NCBI GenBank assembly: GCA_033065855.1
Contig: JAVXUO010001786.1
Location: 1 to 64,000 of the forward strand
Direction of reading: 5' to 3'
DNA: 64,000 nt
Source of the DNA: Escallonia rubra
Taxonomy: Eukaryota > Streptophyta > Magnoliopsida > Escalloniales > Escalloniaceae
In this document: one piece after another, positions 1 to 64,000 of the stretch
Numbering within the stretch: the stretch's first letter is position 1
Layout of the letters: each line of letters starts with the position of its first letter
The notes under the pieces: model-generated
Database searches by the model: none
What the model saw: the letters and a program-made list of their open reading frames with translations, nothing else
Told to the model about the DNA's origin: nothing
Translations under genes and position numbers: made by a program

Positions 1-181
1 ATCTGGCCGTCCATTCTAGCCCGTGGACGGCCAGATCGCGCTAGCAACTTGAGTTAAGTTGCTAGCGCTAGCACGTTGCTAGCGCTGTTTTGTCGTCCGT
101 TATATAATGTAGCGGACGATAATTCACCGTCCGTTACATTATATAGCAGACGGTGCTAGCGCTAGCAATGGATCAGCTCCC
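1..181. repeat. Cluster of nested palindromes flanking the MULE
   Basis: Three inverted repeats follow one another. Bases 1-12 are the exact reverse complement of 25-36. Bases 40-50 pair exactly with 56-66. Bases 94-118 pair with 127-153 with a few mismatches. The 6-mer GCTAGC recurs many times between them. No coding sequence is visible. Such dense fold-back sequence suggests the end of a MITE or fold-back element cut by the window edge, but I cannot name the family. Confidence 0.55.
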
Positions 182-206
182 ATATATATATATATATATA
201 TATATA
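182..206. repeat. (AT)n tract, left insertion flank of the MULE
   Basis: About 25 bp of alternating A and T directly before the left MULE end. A matching tract of about 50 bp follows the right end at 13,317. MULEs normally make a 9-bp target duplication, and here any such duplication is hidden in the dinucleotide repeat. Confidence 0.85.
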
Positions 207-409
207 GGGGCGATCCACATCTACCGGTGGGAAAAACATTATTTCTCCACCGAATCGCTGCTTTTAGCAGGGATTGTATAAAAAAAGGCAAAAACCCAAT
301 CGTAACAAAGAGTTGCGGTTGGAATTATTGAAGCACAAAAGCCCAATCGCAACTCTTTGTTACGATTGGCAATTATGAGAAAAAATGGTCAACAATCACG
401 GCCCTTGTC

Positions 410-900
410 CTTTCTCCCCCCTCGTGGCCCCCACCCCTGCTCCCCCCGTGGCCCCCACCCCTCCTCCGGTCAAAAATCACAAAAGCCCAATCGCCCCTCT
501 TTGTTGCGATTGGCAATTGTGAGAAAGGCTCACTTGTCCTTTCTCCCCCCCGTGGCCCCCACCCCTCCTCCCCGTGGCCCCCACCCCTCCTCCGGTCAAA
601 AATCACGGCCGTAGTGTCCTTTTCCCCCCCCGTGGCCCCCACCCTTCCTTCCCCCCCCCCCCCCGTGGCCCCCACCCCTCCTTTCCCCGTCCTTTATTTT
701 TTTTTGTGCATTCGGGCCCTTTCTTTTCCCGAAAAATTAGAAAGAAAGAGAAAAGGGCCCCACCCCTCCACCCCCCCCCCCTGGCCCCCACCCCATTGTC
801 CTTTCCCCCCGTGATGCCCCCTTCCCCCCACGTGTCATTTCCCCCCTCCCCCCACCCCCACGTGTCATTTCCCCCTCCCCCCACCCTACTGCTCACTCAC
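410..900. repeat. C-rich minisatellite in the left arm
   Basis: Imperfect repeats of a core like GTGGCCCCCACCCCTCC, with pure C runs (for example near 650-664 and 772-781). The inverted G-rich copy is at about 12,640-13,130. The G-rich strand has many runs of three or more G and could form G-quadruplexes. The proline-rich open frames here come from base composition. Confidence 0.8.
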
Positions 901-1319
901 GGGCACAATTTTTGTCCGTCTTCTTTCTTTTTTTCTCACTTTTTTTTTCTATAAATTCTCTTCTTCCCGAACCATTTCTTCCAATCTCCTCATTCTCCAT
1001 ATCTCACCTACATAATCTCCACAACAATACAAACAAAAAATTTTTACGCTAGAAGATCGGTGGATAACCGCTAGAAGATCGGTGGATTTTTCGTTAAATA
1101 TATCAAGTCAAAACAAGTAAGTATTTTGAATTTTCTTATAATTCAATGTTAATTTCAAATTGTTCTTACCAATTGATTGTTTAAATTGTGTTACGCTTAA
1201 ATTGTTCTTACCATAGTCTAAAATTCGTGTTTAGGGCGTCAAAATTACGTTTTTACAAATCGGGGTATTACATTCGAAAGATTCCAAAATAGCGATTTTT
1301 TAGGGCGTCAAAATTAGGA

Positions 1320-3060
1320 TTTTTCACGAATTTATAAAAAATAGCTAGAGCTAGATTTTGCCAAAGTACAAAAAAGAGACCCTAGTTATTTTTAAAAGAT
1401 CTGTATCAGGTAAAAATTTCAGATTTTTCCAAAGACTGGAAACGGGTAAACTGATACGCGCAACCTTGTAACTTTGCAGTGTAATTTAAAATATCAAGCT
1501 AGCGCGATTTCGCGCGAAACTTTTTTGAGAACCCTAGGATGTTGGGAAGTTCCATTTCCCAGGAATTCGGGCCATTCCGAAGCCGTTAGCAATTTTTTTG
1601 CCGAACGGGCTTTTAAGCGCTCGATCCGGACACCGGTTCGGGATTTTTGGGCGAAAAATCCGTAAAATACTTTTTAGATCAAGAATGAATTCAGGAAGCT
1701 TAAAATAGCATTTTAAAGCACTTTTGAGATTTTTCCTGATGCCAGGGGCATTTTGGTAATTTGTCACCCCGAGAGGGGTATTTTGGTAATTTTACGGTGT
1801 CAAGTTTTTCAAACGACTTTTTAGTCCATAAATGTAAGCAAAGCACATGAAAGGCTGATTTGAATCCGGTTCGCGGGCGTAATTGTCGCTAAAGGTGAAA
1901 ACTTAATTAGACAGTTTTTCACGAATTTATAAAAAATAGCTAGAGCTAGATTTTGCCAAAGTGCAAAAAAGAGACCCTAGTTATTTTTAAAAGATCTGTA
2001 TCAGGTAAAAATTTCAGATTTTTCCAAAGACTGGAAAGGGGTTAACTGATACGCGCAACCTTGTAACTTTGCAGTGTAATTTAAAATATCAAGCTAGCGC
2101 GATTTCGCGCGAAACTTTTTTGAGAACCCTAGGATGTTGGGAAGTTCCATTTCCCAGGAATTCGGGCCATTCCGAAGCCGTTAGCAATTTTTTTGCCGAA
2201 CGGGCTTTTAAGCGCTCGATCCGGACACCGGTTCGGGATTTTTGGGCGAAACTTCCGTAAAATACTTTTTAGATCAAGAATGAATTCAGGAAGCTTAAAA
2301 TAGCATTTTAAAGCACTTTTGAGATTTTTCCTGATGCCAGGGGGCATTTTGGTAATTTGCCGCCCCGAGAGGGGTATTTTGGTAATTTTACGGTGTCAAG
2401 TTTTTCAAACGACTTTTTAGTCCATAAATGTAAGCAAAGCACCTGAAATGTTGTTTTGAAGCCGGTTCGCGGGGCGTAACTGTCGCTAAAGGTGAAAACT
2501 TAATTAGACAGTTTTTCACGAATTTATAAAAAATAGCTAGAGCTAGATTTTGCCAAAGTGCAAAAAAGAGACCCTGGTTATTTCTAAAAGATCCGTATCA
2601 GGTAAAAATTTCAGATTTTTCCAAAGACTGGAAAGGGGCTAACTTATCCGAGGAACCTTGTAACTTTGCAGTGTAATTTAAAATATCAAGCTAGCGCGAT
2701 TTCGCGCGAAACTTTTATGAGAACCCTAGGATGTTGGGAAGTTCCATTTCCCAGGAATTCGGGCCATTCCGAAGCCGTTAGCATTTTTTTTGCCGAACGG
2801 GCTTTTAAGCGCTCGATCCGGACACCGGTTCGGGATTTTTGGGCGAAAAATCCGTAAAATACTTTTTAGATCACGAATCAGGTCAGGAAGCTTAAAATAG
2901 CATTTAAAGGCACTTTTGAGATTTTTCCTGATGCCAGGGGGTATTTTGGTAATTTGCCACCCCGAGAGGGGTATTTTGGTAATTTTACGGTGTCAAGTTT
3001 TTCGAAGGACTTCTTAGTCCAGAAATGTAAGCAAAGCACCTGAAATGCTGATTTGAAGCC
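1320..3060. repeat. Tandem array of a unit of about 596 bp, left arm (3 copies)
   Basis: The landmark CGAATTTATA recurs at 1,327, 1,922 and 2,519, giving spacings of 595 and 597 bp. The whole unit between landmarks repeats with few changes. Two short motifs recur within each unit: 'attttggtaattt' near the end and 'aggatgttgggaagttcc' in the middle. A diverged single copy lies at about 61,600-62,470. Confidence 0.9.
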
Positions 3061-3241
3061 GGCGCTAAATTTTAGCGTTCGGAGTGGTGGGAAGTGAGTA
3101 ATGGTTTTAATACATTAAAATAATGATTTAATGACTATTGCTAATGCGTTGGTAAGCTAGGTTAAAGATTCAGTTACAGTTTTGGAATGTAAATATTATG
3201 GACGCTAAGTTGGTTTACGATTATATTTTGTTCTTAGAGAT

Positions 3242-6110
3242 ATGGATTTCAACCCTGGACCTCATGATACATCAATCCTATACGATGACGATGACCACGT
3301 CGCGAGGCACGTATTTGACGGTGTCGATAGGGGTGTTTTGGAAACAATTCAAAGCACAAGTCACCTCGACGAGTGGGTACTGAACGAGGAACAAATACAA
3401 CTATTACACCGTCAAAATTTGACCATGTTCACCGATTGCGGGATTTGGTCTCGGCACGACGATTGCCTTATATCCGCTCTAGTTGAACGATGGAGGGGCG
3501 AGACGAACTCATTTCACTTCCGGTTTGGTGAAATGACTATTACATTAGAGGACGTCGGATTTATACTTGGAATCCCATGTCACGGCAGACCCATTACTTC
3601 GAGTAAAACGTCTGCATCCATAGCGAAGATGGCTAGGCAGTATTTTCCGGGAATTCCGAGGGAAGCTCTTACAACCAACGGCATAAAACTTAAATGGCTG
3701 AGAGAGCAGTACGGCGAGCTACCGGATGAATACACTCCTCATGATTTGGTGACGTATACGAAGGCATTCCTTTTGTATATTACTGGATCTATATTACTTC
3801 CGACGCAAAAAAAAAACACGGTGCATCCGAAGTATATGGTGTTCTTGGAGGATCTTGAGGAGGTATACTCGTATTCGTGGGGTTCAGCTGTCCTTGCGCA
3901 CCTATATCGAGCATTGCACAAAGCTACGAGAAAGGGTGCCAAGTCCATTGCCGCCTGCATCACTCTGTTACAGGTTTGAGCATTTATATTCTTGGTTGAC
4001 GTGTCAATATATTCGTGATTAATTACTAATTCCATATAATGTTTGCATTCACAGGTTTGGTCTTACGAGAGGCTACCCACGGGTCGTCCACAGCCCGTAG
4101 CTGATTCCGATGAGACGTGGCCTAGGGTGTGGGCCTGGGGGCCTACGACCAAACGGAGGAGACGGGTAGACCCTCACCACCATCTAATGTTCTATCGGGG
4201 GGAACTAGATATGATGGATGCATCCCAGGTGACGTGGCAGCCATATGGGAAGGTGATGCATCGGTTGGATGAGTGGTGTTGGCAACTTCCGGTGTCGTAC
4301 GTGCTGGCAGGTTTGGTTCGGGTGCCACTTATTCACTTCGAAGTATGTGAGTTTCAGATGCCCGATCGAGCTATGAAACAAGCTGGCTGTCTACAAGGGA
4401 TACCAAAACCCGCTGTAGACATGCGGCCATACAGGAGCGGTCGAGGTCCGAATTTTGAGGTGCCTGATGCCTTGAATTTGCTGAGCGACGAGGTGCAACA
4501 GTGGAATACTTGGCAAGAAACGTATGGTAGCCTTGTATCGCTCAAGGACGACGGCACCAGTACTGAGGAGTACCTGCAATGGTTTCTCAAGGTGACGCGC
4601 ACGAGGGTGAATCGCCCTTCCCAAGTGAGGAAGACATCGTATGCGCCACGTGAGGTCTATGACCAGTTCTGGGCATTGAGCATTGTAAGTCAACCTAGTG
4701 TTGTTTCAATATTTATTTGCGCACCTTCTCGACCATGCCTGAAATGATGACGGTGATTTTTCTATGCATGTTTTTTAGGTTGACCAGGGCACTGAGGTGT
4801 TCAAGCAGCTCGAGCGGTTTGACTGGTATGTCGCGCATGCGCCTGACAGTCTCAAGAGCTCCATTGAGAGGTACAAGACTGATCTTCACAACTTTAGTGT
4901 TGCGTACCGGGGTTACCAAGGGGAGCCGTCTAGTCGCTTGCCTCCTGACGCGTACGGCTCTCAGCCCCAGAGTCAGGTGTGGGAGCCGTCTAGTCGCTTG
5001 CCTCCTGACGCGTACGACTCTGTGCCCCAGAGTGTGGTGTGGGAGCTGTCTAGTCGCTTGCCTCCTGACGCGTCTTTGCCCCAGAGGGAATTCTGGGAGC
5101 CGTCTAGTCGCTTGCCTCCTGACACGTACGACTCTCAGCGCCAGAGTCAGGTGACCCAAGTAGGAATCCAGGCCTCGCGCCCAAGCATCCGGTCGGATAA
5201 AGGACAAGCGACAAAGCCATTGAGGCCGAACAAGCGGGATTGGATCGACCGGCACTACTTCGGGCCTGAGCCTGTCGATACCTCAGACTTTCCTCTTGAA
5301 ACATTCCTAGGTCACGCGGATGTGAGAATGTTGGCACCGGAGACAGATATTTCAAATTTTGTCATGAACGCTTATATAGATCTGCTCCGGATTAGAGAGC
5401 TACGTTATAACCAGTGCGAAGATTTGAAGCTTAACATGTATCCCACTTATTTTGTCACATTAATGGTGACCAGCATGAGGGAGTTCACAGAATGGAGGAG
5501 GCGAGGGGCAGGCATGGGTAAGTGGAAACCAGCTGGAAACGTGTTAGGCCTGTTGAACGCAGACTATCAATGTCACGCTGCTCATGCGAACCTTATCATG
5601 ATACCTTGCCATCATGAAAACCACTGGTTCCTATTAGTTCTCCATCCAGCGAACAGAGCGGTCAACATATACGATAGCCTAAGGGAGGACTCTCCTGGGC
5701 GGTCGCTGGCACAGATGTACAGCGAGTACATCACTGCAGTGGTTAGTTTTTATCGGTTGACCTTGGCTCATAGTATATTCTTATTGTAACATAGGCTTGA
5801 TGACCTTTTTTATTGTTGGATGCAGACTACTATCTTCTCGCTAGCGTGCCGAGATTATTCGGGGGAATCCATCACCAGGAATTCGACGGTAGAGCCTTGG
5901 ACGGTCGTGATGATACAGGACCGACCAAAGCAATATAACAGTCACGATTGCGGGATTTACGTCCTCAAGTACATGGACTACATTGCTCGCTCGGAGGTGC
6001 TCAAATATACGTCGTGGACTAGGAAGGCTGCCTTGACGTTTAGGTATAGGATAGCCTGGGAGCTGAAAAAGAATGAAGCTAGATGCCTTCATTACCATTA
6101 TCCTAACTAG
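3242..6110 (+). CDS. PMD-Ulp1 fusion protein of the MULE (C48 peptidase-like), 4 exons
   Basis: The predicted exons are 3,242-3,973, 4,055-4,684, 4,779-5,741 and 5,826-6,110. All three introns are GT-AG, 81-94 bp long and in phase 0, and the joined frame gives about 869 residues with no internal stop. Residues about 45-430 form a plant mobile domain, with WSRHDDCLISALVERW and GEMTITLEDVGFILGI. Residues about 502-578 are four copies of a unit of about 20 residues built on PSSRLPPDAYDS. The C-terminus is a Ulp1-like cysteine protease with all expected active-site residues: His736 (ENHWFLL), Asp753 (NIYDSL), Gln811 and Cys817 (QYNSHDCGIY). Ulp1 proteases cut SUMO or related modifiers; the target of the transposon-borne versions is not known. 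The ATG at 3,242 fits the usual PMD N-terminus (MDFNPGPHD). Its 3' end faces the transposase across a repeat array. The stop codon lies at the first repeat unit. Splicing is inferred from the sequence. Confidence 0.88.
4918..5150 (+). repeat. Coding tandem repeat in the linker of the PMD-Ulp1 gene
   Basis: Four copies of a unit of 54-60 bp start near 4,921, 4,981, 5,041 and 5,095. They keep the reading frame and encode a Pro/Ser/Gln-rich linker between the two domains. The third copy is 6 bp shorter, a whole number of codons. Confidence 0.9.
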
Positions 6111-7196
6111 CGTGACTAAGGTGCAATGAGCAAAGAACCCCTTAAAAAAATGTACATAATTTTTCGCAAGCTATGAATTTGGCGATAAAGTGTGCGCGAA
6201 TATGCCTTTTATAGGAAAACCAAAAAAATTATTTGTCTCGATTTTCGCCGAAATTCATAGAAATGGCCTATTAGCGTGCCTAAGGGGCAATGAGCAAAAA
6301 AGAAATGACAAAAAAAATTACAACATTTTTCGGAAGCTATGAATTGGGCGATAAAGTGTGCGCGAATAGGCCTTTCATAGGAAAACCCAAAAAATAACGT
6401 GTCTCGTTTTTCGCCGAAATTCTTACGAATGGGCTAACTAGCGTGCCTGAGGTGCAATGAGCGAACAAAAAGTAAAAAAAAAATGTAAAGGAATTTTCGG
6501 AAGTTATGAATTGGGCCCTAAAGTGTGCCCGAATAGGCCCTTCATAGGAAAACCCAAAAAATAACGTGTCTCGTTTTTCGCCGAAATTCTTACGAATGGG
6601 CTAACTAGCGTGCCTGAGGTGCAATGAGCGAAAAAAAAGTGACAAAAAAAATTACAAGATTTTTCGGAAGTTATGAATTGGGCCCTAAAGTGTGCCCGAA
6701 TAGGCCCTTCATAGGAAAACCCAAAAAATAACGTGTCTCGTTTTTCGCCGAAATTCTTACGAATGGGCTAACTAGCGTGCCTGAGGTGCAATGAGCGAAA
6801 AAAAAGTGACAAAAAAAATTACAAGATTTTTCGGAAGTTATGAATTGGGCCCTAAAGTGTGCCCGAATAGGCCCTTCATAGGAAAACCCAAAAAATAACG
6901 TGTCTCGTTTTTCGCCGAAATTCTTACGAATGGGCTAACTAGCGTGCCTGAGGTGCAATGAGCAAAAAAATAGTGAAAAAAATGTACAAGATTTTTCGGA
7001 AGTTATGAATTGGGCACTAAAGTGTGCTTGAATAGGCCATTCATAGGAAAACCCAAAAAATAACGTGTCTCGTTTTTCGCCGAAATTCTTACGAATGGGC
7101 TAACTAGCGTGCCTGAGGTGCAATGAACAAAAAAATTTACAAGATTTTTCGGAAGCTATGAATTGGGCGCTAAAGTGTGCGCGAATAGGCCCTTCC
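6103..7196. repeat. Tandem array of a 166-bp unit between the convergent genes
   Basis: The phrase CTAACTAGCGTGCCTGAGG (or close variants) starts at 6,103, 6,268, 6,434, 6,601, 6,768, 6,935 and 7,100, spacings of 165-167 bp, with a partial last copy to about 7,196. The four central copies are nearly identical. The first copy overlaps the last codons and stop of the PMD-Ulp1 gene, so the array starts exactly where coding ends. It may act in 3'-end formation or as a spacer between convergent transcripts; that role is inferred. Confidence 0.92.
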
Positions 7197-7304
7197 AAAA
7201 ATATCAATAATCCACAAACCAAATCACAAATTAAAGATTCAACAAACCAAATCACAAATTTAAACATTATAAAAGTTATTCGTTATACAACTGAAACATT
7301 AACC

Positions 7305-9605
7305 CTAACACTCTTCATCATCATCGTCCTCCTCGACCATACTGCCAGGTTCGAGACCTAACACTTTATAATGATTTCTCTTGTCATGATCAGTCATCTT
7401 ATTACACAACGCACACTTTCGCAATTTTTTTTGACCCGTTGCTTTTTCAATCGGATTCTTCATGCGTATTTCTCGTTTTCGCCCTTTTGTTTGAGAAATA
7501 ATTGGATCAAAAATGTCGTCCTCCTCACCTTGCATGCTAGTGCCGTCAATGACTGGCTGTTTGGCTCGATTGAATCTACCGGCTGGAGTCGTCCGAGTAG
7601 TCGGAGTGTCCCGTCTTTCTGGTAATGCCATCCTAAACTGTGCATGCTTAGCCTTATCCCGTGCGGCTGCTTCAACTTGATACCTGTACCCATCAAATGT
7701 TGACGCTGCATCCAATGATAAACCGTGCATGATGTTACAAAGGTGATTATATCGCAGCATCTCAGATTGCTCGAAATCAACTGAAACATTGGGCACGTAA
7801 GGAATGTGACCGTGGACTCTATTGGCTTCCTTCGTCCACCGTTCCAAGATATACTGTGGAGGGATTTCACGAGCATTCTTGGCGCTCAAAACCCTCAACG
7901 CGTGTCGACAAAGTATACCTTTATGCTCAAACAGTTGACAGTTGCAATTTACCAACCCGGTGTCCATACATTTAGCCACGGTAAAATGTCTTCTGTTCCT
8001 CGGAGCCGACGAAGAGCACGGATTGGCGAAATTCGTCACATTTGTCAAAGCATAAACCTTGAGATCTCTGGTGGAATACTCGTGCAACTTTGTCATGCCA
8101 TATTGATTCGACTTTAGTAGTTCATCTTGAAACTGTCTAAACATTTCCTTGGTATAGACTTGAGCCGCATGAGCCTCCAAAGGTGAAAAGAGTAGTATGG
8201 CTCTTTCTCTGTAAACTGTAGCCGCGTCGGCTTCTCTCTCACGGTACAATTGCCTGTCAACGGCTTTCTGCATCTCTAGTACGAACTCCACTATACTTGA
8301 AGACTGGCTTACGTACCCATCAAAGAATGAATTCATAGCTTCGCTTCTCGAGGTCGTAGTCATTCCGGCTGCAAAAAACTTCTTGGTGTAGGCACCGACC
8401 CACTGTGTCTTGATCTCATACAACGATTGTAACCAGTCATGATTGTGCAAATAGTAGTCATCCATTAACGTGGCCCACCTCTCCTCGAACACGTCTACCG
8501 TCAACGATTTCTTCACACATGTATTAAAGTCAGTCTTGAATGACGGATGGTTTGCATATACATTGTGAAGCCGTTCGGGATATTTGTTGCTTATGTGCCA
8601 TGTGCACAGGCCATGGTGAGTATCTGGAAGGACCTTAGCGATTGCATTTTTCATTGCCAGATCTTGGTCGGTGATGATGGTCTTTGGAGGAATATGATAC
8701 ATTGCTTGAAGCCACATTTCAAATAACCATGTAAATGACTCCTCCGTCTCATCCCTAAGCAGGGCAAAGCCAAACGAGATTGACTGATAGTGGTGGTTCA
8801 CCCCGGTGAACGGAGCAAAAGGCATAGAGTACTTATTGGTGCGGTATGTGGTGTCAAACGTCACAACATCCCCAAAATTTTGGTAAGCAGCTCTAGAACG
8901 GGGGTCCGCCCAAAATATAGTACTAATGCGGTTCTCATCATCCAGTTGGAGACTGTAGAAAAATCCAGAATTCTCACTCTGAAGGCACCTGAAGAGATCA
9001 AGTGTAGCTTGAGAATCACTCTTACCGAAAGACTCTTTCTTCTGAGCACGAAGTTCATTTCGAAGGTCTACTTCGTTGAAACTCAACTTGTCAATCCCCC
9101 CAGCCTGGCTTGAGAAAACCCCCATCATCTTAGAAGGTGGAATTTTAGCCTCGGCCATTGTAAAAATCAGTTGTCTGTGTGCCGCGCTTATTTCTCGGTG
9201 TTGATGAATTTGACCAATCTTACTAGGGGTCATCAACTGATGATTATGACTCAACTCCACTCCCGTCACAACCTAATGGTTTTCATTTTTCCGGTGTACT
9301 GCATACACATGGGCCTGGCAGCCGGTACCCGGAAATGTGTCCCGTTTTCTTTGTCTTGTTGTCCCTTCGTCACTGATCTGAACGACCGGGGGTACATGCG
9401 GTGCTCCTCTATGACACTCAAATAGTCTTGCACAAATTTGAACTGTATTCACCCGTTTTCTAGTCGTCTTAGTTCTAATACCGAAACCCATCGTTTTTGA
9501 ATATGCTCTATAGTATGCTTCAACTTCGTCCAGTGTTTGAAAAACTTGACCCAAGTAAGGTGGATCAGAACCTTCACAAAAATTGCTTCCTCCAGTTGCA
9601 TCCAT
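7305..9605 (-). pseudogene. FAR1-type MULE transposase with one in-frame stop
   Basis: One continuous frame of 767 codons from 9,605 to 7,305, broken only by a TAG at 9,275-9,273 (codon 111). Before it is a FAR1/WRKY-GCM1-type DNA-binding domain (residues about 20-125, with cysteines in QICARLFEC and GCQAHV). After it comes the MULE catalytic domain: Asp251 (VTFDTTY), Asp313 (IITDQD), the CxxH of LCTWHI, and Glu422 (SRSEAMNSFF). A SWIM zinc finger follows at codons about 554-568 (CNC...CRH), then a small C/H-rich knuckle near the end and an acidic tail. Family members usually have Trp where the TAG lies (NHW-VV), so one G-to-A change explains it. The two parts could still be read as separate proteins. 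It shares its promoter side with the right arm and ends facing the PMD-Ulp1 gene. Confidence 0.88.
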
Positions 9606-9720
9606 ATTTATACTGAAATCTAAAAAATAAAAATTATATCATTCTCAACAAGTCATAGAATTAAATAAAAGAAGAATAAAAATTATTTAAACGTAATTGT
9701 TGGAAAATTTGTATAATGTA
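9606..9720 (-). promoter_or_regulatory. Upstream region of the transposase
   Basis: A short AT-rich stretch between the transposase start and the inner edge of the right arm. Initiation signals probably lie here or in the arm, but I see no clear TATA box that I would defend. Confidence 0.3.
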
Positions 9721-12700
9721 AAATTACCAAAATAGCACCCGATGAGCGGCAAATTACCGAAATGCCCCCGGGGGTTCATTATCACCCTAACGCCCCAAAT
9801 CAGCTTCAAAAAAACCTTTTAGGTGCTTTGCTTACATTTCTGGACTAAGAAGTCATTTGAAAAACTGAAAGGGGCAAAATAACGAAAATACCCCTCTCGG
9901 GAATGCGAATTACCAAAATGCCCCCTGGCATCAGAAAAGCTGAAAAGTTTTTTCAAACGACTTTTAAGCTTCCTGAATTCACTCTTTAAAATAACTTTTC
10001 GGGTGTCTCACACCCTTTCCTGAACTAAAAGTTTTTTAAGCATAAATTTGTGTAATGTAAAATTAGCAAAATAGCCCCCGATGGACGACAAATTACCGAA
10101 ATGTCCCCTGGGGTTCATTGTCACCGCGAATCGGCTTCAAATCAGCATTTCAGGTGCTTTGCTTACATTTCTGGACTAAGAAGTCCTTCGAAAAACTTGA
10201 CACCGTAAAATTACCAAAATACCCCTCTCGGGGTGGCAAATTACCAAAATGCCCCTGGCATCAGGAAAAATCTCAAAAGTGCCTTAAAATGCTATTTTAA
10301 GCTTCCTGAACTGATTCGTGATCTAAAAAGTATTTTACGGATTTTTCGCCCAAAAATCCCAAACCTGTGTCCGGATCGAGCGTTTTTTTTTATAAATTCG
10401 TGAAAAACTGTCTAATTAAGTTTTCACCTTTAGCGACAGTTACGCCCCGCAAACCGGCTTCAAAACAACATTTCAGGTGCTTTGCTTACATTTATGGACT
10501 AAAAAGTTGTTTGAAAAACTTGACACCGTAAAATTACCAAAATACCCCTCTCGGGCCGGGAAATTACCAAAATGCACCCTGGCATCAGGAAAAATCTCAA
10601 AAGTGCTTTAAAATGCTATTTTAAGCTTCCTGAACTCATTCGTGATCTAAAAAGTATTTTACGGATTTTTCGCCCAAAAATCCCGAACCGGTGTCCGGAT
10701 CGAGGGCTTAAAAGCCCGTTTGGCGAACAAAATAGCTAACGGCTTCGGAATGGCCCGAATTCCTGGGAAATGGAACTTCCCAACATCCTAGGGTTCTCAT
10801 AAAAGTTTCGCGTGAAATCGCGCTAGCTTGATATTTTAAATTAGATTGCGAAGTTACAAGGTTCCTCGGATAAGTTAGCCCCTTTCCAGTCTTTGGAAAA
10901 ATCTAAAATTTTTACCTGATACGAATCTTTTAGAAATAACTAGGGTCTCTGTTTCTCACTTTGGCAAAATCTAGCTCTAGCTATTTTTTATAAATTCGTG
11001 AAAAACTGTCTAATTAAGTTTTCACCTTTAGCGACAGTTACGCCCCGCGAACCGGCTTCAAAACAACATTTCAGGTGCTTTGCTTACATTTATGGACTAA
11101 AAAGTCGTTTGAAAAACTTGACACCGTAAAATTACCAAAATACCCCTCTCGGGCCGGGAAATTACCAAAATGCACCCTGGCATCAGGAAAAATCTCAAAA
11201 GTGCTTTAAAATGCTATTTTAAGCTTCCTGAACTCATTTGTGATCTAAAAAGTATTTTACGGATTTTTCGCCCAAAAATCCCGAACCGGTGTCCGGATCG
11301 AGGGCTTAAAAGCCCGTTTGGCGAACAAAATAGCTAACGGCTTCGGAATGGCCCGAATTCCTGGGAAATGGAACTTCCCAACATCCTAGGGTTCTCATAA
11401 AAGTTTCGCGCGAAATCGCGCTAGCTTGATATTTTAAATTAGACTGCGAAGTTACAAGGTTCCTCGGATAAGTTAGCCCCTTTCCAGTCTTTGGAAAAAT
11501 CTGAAATTTTTACCTGATATGGATCTTTTAGAAATAACCAGGGTCTCTGTTTTGTACTTTGGCAAAATCTAGCTCTAGCTATTTGTTATAAATTCATGAA
11601 AAACTGTCTAATTAAGTTTTCACCTTTAGCGACAGTTACGCCCCGCGAACCGGATTGAAAACAACATTTCAGGTGCTTTGCTTACATTTATGGACTAAAA
11701 ATTCGTTTGAAAAACTTGACATCGTAAAATTACCAAAATACCCCTCTCGGGGCGGCAAATTACCAAAATACCCCCTGGCATCAGGAAAAATCTCAAACCA
11801 GCTTTAAAATGCTATTTTAAGCTTCCTGATTTCATTCTTGATCTAAAAAGTATTTTACAAAAGTTTCGCCCAAAAATCCCGAACCGGTGTCCGGATCGAG
11901 CGCTTAAAAGCCCGTTCGGCCAAAAAAATAGCTAACGGATTTGGAATGGCCCGAATTCCTGGGAAATGGAACTTCCCAACATCCTAGGGTTCTCATAAAA
12001 GTTTCGCGTGAAATCGCGCTAGCTTGATATTTTAAATTACACTGCAAAGTTACAAGGTTGCGCGTATCAGTTTACCCATTTCCATTCTTTGGAAAAATCT
12101 GAAATTTTTACCTGATACAGATCTTTTAAAAATAACTAGGGTCTCTTTTTTGCACCTTGGTAAAATCTAGCTTTAGCTATTTTTTATAAATTCGTGAAAA
12201 ATCCTAATTTTGACGCCCTAAAAAATCGCTATTTTGGAATCTTTCGAATGTAATACCCCGATTTGTAAAAACGTAATTTTGACGCCCTAAACACGAATTT
12301 TAGACTATGGTAAGAACAATTTAAGCGTAACACAATTTAAACAATCAATTGGTAAGAACAATTTGAAATTAACATTGAATTATAAGAAAATTCAAAATAC
12401 TTACTTGTTTTGACTTGATATATTTAACGAAAAATCCACCGATCTTCTAGCGGTTAGCCACCGATCTTCTAGCGTAAATTTTTTTTGTTTGTATTGTTGT
12501 GGAGATTATGGAGGTGGGATATGGAGAATGAGGAGATTGGAAGAAATGGTTCGGGGAGAAGGGATTTTATAGAGAGAAAAAGTGAGGGAAAAAGAAGAAA
12601 GAAGACGGACAAAAATTGTGCCCGTGAGTGAGCAGTAGGGTGGGGGGAGGTGGAAATGACATGTGGGGGTGGGGGGAGGGGGGGGAAATGACACGTGGGG

Positions 12701-13314
12701 GGAAGGGGGGCATCACGGGGGGAAAGGACAATGGGGTGGGGGCCAAGGGGGGGGGGGGCTTTTCTCTTTCTTTCTAATTTTTCGAGAAAAGAAAGGGCCC
12801 GAATGCACAAAAAAAAAATAAAGGATGGGGGAAAGGAGGGGTGGGGGCCACGGGGGGGGGGGGGGAAGGAAAGGTGGGGGCTAGGGGGGGGAAAGGACAC
12901 TACGGCCGTGATTTTTGACCGGAGGAGGGGTGGGGGCCACGGGGGGAGGAGGGGTGGGGGCCACGAGGGGGAGAAAGGACAAGTGAGCCTTTCTCACAAT
13001 TGCCAATCGCAACAAAGAGGGGCGATTGGGCTTTTGTGCCGTGATTTTTGACCGGAGGAGGGGTGGGGGCCACGGGGGGAGTAGGGGTGGGGGCCACGAG
13101 GGGGGAGAAAGGACGAGTCAGCCGTGATTGTTGACCATTTTTTCTCACAATTGCCAATCGCAACAAAGAGTTGCGATTGGGCTTTTGTGCTTCAATAATT
13201 CCAATCCCAACTCTTTGTTGCGATTGGGTTTTTGCCTTTTTTATACAATCGCCGCTAAGAGCAGCGATTCGGTAGAGAAATAATGTTTTTCCCACCGGTA
13301 GATGTGGATCGCCC

Positions 13315-13315
<1 letters not shown>
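9720..13315. repeat. Right terminal inverted arm of the MULE
   Basis: Inverted copy of the left arm. The outer 1.1 kb (12,200-13,315) matches 207-1,310. The inner part carries three full units of about 598 bp plus a partial, more diverged one at about 9,720-10,390. Unit landmarks (TATAAATTCG or variant) are at 10,391, 10,989, 11,587 and 12,186. The right arm is therefore longer than the left by part of a unit. Confidence 0.9.
12640..13130. repeat. G-rich minisatellite in the right arm
   Basis: Inverted counterpart of the C-rich block in the left arm. It has long G runs on the + strand (for example 12,673-12,683 and 12,852-12,864) and repeated GGAGGGGTGGGGGCCACG. Confidence 0.8.

Positions 13316-13316
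<1 letters not shown>

Positions 13317-13366
<50 letters not shown>
13317..13366. repeat. (AT)n tract, right insertion flank of the MULE
   Basis: About 50 bp of alternating A and T, about twice the length of the left tract. Open frames of alternating Tyr and Ile across it are artefacts. Confidence 0.9.
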
Positions 13367-13368
<2 letters not shown>

Positions 13369-13512
13369 CAGTGACTACAAGCCAAAGATGTACACCATTA
13401 CCGTGTACTTGTAACCAGCGGCCCAAAATTCATGACATCCCCATCCTTTGTGAGACCATATTTCCACATCTACCAGCAGTTGGAGCTACAGGCTTAAAAA
13501 TTCATAGGAGCA

Positions 13513-13690
13513 CTATGACAGATGAATCGCTTCAGTCGGCGCTTCAGACACACCAGACTGCACAGGATCAAACCAATCCTGGTGTAACAAGACGGCCTGG
13601 TGTACGAAAACGGCATCTTGACTAGCATAAGATGCCAATGCCTGAGCCAGACTCTGGAAACGCTCATTCCCTTGTGCAATATTGGTGGCC
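13513..13690 (-). pseudogene. Possible terminal exon of an unrecognised host gene
   Basis: An open frame on the - strand enters from the LTR side and ends at a TAG at 13,515-13,513. The part outside the LTR reads as ordinary protein (for example SLAQALASYASQDAVFVH and LLHQDWFDPVQSG). The sequence beyond the stop, down to the (AT)n tract, looks like a 3' untranslated region. A splice-acceptor-like CAG stands at 13,693-13,691. If this is real, element 1 landed in the upstream intron or exon and the MULE in the 3' end. I do not recognise the protein and found no matching upstream exons right of 55,843. It may instead be a transduced fragment or chance. Confidence 0.35.
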
Positions 13691-14323
13691 TGTGAAAATC
13701 TACTGACCAATGAATTATGGAGACGTGTGCGAGAAAAGGTTAAAAGATAAATGGAGTATTAAACTAAGGACATTTAGGAGGTGAGTAGTAATAATACGTC
13801 TTTAGTAATGACGTAATGGCAGTTTACGGCAGTTGAGATAATGACGTGAGAACTGTTTGTGACGTGGCCTGTGATGCAGGTTTTGGCGGCAAATTGAATG
13901 GAAATCGGTACAGCTGTCAATAGGAGAGAGATCACAACAACAGTTATGGAAGATGTAGACGGATAGTTTCATTTTGAAAAGAATTGGAGCGAAGAATAAA
14001 AGGAGAGACGGGGCACCATCATCATCAACACACAATTAAAGATTTGCTCAACATTTTTTTTCTTCTCTTTTTTTCTTTCTTTAACTTTGTGAAGGCTTTG
14101 TTTCACTTTGCCTTATATCGATAGAGGCTCCTGTATTCAGTGCACACATCAGTTCATTTATAAAAGTTGTCTTTGTCTTAGGTGCGCGCATTCTGTATTT
14201 TGACTTCTATTTTACCAAAGTTTCCAATTTTAGTTTCCTCTGTCAAAGTTTCCCATTTTAGAGAAGTTCTCAGATAAGAGGCCAAAAGGAATCCACATTA
14301 ATTGGAGCTTGCCATCCAGTACA
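13679..14323 (+). repeat. 5' LTR of element 1
   Basis: Matches 55,139-55,843 from near its start (TATTGGTGGCCTG, compared with TGTTGGCCT in the 3' copy) to its end (CCAGTACA, compared with CCAGTGTA). It is followed by TTTGGCACACCCACTTAGG, which fits a primer-binding region. The exact left edge may be off by about 12 bp. Confidence 0.75.
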
Positions 14324-15633
14324 AAAATTTGGCACACCCACTTAGGACTGTTCAATCTAAAAGGTGAAGCATGCCTAGTACGAGGAGTCATGTCAGAATT
14401 AATGGAGCCAATAATGGCACTGTAAACAATGCTACCGGTAATGGAGGTAACGTGGAGAAGCAACAAGGATTGCTCCAACTATTATTGGTTCGAACGAGAG
14501 TGTAGGTTTCAACAATGATGTTCCTAATGCAGGAAGTTCTGCTGAAAGGAATACCACTGTCAGGGTTGATACCAACACTGTAATGGCAGTTGGTGGAACT
14601 GAAGCGATCGACAGGAACGACCAGAAGATGGGCCTCTTGATGGGCCATGTTAGTTCCTCGGCTCAAATACTTACCACCGTATTATCTCAATGAATGACTA
14701 TTCTGCAAGGACAAGGGATGGCTTTTAGTAAAACAACAAGTAGTCAGGAACAATCAAATTCCAGAATAATGGAAGAAATGAGGAAATTGATAGAAGAATG
14801 GAATGCCTCTGGAAACGAGTTGCTTAAAGATTAATCAGAAGAAATGCAGAGACAAACTTCGTCCATTGCCAAAATAGTGGACGTAACACTACAAAAAGGC
14901 AAAGCTCCCCTAAACCATTTTGACGAGGCGGTAGAGGCGGATGTCTCTCCCATAAGGATATAAACCATGGTAAGGCAGCCAAACTGCTTAAGTTTAAATC
15001 ACCCAAATGAATCAAGCTGGTTCATTCCCAATCCAATCGATAGTGGTGACCCTGGGCCAAGCAGAAGGAATACTGCAAAAGCAAATGGGTCAAATGGGCC
15101 CTCAACTTGACCTAATAACAAAAGGGTATCGAGAATTGGGACTGGCTAAGGGGTTCCTGGCCAAGGAGGTGAGAATGCCTATACTCCTCCCTATAAAATA
15201 GGAGCAGAGGGGGTGCCCCGATTTGACAATCCAACATTCGAAGAAGTTGGTGGAGTTATGAGGCCGACTGGCCTTGAAGATAAAGAGATGAAAGGCTTGC
15301 GAATAGGAACACAACCACATCATGAATTCAATCATGTCAATGCGGGTCAGGGATATAGGCTTGTCAATAGGCTTGTATATAGAAAACCGTATCCCGCTAT
15401 GATCGATCAAATGGATGTTCTAAGGGGAATTAAAATCCCAGAGTTTGGTCTTTTCCGTGGGGAAGGAAATCAGTGAACGATTGAATACATTATGAGGTCC
15501 ACCTTCCAATGTGGTGAACCCGGTCCAAACAAGTGGGTAAAACTAAAATGGCTCCAATACTCGTTGATTTGAGTTGCTTTTTTAGTGGTTTGCCAATATA
15601 ATTCTGTGTTCTCTTGGAGAGACTTGAACCCGT
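14324..15633 (+). pseudogene. Fossil gag region of element 1 (left part)
   Basis: After the primer site a broken gag-like reading region runs up to the insertion point of element 2. A stretch near 15,400-15,520 resembles the conserved gag core of Tat-type elements (PEFGLFRGEGNQ). The region is interrupted in many places and continues past element 2 at 30,207. Confidence 0.6.
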
Positions 15634-16623
15634 TGTAGACACCAAAAAATTATTTTACTAGTCAACAGTAAATAATTTAGTGTCTAGTCAATTATTCACC
15701 GCCGCGGAAAATACAGGTCAAGATGCGGACTTGGGGCCAAGCAAAAGAACGGGCTCGAACCAAAGTTAAATTTGAAGAACCAGTCCAGGTAAAATTATGC
15801 GGTCCAGCCCATGGTCTTGTTACCAGAAAAGTCAAATTTCACTAAAATCATTCCCAAAATTAAATGGAGACAAATATCCATTTAATTGGTCCAATCGGAT
15901 GATTAAGGGGACAAAAATCTCATTAATTACAAAGTCAAAACTCAAATTACGGATTTTCCAAATTTAAGCCTGCCATCTTGCCTATAAATAAAGGGCTTGA
16001 GGTAGTAGATAAGGGACACACAGAGGGTCTCAGCATCAAAGCCAAAGCTCCGCCGAAACTCTGTCGTCTCCCAGGTTGTGCTTCATTTAAAGAACAATAC
16101 ATACTAAATTAGTGTCGTTCTTTAATTGAGCACCTCTGACACACGGAGTCCTCGCAAACAAGTTAGCGCTCTGCCGGAAATTTTGTGCAAGCACATCAAC
16201 CTCGAGAATTACCCTCCACTCGAAGAACAATACGCACTAGTTTAGTGACGTTCTTCAATCATTCTCAACAACGAAGAGTAAATCTCTCTCTGATCCTAAA
16301 TATCAAAGGAGATTCGCCTTCAACCTGGGTGATTCCGCAAGTCAAGAATTGCCGCCTTGTTTGGGATAAAGCTTCGAAGCCCTCGAGCAATCACCACTTC
16401 CACGATCTTTCAACCGTGAAGATTGAAGAAGCTGAAATCCACGTTTCAAGATCAAGCTATTTTAGCCCTTGGATTGTGACTGAACCGGAGATCGAATCAG
16501 AGGATTTTACATTTATTGTGTAAAAATCACAGAGTGGTGTAACCTATAATTTAAATTTGATAAATTGAATTAGATGCAATTATTTCTTGTCTCGCAGATT
16601 TAGACACGAAATTTGTGTGTACA
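15634..16623 (+). repeat. 5' LTR of element 2
   Basis: 990 bp, TG...CA ends. A TATA box (TATAAATA) at 15,983-15,990 is followed by a 5'-leader-like stretch, so the LTR promoter is still visible. The duplicated CCCGT is at 15,629-15,633. Confidence 0.92.
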
Positions 16624-16703
16624 AATTTTTGGCACGCCCGGTGGGACCACTCTGCCTTTCATCTTCTTCTCCATAAGAAAATCAAAGCCTACACTACAAG
16701 TCA

Positions 16704-18180
16704 ATGACGTCAAATACTTCCGAGCATCATTTCAATTTGCCGGTTATGATGACTAGTGCCATTTCACTTGAAGAGCAACTGGCCGCTATGTCTCGTGCAA
16801 TTGAAAAACTGACAAAGACGGTAGAGGAAAAAGATCTTCAGATTGCAAACTTGATGAACAAGTTGGAATTGAAGAAGAGTGGAGAATCAAAGTCGGGTGA
16901 CGTTGGTGATGCAGACGAAGCTCTTGAGCAAGATGATACCGATGAACATCCTGATGCATCTACCTTCGGCGGACATGAAAACAAGGAGAACAAGTTCATC
17001 TCTGCGGCTTCCCTGTCTGTCCAACAGCTGCAAGAAATGATAGCAAACACAGTCAAGGCTCAATACGGAGGACCGTCTCCCGACACTCTCATGTACTCGA
17101 TCGAAGCCTTATACAAAGAGAATCAACAACATGAGAATGCCAGCCGGGTATCAACCGCCTAAGTTTCAATAGTTTGATGGGAAGGGCAACCCAAGGCAGC
17201 ACGTCGCCCATTTCATCGAGACTTGTAACGATGCTAGAACAGAAGGGGACCTCCTCGTGAAGCAGTTCGTCCGATCTCTCAAAGGGAACGCCTTCGATTG
17301 GTATACAGACTTGGAGCCCGAGTCGATAGACTGTTGGGAAGAAATGGAATGTGAGTTCCAGAATCGTTTCTACAACACCCGTCGTTCTTTGAGCATGATG
17401 GAACTTACGAACACCAAGCAACAAAAAGAAGAGCCTGTAGTGGATTACATCAACAGGTGGCGAGCTTTGAGCTTGGACTTTAAAGAAAGACTGTCCGAAG
17501 CCTCTGCCGTAGAAATGTGTATGCAAGGCATGCACTGGGGGCTCCTATACATTTTACAAGGTAACAAACCCCGTACCTTTGAGGAGCTGGCAACACGAGG
17601 CCACAACATGGAGATCACCATAGCAAGTCACGGTGGAAGTAATCCACAAATAGGTGACCCCCGTGAAGACACCAGAGAAGCGAGATGGCGGTGGGGTTCA
17701 AAAGCAACCACAGAAGATTCAATGGTTGTCACGACAACTCCATTGAAGAACTCCGATAAACATAGAAAAGAGAAACAAGACAAGAAGAAAAATCAGCCCC
17801 AAGGGAGAGAAAGTCAATGGCCAAGGCTGAAAGAGTTATGGAAAAAAGTCTATCCTTTTTCAGACTCAGAAGTCTCAGGGATACTAGACTTCCTACTCCA
17901 ACATAAGCTTATTGATCTCCCTAAGTTGAAACGCGCGGAAGAGGCGAGGCAAGATAACAACCCGAGGTACTGCAAGTACCACCGACTCATCAGTCATCCT
18001 ACCGAAAAGTGCTTCACACTCAAAGAGGTAATTACAGACTTGTCTAAAAAGGGCAAAATCCATCTAGATGACGAGGAAGTTCAAGAATCAACAACGCTTC
18101 CATCATCTTTGGATTTGTACTCTCTTCGGCTTCTTGTCAGCAGCAAGAGAACAGATCGCCTAAAGCCTCCGTAATGGAGG
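16704..18180 (+). pseudogene. Fossil gag of element 2
   Basis: A nucleocapsid/capsid-type gag reading region. The N-terminal part (from 16,704) has a coiled-coil-like stretch (LAAMSRAIEKLTKTVEEK). The conserved retrotransposon gag core follows from about 17,180, with motifs such as FVRSLKGNAFDWYTDLE and VVDYINRWRALSLDF. This gag type is common in plants in elements without pol. Two or more breaks, so not functional as it stands. No protease or reverse transcriptase follows. Confidence 0.8.
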
Positions 18181-18339
18181 CATCGAAAGCTTGAAAGATC
18201 CCTCAAAAGACTCAACATCCCTTTTGAAACTCCTCGAAATGTGAAAAGGTCAAGCCTTCACAAGGGATGCACTAAAATCATATCCAAGATCAAGTTCTAC
18301 GGCCCCTGGGGATTAAAAGAAAAAAAAGAAAATCAAGTA

Positions 18340-18870
18340 TGTTTTCTTCATCCCATCAAGCTTCAAGCCCCGATTCGAAGGTCAACGTCATATCGTCTGG
18401 TTGAAGATCAAGCTTTGAAGGCCTTCAACTAGCTGCAAGTCGTCTTCATCCGATCAAGCTTCAAGCCCAGATTCGAAGGTCAAAGTCGTACCATCTTGTT
18501 GGAGATCAAGTTTTGAAGCCCTTCAACTAATTGCAAGTCTTCTTCATCCAATCAAGCTTCAAGCCCGGATACGAAGGTCAAAATTGTATCGTTTGGTTGA
18601 AGATCAAGCTTTGAAACCCTTCAACTAGCTGCAAATCGTCTTCATTCGATCAAGCTCGATGCCCGAAGTGAAGACCGAAATCAAAGATCACAGCTTCTCG
18701 GCACGAGCTTAAACTGCACGATCAACGCTCCTCAGCACGAGCTTAAACTGCACGATCAACGCTCCTCAGCACGAGCTTAAACTGCAAGATCAACTTAATG
18801 CTCCGCAGCACGAGTTTAAACTGCATGAACAACGCTCCTCAGCACGAGCCTAAACTGCAATATCAATGCT
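18340..18870 (+). repeat. Two tandem arrays in element 2 (98 bp and about 34 bp)
   Basis: The landmark CAAGCTTCAAGCCC (last copy diverged) recurs at 18,357, 18,455, 18,553 and 18,651, exactly 98 bp apart. A second array follows at about 18,700-18,870, with GAGCTTAAACTGCA at 18,705, 18,739 and 18,773 (34 bp apart) and two looser copies. Non-coding. Confidence 0.88.
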
Positions 18871-19040
18871 CCTGGCCCGTACGAACAAAACTGTGAACGA
18901 CCCAACCTTCAAAAAGAAAAAAAAGTTGACAGTCTATAATCAAGTCTTAAGGCTAATTGTTCTGTCATGCCGATCATAAGGAATGCGGAAGTCTTGTTGA
19001 GTCCAAACAATGGGGGGCAAGTCTAACAGTGAGTCTTAGA
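18871..19040. other. Non-coding junction, end of element 2 own sequence
   Basis: Ordinary non-coding sequence between the tandem arrays and the chromovirus remnant, with one purine tract (AATGGGGGGCAA) near 19,010 that resembles a polypurine tract. No gene seen. Confidence 0.4.
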
Positions 19041-20566
19041 CTTGCCGAGCTCTGACTGTTGAAATGCAGGTCAACTGAAGAGCATGAAAAAGAAGATCAG
19101 GAAGGCCCTTACCAGGGACCCGGTTGCCCAACTACTGCTGAAACTGATTGAGAGCGGTAAAACTCGATAGTTTTGGGCAAGAAGATGGTTTGCTGATGAC
19201 CAAAGGAAGACGGGTATACGTCCCCAGAGTTGATGATCTGAGACGAACATTGATTCGAGAATGTCATGACACCCTTTGGGTAGGCCATGCCGGAGGAGAA
19301 AGAACATTAGCTCTCATTCAACAAGGTTACTACTGGCCTCAAATGGGGGATGAAGTGCAGGAGTATGTGAAGACATGCCTTACTTGTCAGCAGGACAAGG
19401 TGGAGCGTAAGAAGAAAGCAGGGTTACTACAACCGCTGCCGATCGCCAAGAGACCGTGGGAGAGTGTGTCGTTGGATTTCCTCACTGGTCTGCCAAAGGT
19501 TGAAGACTTAGGCACGATTCTTGTTGTCGTTGATCGGTTTAGCAAGTATGCGAGCTTTATCGCAACACCCAAGTATTGCTCAGCCGAAGACACATCGTAA
19601 CTTTTCTTTAAGTATGTGGTGAAGTATTGGGGCATGCCTCAAGACATTGTCAGTGATCGGGACTCCCGCTTCACTGGAAACTTTTGGACTGAACTCTTTA
19701 AGTTATTTGGATCCCAACTTTCGATGACTTCAAGTTATCATCCAGAATCAGACGGTCAGACGGAGCGGTTCAATTCCATGCTAGAAGAGTACCTCCGCCA
19801 TTTTGTCAGTGCAACACAGAAAAATTGGGTCAAGATACTGGACGTTGCCCAGCTGTGTTTCAACTCACGCAAAAGCTCTTCGACAGGGAAGAGTGCTTTT
19901 GAGATTGTGAATGGACAACAACCGTTACTTCCCCACATGGTAAATGTCCCCAACGCAGGAAAATCTCCAAGGGCCATAAGCTTCAGCGAAGAACGGAGGC
20001 AGAATATAGATCTAGCTCACTCCTACCTAGAGAAAGCAGCCAGAAGAATGAAGAAACACGCCGACAAGAACATGAGATCTCAGGAGTTTAACGTGGGCGA
20101 CAAAGTTATGGTTAAGCTACTGCCACAAGATCGCAAATTTCTAAGGGGAAGAGACTCGTCTTTTGCAGAAATATGAGGGACCCCTGACTATAGTGAAGAA
20201 GATGGGCAAGATGGCTTACAAAGTTGATCCGCCATATTGGTGGAGCCGCTAGCTCCATCCCGTCTTTCATGTCAGCATGTTGAAGCCATTCTATGAAGAC
20301 ACAGTAGACCCTTCCAGGGGCCAAATCAGGAGACCAAGACTCAAACCCAAAGCGGCAGGAAAACGAGTTGCTGAAGCTATTTTGAATGATATAGTGATTA
20401 CAGCATCCCGTAAGCGCCATCAAGAGTACCTAGTCAAGTGGCAGGGATATATGGATGAAGAGAACACTTGGGAACGAGCAGCAGACTTGTCAGCCTACAC
20501 CGACAAGATTGAAGCCTACCACATGCAGAAGTTGACGAGGGCGTCAACAACTCTAGTGGGGGAGAA
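19040..20566 (+). pseudogene. Fossil chromovirus pol end: integrase and chromodomain
   Basis: Starts in the end of an RNase H-like region. Next come an integrase zinc-binding region (CHDTLWVGHAGG, CLTCQQDKVE), the integrase core with PWESVSLDFLTGLP, VSDRDSRF and HPESDGQTERFN, and a chromodomain near the end (EYLVKWQGYMDEENTWE). A chromodomain places it among the chromoviruses of Ty3/Gypsy. The gag, protease and reverse transcriptase parts and the 5' LTR are absent. Several breaks. Confidence 0.85.
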
Positions 20567-21249
20567 TGTCACGGGCTGCCCCTTGCACCCGCCTAGCACC
20601 ACGCCCATCCTGCACAGTGCCCCTGCGCCCATCCCACACGTGCCCATGCGCCCTCGCAAGTTCTTCAAGTCTCGCGCCCATGCGCCCGTCAAGCACAGCG
20701 CTCGCGCGCCCAACTGTAATGCCCATGCACGTCAAAAGCCAACCGTGAAGATCTGAAGATCCAGGCGTGCGTGCGTTTTTGCTCAATTTTGGTGGAGATC
20801 ACCCTTGTATATATTTAAGTTTCCCTGTAAAATTTCAAGTCATTCCGAGTCGTATTTCTCTAAAAAGGGGCACTATGACTCCTCGCACATAGTAACGTCT
20901 ACTACTATCGCTTAGGAAAATCCTCTTAGTGGTATTATATGGGAGTACATCTACACCCATACCCGAGAATCCATTGCTTTGTTTTAGCTTGCCTGTTTAG
21001 CTAGATTACACACTGTGGATGCAAACAAAGCCTTCTGTAAGTTGTAACGATGATGTTGAAGTAATGAGAATATTTGGGACCGTTTTGCCCTTGTGTTGAA
21101 ATTTACTTCTTTGTGCACTGTTTTATGCAATGTTGATGCACTGCTTGCTGTAGATTGTTGACATTTGTTGGCGGACTCTTCTTGCAAGAGGCAAGTCGAG
21201 TGCCACACACAGTTTCCTTTGTGCCATCAAAGGCCACCGTGTGTCACAT
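20567..21249 (+). repeat. Likely 3' LTR of the chromovirus remnant
   Basis: Starts TGTCACGGGCTGC right after a purine-rich GTGGGGGAGAA and ends near TGTGTCACA. The C-terminal reading frame of pol runs into its first 190 bp, which is seen in some chromoviruses. No second copy is present in the window, so the boundaries rest on end motifs only. Confidence 0.55.
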
Positions 21250-21834
21250 GGGTCAGCCATGAACAGTTCGTTCAGCCAAATTAATGATTCGCCGACACTC
21301 GCCAGATATTATTTTCTGGATGAAAACTAAGATGGCGAGTGGGTTACTTGATCATAAATTTCTTCGTTTGGGTTTTCAGAATTCCGTAGGCTTAGATCCT
21401 GTAGGTAAGTCGGGAGGAATTTGGCTGGGATGGAGATCTCCTATTTCCTTAAGTATCATCATTTGTGAACCTCATCTTATCCTTACTCAACTGTCGGGCA
21501 CCGATTTTGCTGGTGAATATTTGGCCTTTGTGTATGGTCATCTGACAATTAGCCATCGGTTGGAAACGTGGCAAAGGCTGTTGTCACATCTTGTACCCTT
21601 TTGTGGACCCTTGTTGTTGTATGGTGATTTTAACCAGGTTACTTCTCCTTTTGAGAAATTGGGACATCATTTATCCTATATACCTGGGGCCAATTACTTT
21701 AAGGACTTTCTTGCAACCTTGGGTCTGTTGGCCTTCATTGCCAAGGTCCCTTATTTACGTGGACTCGGGGTTTACCTCGCAAGAAAATGGTGTATGAAAA
21801 ATTGGATCGTGCCCTTTGTAACATTGCCTGGTTA

Positions 21835-24030
21835 CATTCTGATGCCAAGGAAAGTGGGTTCGTACCTACGTGGAGGTGCCATAAGGAATGCAGTCCGAGT
21901 CAGATGCTAAGTATGTTGATGTAGGACACAACAAGGGTGGAACAAGGGCAGAGACCAAGGGCTTCCCAGACAGAGCTTGAGGGTGGCAGTGCTGCGAGGG
22001 CGATAACGCAAGATGAATACATGACGACAGTCACAGTCCTATGCTTAGGTCCAGAGTCAAGGTCCTGTATGTTTCTCTCTCTAGGATTCTAGAGTGAGAA
22101 AGTGAAAATGTGAGAGTCTTCCGTAAATATTTTTCCCAAATGAATTCTCAAGACCTCTATTTATAGAGATTGAGATGATGATGTCATTAACCGACACGGG
22201 GCACTCCCCGAGAGTGACACGTCACCGGGTGCTCCACGGGTGCCGGTGCTCCACGGACTGTCGGATTGCATATTCACCCAGCCTGCTTCGCACAGCGTCG
22301 CTCTGTCTGTCTGGAAAGACTGGCTCCCACAGCGTCAGTGTGGCCAGAGAACCCCCTTGATCTAGCCTCCAATCCAAGCCCTTACAGAGTCCTACAGGCC
22401 TGGCAGTGGTGGGGAAGACCCGACGCCCAACTGCCAGGTGAACTAGGCGCGATGCCCTTCGAAGACCTGCTCCTGTCTCGAAGTGACCTGGGGGTCATAG
22501 TCCCTAGGGGTGCCGACGCAAGCCCCCAGTGCCAGAGCACGTAGGCCAGTCACGCAGGCACCCTGATGGAGATAGTGTCCCGAAGGAGTCACCTATTCCG
22601 CAGGCCGAGGTAGCATCCCAGAGGAGACACCTGGCCGGCCAAGGTAGCATCTCAGAGGAGCCGTCTACCTGGCAGAAAGGGAGTCTTCGTGCCGAAGCAC
22701 TTGGAGCTCCCTGGCAGAGATAGTGTCCCGGAGGAGTCGCCTATCCCCGCGGGTGAGTCCTTGTGCTGGAGCACTTAGAGCGAGTCAAGGTAGCATCCCG
22801 GAGGAGCCGTCTACCCGACTGGCCGAGGTAGCATCCCGGAGGAGCCGTCTACCTGGCGGAAGGGGATTTGAAGAGCTCCCTGGCGGAGATAGTGTCCCAG
22901 AGGAGTCGCCTATCCCCGCGGGTGAGTCCTTGTGCCGGACCACTCGGAGCATGTCAAGGTAGCATCCCAAAGGATCCGTCTACCCAACTGGCCGAGGTAG
23001 CATCCCGGAGGAGCCGTCTACCTGGCGGAAGGGGAGTTGAAGAGCTCCATGGCGGAGATAGTGTCCCGGAGGAGTCGTATATCCCTGCGGGTAAGTCCTT
23101 GTGCCGGAGCACTCGGAGCGTGTCAAGGTAGCATACCGGAGAAGCCGTCTACCCGACTGGCCGAGATAGCATCTCGGAGGAGCCGTCTACCTGGCAGAAG
23201 GGGAGTTGAAGAGCTCCATGGCGGAGATAGTATCCCGGAGGAGTCGCCTATCCCCGCGGGTGATGTATACTCCGGAGAGTGGGTCGAAGCATGTTCCATG
23301 ACCAAGGCAAGGTGTACATGGTGTGGTGAATGAGTGTGGTGCCCGGGGGGCATGTAACATGATTGTGGCGCATGGGCGCGATGAAGTGAGTATGGTGCCA
23401 GGGGCACGGTAGTGTGACAGAGAGCCTGGGGGCACGGTAGTGTGACAGAGAGCCTGGGGGCACGGCTGTATCAGCGGCGCGGCGGAGTGTTGAAGTGCGA
23501 CGCCCGGACGCCGGCGACGGGGTTATGGAGGTGTGTCCGGGCGACAGGGTCGCGGAGTTGTGTCCGGGCGACGGGGGTCGCGGAGTTGTGTCCGAGTTAT
23601 GTATGGTCCCTTGAAGAGAATTGAAGGTGTTAAGTATGGAGACCAAATGCCAACCCTTAGGGGGAGGCCAAGCCCAACGCCAAGGGAAGGCCGAGGACGA
23701 CCCTCAAGGGGAGGCCGACCCCAAGGGGAAGGCCAAGGCCGAGGCCGACCCCAAGGGGAAGACCAAGGCCAACTTCCTTGGGCAAGTGCCATGGTGCGCC
23801 GGTGGGCGACATGCGAAGTGCGACGGTCAAAGTGTCATGTGGCTTTGCGCGAAAATGAGCTTCTTAGTGACGAAGTAACGTAATGAAAGTGAGAAGTGCA
23901 CGTGACTTGAGCGTGCATGCTTTGACCGGTTATGAGCGTTGAAAATGACTGTTGCTTGTGCGGATGTGTCATGGAAAATGGGACCCCAGTGGGCCTTTGG
24001 GTGCGACCAGAATAGGTTGGGAACACATTC
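21835..24030 (-). mobile_element. Solo LTR of the element 3 family inside the LINE, TSD CATTC
   Basis: An LTR of 2,186 bp at 21,840-24,025, read on the - strand from TGTTCCCAACC to GGCATCA. It is flanked by perfect 5-bp direct repeats CATTC at 21,835-21,839 and 24,026-24,030. Removing it restores the LINE endonuclease text. It shares both ends and the TATA area (TATAAATA on the - strand at 22,165-22,158) with the LTR at 46,969-48,764. A solo LTR with one target duplication is what recombination between two LTRs leaves. Confidence 0.88.
22590..23270. repeat. Tandem array of about 170 bp inside the solo LTR
   Basis: GTCAAGGTAGCAT occurs at 22,783, 22,953 and 23,122, spacing 169-170 bp, with partial copies either side. 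Non-coding. The array is not found in this form in the other copy of the LTR, so the array may have grown after the copies split. Confidence 0.85.
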
Positions 24031-27000
24031 TCACCCCCTTTCTTTAGTGATTAATCTGGGCATCCACTGTTCTGATCATACTCCTTTGTTGATTAACACA
24101 TCCCAACTGCAGGTGTTTGGTAAGCAGCCATTTCCCTTTGAAGCCTTATGGCTCAAATTCCGCATGACAAAGCATCTATTGGCCTTGCCTTGGCGTACTC
24201 CCATTGTCGGTTCTCGTCTTTTCCAAGTGCTTGCCAAGTTTGATTGATTTCGACAAATAATCATGCAATGGAATCGACATAGGTGGACTAATATTCCGCA
24301 ACACATCAACGAGTTGCATGAACAATTACTCAACGTCCAAACTCTATTACCCTATCACCCTGAGCTTGCTAGGGAAGATTTTTAGTTGCGCTCCTCCTTA
24401 GATCGGTTATTAGTGTGTGTGGAGCTGTACTGGGCTCAACGGGCGCATAAACCTCAGTTAGAGCTTTGGGATCGTAATACTAAGTTCTTCCACACCTCTA
24501 CGATCATAAGGCGCAAAAGGAATTACATCTCCTCTTTAAAGAATGCTCAAGGCATACTGTGTGATTCGGAAGAGGAAATTAAAGGTATCCTCACACAACA
24601 TTTCCAGGCGGTGTATTCCTCGCCGGCTCAATCTAGCCAATCGAGAACCTCCCTTCCTCATTTAAGTCATCATCTATGTGAGGCTCAGGTAGCGTCTCTA
24701 TCGCACCCATTCACAGCCATTGAGGTTTGGAAAGCCGTTTTTCAAATTGGTGGTCTTAAGACGCCGGGACCTGATGGTATTTCGGCGATTGTCTACCATC
24801 AATGCTGGGATATTTTAGGGCAGGATATCACGGCGGCGTTGTTATCATTCCTTAATTCGGGGTTTTTACTTCGTGCGGTTAATCGGACTTACATTACCTT
24901 GATTGCAAAGACTGAAAACCCTCAGGTGGCAGCTGATTTCTGACCTATTAGTTTATGTAATGTCATGTACAAGATCATCTCTAAGGTCTTAGTTAATCGC
25001 ATCAAACCGCTCTGCGTAAGTCCGATTTGTTGCTGGCCGCTTGCTCTCTGATAATGTTATAATTGCTCAGGAGTTAACAGATAGGGTCCGGAAACAAAAA
25101 CGTGGGAATGTGTATTTGACGGGACTTAAGATGGATATGAGTAAAGCGTATGACCGCCTATGGTGGGACTTTTTGGAAGGCGTGCTTAACCAATTTCACT
25201 ATCCAACACATTTGGTGCGATTAATCATGCAATGTGTTACAACGGTATCCTATTCGGTTTTGGTAAATGGCAGGATTTCCCAGCATTTTCAGCCGTCTTG
25301 TGGTATTCGACAAGGAGACCCCTTATCCCCCTTTTTATTTATCATGTGTTCGGAAGTTTTGTCGGCTCAGCTAAGGAATGCAGAAGCTGGTGCATTAATT
25401 AGAGGAATTAATGCTGGTCGCTCTTCTCCCTCTGTCACACATTTGATGTACGCTGATGACATCTTCTTGTTCTTCCACTTGACCCTTGAGGCAATGGCAA
25501 CATTGTATTCCATTTTATAGTCCTACTGTATTGAATCGGGTCAAAAAGTAAATTGGAGTAAATCAAGCCTTTTTGTTAGTCCTAATACACCGTTACATTT
25601 ACAGGCTCACTTCCGACAACTTTTTCACTACCAAGCTGAGTTAGGCCTAGGCAAGTATTTGGGGGTCCAACTTGATAAGGGTGCTTCACGAAGAGACTCC
25701 GGTGAAAGGACAATTCTCCTCTATATGGCGAAGTATTTTGGTGGGTAGACATTTGGTGCAACAAGGTTTACGGTGGATCGTGGGTAATGTAAAAGCCATC
25801 TCAATTTGGACTGATTATTGGCTTCCAGGAGTCACCCCCTCTAAATTGCTGGAATATAGACCACATGAATCCGGCTATATGTATGTTTCCCAACTTTTTT
25901 GCTTGGACACCTTAGTGTGGGACCCCGGTATTCTGCGATCCCTATTTCCTATGCCTATAGTGAGACATATTCTTAATATTTATCCTTCCCATGAAGGCAT
26001 GGAGGATTCACAAGAGTGGGTCGGTACTAATGATGGTGATTTTTCAGTTAAGTCGACTTATGCTATTCGGGCCTTACAGGGGGTGCAACCTTCTTCTTTT
26101 GGCTTGAGCCGTATGGCCAAGAAAACCCCACGGGCAATTTGGCGGCGCCTTTGGAAACTTCATTTTCCAGTCAAGATTTTAACCTTTTTATGGCAGTTTT
26201 TACATAATCGCTTGCCCTTAAGGGATGCCCTTCTTCGTAAAAAGTGTCCAACCCCAGCGGAGTGCCCGCTTTGTTCTTTATCCCCGGAAAACATTAGTCA
26301 TTTATTTTTTCATTGTGAACAGGTGCGTGGCATCTGGTTTGCTCTACCCATCGGTATTACCTTTCATCAACTCCCACATATTGAAGCGCCGGATTGGGTA
26401 CGACATTGGGTTTCTAAACCGTTGTTACGGAATCCTCATTTACTCTGAAGTTTTTTGTGGATAGCGGTAACGCTTTGGTCTATTTGGAAGGGACGGAATA
26501 ATGGTATTTTTCGTCAAGCGGTCTTCTCGCTTTATGACCTTTTGTACCAGATACGAATGCTTGTTCAGGAAATCTCTCTTACTCTTTCCTTTTTGAGGAA
26601 ATCACAGATTCCTCAGAACCTTGCAGCTCGACAAAAAATTTCTTGCTCAGCTTTGGGCAATCCCTCTCAGTGTTACCTAGTGACAGTTTTTAAAGGGCAA
26701 GCTTTACAATCCGGTTTTGGCATGGTCACGCTCAATGATGACGCGCAACCTTTGGGTCTGCTTATGCAATCGCTTTATGCGGCGGATGATAGCTCTTTTT
26801 ATGGCTTAGCCTTGCTTTAGTCTCTTATTTGGTTGCTTTCACATCATTTATTACATTTACATATCTATCTTGCTAATCATCAGTTGCTTGTACAGATGTT
26901 GGATGACTGCTACATCCCGCCACATGTTGCCACTATCTTTTTTTATTTATGTAAAATTAGTCAGGAAGCACATTCTGTACATATTTCGCGTGTCGAAGAT

Positions 27001-27110
27001 AAGCAGCTTCGCGTGTCGAAGATAAGCAGCAGGATCTTGCATTTGGCTTGGTGTATCAAACGGCGCATGCACACCTGAAGAAGAAATGAAACAAAAAAGA
27101 AAAGAGAGTG

Positions 27111-28284
27111 GGCGGCACAACGATAGCCCGCGACGGTGCACCTGCGAAAGCCTCGACAAATGCCGAAGGTGATTGCTGCCAGCCCCTACAGCCGGTACTT
27201 CTCTACATAATGGTTGTATCAAGCGGTGATGCCGCTGGCACCAGCCTCAGCCAACGCCGGCGTTGACAGCCAGTACACTAGCAGCCTACGACATGTGGGT
27301 GAACCAATTCCACCGCAAGGCCCAGTTGTAACGATGGAGGTCGGGCATGTCAACCGTGGCAACAGCGTCGGCGACAGTCGCGGTCGAGTACGCGGCGGTG
27401 GGTATAGCTCGGGCTTCGGCGAACGCCGGCGGCGGCGACATGTCCATTTCTAAGGCCAACAACGACCGTGACGAACACTGGCGATAGAGAGAGCGACCAA
27501 TTGGTACAGCCACAGTGGACGCCGACGACATGGGAGCAAAGCTCGGCAGCCCCAGCGAACAACGACGGCGGAAGGATGGAAACGGATGACCCAGCGGCGA
27601 TCGAAGCAGATATTGGTGGCGGTCAGAACTATCAGGCCTTGGCGGCAAAAATTTAGGCCAGAACGTGGCCGATACCGAAAAATATGGCGCCCCTCCCTGT
27701 GCTGTAGCCGCTCCATCAAAGAACCAACGGCATTCCCATCAGCAACAAGAGCCAACACCATGCCAGTGGTGGCCTCGACGAATCCGGTAGAGTGAGGAGT
27801 GACCAGATCTCGCTGACTCAACAGCGTTGGCGTCAACAAAGCTGGCGGCGGCGATGGAAAATCGGTTTGGGCAGTAGCATCAATGGATGCCCGCGATGCT
27901 GTAAACGGCCAGCTTGCGACGACGTTGCTCTAGGTTCGAGCGTGGCTGATTGCTTGATCTCTTCAAACATGTGGGGGTCTGCGGAGACATGAACATGCGC
28001 CGCCACCAAAGCTGTTTGGTACATGGAATTCGTGCACCTGTTGATCACCAAGGTGTTCCGGATTAAATCACAGCTGTCGACGCGCAGTACTTTGCGGTTC
28101 GAGGCTCGCTGTATAAAGGCATCAAACCCTAAGCAGACAGGGCAATGAGCCTTGGGTCGGCGCCAACTTCATGGATAAAGCCCATGCCATATAATGAAAA
28201 AATATATATATATATTCGGAACAAGACGACATTGTGCCCGTTGACCGAGGCACTCACATAATCAACGAGCTTGTTAATCACCAC
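27111..28284. other. GC-rich region without a recognised gene
   Basis: Rich in CGGCG-type triplets from about 27,120 to 27,860, with open frames on both strands but no domain I recognise. The flanks 28,050-28,200 and 28,960-29,040 contain phrases like 'aaaccctaa' and a short (AT) run. It could be sequence captured by element 2 or an exon-like fragment. I would not name it. Confidence 0.35.
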
Positions 28285-28947
28285 CAGGGGCGGACCTCCC
28301 CCATGACCGTTGGGGGGGGGGGGGGGGGGGCACGGCACCCCTCATTTTTTTGGTAATCCCTTTCAGTTTTTTGAGTAATGAATAAATATATTTTAAATAT
28401 ATAAAATATTTATGAAAAAGCTACTATATTGTAGCATTAATTTGTTAAGATTTCGTTTTGTTGTGTTCTTTATTCTTTGTACTTTGTCATAGTCTTTGTT
28501 TTTATCTTTGTAATTGTCATTTTCTTATTCTATCATAAATTCTAAATCTCTGTATTATAAAAGGACAAGAATAAAATAAGGTTAGTTATTTTTATTATTT
28601 TAAATTCTTATAATTTGTTAACTTATACGTGATTAACGTACTCATACAATTGATAATCACATTAGTAATATATTTATAGAGTAAGTTAAGTTTTTTTCAT
28701 GCGAAATTAGTAATTTATTGTTGACTATCCATTAAATAAATAACTATGCATAATCGAAATATATTATTAGTAGTCAAATTGAGTAAATTATTTTGCATTT
28801 AATGTGTTCAATAGTGATGCTATTATAATGTGTTTTTGATTAGTCATATTTTATATGAACTTAAAGATTTTGAATTCTTTGATGTAGGCTATGATTTTTT
28901 TTTGGCACCCCCCAATTAGATTTTCTGGATCCGCCCTTGATCACCCC
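28277..28947. mobile_element. Short non-autonomous hAT-like element with 8-bp TSD
   Basis: Element 28,285-28,939, 655 bp. Left end CAGGGGCGGACC; right end, inverted, CAAGGGCGGATCC. Target duplications are ATCACCAC (28,277-28,284) and ATCACCCC (28,940-28,947), 8 bp with one change, the length expected for hAT. The inside is AT-rich and non-coding except for a run of about 19 G near 28,312-28,330. No transposase. Confidence 0.85.
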
Positions 28948-29209
28948 AGTTTTTGTTAGAGTGTCACAGCCGTCGAGACCGTGTAGCTTGTGGGTTGAGA
29001 TTACTTCATAAAAGCATAAAACCCTAAAGATCCATGGACGACAAGCGCTGAGCAAGTGAGTCGATGCCGATTTCATTGGTGGGGGAGCAATCAAAATAAT
29101 TTTCTTGTCCAAAAAAAAAAGAAAAAGAGAGAGAGAGAGACAGATACTTCATGCCTTGCACGATAACCAACAAAAAGAGTACCGCACAAGTCTTGAAGTG
29201 GGGGCAATT
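28948..29209. other. 3' internal end of element 2
   Basis: Non-coding stretch leading to the purine tract AGTGGGGGCAATT directly before the right LTR. It contains a short (GA)n run near 29,127-29,142. No gene. Confidence 0.5.
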
Positions 29210-30206
29210 TGTAGACACCAAAAAATTATTTTACTAGTCAACAGTAAATAATTTAGTGTCTAGTCAATTATTCACCGCCGCAAAAAATACGGGTCAAGAT
29301 ACGGACTTGGGGCCAAGCAAAAGAACGGGCTCGAACCAAAGTTAAATTTGAAGAATCAGTCCAGATGAAATTATGCGGTCCAGCCCATGGTCTTGTTACC
29401 AGAAAAAGTCAAATTTCACTAAAATCATTCCCAAAATTAAATGGAGACAAATATCTATTTAATTGGTCAAATCAGATGATTAAGGGGACAAAAATCTCCT
29501 TAATTACAAAGTCAAAACTCAAATTACGGGTTTTCCAAATTTAAGCCTCCCATCTTGCCTATAAATAAAAGGCTTGAGGTAGACAAGGGACACACAGAGG
29601 GTCTCCGCATCAAAGCCAAAGCTCCGCCGAAACTTTGTCGTCTCCCATGTTGTGCTTCATTTAAAGAACAATACGTAGTAAATTAGTGCCGTTCTTTAAT
29701 CGAGCACCTCACCTCTGACACACGAAGTCCTCGCAAATAAGCTAGTACTCTGCCGGAAATTCTGTGCAAGCACATCATCCTCGAGAATTACGCTCCACTT
29801 GAAGAACAATGCGCACTAGTTTAGTGACGTTCTTCAATCGAGCATTCTCAACAACAAAGAGTAAATCTCTCTCTGATTCTAAATATCAAAGGAGATTCAC
29901 CTTTAACCTGGGTGATTCCACAAGTCAAGAATTGCCGCCTTGTTTGGGATAAAGCTTCGAAGCCCTCGAGCAATTACCACTTCGACGATCTTTCAACCGT
30001 GAAGATTGAAGAAGCCGAAATCCACTTTTTAAGATCAAGATATTTTAGCCCTTGGATTGTGACCGAACTCGAGATCGAATCAGATGATTTTACATTTATT
30101 GTGTAAAAATCACAGAGTGGTGTAACCTATAGTTTAAATTTGATAAATTGAATTTGGTGCAATTATTTCTTGTCTCGCAGATTTAGACACGAAATTTGTG
30201 TGTACA
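29210..30206 (+). repeat. 3' LTR of element 2
   Basis: 997 bp, same ends as the left copy. TATA box TATAAATA at 29,560-29,567. Small length differences are a 3-bp gap and insertions of 4-5 bp near short repeats. The flanking CCCAT is at 30,207-30,211. Confidence 0.92.
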
Positions 30207-32600
30207 CCCATTACCTTCAATAAGGAAGTACTCATTCGATATCAACCAGGCAAATCAGAGTACTCATTCGCCTATCTGTTGAAGACAAACTTCTTTCAAC
30301 TCCAAAAGCCCTCTCGGGGCATCTAAGGATAAAAGAGTTAAATTTTATAAGTGGCAAAATACGATTAGCCATGAACTAACAATTGTGTTGTATTTCAAAA
30401 TGCTTTAGAGGATCAAATCGAAGCGGAAATGTTGAAGTTCATGGACAAAGGCAAAGAAGTAAAGGAGGTTGATAGCGACACATTTCTAGAAATGGCTAGT
30501 GGCATCAACATGGTGTTTGCCAATTGTAATCATGTGGAAGAGTTGAGTGACGGTAGCAGTTCAGAGCAAGACAATTTCAAGGAGAGAAAGCCATTAGAAA
30601 GAAACATCCACAACAGAGTAAAAGAAAAAGGGAAGATCATGTGAGCTGATGAGGAGTCTAACGCTAGCAGAAGTCATGTGTTCTCAAGGCTCGGGACTTC
30701 AGTGTCGAAGATAGGACTAGGTGGTGAACTAGTGTGTCAAAGTTGTGGTTCACTGGTCGAATGGTCAAAAGGAATATGGCGATGGGAAACAGGGAATGAA
30801 GAATGTGTATCTGAAAAGAAAGCTACGGGAAGATCGTGAAAAGAAACGATAAGAGCATAAAATTTTGTTCCGCCAAGTGTGAATTATTGATAGCCAGATT
30901 TGGCTAAACAAGATACTTACCAAAGTACTGCTGGATCAGGCCATTTGGGGACAGGAATAATGAAACCAAAGTTTGGGCCTTTTGATCCGAAGTATATGTT
31001 CAGGGGTAGCAAAAGGAGTAATGTCACGGCATCGGTTCCTCGGCCAGAAACCAAGGATGATCAAGCCAAAAATGCCACAAGACAACCAACGGCATGAAGT
31101 CGGGCAATAAAAATTTCCTCCCCCAAGGCCTTACTAAAACTTGAGCAGAACCAAGAAGAGGAGAGGTCAAAAGAAGTTTGCTACCATAACGAGGAAGCAA
31201 TTTTAGGAGAAGATGACCCAAGTTGATTGACAAAAATGGACATGAACGAGATAGCTAAATTGAAAAGGGACATGTGAAAGGGTTCCATAGAACCCCGAAG
31301 GTAAGTTAAAGTCTAAGATAGTGACAGGAACCCCCACCGCAGAGACACATCAAATACAATGATAAGGAAAGTGACATGGAACCCACCGAGTAGCCAGACC
31401 CATACGGCTATTGAGGAAACCATGAACAAAAGCAAATTAGAAGGTAGAACGATTAATTAGACGAAAGCTAGGAGGAGTCTATTCTTTGCAGATCACAAGG
31501 TCACGATCAATTGTAACATGTTGTTCATGTTACCTATGACATTTGAAGTAAAAAGGACAAGTATCATAAAACGAGGATGATGTGGAAGAAACCAGATCCC
31601 TAGCGCTAAGCAGCTTCGTTATGGATGAAAATAGAGATGCAATGAAAAGAAATAATGAACTCAACTCGAGAACATGGGGATTGTTATCGATAAACGAAAT
31701 AGGCCATTTTAACTAGGCCAAATCCTCAGAGGACCAAGCATTTGAAGAATTTTCATTAAAATGTTGATGGATAGCCAGCTCGTGGCTAGATTGTTAATTG
31801 ATAATGGTACGGTCGTTAACATCCTGCCTACAAGGATGTTGAGGAGGCTTTCCAAAAATGAAAAAGATTTAATCCCCTTCCAGATTATGGTACGTAATTT
31901 TGCTACAGGGGTATCTAGGCCAAAGGGATAGTGCCTATTGAGTTGACAGTCAGAAAGAAAATGAAGATGTCACCTTTCTTCGTACTCGATCAACTGTCTA
32001 GTATTAACCCTTTGCTTGGTAGAGATTAGATTCATGTCAACAGCTGCATACACTCCTCTCTCCATAAGTATTGACATTCTAGAGGGAAGATCAAGATGGA
32101 AAAAAGATTGTAGAGTTGGTATCGGCAGATGACAAGCCATTTTTGGCTAACTTCAATTGTGTGGAGGCAGGATTTTACCAGCAAAGAGTAGAGCCTTTGC
32201 AGATTGCTGACAATGAGGTAATAATGTGTGGGTAGAACCTGAGTTGGCTGAGGTCTACGGTCGACTAGATGTAGATATGCAAGGATGAAGTGGTTGGACG
32301 TGGTAACAGTAGGTCTTTGCTAAATAGATATCAAGTTGTTCTCAATTAATATATGCCAGGAAAAAAGTTTTAATAGAGAACAAGAGGAAGGAAGACCTTC
32401 TGTTTGAAACCATGAAGGCGGAGAAAGATACAATGGTATCGAAAAATTAGAGGCGCAACCAAAAATTGTCAAAGATTGGGATGCTAGCCCAAGCAAAGTG
32501 GAAACATGACAAGATGTCGTAATAGTCATGTTCCAGAAGCTAATGGTTTATGCTATGGTGAAAAGAATAGCAAACCTGTCCACTATTGATTGGGCATAAT
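30207..32600 (+). pseudogene. Fossil gag-protease region of element 1 (right part)
   Basis: Continues element 1 after element 2. A stretch at 30,429-30,644 resembles the gag end of Tat-type elements (KEVKEVDSDTFLEMAS). At about 31,760-32,040 a retroviral-type aspartic protease region is visible, with LVARLLIDNGTVVNILP. The region is broken in many places. It stops before any reverse transcriptase, at the edge of element 4. Confidence 0.65.
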
Positions 32601-32649
32601 GTATTGTTGGGTTCATGATCTGGTTGTCCATTTCAAGATAAGCACTAAG

Positions 32650-35190
32650 ATAAGTATATCAGTGAAGCATGCTGTTATTGCTTCCGGTTCCATAAATCCA
32701 TCCAATTTGAAACTCCTTCCGTACCTGGCTCAGTCTAGGCTGGTAGTTTCTCGTCCTCGACCCACTCATGGTAATAGAATATCTCCAATTCTTTAATCTG
32801 CTTCTCAATCTTGACATTGTATACAGGCTCTGAAAATCCATAGAAGGGCCCACTCTCTCCTTCTTTGACAAAGTGTCGGTTCACAATGGGGACCTTGGTC
32901 ATGCCTTTAACATTCGTGTGTTGCCCTATTTCCTTGTCCTTCTTGGCCAGTACAAGTCTTCTCATGTCCTTCTTGTTCTCTTTTTTGGTTGGCTTGTATC
33001 CTAAGCCAAACTGATCCTTTTTATTTTCAACAACTGGGAAACTTGGAATTGCTTTGCAATTTTGGCCTAACCCTTTTTTTAGGAAGTAGTAAAATTTCCT
33101 CAACATAGGGAGCATGATCGTACTGCTGTATGGGGCAAAGGTGAGGAAGTTTTCACGTGACAAACTTCCTCATACTCGAGACACTGAACCGGGTTATCCA
33201 TTATAATCCAATGACCAAAATATCAATGAGTCATACGACACCTGAACACTGTCCTTTTCTTTCTCTACCTGTTCGATTTGAGGTAACTGTGAATTGCTCA
33301 TGATGGTGAAGACGACTTTCTCCAAGACAAACTTAACTTTCTGGTGCAGAGTAGAAGGGATTGCTCCTACAGAGTGTATCCATTGTCTTCCCAACAAGAG
33401 ATTAAACGGGCAGGTATATCCAAAACATGGAACTTAACATCAAAACTAGCGGTTCCCACAATCATGCAGCTTAACCTTACCAATCACTTTTCTTTGGATA
33501 TTGTTATAGGCTCTGATGACTTGGTTGTAAAGGGTGAATTCTGATGGGTCAACAATGCTAAGGGCTTGAACAGTGCATAGCGGGCAGACGTTCAAGGCAT
33601 AACCATTGTCTATGGGGATAAATGGGGCTTTCTTATCAAACGCTTGCATGGTGATATGGAGCGAGTCGTTGTGGCTTGGTCTTGATTTATGCAAGTCTAG
33701 CCCCTAGCACTTGGGACACGTCTTTGGGCTTGGTTTGGATTGGTATCTCGGCCTCACTGAGTAATTTGATGAGGGCCTGTCAGCGGGAGTATGAGGCGGA
33801 TAACAATCCCCATAAGAAATGTTGGCTTGGGCTTTTTTCATCTAAGAAAAGAACGGGTCAGATGTGGTTGGCTGGCGTGCGACTTGGTATAATTGACCTG
33901 ATCGGGATAGGTCACACACCTCGACATTGTTTTGAAACATAAAACCAGTTTCTTCATCATATTCTTCCTCGGTGGTGAAGGTCTTGCTTGTCATAAACTC
34001 TTCCCATGTAATCACATCAAAAAACCGTGGCAGAGAATCGTATGCTAAAACTGACTTCCAAATTGGTTACTGGCTGGACCAATAAAGACGGTTGGATCCA
34101 CGACTGGTCGACCATCATCAATGCAATTAACCCTGTGAGGCGGCATTCTTTCGGGACATTCAGCCTCATAGGATAGGAGACTTCGCCTTTGTCATTAGTC
34201 TTGTATGACATGTTGAAGAGAAATGCATATCTTTGCAGAGTATCAGTTTCCTTGATGATAGGCGCAAAACGCATGTACATCATATCCTTATGGTATTACT
34301 ACTAGTGTAGGGGTAGGCGAAAAATTAGATATCATCACCCTCCTTAACAACTGCTCGAAGACTTTGGGCAATGCGTATTCAACGGCGTGAACTTTCTCAT
34401 AGGCTTCGCAGTAGCTTCCCATGACACTATATTGTTAACATTGTTGGCTGCTAATGGTTTGGGTTGTGCATTAGAACCCCTCGGACCGGCTCAGTATACA
34501 CGTTGCTTCGACTTACAAGAGATGGTTCCCTTATTGATGGCATCTTTTATTTGTATGAGGGATCCATAAAAGCTTTGAACAACGTGTGGTAATGGTTGAA
34601 TATATAGTCGTGGTACGCGGGAAGCAGATTGTTCCTTACAATATTCATTTGCTCTTCCTCGATTGGACTGATTCACTTCGTATAGAGTTAATGTTCACAT
34701 GTACATCTTAACATGGTTTTTGGGATCCGTGTTTGCATCAAACTTATCCATCTCTAGCATCTTGAACTTGGGGAACAATATATATTCAGGGTCATGGTTA
34801 GGGTACTAAGGTCTACAGGGTCATCAACGCTTATCATCCTGGCGATTTAGGACTCAAGTGTCGCTAGTTTACTTCCTCGTCCTCAAACTCAAATCGCCAA
34901 TCAAATTCTGGACCTTTCTTCTTGTCCTCTCTCTTCTCTCCATCATCCGTTTCTCTCTTACCTTTCTACTCAAGGTTGTCTAATTCCTCGACAGTTTGAG
35001 ATTGTTGATATGTCAAAGTTTTCAAACCATTCTGAACATTCTTCTGTAGTTCACTAATACTACGAACCAAATAAGAGATATGTGGGAAGTCCTCAGCCAA
35101 TCGAATTTGTGAGAGCTATTCGGACGAGTCCCTATACCAACCACACTTAGCCTTAACTATACAATGAGAGTTGTCAAAAATTCAATTACA
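32650..35190 (-). pseudogene. Fossil gag-protease region of element 4
   Basis: Several reading pieces on the - strand resemble gag and protease of Tat-type elements, for example KGLGQNCKAIPSFP with GLGYKP (32,735-33,163) and MLGRQWIHSVGAIPSTLHQK (33,397 downwards), a typical protease-end motif. The order gag to protease from right to left fits the - strand. Many breaks. Confidence 0.65.
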
Positions 35191-35195
35191 CATAC

Positions 35196-35377
35196 CGCAT
35201 AGATCGTCGCTACATTGGCAACAAAAGTATGTTGTCATGAATTACCGCGAGCGTTCAACGAAAGATGCATTTTGACTAGTTGATAGCATTGAAAAATTGA
35301 CTATTGAAAATGTGACGTGTCGCGTAAAACGGGGTCCCTGATGGGCCCTTGGATGAGACCAGAATAGGTTAGGAACA
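35196..35377 (-). repeat. Truncated 3' LTR of element 3
   Basis: Matches the first 170 bp or so of the LTR (from TGTTCCTAACC at 35,377 on the - strand), co-linear with 48,597-48,764. The rest of the LTR is missing. A purine tract lies directly to the right, as expected before a 3' LTR. Confidence 0.85.
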
Positions 35378-35723
35378 TAAGCCCCTGCGTATGGTGTGCG
35401 CGGAGGGGTGACCCGAGCGGACGCCGCACGCATAAGGTTACGTCTCGGTGAAGTCGATTTACATTGTGCAGTGAGTTGATTGTAGTTTTCAAGCGAAATC
35501 ATTAGTTATCAAGTCTCATGTCAACCAAATCATCATGTTTTTTTTAGTGGGAATATTAATATCAAAGAAATTTGTTATTAGGTGCAAGCAAAAGTAGCAT
35601 GCAAAAATGAAGTTAGCGCAAAAATGGGATGATCCGTTTGAAAATAGAGCTGTTGGATTTTGGGGGGAAAGTTTGTGGTTTGAAATTCAAATGAGTGGCC
35701 AAGATTGAAGCTTGGCCCACCCA

Positions 35724-35778
35724 TATATAAAGAGAGAGAGGGGTGAGTCTTCACAAGACTCATTCAAACTTTCAAGAG

Positions 35779-35840
<62 letters not shown>
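35724..35840 (+). promoter_or_regulatory. TATA box and (GA)n leader of the antisense gene in element 3
   Basis: TATATAAA at 35,724-35,731 is followed about 50 bp later by a long (GA)n tract (about 35,781-35,839), a layout often seen at plant promoters and 5' leaders. It sits at the start side of the + strand PMD-like gene. Promoter activity is inferred. Confidence 0.5.
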
Positions 35841-35843
<3 letters not shown>

Positions 35844-36440
35844 ACAAAGAAGAGAAGAAATGGTAAGAAAAGGCAAGGAGGTGGCCGATGGGTCGGCCAT
35901 GCCAGGGGGTCGGGGGTAGAGGTTGGCACTGGAGGTGGGTCGGCCGCCCCAAGGGGGTCGGAGACGGGGGGAATGGAGAAGGGGAGGGAAGTGGAGAGGG
36001 AAATGAGAGAAGGAAGAAAGGGATGGGGGAGTTCGACCGGAGCAGAGGTGGCTCGGCGGGGGTGGGTAGGTTGGCGACCCCAGGGGGGTTGGCCAGCTTG
36101 GTTGGTGAAGGAGGGAGTGGAAGAAGGGGGAAGAAAAGTGGGGGAAGGGGGAAGAGGGAAGGGGGTCGGCCTGCGCGGGGGCCTCAACCAGTGTAGGGGG
36201 GTCAGCTACCGTCGTGGGTGGGGGGGGGGGAAGGGGAAGATGAGAGAGGGGAAGAGGGGAGAGGGAGAAGGAAATGGGAGGGTCGGCCAACCATGGAGGG
36301 TCGGCGGGTGCAGGCGGCATCGGGGGAAGGGGAAGAGAAGAGGGACGGAGAGGAGGGGGGTCGGCTGGGGCAGGGGGGTCAGTCGGTGGGGGTCGCAGCC
36401 TTTGGGGATGTGGGTTGGTTGGATCAGCGGCAGAGTTGAG
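35840..36440 (+). other. G-rich leader of the antisense gene
   Basis: About 600 bp rich in GGGTCGGC and GAGGGG repeats. The long Gly/Arg and Pro/Ser open frames on both strands follow from composition and differ in every frame. Probably untranslated leader. Confidence 0.5.
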
Positions 36441-39400
36441 TGTTAGGGCCACGCCTGCTGAGCCGATGCTGGGGTTGAAGAAAGTGAGGCAGAAGATGTG
36501 GGTGAACCCGTGAGGTGCGCGGTTAGCGCGTCGCGACCAGCGCTGGGCATGACGACTGCGTTTGTACCGGTGCCAGCGATAGATGATGGCGCAACAGTGC
36601 CTAACGGAGGGATGGGAGTGCCATTGACCTTTGACGATGGTTTGATAAGGACATATGATCCGGAGCAGGACAAGACGAACACACTACTGGGGGTGAATGG
36701 AGTGGTACCTTGTGTACCTGACCGAGAGCTGTGGAGGGAGTTGGCCATCTGGGTGGCTGATGGAGCGTTCACGACACCGTGGAGTGGTCCATCGATGGGA
36801 GAGGAGTCACGGGTGCCGTCACCATATGTACGTGCTTTGAGCTGGGAGGAGGCGCCTGTGATGTCACCGAGATACATACCGACGCTATTGGTCGAGAGGG
36901 AGGATATACCCTGGTCGTCTGTGGTGTTCAAGGGCAATAGTGCGATGTCGATAAGGTGGGACTTATGGTGCTAGCATATGGTGGAGACGCCGGAGTGGGC
37001 GGGGCTGCTGCAGTCATTAAGGTTACTGCCATCAATAGATATTACCGTGAGGGGACTAGAGTTGTATAGGGATACGCCAGGGATGACCCTATTACTGTTG
37101 AGGCGGAGCACAGTCACATACCTTTGTGACCGAGTTTGGAGAGATCGGGCCGACGCTACTCGATGTGCTGATGCTGATAGGGCTGCCGATGCATGAGAAG
37201 TTGGATGCGCGGGTGACTCGGCTGAGTGGAGAGGAGTGGCTGTTGCAGACGTAGCTACTAGATATTTTGGCGGAGATGAGGAAGCACCGGAAGGGGACGT
37301 ATGGTGGGTGGCTCTGACAGTTCTATGGTACGGCGCAGGCGAAGACAGGACAAAAGCTGGGCAATGCCGCCCATTTCGTGATGGGGCCGTATTACGGCAA
37401 TGGGCGGTACGAGATGGAAGCGTTCTTGGCTATATTCTTGTCAAGGTAAGCTTTGTACTGTTAGTTTATTGTATGCTTGTATATGCGGTAGGTTACTCTT
37501 GCCATGTATAATTAGTCGATCTGTACTTGCAGGTATGTGTTTGAGGGGACACCAGAGGACGGTATTTCCCCGAGGGTGTTTCCTTTGGCTATTCGGATGG
37601 CGCAGGGTAGGCGTGTCGGACTGGTGCCCGTATATCTGGGCACGCTATATTCACGGCTAGATCAGTTCGTGAATGACATGAAGCGGTCACATGGGCCGTA
37701 TCAGGTGGCGACGTATGTGGACTGGATGTTCCTGTAGATATATCTGTACGAGTGCTTCCCAGATTATCGGCTGACATGATACCCGCTCGAGCATCCATCA
37801 TAGATGATGGGTATGGTGACACAGTCAGGCCGGTCATGACAGATTGCGTTGTGGTACAACGGGTCGCGGGTATTTGCATAGGCGGTCATCAGGAGGCCGG
37901 AGTGCCCGTTGGCGCGGCTCTTAGATAGATGCTTGGTGCGGCCGTATAGAGGCATGCATGCGTCATATGGAGTACCACCCTGGTTGCATGTACAAGAGAT
38001 GACGACAGACCTGACTAGGAGAGGGGACCTAGGGCCGACACAGCTCATACTACTGGTGGCCTATTTGTCATGTTGGCTCCCGGTTGTGACAGATGATGGC
38101 GGGAAGCCTACCGAGTGCCGGTATTATGTGGCGAGGTATACTCCGGATCATCTATCGCTGGCATTCAATTATGACTTAGAGCCCCCATGTGGGTATCGTA
38201 GCCCATGGAGTGTGACGACCACTTTCGGGTATACACGATATGACAGAGTCCGCGAGTGGCCGGCAGTGACGTAAGAGTGGAGGCGGCCAGGGACAGAGGT
38301 AGCGAGGGCAGTGACAGTAGAGTATGCACAGTGGTGGGAGCAGCTACGAGGTAGCTTGACAGAGTGGTTGGCACAGCCGTCGGCTACGCGTCGGTGTGTT
38401 GATGTGTTTGTATACGACCGGGCATTGAGCTTGATATCGGCCCCAGTTGCGAGACTGTCGGGCATGCCAGTGTTAGTGACCAGGAGCTCCGGTGTGAGCT
38501 TGGAGAGGGATGCAGAGGAAGGTGCCGAGGGGTCTGATGACGATGCCCCAGGGGAAGACCGTGGAGAGGAGCCGGTTGTGTAGGTACCGATGGTGCCGGG
38601 GCCCGGCAAGGGTCCCCTATCGGCACTGCGAGTGGGGATGATGGAGATGGCTCGTCAGGCCAGTGCAGGTACGTCAGCCCCACACATATCAGGGTCGAAG
38701 AGGCTGCGGGATGTAGCAGATGAGCTAGACTCCGAGGTTTGTGCTTGTTGTTTCCTTTGTGTTATTACCATTGGTTGCATATGATTAGAGAGATATATGG
38801 ACTGACAACTACTTTAACAGGAGCATGAGGAGGAAGCTATCGAGGACGACAGCGAGGCGGGTGCCGATGCCGAGGTGTAGGAGGTGATGGCAGCCGAGGC
38901 CGGTAGGCCAGCTGATGGGGATGAGACAGAGGCGACCGACACACTAGGAGGTTGAGTCCATTACATGGCGCTGAGGAGACAGTGGAGGCCTTATACGGTG
39001 GACTGGTGGACGATTCATTGATGTTTGATGCCAGTGGCTACTGGTGGACGGGCACGGAGATAGAGGCCGTGGTAGGTGATCGTGGGGACCCAGCGGAGCT
39101 CGAGCCTATTGTGGCAACCCTGGGTCACGAGCTAGAGACGTCGGTTCAATCTGTTACGGAGCGACAGCATGACACATCATCGGGGTCGGCGATCGAGGTG
39201 GGTGCTACGCTGCTGGTGATGCACTCAGTGACTGTTGGTGTGCAGATGGTGGGAGGAGTGTCAGAGACGCCTGTAGCGGGTGAGAGTGGGGCAGCAGCTA
39301 GAGAGGCCAGTAGAGGGTCCTCGAGTGGGCAGGTGGATGTGGCGACGTGGGAGGGTCTCCAGCTGCCTGTCGAGATGGTGCGCTGGCTGGAGCTGGTGAA

Positions 39401-39960
39401 GGCAGCGTTCCCGCAAACTTTTGAGGCGGTTACCGTGGGGAACTCGGTATTGTAGAGGTGGGTGTATGATGGGTTTGTGGAGTTGTTGCTGCCGTTTGCT
39501 AGTGTGCCACCGACAGGCTGGACTGTAGATTTCATTGGTCGGTCATTGGCAGAGTTCACACCGTTTACATCACTGGGCCTACAGTTGGATTGGCTGGCAG
39601 ACTTCTTTAGGTTGCGGAACGAGGGGGGTTTTGTGGGGGAGAGGATGGTCCTTGTGCGGATGGAGGAGAAGTTGCTGGAGAGGCGGCGAATAGGGTTGGA
39701 GACGGAGCGGTCAGAGATTACTGAGGAGTTGGCCAGGATTGATAGGCAGGTAGCGGACATACAGAGGCAGCTGACCGACCTGTAGAGACAGCTGGGTGAC
39801 TTACAGAGGCGACGTGCCGATGTAGAGGTTTGAGAGGCCGAGCGACTGAGGCGACAGACCGAGTTGGATGCTGGATGGTCTGCGCTGCAGTCTCAGCGTC
39901 AGACACTACAGGCTTTTACCTCCTATCCAGTTGCAACATTGTTGTCTAGGCTTCCGTAGG
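36440..39960 (+). pseudogene. PMD-like antisense gene of element 3 (decayed)
   Basis: The gene lies between pol and the 3' LTR of element 3, on the opposite strand. PMD-like pieces include FPLAIRMAQGRRVGLVPVYL and GPYQVATYVDWMFL (37,537-37,737), with more from 37,909. Two GT-AG introns are likely (about 37,446-37,532 and 38,738-38,820). The C-terminal part, 39,600-39,850, is a coiled coil with heptads. Extra antisense genes at this place, some of them PMD-like, are known for Tat-lineage elements. Several breaks, so a fossil. Function unknown; an anti-silencing or chromatin role has been proposed for PMD proteins as a group. Confidence 0.7.
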
Positions 39961-40420
39961 GTGTATGATAGTTTGATGTAGTGGTAGCGCCCGATAGTGG
40001 CCAGCAAACTCCTGATGTATATTGTTTATTTTGATGTTATGAGTATGGCTACCACGTTGTCCTGTGGTTGTTCTTGTTGGTGCATGGTGTGCTTGTTTTC
40101 TGTTGCCGTGGTTAAATGTCTTGCATATGATGGCTTCCTGTTGGTGTTCCCCCCTCCCCGCCTATAGCAAGTGACTTAGGGAACATAAGTTAACATAAGT
40201 GTCTGGTAAACAGAAGCGTAGGCAACAGAATGACTGTGTATTGATAGTACTTGGGCCAAAATGCCATTACATGAGTAGCGTGAAAACTTGTGATAAACAA
40301 CAAAAGTTACAAGTCTATAAACAAGGATGCATATACAAAAATGCTATGTGATCAAGTGTACTATACTGTGGTCGGGTAGGGCTGGGGGAACATTTCCCAT
40401 AACTGACTATGCATAATACT
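39961..40420. other. Junction between antisense gene and pol of element 3
   Basis: Non-coding, about 460 bp, where the 3' ends of pol (- strand) and the antisense gene (+ strand) face each other. No signal recognised beyond AT-rich stretches. Confidence 0.5.
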
Positions 40421-43400
40421 TCTACAGGTAGTGGCCGTTGACGGGGGCCGTGATCTGACCGTCGTCAGGGTTGAGCAGGAGGTTCGAGCCATTGTCGCGG
40501 GCTTCATGTACCGTGAAAGGGCCCTCCCAGTTTGGCGTGAATTTGGGAGCCAACATGTTGGCTCGTACATGTTTGGCGGCTTGGAGAACAAGGTCGCCTT
40601 CGACAAATGAGCGTGGCTTGACTGTCTTCCCATAGGCTTTGGTGAGTTGCTCATGATATTTTTTCACACGGCGCAGGGCAGTGGCTCTTCGTTCGTCGAT
40701 GCCTTCAAGTGCTGCCATTCTAGTGGCGTCCTCCCCAATACCACTGTTGAGAGAAAATCGGGCCGAGGGCACCGCGATCTCGACTGGTATGACGCATTCA
40801 TCCCCGTAGATGAGGGAGAAGGGTGTGGTCTTCGTCGCTGTGTGCTTGGAGGTTCTGTAAGCCCAAAGTGCCAGACTTAGTTTTTCGGACCATAACCCGC
40901 TGGCGTCATGAACCATCCGTGACAGTACGTGGAGTAGAGTCTTGTTGGAAGCTTCAGCCTGACCGTTGCCTTGCGGATAGTAGGGAGTTGACGTGGCATG
41001 GTTGATGTTGTATCGTTCCATAAGAGCTCAAACCTTTCGGTTAATGAACGACGTGCCATTGTCGGATATAATACATCAGGGGATGCCGAAGCGACAGATG
41101 ATGTTGTCACGCAAGAATTTAGAAATAGCGCCTCCCGTGGCTCTCCGTAGAGGAATGGCTTCGACCCACTTTGTGAAACGTTCAGTTGTAACCATAATCC
41201 ATGAGTGACGTCTGGACGGCGGGTGGATGGGGCCGATGAGGTCGAGAGCCCAAGAGTGAAATGGACAGGGGGCCAAGATCATGCGCAGGTCGGACGCTGG
41301 CGTGTGCATTCTATCGGCATGCCGCTGGCATGGTTGGCAGTGTCGAACATGGGAGATGGAGTCCGACTCCATAGTCAGCCAATAATATCCCAATCGTTGT
41401 AATTCTTCATATAACTTTTGAGATCCTTGATGCTCCCCACAGTCACCATTGTGCACTTCATTAAGCACCTCTATTGCTTGGGCACCTTGCAAGCATCCCA
41501 AGGTGCGCCCCGAAAAACCTTTGCAAAATAACTCGCCTTCCGTCACAAAGTATCTGACCGATTTTCGCTTGATAGATCGTGCCAAGCTACGGTCAGGAGG
41601 TAGAATGCCATGAGATAGATATTGGATGAAAGGCTGACGCCAGTCACCCTCGACGTTGATCATAAGAGCTTCCGCATTATCTGGCGCATAAAAGCATTCG
41701 GGACGATCCCGTTGTATATCTGAAGCATCTTTGGCCATGGATGGACAAAAGAGGTCCATGCGCTGAAGGCGACAGTATAGAGGGGGACCGTCGAGGCCAC
41801 AACACTTCTGATGACCAAGTTGAAGTTTATGCTTTGCTTCTTCCAGTGCCAAACACCTGGCTAGAGTGCCGCCGGGACATCGTCTGTACAAGACATCGCC
41901 CAACATCAAAAGTCGGTGAGAATGGAGGCATGAGTGAGAGATGGTGTCTTGATTTGGTCGACGATCGCCTGCCTCCAATTATCTACCATAGCATCCGTCG
42001 GTATTAAGTTCAATGCTGTGCAGGGCTCAGTTCTTTTGATAATAGTTAGCATCTGTTGTTCTCCATCAACGTCTATCTTTGAAGCGTTCGTAGCCAAGCT
42101 GTCCGCATGTCTATTGTGGCACATGTTGTGATGTTCATATTGGACATGGCCAAGTCTGCCTTCCAAGTGTTGTACCAAGGCACGATAAGGTGCCAAGGCT
42201 GGCTCCTTAACGACGAACTCCCCGTCAGCCTGCTTCATGATCAAGTTCGAATCTCCCTTCACACATAAGGCCTTAGCCCCCATACTGGTAGCCAGCATGA
42301 GGCCGATGACAAGTGCCTCATACTCCGCTTCATTATTAGATACCGGGTATGCAAGATTGAAGGATAGGGATATGGTAACACCCTTCAGATTTCGAAGGAC
42401 TATACCGGCACCCCCTTGCCAGCGGGGTGCTCCATCGGGACCTTTGCTAGTGGTCGAACCATCGAATTTGAGCGTCCACAAGTCAGCTACGTCAGTGATC
42501 AGGGCCGTTTCTTTGCCTGGCAAGTGAACCAAGGTTGGTTCGTAGTGTTGGCATGGAAAGAAAGCCAAGAGATCGGTAAGGGCCTGACTCCGTAAAGCGG
42601 TAGGGTTTTTGATAGATACACCAAACTCGGCCAGGAGTAACAGCCAGCGGGTAAGTCAGCCAGATAGGGCAGGGCATGTAAGCATGTACCAGAGTGGATC
42701 AGCCTCGGTGACAAGTGTGATCTGGTGCGCCAAAAAATAGTGTCTGAATTTCTGTGAGGCGTATACCAAGGCGAGGCAGTGTTTCTCAAGCTTGGAGTAG
42801 CTGGCCTCGGGTCCCGGGATCATCCAGCTGAGGTAATAAATAGAACGCTCCATCCCATCCACCTCTTGGGCAAGCAAAGCCTTGATGGACCTGGGTGTGG
42901 AGGTCAAGTAGAGTAGTATTGGGAAACCCTGCTGTGCTACGACCATGGTCTGCGGGGACATGAGGACTAACTTGATATGTTCAAATGCTAACTGTTGGGG
43001 CGCACCCCAATTCCATGGTGCGCTCTTGCGCGTCAAGTGCTGGAATGGTGTGATGAGCTCGGCCAAGGCGGGAATGAATCGACGAAGGTAAGAAAATTTA
43101 CCGAGGAAGCTCTTCAACTGTTTGGGGTTTTTGGGAGGCGGCATTGGATGGGTCAATGTCGATGCCCTGCCGACTGACAAGGAAGCCGAGGAATTTGCCG
43201 GAGGAAACACCAAAGGCACATTTTAGTGGGTTCATTCGCATGTTATACTGGCGGCAACGATCAAAGACTGCTCGAAGGTCAGTGAGGTGATCACATTTCT
43301 TTTTAGATTTGATGATGAGATCGTCGACATAGTCTTCCACTGTATGGTGTATCATGTCATGGAAGATAGCTGTCATATCCCTTTGATAGGTAGCACCCGC

Positions 43401-45339
43401 ATTCTTGAGGCCGAAAGGCATGACTTTCCAACAAAAGTTTCCCATAGGAGTTCGAAAGGCTATTTGGCACAATCGTCAGGATGCATTCGAATTTGGTTGT
43501 AACTGGTGAAGCCATCCCTGAAGGACAAGGTTTCATGACCGGCAGCGGCCTCGGTAAGCATGTTAATGTTGGATAATGGAAACTCATCTTTGGGGCATGC
43601 TTTATTCAAGTCCCGAAAGTCAATACACACCCGGACTTGACCATTCTTCTTTTGTACAGGGACGACATCGGCCAGCCAGATGGGATGAGTGATAGGTTCA
43701 CTGAAGCCAGCCTGTAGAAGGTGTTCGATCTCCTGTTTGATCTTTAACTTGAGTACGGGGCAGAAGGTCCGCGGATGTTGACGGACATGGGTGGACCTGG
43801 TGGTAATGTTGAGGTGGTGGGTTACAAGTGCAGGGTCCAACCCGGGCATTTCATCATAACTCCATGCTAGCACATCACGATATTCGCGAAGGAGGGTAAC
43901 CAAGTCCTCTCTTTGACCCGGGGCGAGTTTAGTGCCAATGTAAGTGAGTCGTGGTTCCTCCCCCGGGTCAGCCATGTTAATTTCTTCAAGTTCTTTAGCC
44001 TGTGGTCGACGGCCATCTTCGTAACATGGGGGAGTGGCACCGGGGGTGAGCTCGGGGTCAGGTGGGCAGTGCTCCGCCGTACAACACCATTCGTTTTCCA
44101 TAGGTGGGTCAGGTTCGGGGGGGGTTAGATGATGGACCACCTGAAGCCCCCACGCACCGTCATTACTGATATATGAATTTGCCGTCGTGGACAATGTGTT
44201 GAAAGGCTGGCGCAGCCTTTTGCTTCTTAGAGACGGCGGGGAGTTGGCCCTTCTGGAAGGCGGTGTCGTTGAGGTGGACCCCTTATTATTCTTCTTAGCT
44301 TTAGACTTGGGGGGTTTGTTTCCGCACAGCTCGTCCCTGTTTGGCAGCCTGGTCGAGTGGATGTGAGTGGTATTCTCACCATCTTCAGCAAGTTCTGTAA
44401 AGAAAGAGGCCTCGGCGAAATATGATTCGGAACATTCAAAAAGAGCCCGGGTGGCGAGGATTGTCATGGCTACCTCACGTCCCGCATGACCGGCCACCAG
44501 TTTCATACACTGATGGTATGTTGAGGGAATAGCTTTGTTAATATGAATCCACGGTCGGCCAAGTAAGAGGTGGAATGCGGGCTCATTGTCGATGACATGG
44601 AATGTTGTGTTGCGACATACAGGCCCAATCATGAGGTCAACAGTGATATGGCCGAGCTTTGCAAAGTGACGAGTGGGATGATATTGACCAAGGCACCACA
44701 ATCTACCAAGGGACGACGGAAGCCCGTGCCATTAACAGTACATTCTGAAAACAATGGTCGATTGTGATGTTCGACTGGCGGCGAGTCTTCGTCAGAGAAG
44801 ACCAAAGTAGTGGAAGGAATGTGACGTAGCTCAGTCTGGGCAGTGAAGCATTCGGGACCAAGGCCAGTGGTGACCTCGATCAGGCAGTTGGAAAGATAAG
44901 TTCGAGCGGCGGGCAAAAACCCCATTTCGTCAAAAAAACTTTTGATCTTCGTTATCTGTCCAAAATAGGACGCTGGTCGACTAGTTGGATATGTAGAAGG
45001 CACGATCGTTGGGACGACCTAGGTCGAGGCTTCAGGAATGACAGGCTCGACATAGTCGGTGACAGCCATGAGGACCTGGTGCTCCCTGTTGTTATGGCCA
45101 TGCAGTGGGTAGGGGTGCCTATGCACATCATTGTTCTTGCGTAGCTTTAGGTCACTCGCAGTGACCTTCCTTGCAAAACTGTTACGTAGTCCATTGCAAT
45201 CTTTGAGGTGATGCCCCACAGCTCGATGGTAGGGGCAGTAGTTGGGTTTAGCTTTGTCAGCTTCTGTGATGTTTGTTCGCATCGGCGACAATTGAAAGTT
45301 ATTGTCATGTGCTACCCACTCGGCCAAAAGTTCCTGCAC
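40421..45339 (-). pseudogene. Fossil pol of element 3 (protease, RT, RNase H, aRNH, integrase)
   Basis: Read right to left. Gag zinc-knuckle-like end about 45,340-45,020 (YCPYHRAVGHHLKDC). Protease region about 45,000-44,500 with LLLGRPWIH at its end. Reverse transcriptase about 43,870-43,100, with VRVCIDFRDLNKACPKDEFP and YVDDLIIKS. RNase H about 43,000-42,600. Archaeal-type RNase H about 42,500-42,000 (LKFDGSTT, SNNEAEYEALVIGL). Integrase about 41,800-40,420, with CQPCQ, YYPQGNGQAEASNK and a C-terminal GPF-type end. All domains can be recognised, but the region has several breaks. Confidence 0.88.
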
Positions 45340-45411
45340 TGTATTGAGGTCACACAGGTATTCTGGGGCAGGCTCTCACTGCCTTCTCTTGTCGGGGCGT
45401 CGGTCCCCCTC

Positions 45412-46901
45412 TTATTGTTCGGAGCTTCGGATGTCTCGGCCGTGGCAAGAAGTGCATTTTGCGGGCGAGGCTTCCATGGTTTGACTGGACCGACCGACTC
45501 GTAAGTGCGGCGGGCTGTCTCCTTGAGGTGACCCCATGCAATTGCAGGTTCTCGATGTGTACCCTGTAGAGATCACTCCTATTTTTATGCATATGGGGAC
45601 CAACGTCTCATCCTTGCTAAAGTCCGTACATTCAAGGCATTTGAGATGGAAACGGTGCACATATTTGTTTAAATCCTCCCTGAGAATCTGGCGTATGCCC
45701 GCAGTATCCATGATAGTGACTCGTTCAGTTTCGTAGTGGAATTTGTCCAAGAACAGTTGGACCATGTCGCTCCATGAATGGACAGTCCCCGTGGGGATCT
45801 GGTGGTCCCAGGTATAAGCCAAGCCTGTGAGGGACTTGTGGAACTCCCTCAACTTCAAACTGTCTCCGGGGCCGTATTGCTCCAATGAGCCGGCAAATCT
45901 GGTCAAGTGTTTGTGGGCGTTGCCCTCGCGCCCGTTGAATAGCACAAAGGTCGGTTTCTTGTACTTGAGCAGATATGGGGTGATAGCTATGTCGTCGGCG
46001 TATGGTGCATGGTCTGTCAGGCGGGCTGATGAGTCAGGTTCCGAGGCTTTCGATAGGTGGTGGATAAGGGCTTCCAAGTCGGACCTGGTGACATAGTTGT
46101 GGGATAGTTCTTCGTGGCCAGTCAAGGGGTGGTGGCTGGCTGGGGCGCCGCGAGCCCTCGAGCCCCCTGATGGGGCAACCTGATGAGCGGGAGCAGGGGA
46201 AGGTTGGTATATAATAGGGGGTGGTGGCGGCAGCTGTGCGGGGGCATGGGTGGGTGGGTGAGACATGTCCACCACTTGGCCAGTAGTTTGATGATGGTCA
46301 GTCGGATAAGGGTTAGGCTCCATCTCAATGGAGTCATGAGTTTCAGAAGAGCTCCACGTCGACACAGGGTGAGACGGTACAGAGGAAGGGATGACTTGCT
46401 ACAGCACTGGTCCGAGATCTAAGTGGGGTTTACGGGAGGGCACTACAGAAGGAGGTACGTCGGCCACAGGTGGGGGAGCTGTCGTGAGTCCTACCGCCAA
46501 GGGTCTAGATGCTCGAGGCGGCGGTGGTCGTGACACTGGGGCCTGGGCGGCATCAAGAGCCGGCCTAAGTCCTGAAGGCCGAACTGATGAAACGGGCTGT
46601 GAGGCCAATGCCTGTATAGATCGTTGCATCTCCATGATGGCTTAGCACAAAAAAAAATAAAAAAATTCTCCATGATGGTGGCCATTAGGGTAGTCTGAGA
46701 GTCTTGCAGACTGGCTACAGTTGGGGTCAGCTGCTGTATAGCTGCACTGACAACCACTTGCACATCGGGTGCAGCGGCCGAAGGTTGATCTTGGAGGCGT
46801 GCAACACTGGTCTCTTCCTGGTCGTCAAGGTGATGCTCATCTTGGATGGTAGGGTTGGGGCCTTGGCCGGTTGACCTGGTAGCTATCCGTTGTACATGCA
46901 T
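45412..46901 (-). pseudogene. Fossil gag of element 3
   Basis: Starts shortly inside the PBS (MHVQRIATRS at 46,901). A Pro-rich N-terminal part is followed by a gag core at about 46,130-45,560 (FVLFNGREGNAHKHLTRF, FHKSLTGLAYTWD, ILREDLNKYVHRFHLKCLEC). Encodes the particle protein of the element. Broken. Confidence 0.8.
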
Positions 46902-46968
46902 GATGGCTAAGGATGCAAGACAGACAGACTACAATACGATGCTCACCTCCCCAGCGGAGTCACCAAAA

Positions 46969-48764
46969 TGATGCCAATACGTGGAGGTGCCACAAAGGCT
47001 ACAGTCCGAGTCAACTTCCAAATGTACAAAGTGAGAGACAGTGAGGGTGGAGTAAGGGTAGAAGGCAAGGCTCCCCAGACAAGCCGTGAGAACTGGCAGT
47101 GCTGCGCAGGCAAGGCGGAGACGAACAGGGCTGGCAGTCAATAATCCAAGCTAGGGTCCGAGTCAGGGGTGCAGCGTCAGGGGTCCGATGTAAGAAGTCC
47201 AAATGTGTTTCTCTCTCTAGAATTCTAGAGAGAACGGGTTTTTAGAGAGAGAAAGTGAAAATGTCAAATGAGAGAATCTTGTTTAAAATGAAATCCAAGG
47301 TCCCCTATTTATAGGGAAAAGTGTGTTTGTGTCATCAGCTAACACGTGTCATCCCATGGGAGTGACACGTCACCACGGGGTCCACAATATCAGTTCTCTG
47401 TCGGACTGTCGGTTCCCAAATTTGCACTGCCTTGCCCCACACAGCATCTCTATACCTGTCTGAGAAGACTGACCATACCATGACAGCATGATCAGACTAA
47501 GCCCGTTGCCCCAGCCACCAGTCCAAGCCCTTACTGAATCCCACAAAGGTGCGATAAGAGACGTGCAGAGAACCTGACAGCGGCGAGGGTTGCCCCTGTG
47601 ATCAACTGTCAGGTGGACTAGGCGCAATGCCCTCCAAAGACCTGCTCCCCTCCCAGAGTGACCCGGGGGTCATCGTCCTGGGGGCACCGATGATCACCGG
47701 TAACGTGAGTGGACATGGTCGCAGCTCAGTGCCTAGTGTAATGCAAGTCACCCCAGGCGGCGATAGCTTTGTGGTAATGAGCCTATCCCGTTGCGAAGGG
47801 TCATCGTGTCGGAGCACTACGAGCGGAGCCCCTCAGAATGCTGCACACTCAGGAGAGCGGGTCGAAGCATGTTCCATGTCCATGGTGTGGGCACATGGTG
47901 TGGTAAATGAGCGTGGTACCCGGAGGCATGTAACATGATTCTGGCGCATGGGCGCGGTGCCTACAGCACGAGACATTGATTATGGCGCATGGGCGCGATG
48001 CCAATGGCATGAGACATTGATTGTGGCCCATGGGCGCGTCGACGACCGTCGCGGGACAATACCTTGTGCCGAGGGCTCATGTCATGGAAGTGGTGCACGG
48101 GCGCAGTGACGACTGTCGTGGAGACAATACCTGGTGCCGGGGAACGTATCATGAAAATGGCGCACGGGCGCGGCGGAGGGTTGGAGACAGTGCGCGGGCG
48201 ACAGTCGTCATGAAGATGGCGCTTGGGCGATAGTGCGCGGCCGAGAGCGATAGTCATCACGACGACGGCGCTGGGGCGATAATGAGCGTCGTGCAGCCAC
48301 GGGGGATGGGTGATCATTGCAGAGATAGTGTGTTTGAATGAGATACAAAAGGAGGTGTCAGCAGCCCCCCATGACAAGGGTGGCAGACCCCTCTTAAAGA
48401 GGGTGACTGACCCCTCCTTAAAGAGGGTGGCCGATCCCCCCTTTAAGGAGGTGGCCAACCCTCTCTTTAAGGAGGTGGCCGACCCCCCCTTAAAGGGAGT
48501 GGCCGACTCCCCTTTTAAAGGGAGGTGGCCGAGCCCTCAAGGTGGGAGTCACGCTCACTTGCATGCTTTTCCTCAGTGTTGGTGTCGCTGACGTCCCTAC
48601 ATTGGCGACAAAAGTATGTTGTCATGAATTGCCGCGAACGTTCAATGAAAGATGCATTTTGACCAGTTGATAGCATTGAAAAATTGATCGTTGAAAATGT
48701 GACGTGTCACGCAAAACAGGGTCCATGGTGGGCCCTCGGGTGTGACCAGAATAGGTTGGGAACA
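46969..48764 (-). repeat. 5' LTR of element 3
   Basis: 1,796 bp, on the - strand from TGTTCCCAACC to GGCATCA. TATAAATA on the - strand at 47,313-47,306. It contains a short tandem array of about 32 bp near 48,375-48,540 and repeated phrases near 47,940-48,030. Same ends as the solo LTR at 21,840-24,025. Confidence 0.88.
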
Positions 48765-48769
48765 CATAC

Positions 48770-49837
48770 TAATAAGGCTGAGGGATTTTTTTGATCTTTG
48801 GGTTGTTTTTTGGATTTTTGAAATTTGAGAGGTACGACTGACAAACTGTCCGATCATCAAAAAGGAAAACCGGCCTGTTGGTTAGTGTTGTTAGGGTTTA
48901 TTTTATAAGAACTTTCTGCATAATTATTTTTAGAGGGTATGGTCCTGACTAGCCATCTGGTCACCTGATGGATAAACCGTCATGTTAGTCAGTGGGGCTA
49001 TGATGTATTTCTGTGAATTTTCTGGGAAATTTTTCTGGAGGGCACGGTTCTGGCTAACCATCTAATCATCTTGAGGGATAAACCGACTGGTTGGTCATTG
49101 GGCTTAGGGTTTGTCTTTGGGAATTTTTTGGGTATTTTTATGGAAGATATGGTTCTGACTAACCTTGCGGTCATCCTGAGGGATAAACCGGCTGGTTGGT
49201 CAGTAGCGTTAATTAGGGTATAAACTGGCCAATTTTGAAAATTTCAAATAATGCACCTACTGATTAACCATCCGGTTCGGAGCACGGTTAACTGGCCAGT
49301 TAGTCAGAGTCTTCCCTTTTGCAAAATTACCAGTTTAGCTTGTATAATGTTGGTTGGTATCCCTGCCAACATGCCATAGGCCAACATAGATATTCTCCCA
49401 AGAAGGGCAGAACACTAAATGATCCGGTCTGTGGTTTCTCTCTATCCGGTGTAAAGGTCACTCCTATCGGCTTGAGTGTACCATATGCCTCATGCCTGTA
49501 ACCAGAAAGTTAATAATGGGCGATCACCAGTATGTATACAAGTCGTTTAATATACCAAGAAGACCAGGAGGTCTCTTTAGTACGAGGCCAAGGAGTTGAG
49601 AACACAATCGAAAGATTGCTTTGTGACCGGGATGACCAAGGGCTTCAACTGTTGCTCTCGAGTGGGTGGTAGGGGCAAGACACGTGGATGTGCGAGGTGT
49701 GCAAATAAGAGCGCAAGTACCACAATTTTATCACATTAAAAATGCCACAATATGCAACGAAAATACAAGAAGACCAAAGATCAGTGAAAAATTTCAAATC
49801 TAGTCCTCTTATTGTTTGTACCCAGCAAAGTAGCCAC
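48770..49837 (-). other. Leader region of element 4 with repeats of about 105 bp
   Basis: Non-coding sequence between the 5' LTR of element 4 and the insertion of element 3. The phrase around GGTTCTGACTAACC recurs about every 105 bp (about 48,936, 49,041 and 49,144), each followed by GGGATAAACCG or a variant. No reliable gene. Confidence 0.55.
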
Positions 49838-51127
49838 TGTAGCAAACCGCCTTTGAAAAATCCCCCCAAAAAAGAGGATTCTAGGAGCCGCCATTTTATT
49901 TAATGTAAGCAAAATAGGAAAAATAAGAAAAAACCTAAAAATAACTCTAAAGTGTCCAAAAGGATGACTAACCTATCAAAAATAGGAAAATGGGTCCGGG
50001 GACTAAGTTATGTAGCGGGAAGGTGTTAGGCACCTGTCACGCCCTTTCGGCTTCTATGTCATTTCTATCGATTTGGCCTTTTTAACACGTAATACATGCA
50101 ACCCTAAGTTTATTTCTATTTTATTGGATTGAACTCGACATCGGGGGTCGAATTGCCTACGTATTCGGTTTGACTAATGGGAATGAAAACTGCTATAGTT
50201 CGACTCTAGTCTTATGGGAAGTAATCTACATTTCGAGCTTAGACATAGACAAAGAAATGTAAAAGACTCTTTTTAGTGTTTTTGCATAGAAATATGACAA
50301 CGAGACAATCTATAAGATTTCCTAAGCAAGAAGACTATTAAAGATTACCTCTTGAAGTAACTTATCTTGAAGACTCGGGGACACTCTCCAAATGATCCCC
50401 GATGCAAAGACTAAAAGAACTTTATAAAAGTGAGTTTGAATGGCTAGAATTCTCGAGAGAGCAAGAATATCACTTTGCAGGGAAATTCTACGCTAGCTCT
50501 CAAGAGAATAAGCTCCTGGACTCGTAGAAATGAAGGTCAAGGGCCCTATTTACAGAGCTTAGGGTCACAAAATCTGATATGCCAATCTTCAAGGTTGGAG
50601 ATAAGTCAGAATATTGGATAAAATCGCAGATTGACAAACGCCCGGCTAGTTGAAAACCGGTCGGTTCATCACACATAAAAATAATAATTTTTCTAAATTT
50701 CGAGGCATTATCTAACCCTAATTTCGATAGTTATCTCTGACTTTGTCGATGGGATGTACCAGATTCGGGATAATTCATTTTCTAACCATAAATTTGATTG
50801 ATTTAATCTTTGCATCAGGGGTAATTCACAGATTATTTTTTAAAATTATCTAGACAAACTAAAATAATTAAATAGTAAAATCTAGACATTGGACTGGACT
50901 GACACACTTGATTTGGACTAATAATGGACTGAACATGCAACTAGACTGGACTGTTTGTCTGGACAAGACCACATGAGTTGGACACTTAACCTTTTCACTG
51001 GACATGACTGGACTAAATTAATTGACCAAGTCACATTACTAAGTCTGAACTCAATAATGCACTCTAATTTATAATAAATTCCACTAATTATTTAATTAAT
51101 AATGACTACAGAAATGGGGTGTCTACA
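49838..51127 (-). repeat. 5' LTR of element 4
   Basis: 1,290 bp on the - strand, from TGTAGACACCCC (51,127) to TTTGCTACA (49,838), followed on the same strand by a PBS-like TGGCTACTTTGCTGGGTAC. A related LTR start, in the opposite direction, is at 59,351. The left end was chosen from the TG..CA rule and the PBS-like sequence. Confidence 0.7.
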
Positions 51128-51660
51128 CTACCAATAGAGGATTGGCACCGGCTGTTTTCTGAGGTTTTATGGGCTTTTTGAACTTCTCCTAATATCAGTA
51201 CGGAGTAACACTATATGCTTTAACTTATGCGCATGATCCAGTCTTGCTTATGGAGGTAACAATGAAATCTTTCAGTATGGCCATGCAGACTAATCTCCCT
51301 ATTGTTGATTATAATGAGGCTATGTAATCAAATTAGACGGTGGGAAGAACATCAATTAGATGCTTTAGATATGTTACATGTGCAAAAGTTAAAGGTTAGT
51401 AGGTCATACAATAAGAGGGTATTGCCTAAAACATTCAAAATAGGTGATTTGGTACGGAAAACCATCCTACATATCTGAAGCAAGGATCCTAAGTTCGGGA
51501 AATGGTCCCCAAGTTGGGAAGGTCCGTTCCAATTACATAAGGTCCTCCAGGCGAGGTGCTTATTGGTTAAAGTTTTTAGAAGGTAAGGTTCACGCTAAAC
51601 TAATAAACAGACGATTTCTGAAGAAATACATCCCCTCTATTTGAAAGGGCATTGAACTAA
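51128..51660 (+). pseudogene. Fossil integrase end of element 1
   Basis: The last part of pol of element 1 on the + strand. The C-terminal integrase region is seen in pieces such as RRWEEHQLDALDMLHVQKLK and EGKVHAKLINRRFLKKY. It stands to the right of elements 4 and 3 and shows that element 1 resumes here. Broken. Confidence 0.7.
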
Positions 51661-51900
51661 TCGATAAGTCAACGCTCCATTAACCGAAAAAGGCTAGAAT
51701 TGCACAACATGAATACTAAAGTCCAAAGTGTTGTTGCAAGTTAATTTGGTCAAGTCTAAAACAAACCTAGACAAAGGGAAATGTGCTTAATATTAACAAG
51801 AGGAGGTTCTACAAAAATTAAGACTAAAGAGAAATTGTCTAAGCCTTAAATATATTCTGAATGGTCTTCCATTGAGCTTCGGCCTAGGAAATGATTTGAT
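51661..51900. other. Spacer between pol and antisense gene of element 1
   Basis: Short AT-rich non-coding stretch. The 3' ends of integrase (+) and the antisense gene (-) converge here, the same layout as in element 3. Confidence 0.5.
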
Positions 51901-54730
51901 AAGCAAAGGCATTATGTGATGCAGCCCTTGAGTGCTTTTTTTAAGAGCTCCCCTTGAGCCTTAGTCAGATCATAGCCACGTGATAAACGTTGCTTTTCTA
52001 CAGTAGTAGACTTTGTTCTTTTTGTTTTCGCTACGTTATTCTCGATTCTAGGGACCTTGTCTTTACAACCACTTGTTAGATATCTTGTGAGATTTGTAGA
52101 CTCTCTCATTTTTTCTCTTGAATTTTGTGGCTTAGCGCCTGGATATCCTTCTCTGCCTCCGCTGTGTTGGCTTTCATGTTCGTGCCTTGAGTCCAAGAAG
52201 ACGATATAAGGAGAATTTTTGGTTTCAAGGTAATCATTGCCTCTGCTTGAGCCACCGACGATGTGGAAGTGTTTTCAATAAGAGTATCAATCAGACCACT
52301 CAGCTTAGACATAAGCTCTTAAATTAGTTGAGATATTTGAGACATCATGGGTCAATAACTCTCAAAATAAAGATAGAGCGGGCTCAATAGCCTGATTGGA
52401 GGAACTTCCAACCGAAGAAAAGGCTGTATGAGATGGAGGTAAGGGCCAAGCAAAAGCATTGATGACTTCCTGAAGTTCCTGGAATTTTTAGTCGATGTCA
52501 TCGAGTAAAGGCTGAGGTTTAGGGATGGCTGCTTCAGCAACCTGAGAAAATACAGCATGGTGGGGTAAAGAACAAATGAAAGATGAAGCTCGTTATAGTA
52601 AAGCATGGATGTCCTTCACATTCCTCAGGAAAAAGCAAGAATATATGGTAGATCAACAGTGCTAGGGGTTTCCTCAGGAGGAGTAGGGACAGACGACTCG
52701 ACAATATCTCTTAGAGTGATCGGAGGGCCACCAGAGCTACCTTCATCAAAGTTAATATCACCTTCTAAATCCCAAGATGTAGCTTCATCCTATCAAACCA
52801 AATGTGTGAGTTGGTTTACAATGTATGGGAGGGATGTGAAGGCATTTGTAAGTTTCTTGCTAGGTAGCAAAGCTATAGGCGACTGGGGACTTGGCCTAAC
52901 TCCAACATTATTAAGAGATGCCTCAACGATACCATTGAGAGGATTTTATGAGGTAGTGGCCTCAAAAGCCTTGGTAGAGGAACGTAAGAGTCAGCATCAG
53001 AAGAATTAGGTTCATTTTGTGAAGACTGTGTTTCTTCTGGTTTATCCTTCAATTGATCCAAATCGATAAACATGCCCCGCAGATTTTGAAAATGAGAATA
53101 TGACTGCAGAGAAAAACAACATTATAAGATAGACGGTAGAAACATGCTAGATAGTAGCAAACCTCTAAAGATCTTGTTTGATTGTTGTAGCGTGTTCCTT
53201 TGGGCAGCTTGGCTCTTGGTTTGTCTCAAAATATTAAGCGCCCTCTCTTTCTTCACTTTCACTCTTCGAGGGGCATTCCCACACCTTCTTCTCTTTTTCC
53301 TCTGGGTGATGAAGTCTGACTAGTTCCTTCCCCTGCAAGAAAAATCAAAGTTTGCCAAGGGAATGTAAAGGAAAAAATGGTGTATTTCAATATATACCTT
53401 GGCCTTTATCATTGTCGATAGATAGATAGATCAAATAGTTTGTAAGACCACAATTTGTGTAGAAAAAGTAGACATTGCTATGATACCACGGTTCAAAATC
53501 ACTAACGCAATTAGAGGTCTTATTCTTGAAATCTTTCATTACGAAACTCCCCATGGACTGGTCCACATTTTGATTGATGACCTTTATGTGGTTAACTGTC
53601 AACAATTTCAGTCTTTCCCCAGGTTCAATAAAACCTCCATTGATGAGGAATGGAGCAGGGATCCCTTGAATCAGCCCAAATAAATAAGCAAATTGAGAAG
53701 GGCTGTATCTATCGAAGCTACAAACTTCTGAGGGCTCATTGCTTATCTGACCACTAACATGCAAAAATATCCCACGTAAAAAGGCCTGCCCAAAGACTTT
53801 TTATAAACTCATATTTTGTGGGAGACATGTCATTTGTAACAAAGGAGGATAATTCCCTGAACCAAGAAGAACAAAAGGACTTGACGAGGATAGGTTGAGG
53901 CTGTAAAATTTCAGCAAAGCTGAAGAAGAATCAAAAGAAAAATCTAAAGGTATGAGAGATAATTTCACCAAGAGACAGTTGATGGCCGTATGTAAGGAAG
54001 CGAAGTGAGACATAAGGAGATGTCGGCACGAATTTTGGAAAGTAGGATAGAAGCCATAATGGAACAAGCCAAGGGCCACCTACGCTCCAGTGAATCTTCT
54101 TCTTCACCATGGTGTACATTACCCTATACAAGCTACCTAAGACGAAAGGAGCAAGGGCATATACCTTTCCATGTGCCAGTGTGATGTCCAAGTTGATGTA
54201 CTCTTTCATAAGTGATAAAGTCAGCACACAAAAAACAAAATCCATATCCATGGGAAGGCAGCCAATTCATGGATAGCTGGCCGCCTAGTGTTGGAATTTC
54301 CCTTCAACCATCGATTAAAGATCTCAGAATACTTCTGAGGTACTGGAGAGGATTAGACCAGAGGGGTTATGGCTAACTAAGGCATTAGCATGTTCACCAA
54401 TCGGCACAAGTCTGGTTAGAGCGCATACGTCGTAGATGGTATAAGACATCATCTTTGCCCTCAATATAAAGGCGTTGGTCATGGTAGACTAGAAGCAAAA
54501 AGAGGCACCAAAAGCCATTGATCTACTTTTGGGGGTATTTGGACATGTGGATGAGTTAGTAGATACCTTGTGTTCTCCATTGATTGGCATAGACAACTGA
54601 AAAATGATCAACCCGTGCTCCCCAGCCAGACTCAAGAGCAGTAGGCCGAGATCGAATGGGTAGGCCACTTGTTGACTAGCCAAACCGCTCCAAATTAGTT
54701 CATGGACCAACATGGTTTCTAAATCATCTA
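51901..54730 (-). pseudogene. PMD-like antisense gene of element 1 (decayed)
   Basis: Reading pieces on the - strand between pol and the 3' LTR. The piece at 54,251-53,931 resembles a PMD (ITLAHGKVYALAPFVLGSLY, GGPWLVPLWLLSYFP), the segment pattern 'ALAPxxLGxLYR...GPxWLLxxWLxxYFP' of this family. Pieces nearer 53,764-53,387 and 52,312-51,912 would be the middle and a charged C-terminal tail. An antisense gene at this place is typical of some Tat-lineage elements. Many breaks, so a fossil. Confidence 0.6.
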
Positions 54731-55138
54731 TGGAATATCCAGCTAAATAAGAGGTCCATCTCTAAAGGAGGGACCTAAGACATGAGGGATGAGAAGCTTA
54801 GGTTTCTTGCAAGCAGTGATCAGAAGATGGGGATCCATGAGATAATATGATCCATTAGTGCTCCTATACCTCATTGGGGACCAGCCGGGAAAGGAATGCC
54901 TATTCCTTCATCACCTCTTGGAATCAATTTCTTGGAATTACGGTGAATGATCAAAGAAGTCGCAAGGAGTGCTTAAGAAGGAGGAATTGAGAAGATATGA
55001 AGAAGTGATATTGATAAAGGAGTACTATTATATTTCAATTCTATGGAGTAGTTGAGTAGCAGTTGGTAACTACCTAAGACTTAAAGGTGAATTGAATTGA
55101 CTCCTACAGACAAGGTTCACACAAGTCAAGGGGGGCAA
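54731..55138. other. 3' internal end of element 1
   Basis: Non-coding. It ends with a purine tract (AAGGGGGGCAA) directly before the 3' LTR. Confidence 0.55.
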
Positions 55139-55843
55139 TGTTGGCCTATAAAAATCTAGTTTCACCATGACCAGTGAATTATGGACACGTGTGCCTGAAA
55201 AGGTTAAAAGATAAATGCTATTAAACAAAGGATAGTTAGGAGGTGGCTGGTAGTAATACATCATTAATAATGATGCAATGAAAATTTACAGCGGTTCAGA
55301 TAATGATTTAAGAACAATTTTTCACAGAATGGGGCCTGCGATACAAGGTTAGGTAGCATGTGGACAGTTCTTGTTAAAGAAACTGAACGGAATTGGTAGA
55401 GCTATCGATAGGAGAGAAAGATCGACAAAACGGTTATGGAAGATATAGACGTATAGTTTCTTTTTGAAAAGAATTGCAGCAAAAGGATTGGAGCGAGAAA
55501 TTATGAAAAAGTAAAAATAAAAGGAAAAAGACAGGGCAACATTATCATCAACACGCAACTCAACAACATGACTTCACTTCAAGTCTTTTTTTTTTCCTTT
55601 CTTTCTTTACCTTTGTGAAGGCTTTGCTTCATTTGGCCTTCTACCGTTAAAGGCCCATGTATTCAGTGCACACATCAATTCATGTATAAAAGTTGTCTTT
55701 GTCTTGGGCGCACAGTCTGTGTTTTTTACTTCTATTGTATCAAAATTTCCAATTTTAGTTTTTTCTTTGTTGAAGTTTCACGTTTTAGAAGTCCTTAGAA
55801 GAGGCCAAGAATCCACATTAATTAGAGTCAGCCATCCAGTGTA
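55139..55843 (+). repeat. 3' LTR of element 1
   Basis: Begins TGTTGGCCTATAAAAATC after a purine tract and ends near CCAGTGTA. It is about 60 bp longer than the 5' copy through small gaps. No clear target duplication with the left side is left. Confidence 0.8.
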
Positions 55844-57561
55844 AACGAATATATGGATAATGCAAAATGCAGTGCAACTATGCTTGAAAGTAAGACAATG
55901 TGAGGCTATAAGGCTGGTCTGTTAATTCTCGCCAGAAATTTGCATAAATAATTTAAATGAAGGCACTAATGTGATAAAATGGAAACAATAATGAGCAACA
56001 AGTCAAGCAACTGCACATGGAGTAGCAAATGCCAATAATGTCTGTTCATCAGGATCGAGTTCCATTCCACGCAATTGATAACATACAGTAGATCCCGTTA
56101 TGCATAGTTGATATCATAGAGAAAGTTGGGCCAACATCGAGTAGCAGTTACATTACGTATTGGGAAGGTATGTATTGGGAAAGAGGTAAATAAAAATGTA
56201 GAAAAGAAGATGAAACCCACAGACGAACAATCTTGGAAAGCGCACTCCACGCATTGAACCAACATTGTGAAATATCACGTCATTGCACTCACACTAGACA
56301 ACCCTAATGTGACATGACGTCTAAGAATTGGTTGCTTCAGCCAATCTTAGATCCAAATTAGCGTAGGTCTTAGACTAGGCGGCAACCAGTGCACAAACTG
56401 GCGTATTCGCCCTTAAAGCTCACACTCTGATACAATGTAAGAATAGGTGGAAATCGAAGAAGACATGCAGAGGGGATAAGACCTAAGGACTATACCTCAT
56501 CAATTGAGAATCTCTGATTGCACCGGGAGCCATTACCTTATGAGTTGCCAGAGAAGGTAATATTTTGGCAGGTAATGAAATCTGCCAGAGCTTATGCCAG
56601 AGTTTTGGAGCAAGGCAGCCTTCCTGAGGATTTCAAAGCATAGACTTTGACTGAATGAATTAGAATATAGAACTAACCAAAAATCTGTCGTTAGTCGCAT
56701 AAGGCCAATATCGCAGATTGTGAACCTCCTCCTATATTGAGAGAACCCTAAAGATTGTGTGTGTGTGTGCATATATATATATGGTGGACATGTCTAGCTT
56801 TTTAAAGTTGGATACTCGCGTATGGTTGCTGCAGATTTTTCAATATTTGCGAGAAGACTATGCAGGGTCTAAGGTAGCCACCAATCATTTCGTAGAGATC
56901 AATTCTCTATTCCCCATGCTCCAGCACATTCCTCGTCTCAGAATTCGATCGCCAGACCCAAGAACCAATCGCTGTACATGATACGTCCAAGAATGATGAG
57001 TGAATACAATACCCTGCCGCACATAATCTTTTGTAATTAGAGCTGAGGGCTTTGTCCATATTCGCCATGCATATCGCATATTGATAAATGCTACTTTCGT
57101 TTACAATTTTAAATTTTCTTTTTCACGTGTTTTTGTAATTATCTTATCTGGAATACGTGTTATTGTGGAGCTTTGCTGGTAGAGTTATCTAACCTTATGT
57201 CAAAAGCTTTTGGCTGTTATCTGACGTTTTGTCCTTTACTGTTAGTCGCTATCTATGACTAGGGCTGCAACTTGTGCCCAACCCAGCCCAGTCTTCAAAA
57301 CTCATGCCCATGCTGAACCTAGTCTATCTATGTGTCGAGTAATATCTGTCCACGCCCAGCCCCTGAATGATTCGGTGGGCACTGGCTGCCCACGGGTTGT
57401 CCATGGCTAGAAATTGGTTTTTGCTTACTTACTTCAGCTATTGATTGATCGGGATCCAAGGAGAGGTTATTTTTTAAGCATATCAATTACCATCCAAGTT
57501 TACGAATTATTCATGAGTTTTCGTTTACTCAGTTTTTAAGCATATTAATTACCATGCAAGG
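55844..57561. other. Region without a recognised gene
   Basis: Mixed AT-rich sequence with short open frames on both strands, none of which I recognise. It contains a short (TG)n/(AT)n run at about 56,757-56,780. At 57,256 a stretch beginning TAGGGCTGCAA and rich in GCCCA repeats resembles the start of some hAT-type non-autonomous elements, but no partner end was found. A 30-bp phrase (AAGCATATCAATTACCAT type) occurs twice near 57,476 and 57,536. Confidence 0.35.
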
Positions 57562-59350
57562 TGTAACACCCAGGAAATCCCGAAGCGTTAGACAATTATT
57601 TGATCGATAACTTAATGACATGAATAACCTCAATTCAATAAGCAGCACCAATATATGTCAGAGTTTCTAAGAAATACAATACCTAAAATACTCAAAATTA
57701 AATGTTCTTAGATGAAAAGACTAAATTTATGTACTCTAGAGGAAGAAGTAAGCAATGGTTTCCCTCACAGGATCATAATTAAACAAAAGAGTAAAGTACT
57801 CCGACTTCTTATTCAGGCTCTACTAGATCATCCCCAAGTAGTCTACAGATGATTATTGCCTGCAGAAGGGAACAAATAAGGGTGAGCTTTTGAGAGCTCA
57901 GTAAGGTTGCTCAAGAACCAAATAGAGTGATTACAAATGATTTACATGTTCAATTCAATGGCAATATGGGAAAGAGTTTCTACTCAATCCCTTCAGATTA
58001 GTTACCAATACGAACACTTTCAAATACACTGTAAACAATTCAAATGATATTGACACGAGCAATTGCAAAGCCACACAGGCAGTATAGGGTAATAGTTAGC
58101 AAATACACGCAATGCTCAATAGCACTTAGCAAAGGCAAAGAGGCAGTACTCATTAACAATGGTAACTACATATGCATATGTATGATAAGTCGTTCATCAA
58201 GTTACTAGCATGCATCCCACATAGTAAACAAACCATTCTTATAACGCCCCCAAAAATAGATCATCTCTATAACACCTCAATACATCATCTCATGCCAATA
58301 TGCAAAAGAACAATAATCGCTAAATCAACATGTAAATTGATGCTCGATGGGCAAAAAAAAATGAGCATCAACATGAATTTCAGCAGTTGATGAAGGCTCA
58401 AAAATAGGTTTGCAAGGGCAATAAGAACATATTGATATCAATTCATAATTTGGAGTTCAATGATAGTTACAAATAAATTGAAGAAACATAAACGAATACA
58501 AGTGGATGAACTAAGGGGTCGGGTAGAAGTCCTTGCCTTGGTCCGAGACTTAGCTACCTTAACCATAATTTCTTTGCGCTAACCTAAGTTTCACAAATTA
58601 ATAATCAGTATACGTTCTACATTATGATGTTATGAACTCGATATTAACTCCCTATACAGTTCTCGTTCATACTCTCGAAATAAGCAATCCTAAGCGGGTC
58701 CCACAAACGGTCAAATCTAGCTAGAAAACCTAGCACATTCTGCATGCTTTATAGTAACCCAAAATTCATAATAAATAATCATAAAATAGTTTTTAAAACA
58801 ACATATAAAGTCAAAATAACAATTTTCCAAAATTTTGAATATTTTTGATTTAAAAGTAATTTCTTTAGATGTAATAAAAGCCCATGAATAGCCATAGTTG
58901 TTTCTAACTCAAATCAAAATCCAACAATTTTGGTAACAACTTTATAATATATCTAAAAATTGTAGTAACTAAAATCATAATTCAAAAAGCATTAGTACTA
59001 ATTGAAATTTTTTATTAAACTAAATTAAGTGCGATTCAGTTAAGGATACCAAATTAACCTTGAAATTGCTCAAACTTAAACTGGGACTTCTATATAACAA
59101 ACAAAGATTACCATAATGTTTCTAGAATTTAATACATATTTTAAATACAAAATAAATTTTAAAGAAATTGAACTTGCAGAAAAGATTAAAAATTCTAAAT
59201 AATTTCACAAAAATACGACACTTTGCCAGAAATTCTAATATCACCTAAGGTACTCTACTAAAAAAGTTTACTAGCTGACCATCACTGTGCAGCATCCTAC
59301 GCATGCACTGCACACAACCCTAGCACGTGGTACAATTATGGAAGCATTGG
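57562..59350 (-). repeat. LTR-like remnant, probably chromovirus (Tekay/Del type)
   Basis: The left edge reads TGTAACACCCAGG, so on the - strand it ends GGGTGTTACA, a usual LTR end. On that strand it contains CTGAGCTCTCAAAAGCTCACCC, a type of sequence I associate with such LTRs. The right edge is cut by the LTR fragment at 59,351. The family is inferred from these motifs only. Confidence 0.45.
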
Positions 59351-59480
59351 TGCAGACGCCTCATTTTTGTAGGTATTTTAAATTAAATAAATAAAAGCTT
59401 TCTTGTTAATTAGAGTGCATTGTTAAGTCTAGGCTTAGTAATGTGATTTAGTTAAACTAATTCAGACCAGTCCATTAGCG
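59351..59480 (+). repeat. LTR fragment related to the LTR of element 4
   Basis: Begins TGCAGACGCCTCATTTTTG, compared with TGTAGACACCCCATTTCTG in element 4. It stays co-linear for about 130 bp (GAGTGCATTGTTAAGTCTAG compared with GAGTGCATTATTGAGTTCAG), then similarity ends. Orientation is opposite to element 4. Diverged and short. Confidence 0.65.
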
Positions 59481-60468
59481 GACAACCGCCGACAGCACGG
59501 TTCCCCTAGCACCGATGCTCCATCAGCCTCCCCTCATGCCACGGTGCTCTTCAAACCAACTGCCACCACCAAACCACTATACTGTTGCTGCCGCCAGCCA
59601 CCCATTCAATCTCTAGCGAGTAACTTTGGCCTGTGCCTCCACCAAACGCATCACCCAACGCCGCCATCAATCACCACCACACATCGGTCGCACCAACCAT
59701 GGACCACCTCTACGCTGCCGGAACCAATGCGGCTCTGCCACCACTACACGATACTCATCACCGGCCAACCGATCTCCAATTGCCACTGAGATTTTGCTAT
59801 ACCATCGTTGGAAATCTACAACCACCATTAGGGGCCAGAGGCTGCATTACAATGGGTCCTCGACCCACTGCCCAGGCACACTCATAGTTACAGGGGACAG
59901 TCACCGATCGAACAGTGAGATGCAGATACGTGGTGCGTCCAAGGGACCACTATAAGACCTCAGACCAGGCACAACTGCCATCCGATTGTCTCGCCGAGAT
60001 CCCATGACTATGGCATAGAATTGGTTTGTGGTATTAACTATGAAGCGAGGTTTGTTGGTCTTGATGTGATTTTGGTGGCTATGCAGTGGTGGTCATTTAA
60101 TGGCAGTATTGGCGGTTAATGAAATGAAATGAATTAGGTGATTTGTGTGTAGAGCTTTGGGTGTACAATGTGTGTTTGGCAGGCGCGTAAGTGTGGTTAT
60201 TGTAGGACGAATGTGTGTAATGGGGTGCAATTTTTCTGTGTGCGTATGAGGAATGTGGTATGGAGTTTTTTTTTAGGTATAGAGCAGTAACTACGATGGT
60301 GGTGGACTAGTTGTGGGGTTGTTAAAAGGTGGCACCTGTAGTGGTAGATTGGTTGTGGAAGCTAGCAGCCAGTGTGTTGGGTCATGATAGTATGGACAAT
60401 GAAACGGAGTTCGGTGGTACGATTGTGATATTGTTATGGTTATAGTGGTGTTTAACTATGGTGCTGGC
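59481..60468. other. Region without a recognised gene
   Basis: The first half is C/A-rich with CCACC-type triplets, giving His/Pro/Thr-rich open frames in several + frames at once. The second half is T/G-rich. Nothing identifiable. The triplet richness resembles leader sequences of some retroelements. Confidence 0.35.
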
Positions 60469-62470
60469 TGTGATACCCTAAAAATACCAAAAAAATTAAT
60501 CCAACCCGTGAGTTAGATTAATTAAGGAGGGCTATTTTTATTAAGTAGCATTATGTGGGTGATAATTAAGTGTTAGAGAGCCAAATAAGGGGTTAGTGTG
60601 GCCTTGGGGGTTAAAATGTAATTTTGGAAAGTTAGGGGGCAAAAATGCAATTTTGGAAAATATGGTGAACGGGATGCATATTTTTATTAAGTAGCATCAT
60701 TTTGGTGATAATTAGGTGTTAGGGGGTTAAATGAGGGGTTAATGTGGTTTTGGGGTCAAAGTGTAATTTTTCTAAAGTTATGGGGCCAAAGTTAAATTTT
60801 GAAAACTTTGGGGGCTAAAGTGCAATTTTGAAAAGTGTGCACTTAGGTATCAAAATTTGAGAGAAAGTGGTCATAATTTGGCCACCTCCAACTAGAGTTT
60901 CTGATGAATAATCTAATCAATCTTAAATTAATGGAGTGGATGAGATAGAAACAAAAGAAAAAGAAAAGAAAGTGTTGGGGAGGAATATGCAATTTGACAA
61001 AAAGCTTGAAACATGAACAATAACCTGACAACAAAAACGGAGCAGCAGAGGAAAGGAAGAAAAACAGGGAGCTCGGGGAAGAGAAGGAAGAAAAAGGAAG
61101 AAAAAAAGAGAAGAAAGGAAGAAAGGATTCGAAAAAAAAACCTAAGGGTAATCCCTTGTTCCCTTTAGCAAAATTTAATGTGTAACTATAGGTGGGTATG
61201 TAGTGGTGGGTATGTTCTTGTATATATATGTGTTCGGGTGTAACAAAATTAGGTGTGATTTTGTTGTAATTGTTGATGTGTATAAGAGGTTTTAGGAAAG
61301 AAAGGGGTGAGATTGGCAGGTTTGTGTGTGTCTACAGTGTGTGTTCTTGAGTGTTCAATGGGTGTGGGTGTTATGGGTATGTGAGAGTGTGAATAATTGT
61401 GTGTGTGATGTGTTTAATTGTTAGTTAGGATGTGTAATTAGGTGCAAATACACTTATGTAGGTGTTTGGGATGTATGGAAGAGTGACCGTGTGTGAAAGA
61501 GGAGTGTGCTGGTGAGTTTGAGCTTTGGCAAAGGGAGAGGGGTTGAAGAAGGTGTGTGTTTTGAAGGTGAGGTAGTGTGTGTTGTGATGTGAATAATGAC
61601 TGTTTTTGTCGCTAAAAGTGAAAATTAATTAACCAGTTTGAAATCTAAAATTTTAAAAATAGTTAGGGTTTGATTTAGCAAAAGTATAAAAAAGAGACCC
61701 TAGTTATTTTTAAGAGACCTACATTGTGGAAACATTTCAAATTTGTTCGAGGTCGGGAAGGGGGATTAACGGACGCTGTGATTTTGGAAATTTTAGTGAA
61801 ATTTAAAATACCAAACTATCGCGGTTTCACTTGAAAATTTTATGAGGACCCTAGGATGCTGAGAAGTTCCATTTCCCAAAATTTTGAATCGTTTTGAAGT
61901 CATTAGCTATTTTTGGCCATACAGACTTTTAAACGCTCGGTCCAGACAACGGTTCGGGATTTTCGAGTGAAAATTTTATAAAATATTTTTTTACTCAAGA
62001 TTGACTTCAAGAGGCTTATATTAGCATTTTAAAGTGTTTTTAAGATTTTTTGGTGCTGGGAACCCTCGGGGGCATTTTGGTAATTTGCCACCGAGAGGGG
62101 TATTTTGGTAATTTTTCCGGTAAAATTTTCTAAAGGACTTGTTAATCCATGAAGGGATGTAAGGTTGTTTTGAAGCAAATTTGAGGTGTGAGGATGGTAG
62201 TGAACCCTCAGGGGGCATTTTGGTAATTTGTCGCCCATAGGGGAGTGTTTTGGTAATTTTCCCTTTAAAATTTGTTGAGGGACTATTTGTATAAATGATG
62301 TAGTACATATTAGAAGTGGTTTTAAAGTAGTCTTGAGGTATTGGTGGTGTAGCGGCCATTAGGGAGTATTTTGGTAATTTACCATTTTGGCGCTAAATTT
62401 TGGGAACGGGCGTAATTCAGCGTTCAGAGTAGTGGGAAGTGAGGAATGGTTTCAATACATTTAAATAAGG
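60469..62470 (+). repeat. LTR-like remnant containing a homologue of the MULE arm unit
   Basis: Starts TGATACCCTAAAAATACC. The first 400 bp repeat phrases like GGGGTTAATGTGG and GGGGCAAAAATGCAATTTTGG. From about 61,600 to 62,470 it is co-linear with the unit of about 596 bp of the MULE arms, including AAAAGAGACCCTAGTTATTT, GAAGTTCCATTTCCCA, GAGAGGGGTATTTTGGTAAT and the final GTAGTGGGAAGTGAG. The 'bracketing' phrase about bases not being lost (ATTTTGGTAATTT) occurs several times. It may be an LTR from which the MULE drew its arm unit, or a MULE piece inside LTR-like sequence. Confidence 0.55.
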
Positions 62471-63270
62471 CTTTGGAGTCTACATAATCTCATATTATGG
62501 TAGGTGAAACTATGCAAATCCTAAATCAGGTAAAAGATACACATACATGTTATATTATCTATTTTCAAAAGCATTTGAAAATAAAACACAGCAAAATTTT
62601 GAGAATTCGATTCACTACAAGCAAAAATTATAACATGTTACTGTTTAGGAGCACATTAAACAAACACCAACCACCAACCACCAACCACGTAGAACAATGA
62701 TGATTATAGAACAATACATTTAATGTTAATCACAACAAACAAATATCTCAGTCAAGCATTTAAGAATCAGATGATAACAATAATCATAACTGGCAATCAA
62801 AACACGAAATCTTCAGCCAAAACCATACCTACTGGCTCTCGAGATTCACAAAAAATTTTGTGACATTTAAAAAAAAAACGACAAATACAGAAACAATGCT
62901 TCAAGTCTGACGAAGCAAGGTCAACCCAATGACTCGAAGCAATTACAATTAGTAAAGGTTATTAGTCTTTGATAGTATTCGTAGCTTCCCCATGGCCAGT
63001 GGGTCAGATACTATCATGTCAAGTCAAAATAGATTAGATAGAAGCAGGTAAACATCCCAGAAAAATTAAGATGACTAAATAAGAATGACATCTTCTCTGA
63101 CGTCTCAGAGCATATTAACATTCAATTAAGTTGCAGTTGAGTTAATGTACACATAAATGAACTAAATGACAGAGTGAAATTCCAAATTTCTTATCATACT
63201 CTCAACCTAAACTTTCAGATTTAACACTAGTCATTCTTTAACACCACCATTCTCACTCATAATCAAATCA
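62471..63270. other. Region without a recognised gene
   Basis: AT-rich with short open frames and no domain recognised. It contains ACCAACCACC repeats near 62,660-62,690. Confidence 0.35.
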
Positions 63271-63279
63271 CTAAATTAA

Positions 63280-64000
63280 CATTCCTCAAACCTTACGAAC
63301 TTTCAAACACTACTAGGGTTTCCCCTGACAATACACGGATGCATGATTAGAGTATAACCATCTCAGGCCTCGCATGACATCAAACCTCAAGCAGCAAATG
63401 GGATGGGATCCACAAGAAGATCTGTATCTGTAATATAGACAGTACAACCACAGAGAACCGTAGAGACAATCAAGACTCTCCCAACGGGATGCCTATCTCA
63501 AGATCAATTCTTCAAGGACGGGTCTTCACCCTCCATCACTATGTCAAGGTAACGGATGCAAAAGAATATGATGCTCCACAATCAAATAACATACAAACAT
63601 CTCATGGGTTAACCTATAGTGTAGCTGACACCACGTCACCAGATGTAGCAACATCCTGAATAGATATTGGATAAAGCCTAGCTGATGATTTGGGCCTCTG
63701 CCCCTACTGACCTTATCCTCTCTCTTGCAGAGGAACACTGCTCGCTGTTACACCAGCTATAGGTGAACGAAAAAAAGTTGACTAATTATTTCTCATAAAT
63801 GGACAATTTCAAACTGAATGCCCACACTGCGACGCTTAACACATCATCTGATCAATTTATAGCACAATTCACCTCTCTGACTTCTCCCATACATGACACA
63901 TGGGGTGGCAAAAAAAAAAACTGACCTGTCATCCTGACCAGTACTCTAGGTAGGTCAAACTTCGTAACTCTGTGATAGTTCAACTCTAGTACTCTGAGTT
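63280..64000 (-). pseudogene. Fossil gag-protease fragment of a Tekay/Del-type chromovirus
   Basis: On the - strand the stretch from the window end to about 63,280 resembles the zinc-knuckle end of gag followed by the aspartic protease of Tekay/Del elements, with DCGASYSFAS at about 63,560 as the protease active-site region (usually D-S/T-G-A). Reverse transcriptase does not follow to the left, and the gag start lies outside the window. Several breaks. Confidence 0.5.

Follow-up and report, generated by a model that had tools for sequence, protein, structure and literature searches.

The window, that is, the whole stretch of 64,000 nucleotides of Escallonia rubra DNA that was analysed, contains near its start a Mutator-like element (MULE) whose mirrored ends enclose two convergent genes (Table 1). 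One encodes a transposase. The other is an intact frame in which a repetitive linker joins a plant mobile domain (PMD) to a C48 protease domain of the Ulp1 type with all catalytic residues, and it is present as a single copy in the 64-kb window according to tblastn.

Table 1. Positions of the Mutator-like element, its genes and its repeats in the window
Feature	Position	Strand	Description
Whole Mutator-like element	207-13315		13,109 bp; mirrored ends GGGGCGATCCACATC...
5' terminal inverted repeat	207-3062	+	Outer C-rich part, leader/donor part, 597-bp tandem units
Inferred 5'-UTR intron of PMD-Ulp1 gene	1117-3237	+	Donor CAA/GTAAGT in the terminal inverted repeat, acceptor TTGTTCTTAG; contains 597-bp units
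PMD-Ulp1 exon 1	3242-3973	+	N-terminal half of PMD; PF10536 3e-44, profile 15-180
PMD-Ulp1 exon 2	4055-4684	+	C-terminal half of PMD; 8.1e-19, profile 181-346; KRRRR cluster
PMD-Ulp1 exon 3	4779-5741	+	Linker and first part of C48 (PF02902 4.1e-8, profile 7-120); His736, Asp753
Linker repeats	4923-5156	+	Four copies of 60, 60, 54 and 60 nt; residues 503-580
PMD-Ulp1 exon 4	5826-6110	+	Rest of protease with Gln811, Cys817 and stop; C48 2.7e-9, profile 149-208
PMD-Ulp1 introns 1-3	3974-4054, 4685-4778, 5742-5825	+	GT start and AG end in 3/3
167-bp tandem array	6103-7195		6.7 copies; CpG o/e 1.35; separates the convergent genes at their 3' ends
Transposase gene	7305-9605	-	FAR1 1.3e-7, MULE 1.6e-32, SWIM 2e-7
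Inferred 5'-UTR intron of transposase gene	9620-12404	-	Mirror image of the above; same donor, at 12404
3' terminal inverted repeat	10124-13315	-	Carries further 597-bp units

The first-pass annotation had described four exons that join in frame for about 869 residues, and this is confirmed by exon lengths that are all divisible by three, by GT-AG intron ends, by phase 0 in all four exons and by a joined frame of 869 residues with 0 internal stops. In Pfam searches with the full protein, the PMD (PF10536) is matched at residues 72-421 with an E-value of 1.4e-70 (238.6 bits against a curated cut-off of 34.9) and Peptidase_C48 (PF02902) at residues 649-853 with 2.3e-20 (73.8 bits against 20.7). 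Each exon alone scores for its own half of the PMD or C48 domain, and the PMD-Ulp1 reading is thus not that of a chance open frame. When exon 1 was shuffled (four versions) or reversed (one version), Pfam returned no match at E up to 1 (0/5). A search of NCBIfam at E up to 0.01 returned nothing for exons 1 and 3, and Rfam at gathering scores gave 0 matches in the window.

Retention of any one of the three introns leads to a stop or a change of frame, and the fusion therefore needs the predicted splicing. The locus might not be one gene at all, with a PMD-only transcript that ends in intron 2 and protease exons that are either dead or part of a separate transcript. The unspliced frame of exon 2 does continue to a stop at 4747, and the first Met of exon 3 is residue 638, just ahead of the C48 match at 649, so that a protease-only product could begin there. 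Four consecutive phase-0 exons with GT-AG ends and 869 stop-free codons speak against such a division, which is considered very improbable.

The complete set of C48 catalytic residues named in the first-pass annotation is also found, as His736 (codon at 5622-5624), Asp753 (5673-5675), Gln811 (5931-5933) and Cys817 (5949-5951) all align with the corresponding catalytic residues of solved SENP2 (4/4). SENP2, SENP5 and SENP1 are the nearest solved proteases to the C48 half, and the solved chains matched at E up to 10 represent 16 distinct sequences, made up of SENP1, 2, 3, 5 and 7 and a Ulp1-like SUMO protease. SENP8, a NEDD8-type protease, is absent among these 16 sequences. A particular Trp and a particular Asp in SENP2, which we take to be SUMO contacts, correspond to Asp and Asn here, in a weak N-terminal alignment that is by itself non-significant. 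The earlier guess that the protein removes SUMO-type marks is thus reasonable as far as SENP2, SENP5 and SENP1 are its nearest solved relatives and SENP8 is missing, although sequence by itself establishes neither activity nor substrate.

The repeats in the linker have pN above pS in five of six pairs, although over few sites, and give no hint of constraint in this part of the protein. The basic cluster KRRRR at residues 277-281 in exon 2 could be a nuclear signal. Exon 1 matches the DUF1985 profile with an E-value of 9.4e-7 over 114 of 141 profile positions, with 29.3 bits against a curated cut-off of 35.1, and the full protein matches it with 1.9e-5 (25.1 bits, same cut-off). DUF7745 is matched by exon 1 with 6e-6 and by the full protein with 32.9 bits, which is above the cut-off of 26, and DUF287 gave no match to the full protein at E up to 1. 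The PMD half is probably related, at some distance, to the DUF1985 domain found in VANC. Among solved chains exon 1 has nothing meaningful (best E 0.27). Single-sequence AlphaFold2 models were unusable, with a mean pLDDT of 39.9 for exon 1 and 32.2 for the protease region with intron 3 kept.

MULEs are recognised by their transposase domain and by a target site duplication of about 8-11 bp, and usually but not universally by terminal inverted repeats (TIRs). The element has a MULE-family transposase domain (PF10551, 1.6e-32) and mirrored terminal inverted repeats. It is set in an (AT)n microsatellite with AT runs at 182-206 and 13317-13367, and a target site duplication is unreadable because AT repeats flank both ends. 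The arms are about 3 kb each and 84-99% complementary among the 25 listed of 49 pairs. Their outer parts are 96% identical, with 66 mismatches and 12 internal gaps (13 if the end overhang is included) over 1653 aligned bases. The first-pass placement of the PMD-Ulp1 gene, with its repeat-bearing linker, inside a MULE is thus supported.

The transposase frame was read over 768 codons with one internal stop and no frame shift. The stop, an in-frame TAG at 9273-9275, interrupts the FAR1 domain, and this copy would therefore make no full transposase. FAR1 is N-terminal and SWIM C-terminal, which is the domain order given for the Jittery group in PMC6446971 Table 1. The plant members of that group are, however, listed there with TIRs that are absent or 39-292 bp long, compared with about 3 kb here. 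By domain order the transposase fits the Jittery group, and by TIR length the element does not.

Both genes may be expressed from the terminal repeats. Between the element end and the ATG on each side there is exactly one splice donor that agrees with the consensus in at least 8 of 9 positions, CAA/GTAAGT, at the mirror positions 1117 and 12404. On the left side, the acceptor at 3237 is four bases ahead of the ATG at 3242 (an alternative has 3240 as first exon base), and for the transposase the first exon base would be 9619, 14 bases ahead of the ATG at 9605-9603, with alternatives at 9612 and 9864. The claim of a shared leader rests on the combination of features, because at least one such donor turns up in 28.5% of shuffles. 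The donor is situated in a stretch of 283 bp (1065-1347) that is the longest without any difference between the two arms, and for which hand arithmetic from the differences between the outer arms gives a chance expectation of about 1e-4; gene conversion could also have made this stretch. A TATA-like box is found at 950 and at 12571, as one of five matches in the left arm and one of six in the right, and, if transcription starts at 980 as assumed, the leader contains no ATG ahead of the donor. Taken together, these features suggest that promoter, leader exon and splice donor lie in the TIRs and are common to both genes. If this is right, the 597-bp arrays fall within the first introns of both genes.

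This layout has a bearing on what the protease might act on. Its target could be the transposase or the transposition complex, through removal of SUMO or trimming, instead of silencing chromatin, and the gene would then hold a place similar to that of mudrB in MuDR. The convergent arrangement of two genes and their putative shared promoter in the TIRs agree with this, and mudrB is described as a gene of unknown function that is apparently needed for integration (PMC6446971, in part). It is nevertheless quite an unlikely explanation, and it does not sit well with the PMD proteins MAIN and MAIL1, which act in silencing (PMC5418596, in part).

The 167-bp array could be a shared terminator or a source of siRNA. 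The 597-bp and 167-bp arrays were compared for a shared target motif, a possibility that was rejected because they have no more in common than shuffles do at 7-10 bases. The two units have 6 shared 8-mers compared with 5.25 in shuffles, and 123 of 300 shuffles reach as high. Within the 597-bp unit there are 13 repeated 9-mers versus 4.4 in shuffles (0/300 as high) and 23 repeated 8-mers versus 10.5 (2/300), and within the 167-bp unit internal repetition is no higher than in shuffles. One further copy of the 597-bp unit is found within 61606-62474, 48 kb from the element and 74-76% identical to the units of the left arm. Next to it, positions 62416-62474 match 3071-3129, and there is no further match to the element in this place. 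The repeat may have originated from this copy, or the copy may be the remnant of a related element.

Two direct repeats of about 1 kb, at 15633-16623 and 29209-30206, are 95% identical over 988 aligned bases and are probably the LTRs of a chromodomain Gypsy element. Between them, the region of 17.2-20.8 kb has pieces of gag, integrase and a chromodomain, and the region of 25.0-26.4 kb has reverse transcriptase and zf-RVT pieces of LINE-like type. Broken pieces of Gypsy type on the minus strand at 40422-46398 comprise gag, the reverse-transcriptase-like domain RVT_3 and an integrase zinc-binding domain, each in its own ORF, and a dispersed repeat pair at 13683-14320 and 55139-55840 is 72% identical. 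The earlier statement that most other genes of the window are broken agrees with the pieces checked, those of gag, integrase, chromodomain and reverse transcriptase, which lie in separate ORFs.

It had also been argued that the keeping of both domains suggests selection. This is a weak argument, as intactness alone is insufficient: the transposase is nearly intact as well, and the chance that the PMD-Ulp1 frame stays free of new stops is still 0.10 at 2% neutral change (0.57, 0.32 and 0.01 at 0.5, 1 and 4%). The gene may be passive cargo, either a host PMD-Ulp1 gene or two gene pieces that were transduplicated and are intact only because the element is young. Gene fragments are often captured by MULEs, and several independent captures of ULP genes (PMC2528002) and two of PMD-C genes (PMC5418596) have been proposed, in the parts of these papers that are available. 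The chance of 0.32 at 1% change agrees with such an origin, and so does GC3, which is 0.57 in the PMD-Ulp1 gene (0.49 in exon 1, 0.59-0.61 in exons 2-4) compared with 0.45 in the transposase; the two genes could thus have separate origins. On the other hand, the locus retains two domains and all catalytic residues in one frame with clean ends. The chance of intactness at 2% change falls to 3.6e-6 when the indel rate of the TIRs is included, or to about double this value with the end overhang left out of the gap count. This indel rate is itself inflated by homopolymer (C and T) runs. The listing of PMD for at least seven plant MULE groups (PMC6446971 Table 1, seen in part) also fits a recurrent role better than an accident. 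Passive carriage is possible but somewhat doubtful. Pattern scans, which reach close relatives only, gave no match for exon 3 against viral_contigs, 17 pattern matches and 0 relatives for exon 1 against viral_contigs, and 10 pattern matches and 0 relatives for exon 1 against genome_contigs.

CpG o/e is 0.96 in the element compared with 0.52-0.79 in the eight other stretches measured, which agrees with escape from silencing but could be explained by the youth of the element alone. CpG decay was compared as a possible trace of such an escape, in a test that takes divergence into account. Between the TIR arms (207-1875 against 11644-13315), transitions were seen at 8 of 146 CpG sites and 31 of 612 other C/G sites, an odds ratio (OR) of 1.09. 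Five other repeat pairs of at least 80% identity gave 2.98 (44/249 and 53/790) and all 15 pairs 1.60 (115/480 and 309/1875), and the difference from the TIR arms has a p-value of 0.029 with the five-pair set or 0.37 with all 15 pairs, so that the contrast varies with the choice of repeats. These comparison sets were chosen after a first look. The five-pair set was left after three overlapping pairs were dropped, and it still includes one pair (18443/18345) that overlaps itself and has an alignment identity of 1.00. Taken by themselves, the inner arms have an OR of 1.60, and the CpG rate ratio is 1.7 among the 597-bp units and 1.1 among the 167-bp units.

The KIU or Kaonashi ULP-like genes of Arabidopsis non-TIR MULEs are reportedly the subject of Hoen et al. 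2006 and Sasaki et al. 2022, the latter of which is said to treat the anti-silencing systems of Mu-like elements in eudicots and may cover cases similar to PMD-Ulp1. In the excerpts of the literature available for this comparison, KIU resembles the present gene in being a C48 protease gene in a MULE with reverse orientation to the transposase (PMC13317346, PMC6117577, PMC2528002). It differs in that PMD is N-terminal here while DUF1985 is below the cut-off, and in that the gene here resides in an element with TIRs of about 3 kb whose transposase is of the FAR1 type, in contrast to non-TIR MULEs. The Ulp1 domain of KIU is strongly conserved in eudicots, and VANC genes with a transduplicated Ulp1 (KIU) hypomethylate related elements of their own group (PMC13317346, citing Sasaki 2022; excerpt). 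An Arabidopsis gene of the Ulp1 family, AT3G31910, is annotated with DUF1985 (PMC5821449).

The VANC proteins of VANDAL elements contain DUF1985 and DUF287, and have variable regions with tandem peptide repeats (PMC5735166). Each binds to short motifs of the noncoding tandem repeats, intronic ones included, in the element that encodes it, which leads to loss of methylation (PMC5735166, PMC10398659), again according to excerpts. PMD-Ulp1 is likewise an accessory MULE protein with a weak relation to DUF1985 and tandem peptide repeats in a variable region, and its element has noncoding tandem repeats, which in VANDAL21 are found also in introns of VANB and VANC (PMC5735166, in part). Unlike VANC, it has a protease and lacks DUF287, and no motif shared by the two array types was found at 7-10 bases.

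The presence of Ulp1-like genes in MULEs, which the first-pass annotation took as known, is borne out by reports of ULP genes in MULEs with TIRs, in those without and in Jittery-like ones (PMC2528002, in part). In grapevine and melon, ULP is found in Jittery-like and TIR-MULEs, downstream of a Jittery-like transposase in either orientation, and the two Jitvine families of grapevine, to neither of which ULP is assigned in particular, measure 11.9 and 14.4 kb, compared with 13.1 kb for the element here (PMC2528002, excerpt). The available part of that description contains no "mobile domain" and no TIR length for the Jitvine families (PMC2528002). Plant MULEs with PMD are similar in carrying a PMD gene, often antisense to a SWIM transposase (PMC6446971, excerpt). 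In the accessible part of its Table 1, FAR1 is not listed for the plant PMD groups and PMD is not listed for Jittery, while both are present here. PMD-C has been described as transposase fusions (PMC5418596, excerpt), whereas here PMD is fused to a protease, and the available descriptions of PMD genes in plant MULEs mention no protease on the same gene (PMC6446971, PMC5418596). In Amaranthus, a cassette has six plant-mobile-domain genes and one Ulp1 gene as separate genes (PMC5240378).

The literature searched, which had most subscription papers outside it, contained no text that names both the plant mobile domain and Ulp1, apart from the Amaranthus report with its hyphenated spelling, and DUF1985 was not mentioned in any item that combines at least two terms for PMD, C48 and DUF1985. 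Proteins annotated with both PMD and C48 are present in plant databases, and the host genes MAIN and MAIL1 have, to our knowledge, no C48 domain. The PMD, Ulp1 and MULE parts are thus already known, and their combination looks like a variant. MAIN and MAIL1 share the PMD with PMD-Ulp1 but are host genes that act in silencing and not against it (PMC5418596, in part), and it has been speculated in the same paper that PMD captured by MULEs serves against silencing.

The best reading of the locus, tentatively held at somewhat less than an even chance, is that PMD-Ulp1 is an accessory gene of a long-TIR MULE with a FAR1-SWIM transposase and acts as an anti-silencing factor similar to VANC and KIU. 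By analogy, it would be a PMD-type counterpart of VANC/KIU that works like KIU. The protein would enter the nucleus, where the PMD half might take it to chromatin, perhaps to the repeats of the element itself. Silencing proteins at these sites would lose SUMO or a related modifier through the action of the protease half. The element would then stay expressible. As regards the modifier, SUMO has been described as an improbable substrate of the KIU proteases (PMC6117577, excerpt). The four linker repeats agree with the tandem peptide repeats in the variable region of VANC/KIU proteins. PMD-Ulp1 is not classed as a member of VANC/KIU because DUF1985 is below the cut-off, DUF287 is absent and no motif shared by the two array types was found. 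A more far-reaching version, in which PMD and DUF1985 form one superfamily and PMD-Ulp1 is a second self-targeted anti-silencing lineage outside the VANDALs, with stripping of SUMO-type modifiers at intronic repeats, must be regarded as unlikely.

The escape of plant transposons from silencing has been worked out in detail for VANC in Arabidopsis, while the role of the Ulp1 domain, which is found in many MULEs, has been called unknown (PMC13317346, in part). The weak match between PMD and DUF1985 is a reason to test PMD-Ulp1 as an anti-silencing factor, and with PMD, a domain of host silencing, and Ulp1 in one intact frame, both halves are testable together. If PMD and DUF1985 do belong to one superfamily with a second anti-silencing lineage, MAIN and MAIL1 would be relatives of anti-silencing weapons.
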